Shown here one piece after another: positions 1 to 29,120 of a stretch of 29,120 nucleotides of DNA. Within the stretch, counting starts at the first letter, position 1, and every line of letters starts with the position of its first letter. Under the pieces are notes generated by a model. That model was not told where the DNA came from. It ran no database searches and worked only from the letters and a program-made list of their open reading frames with translations. Both the position numbers and the translations under genes were made by a program. Source of the DNA: a virus; the IMG/VR virus record IMGVR_UViG_3300025245_000037, positions 1 through 29,120 of that record. The stretch is one strand, 5' to 3'.

Positions 1-759
1 TTATTCTTCGTGGGCGTCAGAAAGCGTCGCCTTTGCCTCTCGAATTTCTTCTTCTGGCGCAGGCCCAGCGTCGATCAAATCAACCGGGATTAGCTGGACC
101 ATCGCCCGAGCTTCCTCCGGCGTGCATGTCAGCCATCTGTCGAAGTCGTGCTTTTCGATCGAAACCACGGAGCGCTTGTCCTGCACTTCGAGCGGTTTCT
201 TTGTCGCCCTATCGATCTCGGGCCTGTGCATGCGAGACATGATCGGGTGCAGATTGGCATTGATCGTGAGCATGGTGTAGCTCTCCCACACCTTCTCCGT
301 CTCCAGATCCCTCCAGGTGCTCCATAGACCGGCCAGGCCCCAGGGGCGCCCGTCCGCGCGCCGGAAGCTCCACCACTGGTTCTTGCCCGACTCCCAGTTC
401 GGCTCGTCGAAGCTCCAGGCCGGGATGATGCAGCGCCTGCTCAGCTTCCATGCGTCCTTGTATGCCGGCTTCTTCTCGATGCCAGCGAAACGGGCGTTGT
501 GCGTAGCCAGCACCTTGCCTTTCGTCTCGCCCTTGCGCGCCGGCGCGGTCGGGACATGGCTGCTCGACCACGCCGGAATCAGCGACCACTGTCCCACCGC
601 AATCTCGCGTTCGTACTCCGTCTTGTCGACAGCACGACGCATGAACGGCCCGGTGTACATCGGCCGCATGCTGCGCAGCCAACGCTCAGCGCTGCGGGCT
701 CCGATGTACCAGGCCGCCTCAATCTCGCGGTCCTCGGGCGATATGTAACGAGTACACAT
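1..759 (-). CDS. SRAP (YedK/HMCES-family) abasic-site DNA-protein crosslink protein
   Basis: The product has 252 residues and belongs to the SOS response-associated peptidase (SRAP) family. Members crosslink abasic sites in single-stranded DNA through a Cys2 exposed after Met removal. I chose the ATG at 759 because it puts Cys at position 2 (MCTRYISPED); upstream in-frame starts would bury it. Visible family motifs are an NAR motif (Asn88), the RCIIPAWSFDEPNW block with Glu119 as probable catalytic Glu, and HPIMSRMHRPEI near residue 171, where His178 probably replaces the His of the usual HxRMP motif. The stop codon lies at the left window edge, so the gene is complete. A LexA box 53 bases upstream of the start predicts SOS induction. 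SRAP genes occur in chromosomes and in phages, so prophage versus host ownership is not settled. Family assignment is strong; the lesion-protection role is family knowledge. Confidence 0.93.
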   Translation of the reverse strand: MCTRYISPEDREIEAAWYIGARSAERWLRSMRPMYTGPFMRRAVDKTEYEREIAVGQWSLIPAWSSSHVPTAPARKGETKGKVLATHNARFAGIEKKPAYKDAWKLSRRCIIPAWSFDEPNWESGKNQWWSFRRADGRPWGLAGLWSTWRDLETEKVWESYTMLTINANLHPIMSRMHRPEIDRATKKPLEVQDKRSVVSIEKHDFDRWLTCTPEEARAMVQLIPVDLIDAGPAPEEEIREAKATLSDAHEE

Positions 760-786
760 GACTGACATTCTGCGTCGGGAAATCTG

Positions 787-815
787 TTGACGGTCATAAA
801 CCCTGGGAAGATACT
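787..815 (+). promoter_or_regulatory. Predicted sigma70-type promoter for the rightward small-gene run
   Basis: TTGACG (787-792, 5 of 6 to the -35 consensus) is separated by 17 bases from GATACT (810-815, 4 of 6 to the -10 consensus). The -10 overlaps the first LexA half-site. Transcription would start near 822, shortly before the AGGAG ribosome-binding site of the gene at 848. Predicted from sequence only. Confidence 0.55.
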
Positions 816-820
816 GTAAA
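793..820 (-). promoter_or_regulatory. Predicted sigma70-type promoter for the SRAP gene
   Basis: Read leftward, TTTACA (820-815) serves as a possible -35, inside the LexA box. After 16 bases comes TATGAC (798-793), 4 of 6 to the -10 consensus. The spacing is slightly short and the match moderate, but overlap with the operator is what an SOS gene requires. Confidence 0.45.
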
Positions 821-831
821 TCCATACAGTA
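812..831. promoter_or_regulatory. LexA-binding site (SOS box) between divergent genes
   Basis: The site contains CTGT (814-817), eight bases, then ACAG (826-829), and the symmetry extends to TACTGT/ACAGTA. This matches the CTGT-N8-ACAG LexA consensus of enterobacteria, pseudomonads and many betaproteobacteria. It lies between the SRAP gene (leftward, ATG at 759) and the small-gene run (rightward, ATG at 848), and overlaps plausible promoter elements for both directions. Inference: LexA represses both units and DNA damage induces them. Confidence 0.9.
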
Positions 832-847
832 CCTTTAGGAGCTAGAA

Positions 848-1255
848 ATGCCTGAAATCACCCCGCAGCCGAGCTACGTCGTCTGGGCCTCCCTGTTCGC
901 CTCGGAATGGCTACTACTGGCCGAAGGCCGCGGAGACTACGAGAGCTTGTTCTCCCAGGGTCTCGCATTGCATAGGGTCGTTGGCGGCCACCCTGCGAAA
1001 GAGATTGCCGCCGTCCATTTCAAGAACTGCAGCTCCGATAGCGAAGACCTCGTTCGCGACCCTGTGGGAGAGTTCGAGAAGCTGGCGATGCGCGCCGAGA
1101 TCATCATGAATGGCGACAAGCTGAATCCCGCCCTGCAGGAGTTCGCTTTCAATGTCGTCGAGCTGTGCGCCGCGACGGCCGACGGGTTCGGGCACCCGAA
1201 AAAGGGCAACGCTGGCGACCGCATCAGAGCGCTCTATGGACGCCTGCCTTTCTAG
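848..1255 (+). CDS. Hypothetical protein, first gene of LexA-controlled run
   Basis: The product has 135 residues and I do not recognise a family. The start is supported by AGGAG seven bases before the ATG. The gene begins 17 bases after the LexA box, so SOS induction is expected. The N-terminal half (about 1-70) has a hydrophobic stretch with Trp (VVWASLFASEWLLLAEG) that looks like the core of a soluble helical protein rather than a clear membrane segment. The C-terminal part (about 74-134) resembles the whole of the next protein: both contain a pattern LxPxLxxFAxxVxxxCA followed by NAGDxIRAxxxxLP. The two are therefore probably diverged copies of one helical domain. No signal peptide or catalytic motif is visible. 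Confidence 0.75.
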   Translation: MPEITPQPSYVVWASLFASEWLLLAEGRGDYESLFSQGLALHRVVGGHPAKEIAAVHFKNCSSDSEDLVRDPVGEFEKLAMRAEIIMNGDKLNPALQEFAFNVVELCAATADGFGHPKKGNAGDRIRALYGRLPF

Positions 1256-1276
1256 CCTTGGCCCAGTGAGTACGTG

Positions 1277-1501
1277 ATGGAAATTGAGGTTGAGCTGGTG
1301 GAAATGGCGCGCAGGGTCGGTGAACTCGGCCCGGACGATCCGATGCGCCCCACCCTGCGTGATTTCGCCGATGAGGTCGCCGGGCGCTGTGCGCGCATCG
1401 GCGACCTGTATGGCGACTGGGACCGGAATGCCGGTGACCACATCCGCGCTGTGATGCATGAGTTGCCTGGGCTCATGCCCAAGCCCGCGGCGAAGTCCTG
1501 A
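1277..1501 (+). CDS. Small hypothetical protein, paralogue of the preceding gene's C-terminus
   Basis: The product has 74 residues from the ATG at 1277; a GTG at 1274 in the same frame is an alternative. The ribosome-binding site is weak. It aligns by eye over almost its full length with residues 74-134 of the upstream protein, sharing the LxxFAxxVxxxCA block (27-39 here) and the NAGDxIRA block (51-58 here). It follows that gene by 21 bases and its stop lies just before the next ATG, so the genes are probably co-transcribed from the LexA-controlled promoter. Acidic and probably helical, with no known function. It may be a free-standing version of the domain. Confidence 0.7.
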   Translation: MEIEVELVEMARRVGELGPDDPMRPTLRDFADEVAGRCARIGDLYGDWDRNAGDHIRAVMHELPGLMPKPAAKS

Positions 1502-1508
1502 GGCCAGC

Positions 1509-1904
1509 ATGCGAGTGAAGATGCGCCGCCGCTACAGAGGCGGCACCAAGCTCAGCAAGCGTGAGTTTGTAGATCAGGACTGGGCCTGCGGCATGCTGGA
1601 GCTGCGAACAGTAGATGACCGCCTGCAGCTCGGGCTCTGGCACGCACGGCCAGGTGACCCGCAGCCTCCGCTAGGAATTCTGTGGCGCCCCGAAATCGTC
1701 GCCTGTGCATCCGACACGATCAGCTTCGCCGGCGCGGAGCATGTGTCCGGGCGCTGGTGCTATCAAGTCTGGTTCTGCGAGTGCCACAACCTTCCCCGAG
1801 AACTGTCATTGAGCCTTCTGGAGAAGGCTGCTGGAGTTGACCATGAACCAAGCGGAATTTCACTTCCCGATTCCCCCGCAGGCGCCGCCCCAACATCGAC
1901 CTGA
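1509..1904 (+). CDS. Hypothetical protein, third gene of the run
   Basis: The product has 131 residues and no recognised family. I chose the ATG at 1509 because TGAGG, overlapping the previous stop codon, sits five bases upstream; longer in-frame starts would run into the previous gene. The N-terminus is strongly basic (MRVKMRRRYRGG). The middle contains several Trp and Cys residues (DWACGMLELR, GRWCYQVWFCECH), which could support a compact beta-rich fold, but no complete zinc ligand set can be assigned. The last 20 residues overlap the next gene by 62 bases in another frame. That is long for a simple operon overlap, so one of the two ends may be altered or not native. Confidence 0.6.
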   Translation: MRVKMRRRYRGGTKLSKREFVDQDWACGMLELRTVDDRLQLGLWHARPGDPQPPLGILWRPEIVACASDTISFAGAEHVSGRWCYQVWFCECHNLPRELSLSLLEKAAGVDHEPSGISLPDSPAGAAPTST

Positions 1905-2109
1905 ACCCATAGAGGCGCCGGTCGATGATGAGCCGCTCGGTTTATCGAGTGTCGCAGCCACCAGGCAGAGCGCCTACATCGTGCGCTTCATGGACTATCC
2001 TCACCCGACGGCAGACATTCCGATGGCCACCCATTCTGGCCAATTCACGAAGGATAGCATTTCGACTCTATGCGGCCGCCTTTTTTTGAATTCTCACGCT
2101 GCTGTTTAA
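1843..2109 (+). CDS. Small hypothetical protein at the edge of the toxin island
   Basis: The product has 88 residues from an ATG at 1843, preceded by TGGAG seven bases upstream. The N-terminal half is Pro- and acid-rich (FPIPPQAPPQHRPEPIEAP) and probably disordered; I recognise no family. The 3' end overlaps the convergent immunity gene by 65 bases. Around 2040-2110 the DNA changes from the GC-rich composition of this run to the AT-richer composition of the toxin/immunity pair. The last 15-20 residues may therefore be read-through into inserted DNA, making this a truncated or fused gene. A short functional protein is also possible. Confidence 0.5.
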   Translation: MNQAEFHFPIPPQAPPQHRPEPIEAPVDDEPLGLSSVAATRQSAYIVRFMDYPHPTADIPMATHSGQFTKDSISTLCGRLFLNSHAAV

Positions 2110-2611
2110 GACTTCGGGATGCCGGGGTGCCGACAGTTTTTGTAGCCCCAAACCCTAGTTGACGTTGCGCGATATATGTCACTCTTTGACCATCGATCTC
2201 CACGTTGAATCCGAGCAATCCATACGAAAAAGAATAGAGGAATTCGAATTCACGGCCATTTTGATTACTTACCACCTTATATGCGTCGCGACACACCCCA
2301 AAAGCGCGCACTACCGTATGGCCTGTAATTTTGAAAACAGCCCCATTTTGATTCCATTCAGAAGGAATGCCGCCTCTTTCACGAGGAAAAGAAAAACTAA
2401 TCCATTCGCTGTTGAAGCAGGAAAACCCTCCATTGCCGTCACAAAATTCTGCGTTAATTGCCCTATCTCCCGAAATGATCATGGGAGGATCAATTTGAAT
2501 CGAAATGGTAGGTCGTCCATCGAGAAGGTTGCTGTATTCGAAGGGGCTTGCGGCTGCATTTTGGATGGTCAGACCCATAGTCAATACAGCGGACCAGACT
2601 GCCTTCAGCAC
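2045..2611 (-). CDS. Putative periplasmic immunity protein for the RHS toxin
   Basis: The product has 188 residues from a GTG at 2611. This start is favoured over the ATG at 2644 because AAGGAG lies about seven bases before it, the GTG sits next to the RHS stop codon (TGA at 2607-2605, four-base-scale overlap), and it gives a clean signal peptide: a Lys, a hydrophobic stretch, then an AAA|S-type cleavage near residue 21. Several Cys residues after the signal (FCDGNGGFSCFN, GVCRDAY, KCYPS) suit disulfides in an oxidising compartment. I recognise no family. Its position directly after a polymorphic-toxin C-terminus, translational coupling and matching export make immunity the best inference. 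It could instead be a secreted accessory protein. The lysine-rich last 20 residues overlap the convergent gene and may not be native. Confidence 0.68.
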   Translation of the reverse strand: MLKAVWSAVLTMGLTIQNAAASPFEYSNLLDGRPTISIQIDPPMIISGDRAINAEFCDGNGGFSCFNSEWISFSFPRERGGIPSEWNQNGAVFKITGHTVVRAFGVCRDAYKVVSNQNGREFEFLYSFSYGLLGFNVEIDGQRVTYIAQRQLGFGATKTVGTPASRSLKQQRENSKKGGRIESKCYPS

Positions 2612-5600
2612 TCGCACTCTCCTTTCCAAAACTGGGTAGCCCATCTATCGGCGTCGATCTCGGCTGGAACAGTCTCCAGTTTTCTGAAAGCATCCCCAGG
2701 GCGCGCCAAATCATGATTTATTTTCATAAGATGCCGAAATTCATGGGCAAACACCAAGCCTTGACTTGGGTTTATGCCAGAACCTAAGTCAAAGAATCCC
2801 TTATTGAATTGCGACGACTGATTTTCATAATTTGTAAACGCATAATTATCTCCTTTGGCGCGCCTTAGTGGATCGCCTATATACGGGTCGATCGCAATCC
2901 GCCAGCGATCAAACTTTTCTAAGAGTTTCGGGCAATTTTTAGCAATCTTTTCCCTCATCGCCGCATTCGCATCTACCAAGTCTTTATATTTTCTGGCCGA
3001 AGCCATTTTTTCCCCAAAGGTACTGCCGGGCAGATCGATTTGCGCCAATCCAAACGGATCAGCTCCGTTCAACGCATCGCTTCCCACGTACGCGAATCGA
3101 TTCCATCCACCATCCAACCCAATCGGATCTGGTTGGCTATATCGTCCCGTCCTCGCGTCATAGCTGCGGAAGTAGTTGTAATTGAGACCCGACTCCTCAT
3201 CCGCATACTGCCCCGGGTACCTCAAATTGAACTTCACGTCCGACACGCTGGTCGCGCCCGGGTTTGGGGTCGCATCAAGGTCGGCGAAGCGGTTCTTTGC
3301 TGTCGTGGGCTTGTCCTCCCCGAAGGCGCTGTAGCTCCACTGCCAGACAGCTTGGCCATCCGAATTGGTTAGCTTCCTTGGAGTGTTCAAGTGGTCGCTG
3401 TGGACGGCATAGGTAGCGTTATTGATGACGGTCGCAATCGGCATCGGCCCATTAGCCGTGGGCAAGTAGATGTACTGCACATGGCCCGCACTGTTCGTGC
3501 CGCCGCTGCCCACCTCCGCGATCAAGTTTCCCTGTTCGTTGTAAACGTAGGCATAACCTAGTTGCTCAGCCTGCGATGTGCTTGGGCTCCACAGCTTCGT
3601 AAAGAAGGCGATGAGGCTTGCCATGAATCCAGGGTCGGCCTCATCGCCTTGTGTGGGTGGGTACAACGGTTCCGTCTTGAACACCCGCTGGCCGAGCGCG
3701 TTGTGCGCATAGCGCGTAGTCGGGCTGACATCGGTCGCACCAGTCGTTGCCGCTGCCAGCCTGCTCTCGGCATCGTAGGTGTAGCTGCGCAGGCCATCGG
3801 TCAAGAGGTCGCCGTTGGCGTTGTAGCCGTAGGTGACGCTGGTGCTGCTCGCTCCGTTGATGGTCTGGGCAAAGCCTGTGAGCTGGTTACTAGATGAGCC
3901 CACCGTATAGGTGCGGCTGGTGGTCTGGCCGTTCAGCACCCGGGTACTACTGGATCGGTTGCCATTGGCGTCGTAGCTGAAGCCCGCCGCGTTGCCCGTG
4001 GCGTCGAAGCTGGTAATACGCCCTACGCTGTTGTAGCCCACGCTCCAAGTCACGTTCGCATTGGCAATGGTGCTGTGGGTCGGATCAGTGTCCCCTGGTT
4101 GCCAAAGGTTCTGCGTGAGGCTCGTGATACGGCCTGCAGCGTCATAACCGTAGCTGCTGAACTCGGTGCTCGTGAGCCGGCCCGCGGTATCGTAGCTGCG
4201 GCTGGCGGCGAGCTTCGGGCTACTGGCGGTGAAGGCCCAGGTCCAGGCGGTGGGCTGGCCCAGCGGGTTCCAGGCGATGCCGCTGACCAACGGGTTGCCG
4301 TTCCAGTTCAGGCCCGTCAGGCGGCCCGTCGCATCGTAGACGTGGCTGAGGGTGCCTCCATTGGGATAGCCGATGCTCGCCAGGGTGCCGTTGGGGTTGT
4401 AGGCGTAGCTGACCTGCTGAACGCTGCCGTTGGCGAGGGTCTGCTTCTTGAGCGTCACTCGCCCGAAGGCATCCCGGGTGTACTCGGTGGTGCCGCTGCG
4501 GTCGAGGATCTCCGACAGATACCCCTTGCTGTTGGCCGTGAGGTCGTAGCGCAGGGTGGTGGTCTTGCCGTCGGCGAAGACCATCCCGGTGGGACGGCCC
4601 AGGGCATCCCGGGTGATGGTCGTGGCTTGGCCAAGGGCGTCGGTGACCTGGCTGGGCAGGCCGAGGTTGTCGTACTGGGTGCTGGAGCCGCCTGTGTCGG
4701 TGCTGCTCTCGGTGGTCGCGTTGCCCTGGGCATCGCGGCCATAGGCGGTCACCACGCCGTTGAAGTCCTTGGCCTCGGTTACAGCATCAAGGGCGTTGTA
4801 CTGCAACTTTGCGAACGCCCAAGTCGAATCGCTAATAGTCTCCACCCGTCTCAAGGCGTCACGCCCGTACCTTAGAACGGTGTGATTCTGACCAGCCGTC
4901 AAGACCGTAAGGTCACCGTTTAAGTCGTAATCGAAGCTCTTGGTCTGATTTGGCCCCGCAGAAAAGGTCGAGATGCGATTAATCCTATTAATAACTCTAG
5001 CCGCGCTCCAAGCGACGTTGCCGGCGTCGTCCTTGATCTGCTCGGCGATGCGATTGCCCATGCCGTCAAGGGTATAGGTCCCGGATTCGCCTCGGTTATT
5101 GCTCCACCCTATCAGACGGTGGGCTGAGTCGTAGGTGTAAGTAACAACCAAGCCCGAAGGGAGAGATACCGACTCAACGGCACCATAGGGCTTATAGGCG
5201 ATGACAGTGGTTTGCCCGCCGACGGTCTCTGTCAACAACCGATCACGCTGGTCATAGGCGTAGGTTGTGACTAGGCCGTTAGGGGCGGTCGAACTCGCCA
5301 CGCGGTTGGCGGCATCGTAGGTATAGCTGGCGACATGACCAAGCGCATTGGTTGACGTGAGGACGTTGCCTCGGGAGTCGTATGTGTAGCTGGTCACCGC
5401 GCCATTAGGCTCGGTAGCAGTGGCCACGAGTCGCTGAGCGTTGTAACTCCACTGCCATACCTGGGTCCGGCCGGAGGCTGCGTCCGTGACAGTTTTGGAC
5501 AGCACATTGCCTGCCGAGTCGTGAGAAAACGCGGTGGTACGACCGATTTCAGTGACCAACACAGGCAGCGAGTAGACCGAATGCCACTGCACGTTCATCG

Positions 5601-7170
5601 TTTGCGCTTCCGACCTGCGAGCACCTCGAACGATCGTAGTCGGCAATCTTCGCCCCACATCCCAAGTAGTGTTTGTCTCAACGTTATTGAAGTCAGTCTC
5701 AGAAGTTATGAGTCCATTCACATCTTGCACACGGCTACGAGCGTCAGGCTCATTCAGACCCGTCGTCAAAGAATTGGCAAGCACGACGACAGGGCTTTGG
5801 CCAAGGCTATAACTATAGGAGCGCGAGGTGCCAAGAGGATCAGTGACGGTGGCGAAGCTGTCCGATGGATAACTGACCTGATAGCGGTCGATAGAACCCG
5901 AAAGTTCAGAGCTGATTGCCCGACCTTGGCTGTCGTAAGCGAAGGTCGCAAAGCGATTCCCAGCCTCGTCGAACATCCCAGTTAGTGCATAAGGGAACGA
6001 GGCGCTTTCGTATACAAAGTTGCGAGTCTTGCCGTCGGGATAAGTGACGCCAGCCAGTCGGCCCAACGTGTCATAGCCATAGCTGATGGTGCGGGAGTCT
6101 GGCGTGGCGAGCGTGGCCAACCTACCTGCGCTGTCATAGTTGAGCGTGAGCGTGCGCCCAAAGACATTGTTGATGGAAGTGAGCTGCCCAGCGCTGTTGT
6201 AGACGAAGGTTGTTATTCGACCAGCGCGATCTGCAGCGGAGCGCAGCTTGCCGTCTGCGGAGAAAACCAGAGTGAAGTCATCTGTAACTCGGCGATAAGT
6301 CCAAGTTCCATCGCTGTTCTGAACGAGTGAGTCCGCGTTGTTCACCGCATTCCAAGTGGAAGCGCCAACCGCTTTCAAAAACTGTCGCGCCGATCCATCC
6401 GCCTTTACAACCGAAGCGACATCCGGACTTGTAGTCGAAGGGACAACCATACTTTCCGCATAGTTGTGTACCCAGGCTTTTCCCAACGCTCCGGCGGGCC
6501 GCGACGCGTCGGAGCCCCACGAGCTACGGTAAATCCGTGAGAACTCCAAAGGCGATGGACCACTATCTGAATAGTCGACTTCAAGCCGATATTTTTCCCC
6601 GGAAGCAGGAAGAATGGGATTGGTTGTACTACCTCCGGCCATACACATATTCACCTCGGCCGGAACACAAGCATTTTGCTTAGCGCTTACCTGAAACGCT
6701 GTCTTGCAGCCACAATTGCCTGACCATGGATCCACTACGCTGTTAGCGGGGCATCGTCTTTCCGACACCCAAATCCCGAGATTCGTATTTCCTTCTGAGA
6801 CCCCGTGAAAATACTGTTCAACAATACACCTCCCATCCCCTTCGGAAGGATACGGAGGAAGAGCATCAGACCCTGGCGCGTCTCTAAACTCCCATTTGAG
6901 CTCGATCGAACCTGTATTAAATGCGTCCACCACAGCTTCACAAGCCAGTTTTGCGGTACGAAACGTGCCCAAATATCGTCCTCCGTAGTCGATATATGAA
7001 CTAAATACTGGCTCTCTTTCAACCCAAGCATGCACCTCAACATGAGCGCCAAAGCCCATCAAACATAAAAATATCTGAAGAATATTTTTACGAGGTCCTG
7101 CAGTTGCTAGCGACAAAATTTGGCTCAAAATCCGACGCGCGTTAACAGACTTTTTAATCAAACCCCTCAT
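2605..7170 (-). CDS. Secreted RHS-repeat polymorphic toxin with HExxH metalloprotease-like C-terminus
   Basis: The product has 1521 residues; the ATG at 7170 follows GGAGG by six bases. A hydrophobic stretch (about 30-41) ending at HVEVHA|W near residue 48 predicts Sec export. A Cys-containing region (about 77-176) leads to a DUF6531-like entry (about 177-220, PILPASGEKYRLEVDY). Then come YD/RHS repeats (about 300-1240) and the RHS core with DPIGLDGG and NGADPFGL (ending near 1375). The last 146 residues are the variable tip. They contain HEFRH (1476-1480, bases 2745-2731) and, 24 residues later, Glu1504 in EIDADRWA, a gluzincin-like or ImmA-like third zinc ligand pattern. Inference: the RHS shell encloses a zinc protease toxin, neutralised by the next gene. 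Both ends are AT-richer than the repeat core, typical of tip exchange. No PAAR, VgrG or T6SS gene is adjacent. Being downstream of the lysis genes suggests phage or island cargo. Confidence 0.9.
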   Translation of the reverse strand: MRGLIKKSVNARRILSQILSLATAGPRKNILQIFLCLMGFGAHVEVHAWVEREPVFSSYIDYGGRYLGTFRTAKLACEAVVDAFNTGSIELKWEFRDAPGSDALPPYPSEGDGRCIVEQYFHGVSEGNTNLGIWVSERRCPANSVVDPWSGNCGCKTAFQVSAKQNACVPAEVNMCMAGGSTTNPILPASGEKYRLEVDYSDSGPSPLEFSRIYRSSWGSDASRPAGALGKAWVHNYAESMVVPSTTSPDVASVVKADGSARQFLKAVGASTWNAVNNADSLVQNSDGTWTYRRVTDDFTLVFSADGKLRSAADRAGRITTFVYNSAGQLTSINNVFGRTLTLNYDSAGRLATLATPDSRTISYGYDTLGRLAGVTYPDGKTRNFVYESASFPYALTGMFDEAGNRFATFAYDSQGRAISSELSGSIDRYQVSYPSDSFATVTDPLGTSRSYSYSLGQSPVVVLANSLTTGLNEPDARSRVQDVNGLITSETDFNNVETNTTWDVGRRLPTTIVRGARRSEAQTMNVQWHSVYSLPVLVTEIGRTTAFSHDSAGNVLSKTVTDAASGRTQVWQWSYNAQRLVATATEPNGAVTSYTYDSRGNVLTSTNALGHVASYTYDAANRVASSTAPNGLVTTYAYDQRDRLLTETVGGQTTVIAYKPYGAVESVSLPSGLVVTYTYDSAHRLIGWSNNRGESGTYTLDGMGNRIAEQIKDDAGNVAWSAARVINRINRISTFSAGPNQTKSFDYDLNGDLTVLTAGQNHTVLRYGRDALRRVETISDSTWAFAKLQYNALDAVTEAKDFNGVVTAYGRDAQGNATTESSTDTGGSSTQYDNLGLPSQVTDALGQATTITRDALGRPTGMVFADGKTTTLRYDLTANSKGYLSEILDRSGTTEYTRDAFGRVTLKKQTLANGSVQQVSYAYNPNGTLASIGYPNGGTLSHVYDATGRLTGLNWNGNPLVSGIAWNPLGQPTAWTWAFTASSPKLAASRSYDTAGRLTSTEFSSYGYDAAGRITSLTQNLWQPGDTDPTHSTIANANVTWSVGYNSVGRITSFDATGNAAGFSYDANGNRSSSTRVLNGQTTSRTYTVGSSSNQLTGFAQTINGASSTSVTYGYNANGDLLTDGLRSYTYDAESRLAAATTGATDVSPTTRYAHNALGQRVFKTEPLYPPTQGDEADPGFMASLIAFFTKLWSPSTSQAEQLGYAYVYNEQGNLIAEVGSGGTNSAGHVQYIYLPTANGPMPIATVINNATYAVHSDHLNTPRKLTNSDGQAVWQWSYSAFGEDKPTTAKNRFADLDATPNPGATSVSDVKFNLRYPGQYADEESGLNYNYFRSYDARTGRYSQPDPIGLDGGWNRFAYVGSDALNGADPFGLAQIDLPGSTFGEKMASARKYKDLVDANAAMREKIAKNCPKLLEKFDRWRIAIDPYIGDPLRRAKGDNYAFTNYENQSSQFNKGFFDLGSGINPSQGLVFAHEFRHLMKINHDLARPGDAFRKLETVPAEIDADRWATQFWKGECEC

Positions 7171-7631
7171 ACTGACCCTCCAATTCCAGTCGCAGCATGA
7201 ACTTCACCGCGACTTTATATTTAGACCTGCAAGCAGTTCCTGCTGCACTATGAATCCTCCAAGATCCCCCACCCAAGGGAAGCAATCTTTTTTATTCATT
7301 CCTCTGCATTGGATACAGTTAGTTTCAGATTAGCCGATATCTCAAGGGCAGACAACAAAAATAAAAAACAAAACAACACTCAAAATACAAAAACGAGTAT
7401 AAAAGTCTTCTTTTGTTGCCACGCGCTGACTTTTTAATTGGCTTCACTTCCGTTTCCCTCTTGCTCTTAAATGCACACACAAGTCCGAACGTGCGTGTCG
7501 GCCTCTGGCAACGCGACCAAACTTCGATCCTCCTAGCGCCCTGCCTGAGCTTCAACCTGGATGGTGGCCAGCGATGGCATCCGAGGCTCGCGCTCGCATC
7601 ACTGTCGTGGCGCAACACTCGCCGCAATTGG
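7171..7631. other. AT-rich gene-free interval between lysis genes and RHS toxin
   Basis: These 461 bases separate the last lysis gene from the toxin and are clearly AT-richer than the phage genes. A T-rich stretch in the leftward RNA (about 7340-7385) and an inverted repeat with 7-base arms AAAAGTC/GACTTTT (7401-7434, 20-base loop) could end late transcription, but no textbook hairpin-plus-U-tract is present. Near the toxin start TATAAA occurs on the minus strand without a convincing -35. A 100-codon minus-strand reading frame (7325-7627) has composition unlike a real protein. Inference: the toxin has its own transcription control, and this may mark the edge of imported DNA. Confidence 0.5.
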
Positions 7632-7910
7632 TTAGGTGTCGCCGGCAGATCGCTTGCACTGCATCAGTGCGATCAGAAGTTCGCCCTCGTAACCTTCCCG
7701 GATTTCTAGCTCAGCGAGTACCGACGCAGCGAATTGGTCAACGTCCACGCCAGGCCTGAGTGCCTCGGTCGGCATTGCCGGCCGAGCAGGTACTTCAACC
7801 GAGCATTCGATTGGGACTGGAACCTTCACCAGCTGAAGCGAGGTTGCATGGCACCCGGCAAGCACGGTGCAAAGCCCGATCGCGGTCCAAGAACGCGCGA
7901 GAACCATCAT
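7632..7910 (-). CDS. Rz1-like outer-membrane spanin lipoprotein (o-spanin)
   Basis: The product has 92 residues from the ATG at 7910. This start forms an ATGA overlap with the Rz stop, follows GAGGAGG by eight bases, and gives a lipoprotein signal with lipobox LAGC and acylated Cys20; the ATG at 7931 would lengthen the n-region without a better site. The mature part starts with a Pro-containing segment (KVPVPIECSVEVPARPAMP) and then a helical region, as in o-spanins. With the Rz-like protein it should bridge inner and outer membranes and fuse them at the end of lysis. It is last in the endolysin-Rz-Rz1 order. Call based on position, lipobox and overlap; o-spanins share little sequence. Confidence 0.82.
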   Translation of the reverse strand: MMVLARSWTAIGLCTVLAGCHATSLQLVKVPVPIECSVEVPARPAMPTEALRPGVDVDQFAASVLAELEIREGYEGELLIALMQCKRSAGDT

Positions 7911-8257
7911 CGCCTTTGCCTCCTCAACCATTCGTCAAAACGTAGCTGCGCACTCGCGCAGGCGTCACCGGGCACGGCCGCCGGCGTCGCGAGAATCGTC
8001 TGCGCTCGCGCCTCGTGGCCGAGCGCCACAGAACGCGCTGCAGCCTGCGCCTTCTTCGCCTCGGCCGCGCGCTTGTCCGCCAGGTCGCGAAGGTCTTCCG
8101 TCGCGTCGCTGCAGGCGGATGCCGCCGCCCGTGCATCGTCGCGCTGCAGCACCGAGGTGGCCGCCTTCTCGCGCGCTTCGATCCACGCCCAGCCGAGCGC
8201 AGCATTGCCGGCCACGCTCAGCCCGAGCGCTACCAACAGCGCTTGCACCGGGCTCAT
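7907..8257 (-). CDS. Rz-like inner-membrane spanin (i-spanin)
   Basis: The product has 116 residues. It starts with an ATG that overlaps the endolysin stop as ATGA. One N-terminal membrane segment (about 6-26, ALLVALGLSVAGNAALGWAW) acts as an uncleaved anchor. It is followed by an Ala/Glu/Arg/Lys-rich periplasmic coiled coil (about 28-85) and a basic C-terminus. This is the usual i-spanin layout. The outer-membrane partner starts at its stop codon. Its role is disruption of the outer membrane after murein breakdown. Sequence identity among spanins is low, so the call rests on topology and neighbours. Confidence 0.83.
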   Translation of the reverse strand: MSPVQALLVALGLSVAGNAALGWAWIEAREKAATSVLQRDDARAAASACSDATEDLRDLADKRAAEAKKAQAAARSVALGHEARAQTILATPAAVPGDACASAQLRFDEWLRRQRR

Positions 8258-8838
8258 TTGCTCAGCACCTTGTAGGCCCGGGCCGTGGCCGTCTTGCGCT
8301 CGGCCAGCTTCAGCCGCGCCTTGCCGTTGATACGGCCGGTGATGTCGTAGACATCGCCGCGCTCGGCGGCCGGCAAACAGTCCTTGAAGACAGCGAACAC
8401 CCAGCAGGCCGAGAGCGCAGCATGCTCCGGCTGCAGCAGCAGGTCGGGATTGCCGCGATAGTCGGCACTGAGCGCCCGCCCTGCAGCGATGTAGGCATCC
8501 TCCCAGGTCAACTGGATGAGGCCGCGTCCGTGGAAGCCCTTGTAACGCAGCATGCTCAGCGCACGCGGGTTGCGCACGTAGTCCTCGGCGCGGTAGCCGC
8601 CCTGCACGAACAGGCTCGGGAAGATCTCGCGCAGCCGCGCCGGCGTCGTGTAGTAGAGATCTTCTTCAACCTTCGAGAGGTTTTCGGACTCGATGGGGAG
8701 CTGCCCGAGAAAGCACGCCATCGCGTTGTCCGAGTGGATGCGGAAGCGGTTCATGCCGTCCGCCAGGTGCACCACGTAGCGCTCGGCGTTGGCGCGCGTG
8801 GCGCCGGTGCAGTCGATGAGGGTTTGAGTGTCGATCAT
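8254..8838 (-). CDS. GH19 chitinase-like phage endolysin
   Basis: The product has 194 residues and resembles glycoside hydrolase family 19 lysozyme-type endolysins, which cut the glycan strand of peptidoglycan. The ATG at 8838 overlaps the upstream stop as ATGA. PIESENLSKVEEDLYYTTP (48-66) matches the GH19 catalytic segment, with Glu50 as likely acid and Glu59 as second carboxylate; the usual AHES is changed to PIES here. The GFHGRGLIQLTWEDAY block (101-116) is the conserved substrate-binding segment. No signal peptide or SAR domain is seen, so export should depend on a holin. Spanin genes follow immediately. Family length is typical for a single-domain enzyme. Confidence 0.93.
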   Translation of the reverse strand: MIDTQTLIDCTGATRANAERYVVHLADGMNRFRIHSDNAMACFLGQLPIESENLSKVEEDLYYTTPARLREIFPSLFVQGGYRAEDYVRNPRALSMLRYKGFHGRGLIQLTWEDAYIAAGRALSADYRGNPDLLLQPEHAALSACWVFAVFKDCLPAAERGDVYDITGRINGKARLKLAERKTATARAYKVLSK

Positions 8839-9245
8839 GGTTTCTTCATTTCCTTTGCCGCCGTCTTGGCGGCTTGGTTGGCGGTCTGTGCGGCGGTCTG
8901 CGCCGTGCTCGCGGCCTCGCCCGCTGTCAGCGCGGCATTCGCCGCGGTGCCGGCTGCTTGGTCCACGCGGACGGCAAGGGCCTTGAGGCTGGTATCGAAG
9001 GTGTCGCGCAGGCGCGCGATTTCGGCCAGGTGGTCTTCGCGCTGGCGCAGCGCCTGTGCCTCGGCATTGCGGGCGGACCAGAAGTAGCCGGTGCCGAGGC
9101 CGCCGAGGAACAGGCTTCCGACTACGCCCACGGTTTCCAGCAGCCGGCGCCACTGGCGGGGTACGCGCACGCGCGGCTGTTCGTCGAGCGGCGCGCGATC
9201 CGAGTCGGTATGCGCGTCGTTGAGGTGCGAGTTATTGAGGTGCAT
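8835..9245 (-). CDS. Single-TM coiled-coil protein of the lysis module (holin candidate)
   Basis: The product has 136 residues. An N-terminal charged region (1-37) leads to a membrane segment (about 38-56, VGVVGSLFLGGLGTGYFW), then a long helical part ending in Ala/Thr heptad-like repeats (about 95-130) and a basic tail. It overlaps the upstream gene by 14 bases and the endolysin by the four bases ATGA. Position immediately before the endolysin suggests a holin or holin regulator, but topology alone cannot decide between that and a structural membrane protein. No named family is recognised. Confidence 0.65.
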   Translation of the reverse strand: MHLNNSHLNDAHTDSDRAPLDEQPRVRVPRQWRRLLETVGVVGSLFLGGLGTGYFWSARNAEAQALRQREDHLAEIARLRDTFDTSLKALAVRVDQAAGTAANAALTAGEAASTAQTAAQTANQAAKTAAKEMKKP

Positions 9246-9603
9246 GGATTTGTTCCTTCAACTGGCGAACCTGATCGCGCAGCAGCCCAAGCTCCGTCGT
9301 CTGCGCGGCGAGGGTTTCGCTCATCACCTTGAGTTGCCCTTTCATCTCCCATACCTGCTGCAGCGCCTCGTTGCGCTCGGCCGCGAACTTGTCGGCGCGC
9401 TCTTCGGCCTTCACGCGCGCGGCGCGCTCGCCTTCGAGGAGCTGCTGCCAGGTCGCGAGCGCGGCAATCTGCCCCTCGCTGTCCGCGCGCTCTTTCGCTT
9501 CGGTCGGCTGCTGTGCGCGCCAGACCTTGTATCCACCGGCGGCCGACAGAATCAGAAACGCAAGTTGCGCGATCGGATTGCCGGCGATGTCGCCCACGTC
9601 CAT
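9232..9603 (-). CDS. N-terminal TM plus coiled-coil protein of the lysis module (holin candidate)
   Basis: The product has 123 residues. An N-terminal hydrophobic segment (about 8-27, NPIAQLAFLILSAAGGYKVW) is followed by a charged coiled coil over most of the rest (about 36-118). The ATG at 9603 is preceded by AGAGG. It is the first gene after the tail block and overlaps the second TM/coiled-coil protein by 14 bases. The pair precedes the endolysin, the place usually held by holin and antiholin. It has the architecture of small class III-like holins or pinholin partners, but no family match can be claimed by reading. Confidence 0.62.
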   Translation of the reverse strand: MDVGDIAGNPIAQLAFLILSAAGGYKVWRAQQPTEAKERADSEGQIAALATWQQLLEGERAARVKAEERADKFAAERNEALQQVWEMKGQLKVMSETLAAQTTELGLLRDQVRQLKEQIHAPQ

Positions 9604-9614
9604 GAGGTGCCTCT

Positions 9615-9632
9615 TCTCTTTCTCTCTTTAGA
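9615..9632 (-). repeat. Purine-rich intergenic motif, copy 1
   Basis: Read leftward, CTAAAGAGAGAAAGA begins at the stop codon of the 77-residue gene and leads to the holin-candidate gene. The same 15 bases occur at 14872-14887. The run may act as an extended ribosome-binding region. Confidence 0.5.
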
Positions 9633-9861
9633 TTTCGACTTGAACGAAGGGCATCGAGGGCGCTTGGCCTTCAATGACGCCATCGCGCACAAAGACCTGA
9701 TCGCCCACCGCGCCCTCGCCGCGCGCGGTCAGCACACCGCCACCGGGCAGCGCCAGCCGCGCCACGTCGCCATCGATGGCGGTAATCGTTGCGATCTGCA
9801 GCGGATAGCTCGGCAACAGGTCGAGGAAGGCGGCGTAGGGATTCGTCGAGGCCATGCTCAT
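9628..9861 (-). CDS. Small tail-associated hypothetical protein
   Basis: The product has 77 residues. The ATG at 9861 forms an ATGA overlap with the 631-residue tail protein, which selects it over the ATG at 9855. Residues about 20-77 look like a small beta barrel: alternating hydrophobic strands with a Gly-rich turn (ALPGGGVLTARGEGAVGDQVFVRDG), similar in style to OB or KOW folds. It ends the tail operon, so a small tip component or chaperone is likely; no family is recognised. A CTAAAG-starting purine-rich run follows its stop codon. Confidence 0.75.
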   Translation of the reverse strand: MSMASTNPYAAFLDLLPSYPLQIATITAIDGDVARLALPGGGVLTARGEGAVGDQVFVRDGVIEGQAPSMPFVQVEI

Positions 9862-11753
9862 GCCTCCATGTGGGTTTCGAGGGTGATCGACTGGCGCAAC
9901 ACCGGGCGCTGCCAGTTCACGGCCACGCTGCGCACGAGGCCGAGGAAGGTCTCTGCGCCCTCTTCGTATTGCACGAGCGAGCCCGGATGGATGACGCCGG
10001 TTTCCGGGCGCACCTGAAGGCTCAGCGACACATTTGCCTGCGCGCCGGTGTCGGAGAGGATCGAAAGGCCGCGCTGCATGACGGCATCGCTGTGCGTGAT
10101 GAGCGGGTGCGTCACCATGTCGGCCACGCTGTCGCCGGCGGTGCCGCTGCGCGTGGCCTGCCCCATGACGCCGTCTTTCGTGGTGCCGGCGACGAACACA
10201 CGGTTGTAGTCCGGCTTCGTGAGCGGCTGGATGCCCTCGACCTCCACGGCCGCCGCCGGCAGCACGAAGTCGGGCCCGAGGGTGGACCAGTACCACGGCG
10301 CGGCCGGATAGCGCGGCAGCACGCGCAGCGTCGCGTCGGTCGCATGCGGCTGCACGATGGCGCCGGCGGCGCTCGCGATGTCAAGCACGGCCCCGATGTG
10401 GCTTCCCTTGAAGGCCCACGTTCCACCGGGCACCGCCCAATCGGTCAGGCCGAAGTCGATGCCCCAACCGATGTTCACGCCGTTGAGCGTGAGCGCCAGG
10501 TCGAGCAGTTGGGCGGCGCTGCGCGTGCCAGCCGCCGCGTGGTTCAGGATCGGCGCATACGGGGCGTCGAGCGCGGCGGCGCGGCCCTTGCCCTGCACGC
10601 TCACCTTGCCATCTGCAAAGCGGCGATCCCTGCTGCAGTCGGTCGCGGCCAGCCGGTACGGCACGCCGTTGACGGTCGCCAGGATGTCCACCGGGGCCAC
10701 ATGGATGCCGCGCCGGATGACGGGCCACGCGGCGGCCGGCAGCGTCGCCGACCAGCGCCACGTCCACGAAGAGGCGTCGAGGCTCATCGAGAAGGCCAAG
10801 GCCTCCAACGCCTCGCCGCTGTCGAGGCGCACGAGGCTGATGCTGTTCTGCACGGTGTAGACCTCCAGAATCGGCACGACGACGGTTTCGCCGGTGCCAG
10901 GCGGCGGACGGTGCCGCTCGCAAACAAAGATGAGCGTGGTCGCGTGCTGCTGCCGCTCGCGGAAGACGAGGGTTGTCGAGGGCTCGTAGCACGGGGATTC
11001 GGTGGGCGGCACGATGACCGAGCGGCCCGGCAGCGGGTACATGGCGGCCTGCCAGCGCGACACGCTGCCGACATCGAGCTGCAGGGCCGGGCCGAAGCGG
11101 TCGGCATGGTGGGCCTGCATGCGCTGCGCCTCCTGCCAGCTCGCGCGCACGGCGCGGCGCAGGCGCTCGGCCTCCTGATAGCGCACGCCGACGGGCGCCG
11201 GCGCCAGGCGCTGCGCCTCCTGCCAGCGCGCCGCAGCGGCTGTGCGCGCGCGCACCGCCTCCTGATGGCGGATGCCGGTTCCGGCTTCGAGCTGGCGAGC
11301 GGCCTGATACCGCGCGGCTGCAGCAGCACGCGCGCGACTTGAGTCCTGCCAGACTGTCGCGGTGCTCGACAATGCCGGCGCTGCGGTCTGCCATACGGAC
11401 ACCCGCCCGACGCGCGCACGCTGCGCGCTCTGATGCTTCGCGACGGCGCCGCCCTCGATCTGCCGCGCGACCTGCCAGCCGCTCGACACCTTGCCCATGA
11501 GCGGCCGGCGCGCCGCGCTCGCGTACTTCGCCACGCCGCCCACCATGAACACGGGCAGCGGGATGCGGCCGGCCGCCGTCGCGAGCGGCGGCATGGTCGC
11601 CGTGGCGCCACCGGACACGAAGAAGCTCGGCAGCGGGATGCGCCCGAACGCATAGGCCGCACCGCTGCTCGGTTCCTCGGGCTCGCCGAACACGAGAATG
11701 TTCGGCGGGCCGTCGAGCGGCGGCTTGCGAAAGATGAGGTCGTCAACCGCCAA
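9858..11753 (-). CDS. Distal tail (hub-like) protein with 14-residue tandem repeats
   Basis: The product has 631 residues from a TTG at 11753, chosen because GAGG lies six bases upstream and this gives only an 11-base overlap with the preceding gene; the open frame extends further upstream but with composition typical of a shadow. Residues 37-73 carry two copies of GRIPLPxFxVxGG. Residues 93-240 hold eleven units with an aromatic or His every 14 residues, mostly followed by Q-x-A (see repeat entry). From about 300 the protein is beta-rich, with VQGKGRAAALDAPYAP and a C-terminal half resembling phage tail hub proteins. It is coupled to its neighbours on both sides. I infer a tail-tip or hub role. 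It does not resemble lambda gpJ. Confidence 0.8.
   Translation of the reverse strand: MAVDDLIFRKPPLDGPPNILVFGEPEEPSSGAAYAFGRIPLPSFFVSGGATATMPPLATAAGRIPLPVFMVGGVAKYASAARRPLMGKVSSGWQVARQIEGGAVAKHQSAQRARVGRVSVWQTAAPALSSTATVWQDSSRARAAAAARYQAARQLEAGTGIRHQEAVRARTAAAARWQEAQRLAPAPVGVRYQEAERLRRAVRASWQEAQRMQAHHADRFGPALQLDVGSVSRWQAAMYPLPGRSVIVPPTESPCYEPSTTLVFRERQQHATTLIFVCERHRPPPGTGETVVVPILEVYTVQNSISLVRLDSGEALEALAFSMSLDASSWTWRWSATLPAAAWPVIRRGIHVAPVDILATVNGVPYRLAATDCSRDRRFADGKVSVQGKGRAAALDAPYAPILNHAAAGTRSAAQLLDLALTLNGVNIGWGIDFGLTDWAVPGGTWAFKGSHIGAVLDIASAAGAIVQPHATDATLRVLPRYPAAPWYWSTLGPDFVLPAAAVEVEGIQPLTKPDYNRVFVAGTTKDGVMGQATRSGTAGDSVADMVTHPLITHSDAVMQRGLSILSDTGAQANVSLSLQVRPETGVIHPGSLVQYEEGAETFLGLVRSVAVNWQRPVLRQSITLETHMEA
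11034..11477 (-). repeat. Coding tandem repeat: eleven 14-residue units in the tail protein
   Basis: In the 631-residue protein, the residues Trp93, His107, Trp121, Trp135, Tyr149, His163, Trp177, Tyr192, Trp206, Phe220 and Trp234 lie 14 apart with one 15-residue step. Most are followed by Q-x-A-x-R, as in RWQEAQRL. The DNA units (about 42 bases) have diverged while the protein period is kept, pointing to an old repeat under selection, not recent slippage. Confidence 0.9.
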
Positions 11754-12153
11754 TTGCGACCTCGCCGACGAAGAAGGTTCCGCCCTGATAGAGCTTCGCC
11801 TCGGGATCGCCCTCTGGCGGGTTCTGCACGATGAGCTTGACCTGACCCGAGCCCGAGGGGCCGCTGATGCTGAAGTCGGCCACCCAAGTGCCATCGGCCT
11901 TTTCGAGGCGGCCCCATGTGGCGATGCCAGTCGCTACGGCCAGATCGCCGGCGGTATCGGCCTGCACGAGCGAAAGCGCGCCATCGACGACAGCGCCGAC
12001 AGGCACCGCGAGGACCGCCGCAGCCAGCAGCGTGCCGACAGCACTTCCCTCGGGCGGCTGCACGCCGCCACACACGAGGAAGCGGGCACCCTCGCCGAGG
12101 TATGCCACGAGGCCCGGCCCGCCCAACATGGCGTTGATGGCGAGCACGTTCAT
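11743..12153 (-). CDS. Hypothetical tail protein, Gly/Ala-rich
   Basis: The product has 136 residues. The ATG at 12153 overlaps the stop of the LamG-domain gene as ATGA. The first 60 residues contain a Gly/Ala/Val-rich part (GTLLAAAVLAVPVGAVVDG) that might be a membrane-like or buried helix-forming segment. The remainder is beta-rich, with WVADFSISGPSGSGQVKLIV near 90-110. No signal peptide and no recognised family. Position between the putative receptor-binding protein and the hub-like protein, with tight coupling on both sides, suggests a tail-tip component. Confidence 0.78.
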   Translation of the reverse strand: MNVLAINAMLGGPGLVAYLGEGARFLVCGGVQPPEGSAVGTLLAAAVLAVPVGAVVDGALSLVQADTAGDLAVATGIATWGRLEKADGTWVADFSISGPSGSGQVKLIVQNPPEGDPEAKLYQGGTFFVGEVAIGG

Positions 12154-13658
12154 GGCATCAGCTCCACCTTGCCATTCGCAAGGGTCAGGCCGTCCGTGAT
12201 GACCGCGCGCTTTCCGTGCGCCAAGTAGTACGCGATGACGGTGTAGCTCTGTAGTTCGTCGACGAACTGGAAGTCGTAGCCTCCATCCACGCCGCTCCAT
12301 AGCTCCCGAACCACAAGACCATCCGCCTCACGCACGAGCCGCACACGACACGGATAGGGCTTGTTCAGCGGGTTCACGTAGTCGAGCGTGAACCCACGCA
12401 CGCGGCCGACGCCATTGCCGAGCACTCCCGTGGAGTAGTCATTGCGCCCCTTGGCGAGCTGCGCGAGTTTGGTTTGGCCGTAGGGCAACGCAATGCTGGC
12501 TGCGGAGGGCACGACGATCACACTGGATGGCGCAACGCGACCTTGCACACGGTTGACAACGATGCCCCCTCCGAACGGATCTGCGGGCGGGGTGAAGTTG
12601 GCCGCGTAGAGGCCGCTTCGCGTGATTCGCACCTCATCGATCTTGCCGCCCCATCCACCATTCACGGCGTCGTAGCCCGACGCGCCAAGCGTGATCGAAG
12701 AACCCACCAAATAGTTGTTGGCGTCCGCATAGCCCGCGCCCACCTGCACGCCATCCAGAAACAGGCGCGTCGTGCCAGAGACACGGCTCAGCGCGACGTG
12801 CGCCCACGCGTTCAAGGGGAGCGAACCCGAAGCCTGAACGATGACATCCGCGCCGTTCACGTTGAGCACGGCGCGATTGCTGGCGTTGACATACAGCGTC
12901 GGGTACGCGCCGTTGACGCCGGCCGGACGGAAGTCGAAGAGGATCGCGAAAGAAAGAGGCGTGATGCTCCGATAGGCCCAGCACTCCAGTGTGAAGTCTT
13001 CGTTTCCGAACGCGAGCGTCCCTTCGCTCGCAATCTGCACGGCATCCTGAACGGGACCGGCGCCGTCGCCGCGCCCTGTACCTGCGAGCGACAAGGCACC
13101 CGTGCCGAACTTCGGCGAGGTAGTTGAGATCGCCGCGCCCGCGCGAAATGTGATGCTGTGCCTCTTCACGTCGGTTGTCGAGGTCGCACCGTTCGCCCCA
13201 TCGAAATGCAGCAGAACGCGCGCGGCCTCGGAGTCGAGCGCGCCAGGGTTCGAAGTGGTCTTGACGCGAGGCCCCGGCCAAGTGATGCCAGCCACCACCG
13301 CGAGGTCGGTCCAAGCGGAGGCATCGTCGGAGAACTGGATGTGTACCAGCAGGGGAAACTTCGACACATCGGCAGCCGCACCCAGCCGGATGTCTGTGAC
13401 GGACACGGCGCCACCGGCACCGAAGTCCCAGGACAGCACGAGGCCCCTCACCGCTGCCGCGCTCCATGCTGCGCCAGTGGCCGTGTTGTCATCCTGTAGG
13501 CTCGCCACCGTGCCGGAAGTCGGCGCCGTGTTCGCAGTCAGGGCGGCAGGGGCATCGACGCGTGACCCCGCCGACAGCAAGTGGAACTCAGTGAGCTCCA
13601 AATCGCCGCCTGCATACGCTTCGATGCTGGTCGCGCGCCAGTAACGATGTGCCGCCAT
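12150..13658 (-). CDS. LamG/concanavalin-like domain tail protein (putative adsorption protein)
   Basis: The product has 502 residues. Residues about 1-125 look like an F5/8 type C-like (discoidin-type) beta sandwich, starting with RYWRATSIEAY and containing WDFGAGGAVSVTDIRLG. Residues about 147-360 form a LamG/concanavalin-like lectin domain: LLHFDGANG start, FGTGALSLAG, FTLECWAY, WAHVALSR, TRLFLDGVQVG, then GGKIDEVRITRSGLY. The last about 125 residues are a separate beta-rich part. Such modules bind glycans, so this is the best candidate in the window for host-surface recognition. It starts one base after the stop of the 402-residue protein. Catalytic function is not indicated. Confidence 0.85.
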   Translation of the reverse strand: MAAHRYWRATSIEAYAGGDLELTEFHLLSAGSRVDAPAALTANTAPTSGTVASLQDDNTATGAAWSAAAVRGLVLSWDFGAGGAVSVTDIRLGAAADVSKFPLLVHIQFSDDASAWTDLAVVAGITWPGPRVKTTSNPGALDSEAARVLLHFDGANGATSTTDVKRHSITFRAGAAISTTSPKFGTGALSLAGTGRGDGAGPVQDAVQIASEGTLAFGNEDFTLECWAYRSITPLSFAILFDFRPAGVNGAYPTLYVNASNRAVLNVNGADVIVQASGSLPLNAWAHVALSRVSGTTRLFLDGVQVGAGYADANNYLVGSSITLGASGYDAVNGGWGGKIDEVRITRSGLYAANFTPPADPFGGGIVVNRVQGRVAPSSVIVVPSAASIALPYGQTKLAQLAKGRNDYSTGVLGNGVGRVRGFTLDYVNPLNKPYPCRVRLVREADGLVVRELWSGVDGGYDFQFVDELQSYTVIAYYLAHGKRAVITDGLTLANGKVELMP

Positions 13659-13659
13659 C

Positions 13660-14868
13660 TCAGCGCCACGGTCCCGTGATGTCGAAGAACGCCGCGCCGG
13701 TGCTGTTGGCGGTCGGCACAGCGGTGGTACTGGTGTTCGTCGTGTTCACGACGATGAGATTCCTCCCGGCGAGAGGCCCAGCACCCGGCACCCGGTCATT
13801 GAACTTGAAGCTGTCGAACGCCGACGTATGGGGCGTCGAGTAGAGGCCCGGCGCATCCCCACGAGGTGGCGATGCGGTGTTCACCGCGAAGTAGCGCTTC
13901 GACAGACGCAATGCCCCATCGATGGGACTCGGGAAGGACCCGAAAAGGCCGTCCATGCCAGAGGTCGAAGAGCTTACCCCGGTGTAGGGTAGACACATGT
14001 TGAGCAGGGCCGAGCCCAGTCCCGCAGGAGCGCGCGGAAAGGCGTGTTGCGTAGCGTTGTTGTACTCGGGCTGGCCGTCCGACTGCGAACTCGAATTGTT
14101 CGTGCTCGAATAGCCAAGCGCACATGCATAAGCATCACCACCGGGCCTGAAGGGCACGGCATCCCCAAAAAACTTGGTGAATCCATGCGTAAAGGTCGGA
14201 CTCGATGCGTATCCGGGGCAGACATGAAGATAGAAAGCGCGCGCGTCGCCGATCAACATCCACTGCACTGCCGTGGCGTTCGCCGTGTTGCTCTTGGACC
14301 AGTAGCCACCGCCTGCGATCTGCAGCGCCGTAGGAAACAGTCCCGCATACGTATTGATGTCGCTCATCGACTCGCAGCCGACCACACGCGCAATCGTGGT
14401 GCCGGTGTCGTCAAGCCGAAGAATCATCTTCGTGCTCTGGGGGTCGGTCGATTGAAATGCGGCGACGTTGGTCCCGCTGAAAATCTCGGCGAAACCCAAC
14501 GGCGCCATCTTCATCGTGATGGTGCCGGTGTAGGTGCCATCGGGAAGACTGGTCGCGAAGGTCACCGCAGTGGCGCCAGGCTTGCCGGTGATCTTCTGTT
14601 CGCCATTCATGCCCACCCAGCCGGTCGGGCCGCCGGCCACGCCTGCGATGAGCACTACAGAATCGATCTGCGCCGAGTGCGAGCCGGTGAATGCGGCCGT
14701 CGCAACGCCGCCGGTCACCGTCAACGAACTGAGCGTCTTGAGGTCAAAGCCATCCTTCAGGCACGCGCGGATGACGCCCAGGAGCGAACCGACAGTACCC
14801 GATAGCGCCGGCGCACCGGACATCAGGCTCGAAAAGTATTTGACGGTTGTATCGACAACAGAGGCCAT
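13660..14868 (-). CDS. Putative virion structural protein
   Basis: The product has 402 residues. The ATG at 14868 follows a purine-rich run (AAAGAGAGAAAG) that also contains the preceding stop codon. Residues about 1-120 hold a Gly-rich, Thr-rich beta region; the central and C-terminal parts contain many aromatic and Gly/Ser/Asn residues (AFYLHVCPGYAS, HGFTKFFGD). I recognise no enzyme or lectin motif. Similar proteins are carried by siphoviruses of Gram-negative hosts as tail components, as far as I can judge from general style. Between the large modular tail protein and the LamG protein, it is probably part of the tail tip or fibre. Confidence 0.75.
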   Translation of the reverse strand: MASVVDTTVKYFSSLMSGAPALSGTVGSLLGVIRACLKDGFDLKTLSSLTVTGGVATAAFTGSHSAQIDSVVLIAGVAGGPTGWVGMNGEQKITGKPGATAVTFATSLPDGTYTGTITMKMAPLGFAEIFSGTNVAAFQSTDPQSTKMILRLDDTGTTIARVVGCESMSDINTYAGLFPTALQIAGGGYWSKSNTANATAVQWMLIGDARAFYLHVCPGYASSPTFTHGFTKFFGDAVPFRPGGDAYACALGYSSTNNSSSQSDGQPEYNNATQHAFPRAPAGLGSALLNMCLPYTGVSSSTSGMDGLFGSFPSPIDGALRLSKRYFAVNTASPPRGDAPGLYSTPHTSAFDSFKFNDRVPGAGPLAGRNLIVVNTTNTSTTAVPTANSTGAAFFDITGPWR

Positions 14869-14871
14869 GGT

Positions 14872-14887
14872 TTCTTTCTCTCTTTAG
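14872..14887 (-). repeat. Purine-rich intergenic motif, copy 2
   Basis: The same CTAAAGAGAGAAAGA sequence as at 9615-9632 follows the large modular tail gene, including its stop codon, and precedes the ATG of the 402-residue virion protein. It supplies the purines for that gene's ribosome binding. Confidence 0.5.
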
Positions 14888-17800
14888 GGACGGTCCACGC
14901 CAATCAGGACGAGGATTTCGAAGGAGTCATCGAGCACCGTCTCGGCGCCCATCTGCACAGTGCGAATCGGCACAAAGGGGAAGGTCGCGGCCACCGTGTT
15001 GAAGCGGATGAGCTGGCCGGAAGCCCAGCCCGAGCCGAAGCCGGCGGCCGGGATCGTCATGTAGGGCACGCCCGAGGGGCCGAGCGGCGAACAGTCCGCA
15101 GTCATGGGTTGACCGGTGACGATCTGCCCGACGTGCTCGCCGATCAGGTTGTAGGTCGTGCCGCCGGCGTTGATCTGGATGCGCCACCGCTCGGTGACGG
15201 CGCCCTTGTTCGTGACCGTGATCGGGAAATCGATGTCGTTAAACGTCGGGTCCGCCGGGTTGCCGATGAGCGCGTCAGACCAAACACCGGTCCACGTCTG
15301 CTGATCGAAGAGCAGCGACACCCGCGCCTTCACGTCGCCCATGGGCAGCGCGCTGCTCACGCAGCTGTCACCCGAGCTGTAGTCGTGCGTGACGCGGCCG
15401 GCGAATGCCAGGCGGCCATCGATGCCGACATCCGAGACTGTCAGCAGGTCTTCGATGCGGTGCTCGACCACGACCGGCTGCACGTAGCTCGACACGTCGG
15501 TGAATGTCACGGTGCCGGCGTCGAGGTTGCGCGTGTAGCCCGTCTCGATGGTGGCGCCGTCCGCACCCACGATGCGCACACGCGAGAGGCGCACGCGCCC
15601 GACATCGAGGGTCTGCCCGTTGGACACCACGGCCGCCGGCATGCGCTTGGTGTTGTGGATGACGACGAGCTCACCCTTGCGGAAGATCGGCACGCGGCCA
15701 TCCGAAGGCAGGCGCACCGGGTCGAGGCCGAGCAGGGTCGCATCGACAGGCAACGTCGTGTAGGCCACACCGTTGTATCGAATGGTGCTCGCGAAAACCG
15801 GGACCGGCTTCCAAATCTTGCCGTCGCTGCCGACCGCATCGGCCGAGTACCAGATGGCGCCCTCGTTGCCGGCGGCCGTCACCCAGTCGCCGAAACGCAC
15901 TTTGCCGACGCCCGTCGATGCGTCGAAGGTGCCGTGCACGTTCGTGCCGTTGATGAAGCCCGAGGCGTCGGCCGTGACGTTGATCGTGCCGCCGTTGAGC
16001 TTCGTCGCCAGGAGCTGCAGGCTGTTCGGGCTGACAGGCGCCACCGGCGTGCGGAAGACGACGTACTCCACCGGCTGACTGTCCAGCGACGTGAGCAGGC
16101 TGTTCACGACGACCGAGGTCGAGGCCGAGGCCGGCCAGGTCGTGAGCGCGGCGGTATTGGTCGCGTAGTCGTAGGTGCCGGCCAGCGAGGCGGCGCCGGT
16201 GGCCGGGTCGAGGTCGGTGTAGAGCGAACCGGCCCGGTCGAAGTAGGTCTTGCCGCCGAACGTGAAGTTGATCGCGCCAGGCACACCCTTCTCGCTGGCG
16301 TTCGGCAGCAGCTTGATGAAGAGCTTCGGCTGATTGAACGTCTGGCTCTTCGTGGTGCCGGCGCCGGCCACCCGGAAATTCACCGTCACGAGCGCCGTCG
16401 AGTCGGTCGGCAGCGAGGCGTTGAGGTTCGCGTGGGTGTAGCCCGTGAGGGTGTTGCGATAGAAGCCCGGCAGGTTCGGCGAGAGCACGGTGCCGAGCAC
16501 GCCCTGCGGGCTGACGGCCCATTGCGGCACCGGCACGCTCACGACGGCCTCGGGGTAGAGCTTGGCGATGCCGGTCGAATAGACGATGGTGCCGAACTCC
16601 ACGCCCAGGCCATCCACCAGCTTGCCGGCGCCGTTGTCGGTGACGGTCTTCGTCGCCGCGAAGTTCTGCGGCACCCACTGATCTGCCGGCACGCCGTTGG
16701 TGGACTGCAGGATCAGATTCCAGTCGAGGGCAACCGAGCGCGGCGCGATGTTGGTCTTGCCGAGGTTCAGCGTGATGGCGCCGTCGAGATCGCGCGCCGG
16801 CGCAGGGAAAATCTTCGTCTCCGGCGCGCCGTGGCTGTAACTGACCGTGAAGGCCACGGCCGAGGCCGGCAGCACGTTCGGCCGCAGCTCGATGGTGCTC
16901 GACGCATAGGACACCGGGCCGGTGGCGTCGCCCGTGAGCAGGCCGCTGCCGTTGTCGCTGGCGTGCCGGTCGGCACCGTCGTTCCAGTCCACCGACACGG
17001 TGCCGGCCTGCGCCGCCTGATTGTCCAGCGCCAGCATGATCGACACGGCCGCCGTCAGCGTGCCGCTGCGGTCCTTGTAGTTCGCCTTTGCCGCCCAGGT
17101 GAAGATCACTTCGCTGCCCACGTCTGGCAGGCTCCCCAGCGTCGGCAGGGCCGTGCCCGTCACGAAATCCACCGTGCCGCTGCCGATGCTGGAATCCGTG
17201 CCCGCCAGCCTCCCGCCGCCGTCGTCGGCCAGCTCGTACCAATTGCCGCCGGCGCGGTAGGCCACGCGCAGCGAGCCAGGCGCCGGCGGCGGCAGGATGG
17301 TCAACGGGTAGTTGATGCGACGGCTCTCCAGCGTCACCGCGATGGAGGTCGAGTCGGCCAGCTCGATGGGCGCGCCGGCCGGGCGGAAGGTGATCGCCTT
17401 GTTTCCGGTGATCGTGGGCGCATCGCTGGCGAGCGTCATCGCGCCGCCGGCGTAGTTGACGCTGCCCACGGTCAGCGCGCCGAGCTTCAGGCGTCCGCCG
17501 TCGTCGGTCAGCGTGCCCGCCGAAGTCGCCACCGAAAGCGAGCCCGGGTAGGCAGGATTGCCGAAGGTGATGATCGAATTCGGACCGAACACTACGCCGG
17601 TATTCAGCGTCACGGTGCCCGAGCCCGAGGCAACGAGCGAGGTCGAAGAGCCGGCGGCCGACATGTCCACGAGCGGGATTTCGGTCGTGGCGCTCGGCAC
17701 GAGCTGCGTGCTGATGGTGTTGACCCTGGCGGACAGGTCGCCGGTGCTCACGGGCGCGGCGAGCTTCGCGATGCCGTAGAACTTGGCGGCGTTCGCCACG

Positions 17801-18465
17801 AGCATCCGGTTGACCGCTGCGGCGGTCGCGGAGCGCTCGAAGAGGCGGCTTGCGGGCGAGCCCGTGTAGTCGTTCTTCAGGCCATCCAGCAGCTCGCAGA
17901 TGCAGACCTGCGCGGCATAGTCCACGAAGGTGCCGCCGGTGCTGTAGCTGTAGGTGCGCTGTTCCACCGAGACATCGGACACGCGCACGTATTCCGTCTT
18001 GCCGCCGCCGCTGATCTGCAGCGTGCCGTTGATGTTCGGCGGCGTGGCGCCGGGGCGCTGGAAGATTTGAAGCGAGCGCTGCCCCTGAACGTGGTTCGAC
18101 AGCATGTAGCCGTTGAACTCTTCGCCCGGGGCTGTGTACGCCTCGATGCGGTTCTGGATGCTCGCGCGGCGGTCGAAGAAGTCGCCCGTGTAGAAGAGCG
18201 CCGGGCTCACGTTCGCATCGAGCGGCGGGCGCGAGATGATGACCAGACCGCCGAGGGCGGTATCGGTGTTCAGGGTCTGCACCGTCGCCGCGATCTTCAT
18301 AATGGACACGTCGCCGCGCGCGCGGTCCACCGCCGAGATGTCCTTGAAGATGGCGTTGCTGGCGCCATCGACGATGACCTTCGAGGTCGGCGCGCCGCCG
18401 CCCTCGGGAACGTCATCCATCACCTGCGTGGCGACGAGTTTCAGATCGGATTCGAGAATGGTCAT
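14884..18465 (-). CDS. Large modular tail protein with repeated beta modules
   Basis: The product has 1193 residues from the ATG at 18465, which overlaps the preceding stop as ATGA; an upstream extension in this frame is a shadow. Residues 1-250 form an N-terminal domain. From about 319 a recurring unit appears: D(N/D)G-x-G-x-L, 8-12 residues, then G-T-(V/I)-x-Y/F-x-T/S-G and a Leu. Copies lie near 319, 413, 503, 609, 742 and about 835. The units are separated by strand-rich segments, suggesting a string of Ig-like or beta-sandwich modules. It is the longest virion protein and follows the tape-measure region, so a central tail-tip or fibre role is likely. It is not homologous by eye to lambda gpJ. 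Confidence 0.82.
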   Translation of the reverse strand: MTILESDLKLVATQVMDDVPEGGGAPTSKVIVDGASNAIFKDISAVDRARGDVSIMKIAATVQTLNTDTALGGLVIISRPPLDANVSPALFYTGDFFDRRASIQNRIEAYTAPGEEFNGYMLSNHVQGQRSLQIFQRPGATPPNINGTLQISGGGKTEYVRVSDVSVEQRTYSYSTGGTFVDYAAQVCICELLDGLKNDYTGSPASRLFERSATAAAVNRMLVANAAKFYGIAKLAAPVSTGDLSARVNTISTQLVPSATTEIPLVDMSAAGSSTSLVASGSGTVTLNTGVVFGPNSIITFGNPAYPGSLSVATSAGTLTDDGGRLKLGALTVGSVNYAGGAMTLASDAPTITGNKAITFRPAGAPIELADSTSIAVTLESRRINYPLTILPPPAPGSLRVAYRAGGNWYELADDGGGRLAGTDSSIGSGTVDFVTGTALPTLGSLPDVGSEVIFTWAAKANYKDRSGTLTAAVSIMLALDNQAAQAGTVSVDWNDGADRHASDNGSGLLTGDATGPVSYASSTIELRPNVLPASAVAFTVSYSHGAPETKIFPAPARDLDGAITLNLGKTNIAPRSVALDWNLILQSTNGVPADQWVPQNFAATKTVTDNGAGKLVDGLGVEFGTIVYSTGIAKLYPEAVVSVPVPQWAVSPQGVLGTVLSPNLPGFYRNTLTGYTHANLNASLPTDSTALVTVNFRVAGAGTTKSQTFNQPKLFIKLLPNASEKGVPGAINFTFGGKTYFDRAGSLYTDLDPATGAASLAGTYDYATNTAALTTWPASASTSVVVNSLLTSLDSQPVEYVVFRTPVAPVSPNSLQLLATKLNGGTINVTADASGFINGTNVHGTFDASTGVGKVRFGDWVTAAGNEGAIWYSADAVGSDGKIWKPVPVFASTIRYNGVAYTTLPVDATLLGLDPVRLPSDGRVPIFRKGELVVIHNTKRMPAAVVSNGQTLDVGRVRLSRVRIVGADGATIETGYTRNLDAGTVTFTDVSSYVQPVVVEHRIEDLLTVSDVGIDGRLAFAGRVTHDYSSGDSCVSSALPMGDVKARVSLLFDQQTWTGVWSDALIGNPADPTFNDIDFPITVTNKGAVTERWRIQINAGGTTYNLIGEHVGQIVTGQPMTADCSPLGPSGVPYMTIPAAGFGSGWASGQLIRFNTVAATFPFVPIRTVQMGAETVLDDSFEILVLIGVDRP

Positions 18466-18872
18466 TGTTCGGACGGTGTGACGGTGATGAGGCGCACGGT
18501 GGCGATGTAGGGGTAGTCCTCGGCCGGCAGCTCGGGGCGCGCCAGCGGCTTGCCCTCGACGGCCACGCCGGGCGCGAACTGCACCGTGAAGGCGCGGCCA
18601 TCGGCCAGCACGAGGGCGTGTTCGCCGACCGGGTTCGCCTCGTTGAGCGCCTTCAGGGCCTTGAGCGCGCCGCGCTGGATCCATCCGGCCTCGACCTCGC
18701 CCTGCAGGGTGATCGGCTGGCCGGCCAGGCGCACCGCGGCATCGATGAGCGCAGCGCCGGTGACGGAGTAGCCGAGGCTCTTCTCGACGGCGTTCCACGC
18801 GAATTCATCGACCCAGACCATGCCGCGCGGAATCTGCAGCCCGCCGAGGATGTGAAACTTCGGTGCGGCCAT
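18462..18872 (-). CDS. Small tail protein downstream of the tape measure
   Basis: The product has 136 residues. The ATG at 18872 lies one base after the tape-measure stop. A Gly/Ile segment (HILGGLQIPRGMVWVDEF) is followed by an ITLQGEVEAGWIQRGALKALKAL block (about 60-83), reminiscent of distal-tail or baseplate beta-barrel domains with an I-x-L-x-G strand followed by a helix, then a strand-rich C-terminus ending in IATVRLITVTPSEQ. Its stop overlaps the start of the large modular tail protein. A distal-tail adaptor role is inferred from place and fold style; no family is assigned. Confidence 0.75.
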   Translation of the reverse strand: MAAPKFHILGGLQIPRGMVWVDEFAWNAVEKSLGYSVTGAALIDAAVRLAGQPITLQGEVEAGWIQRGALKALKALNEANPVGEHALVLADGRAFTVQFAPGVAVEGKPLARPELPAEDYPYIATVRLITVTPSEQ

Positions 18873-18873
18873 G

Positions 18874-21591
18874 TCAGGCTCCCGGGCGCAGTGACGACGT
18901 GCCGCGCGCGGCACCGAGCTGAGCGAGCAGGCTCTCGATGGCGTCGGCGCCGGCGGCGTCGGTGTTCACCCGGCCATAGTCGCGGCCGTTGAGCTGCAAC
19001 TGCAGGTTGACGGTGCGATTCGATTCGGGCTTCGGGATGCTGGTCGGGGTCTGGCCGTCGCCGAAGAAGGTCACCTTCTCGGCCGCCCTCAGCAGCGCAT
19101 AGCTCAGCGTGTCGCCGCCGTACTTCTTCTGCCCGGGGTTGTTGAAGAACTGAACATTGCCCTTCTCGTCGGCGAACTCGCGGGCGATGCGACGGGCGGT
19201 TTCATCGTCCTTGATGCCTGCGTTCTTGAGGAACGCGGCGATCCCGGTCAGCGTGCCCAGGTCGCTGCCCGCGTTCACGGTCTTGCCGTTCTTGTCGGTC
19301 GAGAAGCCGTTCGCGTCGCGGCCAAGGCGTTGGTTCTCGAGTGCGATTTCGCGCTGCTTGAGCTGGATCTCTTTCTCGCGCGCCTCGATGTCGCGCTCGC
19401 GTGCGTTGGTGACCTCGCGCAGGGCGCCGGCCAGGCCGAAGGCCGCCTGCGTGGCGTTGGTCTGCGCGTCCTTGAGTTTCAGCGTGGCGCGCCCGGCGCT
19501 GTCGAGCACGACCTCGAAACCGCGCATCGCGGCCTGCGCCTGCACCCAGGCGGGCGCCACGCCGTTGCTCGCTGTGATGGCGGCCTCGGCCGCGCGCTTC
19601 CATGCCTCGCCGAGGCCGCTGGCGGTCGCCTGCCCGCTGTCGCGGATCAGCTCGTAGTCACGCAGCGCGACCTTCGCCATGGTTTCAAGCTCGGCCTTCG
19701 TCTGCACGCCGGCACGCTGGAAGGCCGCCGCGATCTCGGCCGCCGCGTCCGCCTGCGCCTTCTTGTTGGCCCCGGCGGCGTCGGCCGCTGCGTTGTTCGC
19801 CTTCTTCAGCTCATCGAGCTTCTGCACCGCCAGCTCGAAATTCTTCGTCTCGATGGCCTGCGCGTATTCGGCGCGCAGGCGCTCGACGGTGGCTCGGGCT
19901 TCCTCCGCCTTGACCTTCTGCGCTTCGGCCGCGCTGGCGGCCTTCTGGCCGGCTTCCTGCGCCCCGTCGCCAGCGGCCTTCATCTCGGCCGCCATGTTCG
20001 TGAATGCCGCCGCGCCGCTGGCCGCTGCCGCCGTGGTCTTCTCCGCGTAACCGGTCAACCCTGCCCAGCCGGAGCGCGCCTGTTCCGCGCCCTCGGCCGC
20101 GCGGTCGAAGGCTTCGCCGGCCTTCTCCCCGAAGGCATCCGCCACCGCGCCGGTCGCCTCGGCCGAGGCGCGCACCTCATCGGCGGCCTGCTTAAACGCC
20201 GCCGACAGGTCGCCGAAAGTGATCTTCTCCAGGCCGGAAATGATGGTGGCGATGCCGTCCTGCACCGCGCCGACCACGGCCGTCATGCCCTCGGCGATTT
20301 TGAAGATGGCCGCGAGCACGACATTGGCACCGGTGGACATGACGCCCCACACGGTCTGCACGATGTTGCCGGCGTTCTGCGCCTTGCGGCCGAAGTCGTC
20401 GAGCAGCGCGCCGGCACGGTCGGCCATGGCCTGCGCCTTCTCGACCAGCGCCGGCACGTCCACGCTCGCGATGAACGCCTGCACCCACTTGATGCCGTTC
20501 TGGAAGGCCGTCGCGAGCGCGTTTCCGAAGCGGCCCACGGTGCCATCGGCCACGGCCGCGCGCAGGGCGCCGGACAGCTGCTCGACGCCCTGCTTCAGCA
20601 CAGGCAGGATGGGCGTGGTCAGCGCGTTGAGCGTGGAATCCCATGCGGTGCGCAGCCCGTTGAGCGCGCCCTTCAGATTGGCCTGCATCACGCCGGCCGT
20701 CTCGGCGGCGCTGCCCTTCGCGTTCTGCAGCGACCTGGTGAGTTCGTCGAGCTTGTCCACGCCCTGATTGAGCAGCGCGCGCAGCGCTGGGCCGGCCTCC
20801 TGCCCCACCGCCGCAATCGCTCTCTGCCCGCCCGGGCCGGCAGCGGCCAGCTCGTGCAGCATCTTCTCGAAGTTGTTCGTCGTGATGCCGGCCGCTGCCA
20901 GCTCCGTGCGGAACTTGCTGGCCGGGTCGGAGAACTGGGCGAGGATGCTGTTCAACGCCGTGCCGGCGCGGCTTGCGTCGATGCCGGCATCAGCGAACTT
21001 GCCGATGATCGCCACGGTGGATTCGAGGCTCAGGCCGAGCGTGTTCGCCAGTGGCGCCGCGTAGCTCAGCGCCTGCGCCAGGCCCGACACGCTGGTGTTC
21101 GTGGCATTGGCACCCTTGGCGAGCACGTCGGCCACGCGGCCGGAATCAGCGAACGACAGGCCCAGGCCGTTCACGATCTTCGTCAGGTACTCGGCCGAGG
21201 TCGCCAGCTCGACATCGCCGGCACGCGCGAGCTGCATGGCCGCCGGCAGCGTGCCGATCGCATCCTTGACGCTGAGACCGGCCTTTGCCAGGTTCTCCAG
21301 CGCGCCCGCCGCTTCCAGCTCGGTGAAGCCATAGCGGGCATCTGCGGCGGCTTCCTGCGCGGCCTTGCGCAGCGCGCGCATCTCGGCCGCTGTGGCGCCC
21401 GTGGCGGCCTGTACGCGGCTGAGCGCCTGTTCGAGGTCCGCTCCGCCCTTGACCCACCCCACGAACGCCTGAATGCCGAAGTAGCCCAGCACGGCGGCGG
21501 CGAAGACGGCGAGACGCGCCTGCAGGCGGTCGAACACCTTGGACGCATCGTCCTTGGCGTTGATGAGGATCTGGATCGGCTTGAAGGCCAA
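18874..21591 (-). CDS. Phage tail tape measure protein (TP901 type)
   Basis: The product has 905 residues and starts with TTG at 21591, preceded by AAAGG seven bases upstream. The N-terminal part (about 50-320) is the TP901-type core: GGADLEQALSRVQAATGATAAEMRALRKAAQEA, then the ARAGDVELATSAEYLTKIVNGLGL and STVAIIGKFADAGIDASRAGTALNSILAQF segments. The rest is a long Ala/Lys/Glu-rich helix with short hydrophobic segments (about 405-440). It sets tail length; at about 0.15 nm per residue this predicts a tail near 135 nm (inference). TTG start and two upstream hairpins suggest output well below that of the tail tube. Confidence 0.95.
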   Translation of the reverse strand: MAFKPIQILINAKDDASKVFDRLQARLAVFAAAVLGYFGIQAFVGWVKGGADLEQALSRVQAATGATAAEMRALRKAAQEAAADARYGFTELEAAGALENLAKAGLSVKDAIGTLPAAMQLARAGDVELATSAEYLTKIVNGLGLSFADSGRVADVLAKGANATNTSVSGLAQALSYAAPLANTLGLSLESTVAIIGKFADAGIDASRAGTALNSILAQFSDPASKFRTELAAAGITTNNFEKMLHELAAAGPGGQRAIAAVGQEAGPALRALLNQGVDKLDELTRSLQNAKGSAAETAGVMQANLKGALNGLRTAWDSTLNALTTPILPVLKQGVEQLSGALRAAVADGTVGRFGNALATAFQNGIKWVQAFIASVDVPALVEKAQAMADRAGALLDDFGRKAQNAGNIVQTVWGVMSTGANVVLAAIFKIAEGMTAVVGAVQDGIATIISGLEKITFGDLSAAFKQAADEVRASAEATGAVADAFGEKAGEAFDRAAEGAEQARSGWAGLTGYAEKTTAAAASGAAAFTNMAAEMKAAGDGAQEAGQKAASAAEAQKVKAEEARATVERLRAEYAQAIETKNFELAVQKLDELKKANNAAADAAGANKKAQADAAAEIAAAFQRAGVQTKAELETMAKVALRDYELIRDSGQATASGLGEAWKRAAEAAITASNGVAPAWVQAQAAMRGFEVVLDSAGRATLKLKDAQTNATQAAFGLAGALREVTNARERDIEAREKEIQLKQREIALENQRLGRDANGFSTDKNGKTVNAGSDLGTLTGIAAFLKNAGIKDDETARRIAREFADEKGNVQFFNNPGQKKYGGDTLSYALLRAAEKVTFFGDGQTPTSIPKPESNRTVNLQLQLNGRDYGRVNTDAAGADAIESLLAQLGAARGTSSLRPGA

Positions 21592-21638
21592 CGGGAAACC
21601 TTTAGGGAAGTGGGAATAGAAGCGGAAGCCAGTGCGGC

Positions 21639-21699
21639 GACGTATGGCGCCTCATGCGAAGCGCCAGGCGTCACCGCCGCCGGGAGGCCGGCGACGGCG
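21639..21699 (-). other. Two tandem RNA hairpins between tail tube and tape measure genes
   Basis: In the leftward (sense) RNA the first hairpin has 12-base arms (21699-21688 and 21683-21672) around a four-base loop; two pairs are G-U, so it forms better in the sense RNA than in its complement. The second pairs TGGCGC with GCGCCA (21666-21661 and 21650-21645) around a 10-base loop, with outer GACG/CGTC pairs. Neither is followed by a U-tract, so a standard terminator is unlikely. They may block decay, pause polymerase or reduce downstream expression. Confidence 0.7.
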
Positions 21700-21707
21700 A
21701 GGAAGCG

Positions 21708-22496
21708 TCAGGCAGCCACGGGGCGACCGTCCACGAAGATCGCCACGCCGTTGGGCGGGGTCAGCACCTCGACATCGAACTCCATCGAGGTGTAGGCGTC
21801 GTCGCTGGTGATGAGCGACAGGTCACCGGTGGGCGTGAGCGTAACGAGCGGCATATAGGTGTCGCTCTGCTCGCCGTCTGCGATGTTGGAGATGACGCGC
21901 AGCGCACCGCGGCGCAGCGTCTTCTCGCTCGACTTGATGGTCTGCCAGGTCGCGGCCGGCTTCGTGTACGCGACCTTGATCGGGCCCGCAGGGATGTTGC
22001 CGCCGGCCAGGATCTGCAGGCGGCCGAGCGCCGCGTCGATGGTGTAGTCCGTGCCCAGCTCGAAAGGATCGCCGCCGGCATCCGGCGTCACGACGACCGC
22101 CGAGACATTGCGCGCGCCGGCCGGATTCGCGTCGGTACGGCCGAGCTGATAGAAGCGGCCCGGAATCACCTTCAGCGCCTCTGCCGCGACCGAGCCGGCC
22201 TCTTGCGTGGTCGTGGACTTGTCGCCCGAGATGAACATCGCGCGGTTGTCGATGCTCATGTTGTCGCAGGTGATCTTGCCGGTGCGGTCGATGCGTACGA
22301 CGCGATCCGCATCCTTCACGCCCGGGCCGACCTCGGCGCTGTAGTGCGGCGCCTTCTCGGTCGAAATGCTCAGCGTGACAGTGGGGCAGTTACCGAAATG
22401 ACGCTCGCCCGTGATCTGGTCGGCGTCGTCGATGGGGTCGAAGAACACGCGGCCGCGCGGGATGACGTATTCACTCTTTTCGAATTTGTTTGCCAT
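21708..22496 (-). CDS. Phage tail tube (major tail) protein
   Basis: The product has 262 residues. The ATG at 22496 follows GGAG by six bases; open frame further upstream is a shadow. The N-terminus MANKFEKSEYVIPRGRVFFDP and the order terminator, tube, tape measure identify it as the tail tube subunit. The sequence is beta-rich throughout with Gly/Asp turns, and there is a C-terminal AIFVDGRPVAA. About 262 residues is in the range of lambda gpV-like proteins that carry an added C-terminal domain. The stop is followed by two hairpins before the tape measure, instead of a tail assembly chaperone. Confidence 0.85.
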   Translation of the reverse strand: MANKFEKSEYVIPRGRVFFDPIDDADQITGERHFGNCPTVTLSISTEKAPHYSAEVGPGVKDADRVVRIDRTGKITCDNMSIDNRAMFISGDKSTTTQEAGSVAAEALKVIPGRFYQLGRTDANPAGARNVSAVVVTPDAGGDPFELGTDYTIDAALGRLQILAGGNIPAGPIKVAYTKPAATWQTIKSSEKTLRRGALRVISNIADGEQSDTYMPLVTLTPTGDLSLITSDDAYTSMEFDVEVLTPPNGVAIFVDGRPVAA

Positions 22497-22516
22497 GGTG
22501 GCTCCGTTGAAAGGGT

Positions 22517-22927
22517 TCACTCCTGACCGAGAAACCGGCCGGTCGTTGAGAAGAGAAGCTCGATGCCGACATGGCCTTCGAGCGGGTATTGCGGCGGGGC
22601 GAAGCGCACCAGCGCCAGGGCGCCCCACCGGCGGCCACCGGCTGCGCCGGGCTCCCAGTTGTGAAGCGATGCGATGACCGCCGAGAAGGCAGCATCGAGC
22701 AGCAGCGCGGCGTCGGGCCCGTGCTTGGCGCAAAGCAGCACCTGCCAGCCCGGCTGGAGCGCTACGGCGCCTGCCTTCACGTCCGATACCGCACCGGCAG
22801 CGAACATGACGGACGCCAACGCATGCCCGGGCCGTTCGCCCATGTCGGTCGTGTAGCCCTTGACGGTCCACGGGGTGGACAGCGACTCGCGCAGCCGCTC
22901 CACGATGACGGATTCGAGTGCAAGCAT
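22517..22927 (-). CDS. Putative tail terminator protein (lambda gpU position)
   Basis: The product has 136 residues. It has an N-terminal helix (VIVERLRESLSTPW), then alternating strands and a conserved-looking WQVLLCAKHGPDAALLLDAAFSAVIASLHNW region (about 60-90), the layout of small tail terminator or tail completion proteins. It starts two bases after the gpFII-like stop. Lambda has two proteins (Z and U) here; only one is present. The assignment rests on position, size and predicted alternation, so a head-tail completion role is an alternative. Confidence 0.7.
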   Translation of the reverse strand: MLALESVIVERLRESLSTPWTVKGYTTDMGERPGHALASVMFAAGAVSDVKAGAVALQPGWQVLLCAKHGPDAALLLDAAFSAVIASLHNWEPGAAGGRRWGALALVRFAPPQYPLEGHVGIELLFSTTGRFLGQE

Positions 22928-22929
22928 GG

Positions 22930-23232
22930 TCAGGCGCTCCCGAGGGTCAGGCGGACGAAGCCAGCGCCGTCAGGGTCGGTGCGCATCACTTCGTACACGG
23001 TGCCGCGAACGGTGATCGTGTCGCCCCGCGCCAGGCTGCCCAGGTCCGCCATGGCGCCGGAGCATTCCGGCGCACGCGCATCGACCTGTCCCTCGAAAAG
23101 ATGGGCCGCGGGTTCGTCGAAGATGACAGGCACGTCACGCCCGGCCACCGTCGCGATAGCGTTGGCGAGATGCCCCAGCACGCCGGCATCCACCATGCGC
23201 TCGATCTGGGCGAAGGGAGCTTCCATCAGCAT
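22930..23232 (-). CDS. Head-tail connector, lambda gpFII-like
   Basis: The product has 100 residues. The first ATG at 23232 is preceded by AGGG; an in-frame ATG two codons later is possible. The C-terminal half (GDTITVRGTVYEVMRTDPDGAGFVRLTLG) has the beta-barrel pattern of the Phage_attach/gpFII family, which adds to filled heads to create the tail attachment site. The preceding segment has VIFDEPAAHLFEG, also in family style. It lies directly after the capsid gene as in lambda, where FI and FII follow E; no FI equivalent is present. Confidence 0.83.
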   Translation of the reverse strand: MLMEAPFAQIERMVDAGVLGHLANAIATVAGRDVPVIFDEPAAHLFEGQVDARAPECSGAMADLGSLARGDTITVRGTVYEVMRTDPDGAGFVRLTLGSA

Positions 23233-23244
23233 TGCATCCCTCGC

Positions 23245-24258
23245 TCAGCGCACCTTGGCCGCGAAGGACGCGTTGATGCGGTACGGCACGGGCAGCGGCG
23301 CCGACTGCAGCAGCAGGATGCGCACGGCCGGGTCTTTCTCGATCCACGACTTCGAGAAGTACGGCACCGCCTGGAAGCCGGCCTCCTCGTCGCGGATCGC
23401 GCCGTACGCACGGGCGCCTTCGAGGTCGGGGCTGGTGATGATGACGGTGTAGTCGGGCAGGTAGGGCACCAGCTCTTCCGTCTCCGGGTCTTCGTACCAG
23501 CCGGCATAGACCCAGATGTCGAAGTCGCCGATGTTCCCCATGTAGCGACCGCCCTCGCCCACCACCGTGGGGTTGAGCTTGTCGTTGCCGCGGAAGCGGT
23601 CGAGCAGCTTCTGCACCGAGGGCGCAGCGCTGAAGAGCTGCCAGGCTTTGACGTCCATCACGAGGGTGTTGGCCGCCGCACCCGAGTGCTGCGTGACCAG
23701 CATCGACCACTCGTTGACATCTTCGAGCGGATCGACGCCGGTTTCGCCCCACCGGTTGCCGGCGGATAGAGCCTTCGTCAGATCGGCGTGGCGGCCGAAG
23801 TCCACGACCACGGCCGGGTACTCCTCGCCCACCACCGTGACTTTGCCGGTGCGCAGGGCCTCGACCGCCATGACCTCTTGGCGGCGCGACAGCATCTCGA
23901 GTTGGTCCTGCAGGTCACCCGCGAGCAACGCCTGCTGACGCTGCGCCGGCGACAGCTCGCCGCCGATGCGCTCGCCGATGGAGCGCTTGAAGGGTCGCGA
24001 GCTGTCGAACACGCGCTTGTCCTTCACATAGGCCGGCTTGAAGGTGCCGGTCTTGAAGCCCTTCGACTGCACGACCTTGCCGGCCACGATGGGCGCGACG
24101 AAGGGCGCCAGGCGGCGACGGCCGTTGGCGACATCGAAATGGATGTCCTCGCTCGTCTCCGTCTGCAGGTCGCGGAAGAACGAATTGAGGATGAACGGTG
24201 CCGGAGCGGGCAGCTCGGCGATGACGCGCGCGAGCACGCCGGTGGAAAAGATGTCCAT
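23245..24258 (-). CDS. Major capsid protein, lambda gpE family
   Basis: The product has 337 residues, very close to lambda gpE in size. The N-terminal MDIFSTGVLARVIAELPAP and LNSFFRDLQTETSEDIHFDVANGRRRLAPFV match the Phage_cap_E family pattern, as do the middle EALRTGKVTV and the C-terminal region with FDIWVYAGWYEDPETEELVPYLPD. It has the HK97 fold by family knowledge. AGGAG lies nine bases before the ATG. It follows the decoration protein as in lambda and probably has the strongest translation need in the operon. Confidence 0.95.
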   Translation of the reverse strand: MDIFSTGVLARVIAELPAPAPFILNSFFRDLQTETSEDIHFDVANGRRRLAPFVAPIVAGKVVQSKGFKTGTFKPAYVKDKRVFDSSRPFKRSIGERIGGELSPAQRQQALLAGDLQDQLEMLSRRQEVMAVEALRTGKVTVVGEEYPAVVVDFGRHADLTKALSAGNRWGETGVDPLEDVNEWSMLVTQHSGAAANTLVMDVKAWQLFSAAPSVQKLLDRFRGNDKLNPTVVGEGGRYMGNIGDFDIWVYAGWYEDPETEELVPYLPDYTVIITSPDLEGARAYGAIRDEEAGFQAVPYFSKSWIEKDPAVRILLLQSAPLPVPYRINASFAAKVR

Positions 24259-24317
24259 GAAAGTTTTCTCCTGTGGGATGAGGGGTGCGGGTGCTGCTGG
24301 TGTGGCTGCGGCCTCGT

Positions 24318-24695
24318 TCAGGCCATGTCGGGCAGCAAGGTGATGCCCTTGGTGCGCAGGCCTTCGGTGAGGCTGTCCACCGTGTGGCCGGCGCCAATCA
24401 CCAACGCGCTCACGTTGAAGTCGCCCCGGGCGTAGCCCAGCGCCTCGCGGTCGCCGCCGGTGGCATCGACCGTTTCGGCGAGGATCAGATCCGGCTCTTC
24501 ACTGCCATCGGTGGCCGCGGCGGCGCTCACGGTGTGCTTCTTCGAGGCGGTGATGACGCCGAGCACGGTGCCGGCGGCGTAGACGCGACCGGCCAGCAGC
24601 GTGACCTTGCGGCCGACGAGCAGGTGAGCATTGCCCGCGATGAGCACCTTGGATGCCGAGACGCTCTCGGTCTTGAAATCAGCGCGATAGTCCAT
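24318..24695 (-). CDS. Head decoration protein, lambda gpD family
   Basis: The product has 125 residues. The ATG at 24695 follows CAGGAG by eight bases; a longer open frame is a shadow. The Ala/Gly/Val-rich beta sequence with LVGRKVTLLAGRVYAAGTVLGVIT and GYARGDFNVSALVIGAGHTVDSLTEGLRTKGITLLPDM matches the HDPD/gpD family, whose trimers stabilise the expanded head. It lies between protease/scaffold and capsid gene as in lambda. Confidence 0.9.
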   Translation of the reverse strand: MDYRADFKTESVSASKVLIAGNAHLLVGRKVTLLAGRVYAAGTVLGVITASKKHTVSAAAATDGSEEPDLILAETVDATGGDREALGYARGDFNVSALVIGAGHTVDSLTEGLRTKGITLLPDMA

Positions 24696-24736
24696 GTCTG
24701 GAACTCCTGAGTTGCGGTCTGGGGATGAGCTGCGAA

Positions 24737-25162
24737 TCAGCGCGAGCCGCGGAAGCTCGACACGATCTGGCTCGCGAGCGCGGCCTCTTCGGAGGCCGGG
24801 CCGGTTGCGGCCTCGACGCCCGACACGTCGGGGTTGCCCATCGTGGCCATGGCGGTCGCGAAGGCGTTGGCTCCCGCCGCCGGAGCTGCGGCAGGGGCGG
24901 CGGCGAGAACCGCGCCGGCCTGCTCGACCGTGAGGCCGCTGGTGACGCACTGGATGGCGAGCTGCGTGCGGCCCGCTGCGGCCTCGTGCGCGAAGATGCC
25001 GCTCACGCGCGTGCGTTCGGCCTTGGCGCCTTCTTCGCGACCCTCCGCGCGCGCGTTGTCGATGTGGGACTGCGTGAATGCGCCCGGGTTGGCCGGCGGG
25101 GTGCCGGCGTTGGCTGCTGCGGCTTGTTGACCGCCCGCCTCGTTGGTGGTGGTGCCAGACAT
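24737..25162 (-). CDS. Nested in-frame scaffold protein (lambda Nu3-like)
   Basis: This is an internal start in the protease gene. AAAGGAG lies five bases before an in-frame ATG at 25162, a far stronger ribosome-binding site than chance would place there. The product would be 141 residues: MSGTTTNEAGGQQAAAAN start, a charged helical part (about 33-53) and an Ala-rich C-terminus. Lambda makes Nu3 in the same way from inside gene C. It is expected to guide capsid shell assembly and be cleaved by the full-length protein. Confidence 0.85.
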   Translation of the reverse strand: MSGTTTNEAGGQQAAAANAGTPPANPGAFTQSHIDNARAEGREEGAKAERTRVSGIFAHEAAAGRTQLAIQCVTSGLTVEQAGAVLAAAPAAAPAAGANAFATAMATMGNPDVSGVEAATGPASEEAALASQIVSSFRGSR

Positions 25163-26089
25163 TGAAACTCCTTTGTCGTTGGCGTTGGATCGGGCGGTCG
25201 GCCCGACAGGAAAGGACCGGCTGCGCTGGGCGGCCAGTTCGGAAATGAGTTGGTCTGTGGTGGCGATGCGGTCTGCCAGACCGGAGGCGACAGCGGCGAA
25301 ACCCGAGTAGCTGGCCGCCTGCGTCTTGCGCACGGCCGCGGCATCCATGCCGCGATGACGCGCCACCGCATCCACGAACATCGTGTAGAGACCATCGATC
25401 TCGGTCTGCCAGGCGCTGCGCACGTCCTCGGGCAACGGCTCGTACGGATTGCCGTCCACCTTGTGCGCACCCGCGAAGATGTGCGTCACCGTGATGCCGT
25501 CCTGATCGAGCGCGCGCGAGAAATCGACGTGGCGCGAGACGACACCGACAGAGCCTGCATACCCCGTGGTTGTCACGGCCACTTCATCCGCCGCGCTGGC
25601 GCCGAGGTAGGCGGCCGACAGGGCCATGCCGTCCGCAATGGCATGCATGGGCTTACGCCCGCGCAGATCGAAGATGCGCTGCGCGTACTCGAAGGCACCC
25701 TGCGCCTCGCCGCCGGGGCTGTCGTAGACCTGCAGCACGGCATGCACGTCCGGATGGCTCATGGCGTCTTCGAGGTCGGCCGCCAAGTCGTTGTAGCCGA
25801 CGAGGTAGATGCTCTCGGCCATGTCGAGCCTGCTGCGATGCAGGAGCGCACCGCTGACGTTGAGAACGGCGACGCCTTCGACCACGCGATAGCCACGGTC
25901 GCTCGCCTCGCCACGGCGCGTCGAGAACAGTTCCGGCGCGAGCAGGCGGGAACCTTCTGCCGCAGCGACAGCCAGCGGCGCGGCACCGAGCAGGCGTTCG
26001 CTCAGGCCGGCAATGATGGCGTCGAGCTTCTGCGGGTGGATCAGCAGCGGCGTGTTGAAGATGCGCGCGGCGATGTGGGGATATCTCAT
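24737..26089 (-). CDS. Prohead protease, S49 peptidase family (lambda gpC-like)
   Basis: The product has 450 residues. The N-terminal 290 residues form an SppA-type S49 domain, including SPGGEAQGAFEYA (oxyanion region, 124-136), Ser158 in ADGMALSAAY as likely nucleophile and Lys210 in IFAGAHKVDG as likely general base, equivalent to the Ser/Lys dyad of lambda gpC. The last about 140 residues are Ala-rich with a coiled-coil-like segment (HIDNARAEGREEGAKAERTRV) and correspond to the scaffold, which is also made separately (next entry). The start overlaps the portal stop as ATGA. Family knowledge says it cleaves the scaffold and portal in the prohead. Confidence 0.94.
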   Translation of the reverse strand: MRYPHIAARIFNTPLLIHPQKLDAIIAGLSERLLGAAPLAVAAAEGSRLLAPELFSTRRGEASDRGYRVVEGVAVLNVSGALLHRSRLDMAESIYLVGYNDLAADLEDAMSHPDVHAVLQVYDSPGGEAQGAFEYAQRIFDLRGRKPMHAIADGMALSAAYLGASAADEVAVTTTGYAGSVGVVSRHVDFSRALDQDGITVTHIFAGAHKVDGNPYEPLPEDVRSAWQTEIDGLYTMFVDAVARHRGMDAAAVRKTQAASYSGFAAVASGLADRIATTDQLISELAAQRSRSFPVGPTARSNANDKGVSMSGTTTNEAGGQQAAAANAGTPPANPGAFTQSHIDNARAEGREEGAKAERTRVSGIFAHEAAAGRTQLAIQCVTSGLTVEQAGAVLAAAPAAAPAAGANAFATAMATMGNPDVSGVEAATGPASEEAALASQIVSSFRGSR

Positions 26090-27723
26090 GCGGTGGTTTC
26101 CTCGGTCTGGTCGCTGCCGTCGCCCTTGCCGCCGCCGGATGCGTCGGGCTGGTCGTCATCGCTCGTGGTCTGGCCGCTGGCGGCGAGTGCCACGGCAATG
26201 GGCTGCGCGGTAGTCAGGCCGCGCTCGGCGGCCATGCGCAGTTCGATGGCGCGCTGGTCCATGACCTCTTCGAAGTCGTCGCCCTGCTCCGCGCATTCCT
26301 TCTCAAGCGTCGAAATGCCCGTCTCGATACGCAGCGCAGCGGCCTGCGCTTCCTTGACTGGATCGACCCAACCGCGACCGCCGAAGATGAAGCGCGCACG
26401 CAGGTAGGCGTAGCGGTTCTCGTAGAAGCCAGGGGCCTCGATCTCGCCGGCGTTGATCGCCTCTTCGAGCCACAGCTCATAGATGGCACGCAGCCAATAG
26501 TCCGACAGCCACCGGCGGCGGCCGTGGAAATAGCGCCAGGCTTCGAGCAGCGCGGCGCGTGCGCTGCTGTAGTTCGACTTGCTGAAGTCCTTCAGCAGCA
26601 GCTCATAGGGCAGGTTCATGCCCGCCGCGATGTGCCGCAGCGAGGCCAGCATGAACGCCTCGAAGGCTTGATTCGGACGGCCCGGCGTGAAGCTGGAGAG
26701 GCGCGCACCGGCGGGCAGCGGAATGACCGCGGCGCCCTTGAGCTGGCGGATGTTGCGGGTCTGCGCGACCGAGGCATTCCACGCATCGCGCGGGTTCTCG
26801 CCGAACAGCTCGGCAGCGGAAGCCGGGTCGAGGTCCGATTCGAGGAACGCAGCAACCAGCGAATTCGCAAGGCTCGCCTGCAGTTCGTTCGCCGCGTACT
26901 TGCCGGCCATATGGAATTCGCGCATGACGGCTGATACGACCGGCTTGCCGCGCGACTGCCCGGTGCGTTCCTTGTCGTGCAGATGGATGACGCGACGACG
27001 GCCCCAGGGAGTGAAAGCGGGCACGCGGTCCCACTCCATGAACTGCGCCTCTCGCGTCATGCCGTAGAAGCCGAAGGCGAAGGCGTCACCCGGATGGCGC
27101 TTGAGGATGTGGTACGCGACGGGAGCGCCCCACTTGTCGAACTCGATGCCCTTGCGGATGTCCTCGCGGTGCTCCATGCCGACCGGTGTCGCCAGTCGGT
27201 CGGACTCCACCATCATGAGCCGCGTGTTCCAGCGCGAGCCAGGACGTGGCAGCCACAGCGGCAATGCCAGAGCATCGCCGTTGAGCATCGCGCCGCCGAG
27301 GGCCTGCAGGGTCATGCCAAGGAGGTTCTGCGTGCGCGCGGCATCGCACTCGGGCGTCTCGGCCCAAGAGCGGAATTTGGCTTCGGTGACGTTGCCCCAC
27401 TCGCGAGCGCGCTCGCGCGTCCAGCCGAGCAGGCGGTAATCCGGCGTAGCACTCAGGCGCAGCACCGAGCCCACGATGTTGTCGCGCAGGGTCTGCATGC
27501 CGCCGGCCATGAGGCCGTTGTTGCGGCCGAGGTCACGCGAGCGCGCGGTCAGCGTGTCGAGGTCTGGCAGCAGGTCGGCATCGGCACTGCTAGCTACCGG
27601 GTTCCAGTCGCGCATCGCCAGGTCGGTGCCCGAGGCGGCATCGTGTGCGGCCATCGCCGCGCCAGGGCGTGCAGACACGCTGGCGCTTGCGGACGGATGG
27701 CGGTGACGGGTGCGGCGCGCCAT
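26086..27723 (-). CDS. Portal protein, lambda gpB family
   Basis: The product has 545 residues. The ATG at 27723 lies one base after the gpW stop; the open frame continues upstream only as a shadow. Family motifs include AMRDWNP near the start, DLDTLTARSRDLGRNNGLMAGGMQTLRDNIVG, and MNLPYELLLKDFSKSNYSSARAALLEAWRYFHGRRRWL in the C-terminal half. These are typical of the Phage_portal_2 family. The C-terminus is a Gly/Asp-rich tail. Twelve copies form the vertex through which DNA is packaged. The length fits lambda gpB (533). Confidence 0.95.
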   Translation of the reverse strand: MARRTRHRHPSASASVSARPGAAMAAHDAASGTDLAMRDWNPVASSADADLLPDLDTLTARSRDLGRNNGLMAGGMQTLRDNIVGSVLRLSATPDYRLLGWTRERAREWGNVTEAKFRSWAETPECDAARTQNLLGMTLQALGGAMLNGDALALPLWLPRPGSRWNTRLMMVESDRLATPVGMEHREDIRKGIEFDKWGAPVAYHILKRHPGDAFAFGFYGMTREAQFMEWDRVPAFTPWGRRRVIHLHDKERTGQSRGKPVVSAVMREFHMAGKYAANELQASLANSLVAAFLESDLDPASAAELFGENPRDAWNASVAQTRNIRQLKGAAVIPLPAGARLSSFTPGRPNQAFEAFMLASLRHIAAGMNLPYELLLKDFSKSNYSSARAALLEAWRYFHGRRRWLSDYWLRAIYELWLEEAINAGEIEAPGFYENRYAYLRARFIFGGRGWVDPVKEAQAAALRIETGISTLEKECAEQGDDFEEVMDQRAIELRMAAERGLTTAQPIAVALAASGQTTSDDDQPDASGGGKGDGSDQTEETTA

Positions 27724-27724
27724 C

Positions 27725-27952
27725 TCAGACCATGTAGATGGGGCCACGCGAGCTGCCGCCCGAGCGGCGGTCAAGCTCTTCGCTCACGGCGGCGATTTCC
27801 TTGCGGATCTCGGCGACGTTCTGCTGGTACTGGACAGACCGCCCGTTGTGGGCGGCGCTAGTGGGAGCGGTTAGCCGGTCCTGCAGCGACGCCATGAGGC
27901 GCGTGCGGGCGGCTTGAAGTTCAGAAACTGAGAGGTGGCGGTAAATGCCCAT
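27725..27952 (-). CDS. Head-tail joining protein, gpW family
   Basis: The product has 75 residues. The pattern is that of gpW: an N-terminal helix with SELQAARTRLMASLQDRLTA, a middle RSVQYQQNVAEIRKEIAAVSEEL helix, and the RGPIYMV end, matching the C-terminal RRGPAGFYV style of lambda W. It plugs the portal after packaging. There is no strong ribosome-binding site before the ATG at 27952. In lambda gpW follows the large terminase gene; here a divergently oriented nuclease gene takes that place. Confidence 0.88.
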   Translation of the reverse strand: MGIYRHLSVSELQAARTRLMASLQDRLTAPTSAAHNGRSVQYQQNVAEIRKEIAAVSEELDRRSGGSSRGPIYMV

Positions 27953-28115
27953 GCATGCGATGACAACAGTTCATCGCGGACATTTCCGCTGGACCAAAGT
28001 CACAAACTGCAGTCCGACTCGGACAGAATGCAGAGTTGCATGCAACGTCAAAACTAACCTCTGCGCATTACCTGCTTGCGGTCACCAAGCGCCGGCATCA
28101 GCCTCAAAAAGAACT
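27953..28115. promoter_or_regulatory. Palindrome-rich intergenic region between gpW and the PIN gene
   Basis: Three inverted repeats lie in 163 bases: GCGATGA/TCATCGC with a 7-base spacer (27957-27977), GTCCGA-C-TCGGAC (28012-28024), and the perfect 12-base palindrome GTTGCATGCAAC (28035-28046). Such arrangements are typical of operators. No clear sigma70 promoter with good spacing is visible for the PIN gene, whose ribosome-binding site is also weak. Inference: a regulator, perhaps phage-encoded outside the window, controls this region. Confidence 0.5.
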
Positions 28116-29120
28116 ATGCAATCAACGTTTTATGGCTACTACCCTCCAACAGACCTTCAATATGGGTTGCTATGGAAGGAGGCAACAATTGTCTTGGACA
28201 CCAACGTTCTACTGAATCTCTATCGCCTACCAACGACCGCGCGGGATGAATTCATTTCAGCACTGGAAAACCTGAAGTCTCGACTGTGGATTCCACATCA
28301 GGTAGCTCTAGAGTTTCAACGCCGACGGCTAACCGTGATTGCAAGCGAGCGAAAAAATACCGAAGAGGCAGTGAACGCGGCCAAAAAATTGGCAGGAGAG
28401 CTAAAGGCGAAGATCGAAGCGCTTCAAATCGACAAAAGGGACATTGGCATAGATGTCAAACCATTAATCGAGGGCTTTGAAAACGCCAACTCAAAACTCG
28501 TTGATGCATTGGACGTTGCGCACGCAAGACAGTTTGAGATATCAGCCTCCGACGCCCTTAGAGACTCGCTTGACAAGCTTTTTGAAGGAAAAGTCGGCGA
28601 TGGCCCTAAAGATCAAAATGAACTTGACTCTCTTTCATCGAATGGCGACGAGAGGTATGCAAACAAGATACCGCCCGGCTTCGCGGATATAGACAAAGAA
28701 AAGAACCCAACGGAAGCGTACTTCTTTCACGATCACCTCAAGTATGAAAGAAAGTTCGGCGACTTGATACTTTGGCGCCAAATTCTGTCACATGCAAAGA
28801 TAAACTCGATTAAATATCTGATTTTTGTAACGGCTGATAGAAAGGATGATTGGTGGTGGCGCGAACAAGGGCGGACAATCGGAGCTCATCCCGAATTACT
28901 TAGAGAGATGAAGCGCGAAGGTGAGGTAGAGCTCTTCTGGATGTACTCTCCGGCGCAGTTTCTCGAGCATGCCAATAAGTTTACGACCATTGAAGTTTCA
29001 TCCCAGTCGGTTGACGAGGTAAAACAAGTCGCAGCAGACGATCTGAAAATTATTCAGTCTAATGAATTGAAAGTTAGCCCCAGCTTGCTTGATCGCGCAG
29101 CCTCACATCGCGAGCGAGCG
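28116..29120 (+). CDS. PIN_8-type PIN-like nuclease, 5' part (runs off window)
   Basis: An open frame of 335 codons starts at ATG 28116 and is still open at the window edge, so the C-terminus is missing. ATIVLDTNVLLNLYR (23-37) is a PIN motif with Asp28. Glu66 in VALEFQRRR is a second acidic site. A charged helical insert (about 75-170) precedes the PPGFADIDKEKNP segment, then KFGDLILWRQIL with Asp216 and IFVTADRKDDWWWREQGR with Asp241 and nearby Asp244/245. This order fits the PIN_8 (PIN-like domain) family, and all acidic metal ligands expected of a PIN nuclease are present. It is AT-richer than the phage genes and opposes the late operon, typical of a cargo gene. RNase activity and a defence role are inference. 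Confidence 0.88.
   Translation, partial: MQSTFYGYYPPTDLQYGLLWKEATIVLDTNVLLNLYRLPTTARDEFISALENLKSRLWIPHQVALEFQRRRLTVIASERKNTEEAVNAAKKLAGELKAKIEALQIDKRDIGIDVKPLIEGFENANSKLVDALDVAHARQFEISASDALRDSLDKLFEGKVGDGPKDQNELDSLSSNGDERYANKIPPGFADIDKEKNPTEAYFFHDHLKYERKFGDLILWRQILSHAKINSIKYLIFVTADRKDDWWWREQGRTIGAHPELLREMKREGEVELFWMYSPAQFLEHANKFTTIEVSSQSVDEVKQVAADDLKIIQSNELKVSPSLLDRAASHRERA

What the first reader, a model, noticed from the sequence alone, without database searches (positions are those of the whole stretch)
2045..7170. Sec-exported RHS protein with HEFRH protease-like tip and a coupled signal-peptide immunity candidate
Seen: signal peptide on the RHS protein, HExxH plus downstream EIDADRWA in the last 146 residues, and a GTG-started exported partner overlapping the stop codon. 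Both products should meet in the periplasm. Known: polymorphic toxins pair variable tips with immunity genes. Inference: an undescribed zinc-protease tip type with a periplasmic immunity protein, without T6SS adaptor genes nearby.
Basis: partly seen in the sequence, partly recalled or inferred. Interest (0 to 1): 0.72.

Follow-up and report, generated by a model that had tools for sequence, protein, structure and literature searches.

The report
Prophage-borne RHS toxin with protease-like tip
A virus living inside a bacterium carries what looks like an exported antibacterial toxin with a swappable protease-like warhead and a matching antidote gene; this is a new example of a known kind of bacterial weapon, notable mainly for being phage cargo.

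Summary
An RHS protein (1521 aa, window 7170-2605, minus strand) begins with a signal-peptide-like segment and ends in a 146-residue tip with HEFRH and EIDADRWA; a GTG-started, exported-looking partner (2611-2045) overlaps its stop codon. Six other IMG/VR records share the RHS core. One (G001) keeps tip and partner (72% and 48% identical); the other five have five different tips and different next genes, one of them Imm21, and two records keep another member's immunity gene as an orphan. A near-identical phage (G003) lacks the cassette here and carries a differently tipped one between terminase and portal genes. Best reading: a Sec-exported polymorphic toxin with its immunity gene, carried as swappable phage cargo. 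The tip is probably a zincin-type metallopeptidase of a family absent from Pfam and NCBIfam; fold, toxicity and neutralisation are untested, and the structure models failed. Sec-type RHS toxins with metallopeptidase tips and prophage-borne Rhs loci are already described, so this is a new member of a known kind.

The parts
2605..7170 (-). RHS/YD-repeat protein gene, 1521 aa
   Evidence: Pfam RHS_repeat 18 stretches E 2e-74, DUF6531, RHS; TIGR03696 core to residue 1375
7030..7170 (-). signal-peptide-like N-terminus (residues 1-47, perhaps cut after VHA)
   Evidence: hydropathy and inspection; no dedicated predictor run
3046..6630 (-). conserved RHS core, residues 181-1375 (predicted beta-cage)
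   Evidence: shared with six other IMG/VR records; matches solved Rhs proteins such as 7q97, 8qja, 7pq5, 8cp6
3115..3129 (-). first DPxGL motif, DPIGL (residues 1348-1352)
3046..3060 (-). second DPxGL motif, DPFGL (residues 1371-1375); predicted aspartyl autocleavage after L1375
   Evidence: catalytic Asp of the second motif shown in P. laumondii Rhs1 (PMC8636562 section 8)
2608..3045 (-). variable tip, residues 1376-1521; putative zincin-type metallopeptidase toxin domain, GC 46%
2731..2745 (-). HEFRH (H1476, E1477, H1480), putative zinc-binding and catalytic residues
   Evidence: invariant in G001
2647..2661 (-). EIDAD (E1504-D1508), putative third zinc ligand
   Evidence: invariant in G001
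2045..2611 (-). partner gene, GTG start, 188 aa, putative periplasmic immunity protein, GC 47%
   Evidence: four cysteines shared with the G001 partner after the signal-peptide-like segment
2549..2611 (-). signal-peptide-like segment of the partner (residues 1-21)
   Evidence: inspection
7171..7631 (.). 461-bp gap of 48% GC between the Rz1-like gene and the RHS gene; could hold a promoter
   Evidence: no sigma-70-like site found on the minus strand of 1700-8000
7632..7931 (-). Rz1-like lipoprotein gene, upstream neighbour
   Evidence: best PHROG match is of unknown function (phrog_3580, E 4e-11), with a weak one to Rz-like spanin (E 0.07); called Rz1-like by overlap layout and inspection
7907..8257 (-). 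Rz-like spanin gene
   Evidence: layout and N-terminal hydrophobic segment by inspection; no significant Pfam or PHROG match
8254..8844 (-). endolysin, chitinase class I (GH19) domain
   Evidence: Pfam PF00182 E 6e-07

Best explanation
A temperate phage carries a Sec-exported RHS polymorphic toxin and its immunity gene as cargo. Inferred working: the RHS protein is exported to the periplasm and folds as a closed cage holding the tip; aspartyl autocleavage after L1375 cuts the tip loose. The protein leaves the cell through type II secretion or when phage-induced lysis opens the cell. In a susceptible relative the tip, a zinc metallopeptidase, is toxic, most likely in or via the periplasm. Siblings carrying the prophage survive because the partner, encoded in overlap with the toxin, exported to the periplasm and probably disulfide-stabilised, blocks the tip. 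Recombination at the core-tip junction swaps tip and immunity gene together between phages. Shown here: anatomy, conservation of the pair in one relative, tip and next-gene swapping on a constant core, orphan immunity genes, phage location, presence or absence at one site. Inferred: export, cleavage, zinc peptidase activity, toxicity, neutralisation, release route.
For: RHS repeats and core. Seven RHS proteins in seven virus records share residues 181-1376 (42-94% identity per block), while five of six relatives fall to 8-27% in the tip; only G001 keeps it, and no tip other than the window/G001 pair finds another. The next gene, with the start codon I chose, begins between 6 nt before and 13 nt after the last base of the RHS stop in 6 of 6 relatives. 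In G003 it is Imm21 (E 3e-22). G004 also carries the G002 next gene (98%) and G005 the G004 one (84%), as orphans. Window tip and partner stay together in G001 (72% and 48%). Tip GC is 46%; none of 392 overlapping windows of the phage body is as low (minimum 58%). Virus record. G003, with 14 of 15 listed ORFs from 9232 to 27774 at 90-100% identity, has 1.37 kb of other DNA where the window has 6.2 kb with the cassette. In 4 of 7 records (window, G001, G002, G004) the cassette lies within about 1.3 kb downstream of lysis genes.
Against: No experiment. Only one relative of tip and partner, so no deep alignment; both structure models have pLDDT about 43-44 and support no fold. A 146-residue tip is small for a metallopeptidase (recalled). 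Imm21 is the only next gene with an immunity-family match; the other relatives' next genes match nothing or uninformative families. In three of the seven RHS proteins the hydrophobic segment begins 66-96 residues after the first possible start, so export needs a later start codon. No promoter was found on the right strand. How the tip would enter a target cell is unknown.
Confidence: 0.75

Rival explanations
1. Same polymorphic toxin system, but the tip's HExxH is used for self-processing or is degenerate, and the toxic activity is something else in the tip.
For: HExxH alone is short; no profile, PDB or fold support. The core already offers a junction protease, so self-processing is not needed but not excluded.
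Against: HEFRH and EIDADRWA are invariant in G001 while 28% of tip positions vary; the combined motif is rare by chance (0.017% of shuffles); a separate exported partner would be unnecessary.
Confidence: 0.15
2. The toxin is aimed at eukaryotes (protists or insects), like the YD-repeat toxins of APSE phages, and the partner is an accessory or chaperone rather than an immunity protein.
For: APSE phage records encode proteins annotated as YD-repeat toxins that match the RHS core distantly (about 24% identity); Tc toxins share the cage (PMC8636562, passages). That APSE toxins act on insects is recalled.
Against: Tip and next gene swap together, one next gene is Imm21 and orphan copies occur, as in antibacterial toxin-immunity pairs.
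Confidence: 0.1
3. The RHS protein is a phage structural or adsorption protein and the partner is a chaperone.
For: Phage genome; a paper notes that similar repeat motifs are involved in carbohydrate binding (PMC7259588 section 18).
Against: Absent at this site in a near-identical phage and present elsewhere there with another tip; outside the tail genes; signal-peptide-like N-terminus; low-GC tip.
Confidence: 0.04

Closest known systems
Sec/T2SS-exported RHS polymorphic toxins with zincin-like tips (Tox-MPTase1-5; PMC3482391, passages read)
   Same: Signal peptide, RHS repeats, C-terminal HExxH tip.
   Different: The tip matches no Pfam or NCBIfam model. Those tips are tabled there without an immunity family, whereas here a linked exported partner is present; here the gene is phage cargo.
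Bcn-A, secreted RHS bacteriocin of Xanthomonas perforans (PMC7259588; abstract, passages, sections 18, 20, 21 read)
   Same: RHS protein of similar size (1,398 aa), active in the supernatant, activity lost in a type II secretion mutant, downstream immunity gene ORF5.
   Different: Five-gene locus in which the abstract names ORFA, ORF2 and ORF4 as required (ORF3 too elsewhere in the text); the word prophage does not occur in its main text. Its sequence was not compared here.
MuF toxins of temperate phages (PMC5576092, passages read)
   Same: Polymorphic toxins carried by temperate phages, with small genes next to them.
   Different: MuF toxins belong to the packaging module and are proposed to be delivered with the phage; this one has RHS repeats, a signal-peptide-like start and lies after the lysis genes.
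Prophage-borne Rhs kin-discrimination loci of Myxococcus xanthus (review PMC10047993, passages read)
   Same: Rhs effector loci that differ between strains and map to prophages.
   Different: Other lineage; no sequence comparison made here.
T6SS Rhs effectors (P. laumondii Rhs1/Tre23; PMC8636562, passages and section 8 read)
   Same: Same cage family and double DPxGL junction (separated by 17 residues there, 18 here).
   Different: That protein has a prePAAR/PAAR region and an Eag chaperone; neither was found in the RHS protein here.

Membership tests
RHS polymorphic toxin with immunity | YD/RHS repeats and RHS-associated core | tested here: met
RHS polymorphic toxin with immunity | Conserved core with variable C-terminal tip across relatives | tested here: met
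   7 proteins, 6 distinct tips
RHS polymorphic toxin with immunity | DPxGL junction with the catalytic aspartate | tested here: met
   DPxGL at 1348 and 1371; the leading P of PxxxxDPxGL is A here (sequence)
RHS polymorphic toxin with immunity | Linked downstream gene that changes with the tip | tested here: met
RHS polymorphic toxin with immunity | Tip toxic, next gene product neutralises it | not testable with these tools
   needs expression assays
Sec/T2SS-exported RHS toxin | N-terminal signal peptide | tested here: inconclusive
   hydropathy and inspection support it in 4 of 7 RHS proteins near the first start; 3 of 7 need a later start; no predictor available
Tox-MPTase / zincin toxin tips | HExxH motif | tested here: met
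Tox-MPTase / zincin toxin tips | Match to a described toxin-metallopeptidase profile | tested here: not met
   no Pfam or NCBIfam family for the tip at E up to 1
Tox-MPTase / zincin toxin tips | Zincin fold | tested here: inconclusive
   model pLDDT 43.8; no fold search made on it
T6SS Rhs effector | PAAR/VgrG region or Eag partner | tested here: not met
   no such Pfam domain in the RHS protein; none among the window genes that were scanned (not all ORFs were scanned)
MuF phage toxin | MuF domain beside portal/terminase | tested here: not met
   no MuF match in the RHS protein; gene lies after the lysis genes
Bcn-A-type bacteriocin | Sequence relation to Bcn-A | not tested
   Bcn-A sequence not at hand

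The most novel reading that the evidence does not exclude
A lineage of temperate phages carries RHS toxin-immunity cassettes as interchangeable cargo at several sites in its genome (after the lysis genes, between terminase and portal, near a regulator gene), so that prophage induction releases sealed RHS cages by lysis, a colicin-like use of the phage's own lysis machinery, and near-identical phages confer different immunities on their hosts. The window's member brings a new family of small gluzincin-like protease tips with a disulfide-bonded periplasmic inhibitor.
Probability: 0.35. Interest if true: 0.62.

Novelty: new member of a known kind. Interest (0 to 1): 0.42.

Why it matters
If right, lysogeny with one of these phages gives the host both a weapon and an antidote, and phages that are otherwise nearly identical sort their hosts into different compatibility groups. 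It also adds a small metallopeptidase-like tip with a candidate inhibitor, a pair for which target compartment and inhibition can be tested directly.

Tried and rejected
Relatives of tip or partner: two genome-contig scans with the tip found none. Viral scans with the tip (and with the G001 tip) and with the partner alignment found only G001; a partner scan with the window sequence alone found none, so it missed even G001. These scans need short, near-exact peptide words and miss distant relatives. Tip and partner gave no plasmid match, the tip no phage match (the partner was not searched in phages), and window 1-25000 no near match in phages. A second core scan found the same six records.

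Weak PDB matches of the tip to matrix metalloproteases around HExxH (E 0.11-1.2) did not return with the two-sequence profile and are not used. Structure prediction of tip and partner failed (pLDDT 43.8 and 43.2), so no fold search was made. The promoter/terminator scan of 1700-8000 gave no minus-strand promoter-like site and two minus-strand terminator-like sites (at 7961-7946 and 6849-6829), fewer than the shuffles give (2 against 6.7), so it is not used. The T6SS and MuF readings were rejected (membership test). The host organism was not identified.

Full report
What is there. The window is a 29,120-base virus record with portal, S49 peptidase, major capsid, tape-measure and endolysin genes on the minus strand, then overlapping genes that I call Rz- and Rz1-like from their layout (PHROG support is weak), a 461-bp gap of 48% GC, and the RHS gene 7170-2605, 1521 aa. 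Pfam finds 18 RHS-repeat stretches, DUF6531 and the RHS domain; NCBIfam's RHS-associated core ends at residue 1375. Two DPxGL motifs, at 1348 and 1371, are separated by 18 residues. In P. laumondii Rhs1 two DPLGL motifs 17 residues apart mark the autocleavage site and the Asp of the second is catalytic (PMC8636562, section 8). Cleavage here would free residues 1376-1521.

The tip. It holds the only HExxH of the protein (H1476-H1480) and, 23 residues on, an ExxxD (E1504-D1508). Of 200,000 shuffles of the tip 0.26% contain HExxH and 0.017% HExxH-x(15-35)-ExxxD. The one relative found, in IMG/VR record IMGVR_UViG_2823732373_000001 (G001), is 72% identical with both motifs aligned and intact; pN is 0.20 with pS near saturation (0.77), so the protein is under selection. 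HExxH followed by a Glu on a later helix is the gluzincin pattern (recalled, not from a call). No significant Pfam, NCBIfam or PDB sequence match supports a family, and AlphaFold2 with two sequences gave pLDDT 43.8. So metallopeptidase is a motif-level inference, which I hold at about 0.7.

The partner. The GTG at 2611 overlaps the end of the RHS gene and follows AAAGGAGAG; the G001 partner has an ATG at the matching place. In both records a longer ATG reading upstream is open too; I prefer the overlap start because it places the signal-peptide-like segment at the N-terminus. The two partners share four cysteines after that segment (columns 57, 65, 107, 185), as expected for a periplasmic, disulfide-bonded protein (inference). 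Identity is 48%. No Pfam or NCBIfam family matches the partner at E up to 1; a PHROG of unknown function matches weakly (E 0.03). Its model is poor.

Is it a polymorphic toxin? A core scan of viral contigs returned six records with the same RHS core, G001 among them (found through short peptide words, so more may exist). Aligned to the window protein, residues 181-1376 are 42-94% identical per block in all six; beyond 1377 five of six drop to 8-27% and only G001 stays high (82% and 67%). No tip finds another in these records except the window/G001 pair, so seven proteins carry six distinct tips. The gene after each RHS differs with the tip; with the start codons I chose it begins from 6 nt before to 13 nt after the last base of the RHS stop in 6 of 6 relatives. 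In G003 it is Imm21 (PF15589, E 3e-22), a named immunity family. G004 holds, besides its own, a 98% copy of the G002 gene, and G005 an 84% copy of the G004 gene: orphan immunity genes. Against: the five other tips match no Pfam or NCBIfam family, and the other four next genes match either nothing or families that do not speak of immunity (Coa1, E 6e-06, for G002; weak matches below cut-off for G005 and G006). Signal-peptide-like segments begin at residues 9-30 in 4 of 7 RHS proteins; in G002, G005 and G006 they begin at residues 66-96 of the longest reading and need a later start codon.

Phage cargo. G003 matches the window's phage at 90-100% in 14 of 15 listed ORFs from 9232 to 27774 (the exception, 12150-13658, is at 45%). 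Its DNA aligns to window 58-1485 and 7686-9300, but holds 1.37 kb of other sequence where the window has 6.2 kb with the cassette. G003 has its own RHS-Imm21 cassette between the terminase gene and the portal region. In G004, a more distant phage of the same kind, an RHS cassette with another tip lies about 1.2 kb after the Rz1 counterpart. In G001 and G002 the cassette lies downstream of a muramidase or a holin-lysozyme pair; in G005 it lies near an HTH regulator gene. Hence 4 of 7 follow lysis genes within about 1.3 kb. Tip, partner and N-terminal region have 46-48% GC, the core 59%, the phage body 67%.

How it may work. Export through Sec is likely. Release is open: activity of the RHS bacteriocin Bcn-A of Xanthomonas perforans is lost in a type II secretion mutant and ORF5 downstream gives immunity (PMC7259588, sections 20 and 21), but the position after the lysis genes also fits release at lysis. 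I give release by lysis about 0.35. The exported partner argues that the dangerous encounter is in the periplasm.

What is known. Sec/T2SS-exported RHS toxins and five zincin-like tip families found with RHS repeats are described (PMC3482391, passages); phage-borne polymorphic toxins are described (MuF, PMC5576092, passages); prophage-borne Rhs loci act in Myxococcus kin discrimination (review PMC10047993, passages). Nine paper searches listed no paper on this phage cassette; they cover open-licence PMC papers only, and for only part of the hits was listed. The verdict is a new member of a known kind, with an unlisted tip family and an informative phage setting.

Noticed in passing
window 12150-13658 (-): A tail-region gene with a Laminin_G_3 domain is only 45% and 42% identical to its counterparts in G003 and G004, while the ORFs on either side (11743-12300, 13660-14868) are at 83-93%: probably a variable receptor-binding or decoration protein.
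   Followed up: partly
window 28212-29120 (+): A PIN_8-domain reading frame (E 1e-51), open to the end of the record and on the opposite strand, lies upstream of the portal gene, where G003 has its RHS-Imm21 cassette: possibly a second cargo site.
   Followed up: partly
window 1-825 (-): SOS response-associated peptidase (SRAP) gene (PF02586, E 1e-21), with counterparts in G002-G005 but none found in G001.
   Followed up: no
L013 8258-8773 and L014 7352-7633: Orphan immunity genes: G004 carries a 98% copy of the G002 next gene, G005 an 84% copy of the G004 one.
   Followed up: yes
L011 129-7554: In G003 an RHS gene and an Imm21 gene sit between the terminase large subunit gene and the portal region, inside the packaging module.
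   Followed up: partly
L015 1-2300: In metagenome contig G006 a portal gene (PF05136) lies about 1 kb upstream of the RHS gene; unclear whether this is a shortened phage or an assembly effect.
   Followed up: no

Follow-up and report, generated by a model that had tools for sequence, protein, structure and literature searches.

A predicted PIN-domain nuclease gene that lies within the head-gene cluster of a virus raises the question of whether it belongs to the phage and, if so, what it does there. Such a gene starts at the right end of a 29,120-bp IMG/VR virus record, the whole of which is referred to here as the window. The initial annotation saw in it a moron carried by the prophage, possibly a defence or abortive-infection gene, inserted at an unusual place.

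A PIN_8 gene inside a lambda-like late cluster

The start at position 28116 on the plus strand is correct, and the gene is opposed in strand to the head genes, as first described (Table 1). A Pfam profile search with its 335-codon part matched PIN_8 (PF18476) at residues 25-261 (E=1.9e-58; profile positions 2-227 of 227), with 198 bits against a curated cut-off of 26, and HMM matches of E=4e-58 and 7e-61 place it in PIN_8 and PHROG 9788. The acidic residues of the PIN site, which had been called complete, are all present (D28, E66, D216 and D245) and invariant in 27 homologues. The gene was also said to be AT-richer than its neighbours, and its G+C content is indeed 0.47 (GC3 0.49) compared with 0.63-0.68 (GC3 0.77-0.83) for terL and the portal gene. 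It is under purifying selection, with a dN/dS of about 0.12 between the two lineages that bear it.

The final 11,005 bp of the window are matched letter for letter by another contig, L002 (IMGVR_UViG_3300002773_000005), which extends it rightward, and both L002 and L003 carry the PIN gene at 100% identity and read through into the Mor-like and terminase genes. The large terminase that had been expected beyond the PIN gene was found there, about 0.4 kb past the gene end, with the Mor-like gene in between. Like the Mor-like gene, it lies on the strand opposite to the PIN gene, and it encodes a gpA-type protein of 745 aa with a nuclease (E=2e-96) and an ATPase (E=8e-58) domain. Past it, L002 encodes a replication-initiation-like protein, a CII-like regulator and an S24 repressor. 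Nu1-type small terminase matches were obtained in 4 of 6 records, each under the Pfam cut-off. The best match to the terminase in the phage collection was below 60%, and there is no close named phage. On the other side, the description of the gene as directly upstream of gpW held for the position but not for a clear Pfam gpW identity, as the 75-aa product is a head-tail joining-type protein by weak matches, one to phage_HTJ at E=1e-6, under that NCBIfam model's cut-off, and one to the PHROG adaptor Ad1.

The PIN gene is flanked by the Mor-like gene and terminase gpA on one side and by the gpW-like and portal genes on the other. That the window ends inside the gene, and that its composition is unlike that of its neighbours, could also mean that the contig is chimeric or that the gene belongs to the host and marks a prophage breakpoint, but L002 and L003 read through the junction at 100% identity, and the junctions recur, at about 90%, in a separate lineage, L004. 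These contigs refute that explanation and leave it practically no probability. As the terminase is present to the right in L002 and L003, the PIN gene is therefore phage cargo rather than a breakpoint gene of the host, carried by a prophage inside a lambda-like late cluster, and the moron reading is upheld.

Table 1. Features of the PIN_8 locus. Positions are those of the window unless prefixed by L002.
Feature	Position	Strand	Remarks
PIN_8-family gene	28116..29120	+	335 of 488 codons, 5' part; contig end cuts the rest
Complete PIN_8-family gene, 488 aa	L002:10001-11467		overlapping contig
PIN_8 domain, aa 25-261	28188..28898	+	PIN fold split by ~150-aa mostly helical insert
Catalytic motif I, D28-T29-N30	28197..28205	+	invariant in 27 homologues
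Catalytic motif II, E66	28311..28313	+	invariant in 27 homologues
Catalytic motif III, D216	28761..28763	+	invariant in 27 homologues
Motif IV, D241-R-K-D-D245 (TADRKDDWW)	28836..28850	+	D245 invariant, D241 is D or E in 27 homologues
Mor-family protein, 100 aa	L002:11552-11854	-	Pfam Mor E=3.6e-13; PHROG "late transcriptional activator"
Conserved right border of hotspot	27953..28017	-	directly upstream of gpW start; occupied and empty sites
gpW/head-tail joining-like protein, 75 aa	27725..27952	-	NCBIfam phage_HTJ and PHROG Ad1, both weak; precedes portal
Lambda-family portal protein	26086..27735	-	Pfam Phage_portal_2 E=1.5e-100
S49 head maturation protease	24737..26089	-	Pfam Peptidase_S49 E=4.8e-33
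Head decoration protein D	24318..24710	-	Pfam HDPD E=9e-19
Major capsid protein E	23245..24258	-	Pfam Phage_cap_E E=5e-70

A Mor-like activator gene between the terminase and head genes is a feature of this lambda-like family, and a short HTH ORF also occupies the Mor-like position in L069, L093, L104 and relatives with another head module. Elsewhere in the window, a minus-strand gene (2605-7170) encodes an RHS-repeat-like protein of 1521 aa whose C-terminal end is atypical and low in G+C, and adjoins small Rz-like ORFs (7632-8257) and a 199-aa ORF (2045-2644). The locus looks like a polymorphic toxin carried as cargo, possibly together with its immunity gene.

A recurrent accessory-gene hotspot between the Mor-like and gpW-like genes

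Relatives were gathered from IMG/VR by terminase and portal, and most of the resulting loci are IMG/VR contigs. In 12 close relatives, the spacing of neighbouring genes was compared all along the stretch that runs from terminase to tape measure, and only the Mor-gpW gap varies (925-5396 bp), while the other head-gene gaps vary by no more than about 20 bp. Both flanks were present in 46 loci, of which 40 were occupied and six were empty (L060, L065, L074, L087, L092 and L102; 82-164 bp). By blastn clustering of their contents, the occupied sites hold 35 different cargoes of 0.9-7.4 kb. Their median G+C is 0.48, and that of the 3 kb downstream is 0.67. Cargo is missing from relatives that combine the terminase with another type of portal; in these, the Mor-like gene directly adjoins the gpW-like one. 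The place is therefore not unusual, as had been claimed, but a recurrent accessory-gene hotspot in this phage family, and its cargoes, at least 35 in the 40 occupied sites and several of them without a defence-library match, make up a list of candidates. Relatives that lack the PIN gene set the ends of the insertion between the Mor-like stop codon and a conserved element upstream of gpW.

The PIN gene fills this slot in two lineages, one represented by the window, L002 and L003 and the other by L004. The two have portals that are 97% identical, PIN proteins that are 85% identical, and equal junctions. L004 differs in structure from the window: at L004:6718-6726 it joins window position 8125 to 25888, so that the whole structural block of about 17.8 kb between the lysis-side genes and the portal is missing, and its terL has a frame break while the PIN gene is still open. 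L004 may be a decayed or defective prophage, or a misassembly.

To characterize the company that the PIN gene keeps, slot cargo was annotated using Pfam and PADLOC, the scan covering slot proteins only. Named defence systems were found in several relatives, including a Lamassu system with LmuA and LmuB (L013; E 5e-149 and 1.5e-219), DSR2 in two lineages (L016 and L034; E ~1e-131 or better), and Thoeris ThsA and ThsB (L036; E 3e-198 and 2e-52). Other slots hold a metallo-beta-lactamase-type PDC-M48B with a patatin phospholipase (L023), a TIR-DnaB fusion with a DUF6602 protein (L039), a NACHT ATPase (L022), an Mrr-type nuclease (L021), an AlbA_2/Schlafen protein with a DpnII/MboI-like nuclease (L033), a DUF4062 protein (L017), or a trypsin-like protein (L029). 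A further 78 cargo proteins, taken together, include AbiLi, AriA, GajA/OLD-like ATPases, reverse transcriptases, an NgoMIV restriction enzyme, RloB, and methylases. The 369 PADLOC family matches overlap between related models and do not stand for 369 systems. Non-defence cargo is also present, namely Rha (8 of the 78 proteins), AntA regulators, and an RHS protein (L048). The slot is thus defence-rich, not defence-only. In the slots of L029, L035, L022 and L017 there is cargo with no or weak defence-library matches, for example proteins of 912 and 485 aa, which are candidates for new systems. Prophage hotspots are a productive source of new immune systems, and this one lies inside the structural gene cluster.

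The right border of the slot is a conserved element, and cargo stops just outside it. In the window it comprises the half-sites GGAC, GTGAC, GTCC and GTCC, with hairpin arms at 27957-27963 and 27971-27977. The four half-sites change in concert between lineages, reading GGACA...GTGAC...TGTCC...TGTCC in the window lineage and GCGAAC...GCGAAC...GTTCGC...GTTCGC in L071, and the element is also found upstream of gpW in L046-L111. The hairpin ends 0-4 nt before the gpW ATG, where no Shine-Dalgarno sequence is evident. Of 21 dissimilar sequences, 13 have a perfect stem of 5 bp or more whose end is no further than 4 nt from the ATG, against 0.95 expected from shuffles, and nine have one of 6 bp or more, against 0.23 expected. 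A 6-mer dyad test was weaker (9/21 perfect, with about 3% per sequence expected by chance), and RNAalifold returned no consensus structure for the element, probably because the MAFFT alignment slips between unequal stems. Neither a role of the element as cos nor an adjacency of the slot to cos was supported. The element may be an operator for the Mor-like activator, a late-gene control site or insulator, or an exchange site for packaging or recombination, and it may allow cargo of every kind to be exchanged, whichever way round, while expression of the head genes stays undisturbed. Its presence poses a testable question, namely by what means a phage puts up with cargo genes midway along a late operon. 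Searching the open-access literature for a defence hotspot between terminase and portal, we found only work on P2/P4 and chromosomal islands. We tentatively put forward that the terminase/Mor-gpW junction of this widespread lambda-like prophage family serves defence genes as a docking site, one not described before and with a conserved border element, in which the PIN_8 protein would be one plug-in module.

Architecture and distribution of the PIN_8 protein

In all homologues, an insert of about 135-170 mostly helical residues parts motif II (E66) from motif III (D216), and the two ends of the protein have evolved at different rates. The N-terminal 300 aa are 93% identical to those of L004 and 59% to those of L005, compared with 73% and 18% for the C-terminal 188 aa. 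Across L005-L009, identity is 50-60% for the N-terminal part and 17-20% for the C-terminal part. Likewise, dN/dS is about 0.05 for the former and 0.29 for the latter. An AlphaFold model built from 27 sequences had a pLDDT of 83.5, with values mostly of 85-97 in the PIN core and about 70-88 in the C-terminal domain, whereas an earlier model from seven sequences was too weak for a useful search.

Foldseek searches with the 27-sequence model gave no significant match (all E > 0.001). The top matches, all of them at E > 0.001, include RPB5-like, NucS, PaqCI and Cap4 chains, which have restriction-endonuclease-type folds in common. A PD-(D/E)XK motif is absent from this domain in the window protein, which reads SDF...DVY, while PD...EVK is kept in the C-terminal part of L009 (GFPDFVV...YEVK) and of L123, Rhizobium H46 (GFPDAFA...VEVK). 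We hypothesize that the C-terminal domain has a PD-(D/E)XK-type fold that lost its catalytic residues in the window protein, and the decayed domain may act as a sensor. Judging by these motifs, part of the PIN_8 family (L009 and H46) could be double nucleases.

Homologues of the protein were found in 60 plasmid records and, among 398 genomes from the phylum to which Acidithiobacillus belongs, in nine. Their plasmid neighbours include an Abi-family gene and an integrase in Enterobacter, an N-6 methylase and IS66 in Sphingomonas, methylase, Vsr nuclease and helicase genes in Ruegeria, and, about 7 kb off, a DUF4297 anti-phage-associated gene in Rhizobium; the Priestia and Pantoea plasmid contexts are not defence-like. 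In L005-L007 the homologue comes after a phage-integrase-like gene, and in L008 (51% identity) and L141 (39%) it adjoins the gpQ portal gene of P2-like prophages. No match to the protein was obtained among named phages by tblastn, and a PDB sequence search gave nothing relevant.

A nuclease fold, repeated insertion at one site, and the PD...EVK motif of some relatives would all suit a homing-type selfish element, the nuclease of which would cut empty sites and so let the gene spread by inserting itself between terminase and gpW. However, the site is shared by 35 cargoes that mostly do not belong to this nuclease family, homologues sit at other sites (next to P2 gpQ, next to integrases and on plasmids), and the window protein has lost the PD-(D/E)XK motif, so we regard homing as very unlikely.

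Predicted function and comparison with known systems

Because the slot in relatives holds named defence systems, it is strongly suggested that the PIN gene is defence cargo, in line with the defence role first proposed for it. Such association tells us about the neighbours of the gene rather than about PIN activity. PADLOC has no model that matches the protein, PIN_8 itself is no named defence family, and a search of the open-access literature for PIN_8, PF18476 and DUF4935 found no functional study. On balance, we consider it likely that the prophage carries the gene as defence cargo and that its product is an RNase triggered by phage infection. In the mechanism that we infer, this one-gene cargo would be transcribed in the lysogen from a promoter of its own to give a split-PIN ribonuclease that is kept inactive. 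Since there is no antitoxin gene beside it, auto-inhibition would fall to the helical insert and/or the C-terminal domain, and the insert and/or the fast-evolving C-terminal domain would also sense an infecting phage. Upon infection, the four-acid PIN site would cleave RNA, perhaps tRNA as VapC does, and this would stop phage growth to the benefit of both prophage and host.

Some slot occupants are regulators (Rha and AntA), and the PIN protein could by analogy be a regulatory or lysogeny-conversion RNase that acts on prophage or host transcripts, for example in host takeover or in superinfection immunity against close relatives only. Yet the gene is missing from most relatives, which carry unrelated genes instead, and it has homologues outside phages on plasmids and bacterial chromosomes, which makes such a role improbable.

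An addiction function is similarly unlikely. The most familiar PIN-domain proteins are VapC toxins (PMC13092281), and a prophage-borne gene of this kind might be a stand-alone growth-arresting toxin that maintains the prophage. However, the slot of 1.7 kb has no ORF for a partner or antitoxin, so the small adjacent antitoxin gene that defines VapBC is lacking, and relatives hold defence systems in the same place. The window protein does share the catalytic acid quartet of PIN with VapC, but at 488 aa, with a split PIN domain, a helical insert and a C-terminal domain, it is not VapC-like; VapC toxins are about 130 aa in size.

For a phage-triggered RNase, the closest tested precedent is DS-3, a one-protein split-PIN system that defends E. 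coli against phage and has no antitoxin (DefensePredictor; PMC13092281). Mutants of its catalytic residues lose protection, and its authors propose that it is auto-inhibited until infection (PMC13092281). By description only, DS-3 and the window protein are alike in being single proteins with a split PIN domain, catalytic residues and no antitoxin, and the window protein fits this scheme. They differ in that the split of DS-3 is between N- and C-terminal parts, while in the window protein motifs I/II and III/IV flank the insert of about 150 aa and a further C-terminal domain follows. Membership in PIN_8, PHROG 9788, "PIN-like domain-containing protein" and DUF4935 rests on HMM matches, and the libraries give PIN_8 no function. 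To this, our analysis adds a hotspot context and a domain architecture, as well as a concrete, testable function and a connection with a split-PIN protein whose role in defence was validated recently.

The slot itself can be compared with the defence hotspots of P2-like and P4-like prophages, that of the P2-like ones being cos-proximal (Rousset et al. 2022; PMC9122126). Both are loci of about 1-5 kb between conserved phage genes with a high turnover of unrelated defence cargo, and both lie next to packaging or portal genes, the P2-like gpQ being the very neighbour of the PIN_8 homologues in L008 and L141. In contrast to the P2 hotspot, which lies between the replication gene gpA and gpQ, the window slot lies between terminase plus Mor and gpW in the late cluster. 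The P2-type neighbours gpP and gpQ are absent there, their places being taken by a gpA-type TerL and Phage_portal_2, and the phage family is a different one, with a lambda gpA terminase, Phage_portal_2 and capsid E. Pararheinheimera phage vB_PsoM_KLER1-1 (OM654378) resembles the window in that accessory genes, three in number and all on the reverse strand, lie at the junction of the terminase and head-tail joining genes. One of them encodes a methyltransferase. However, its cargo is different, its portal is distant (49%), and no Mor-like gene is annotated. Its record opens shortly ahead of TerS, and inspection by eye of the sequence that precedes the head-tail joining gene did not show the border element that marks the slot of the window's family.
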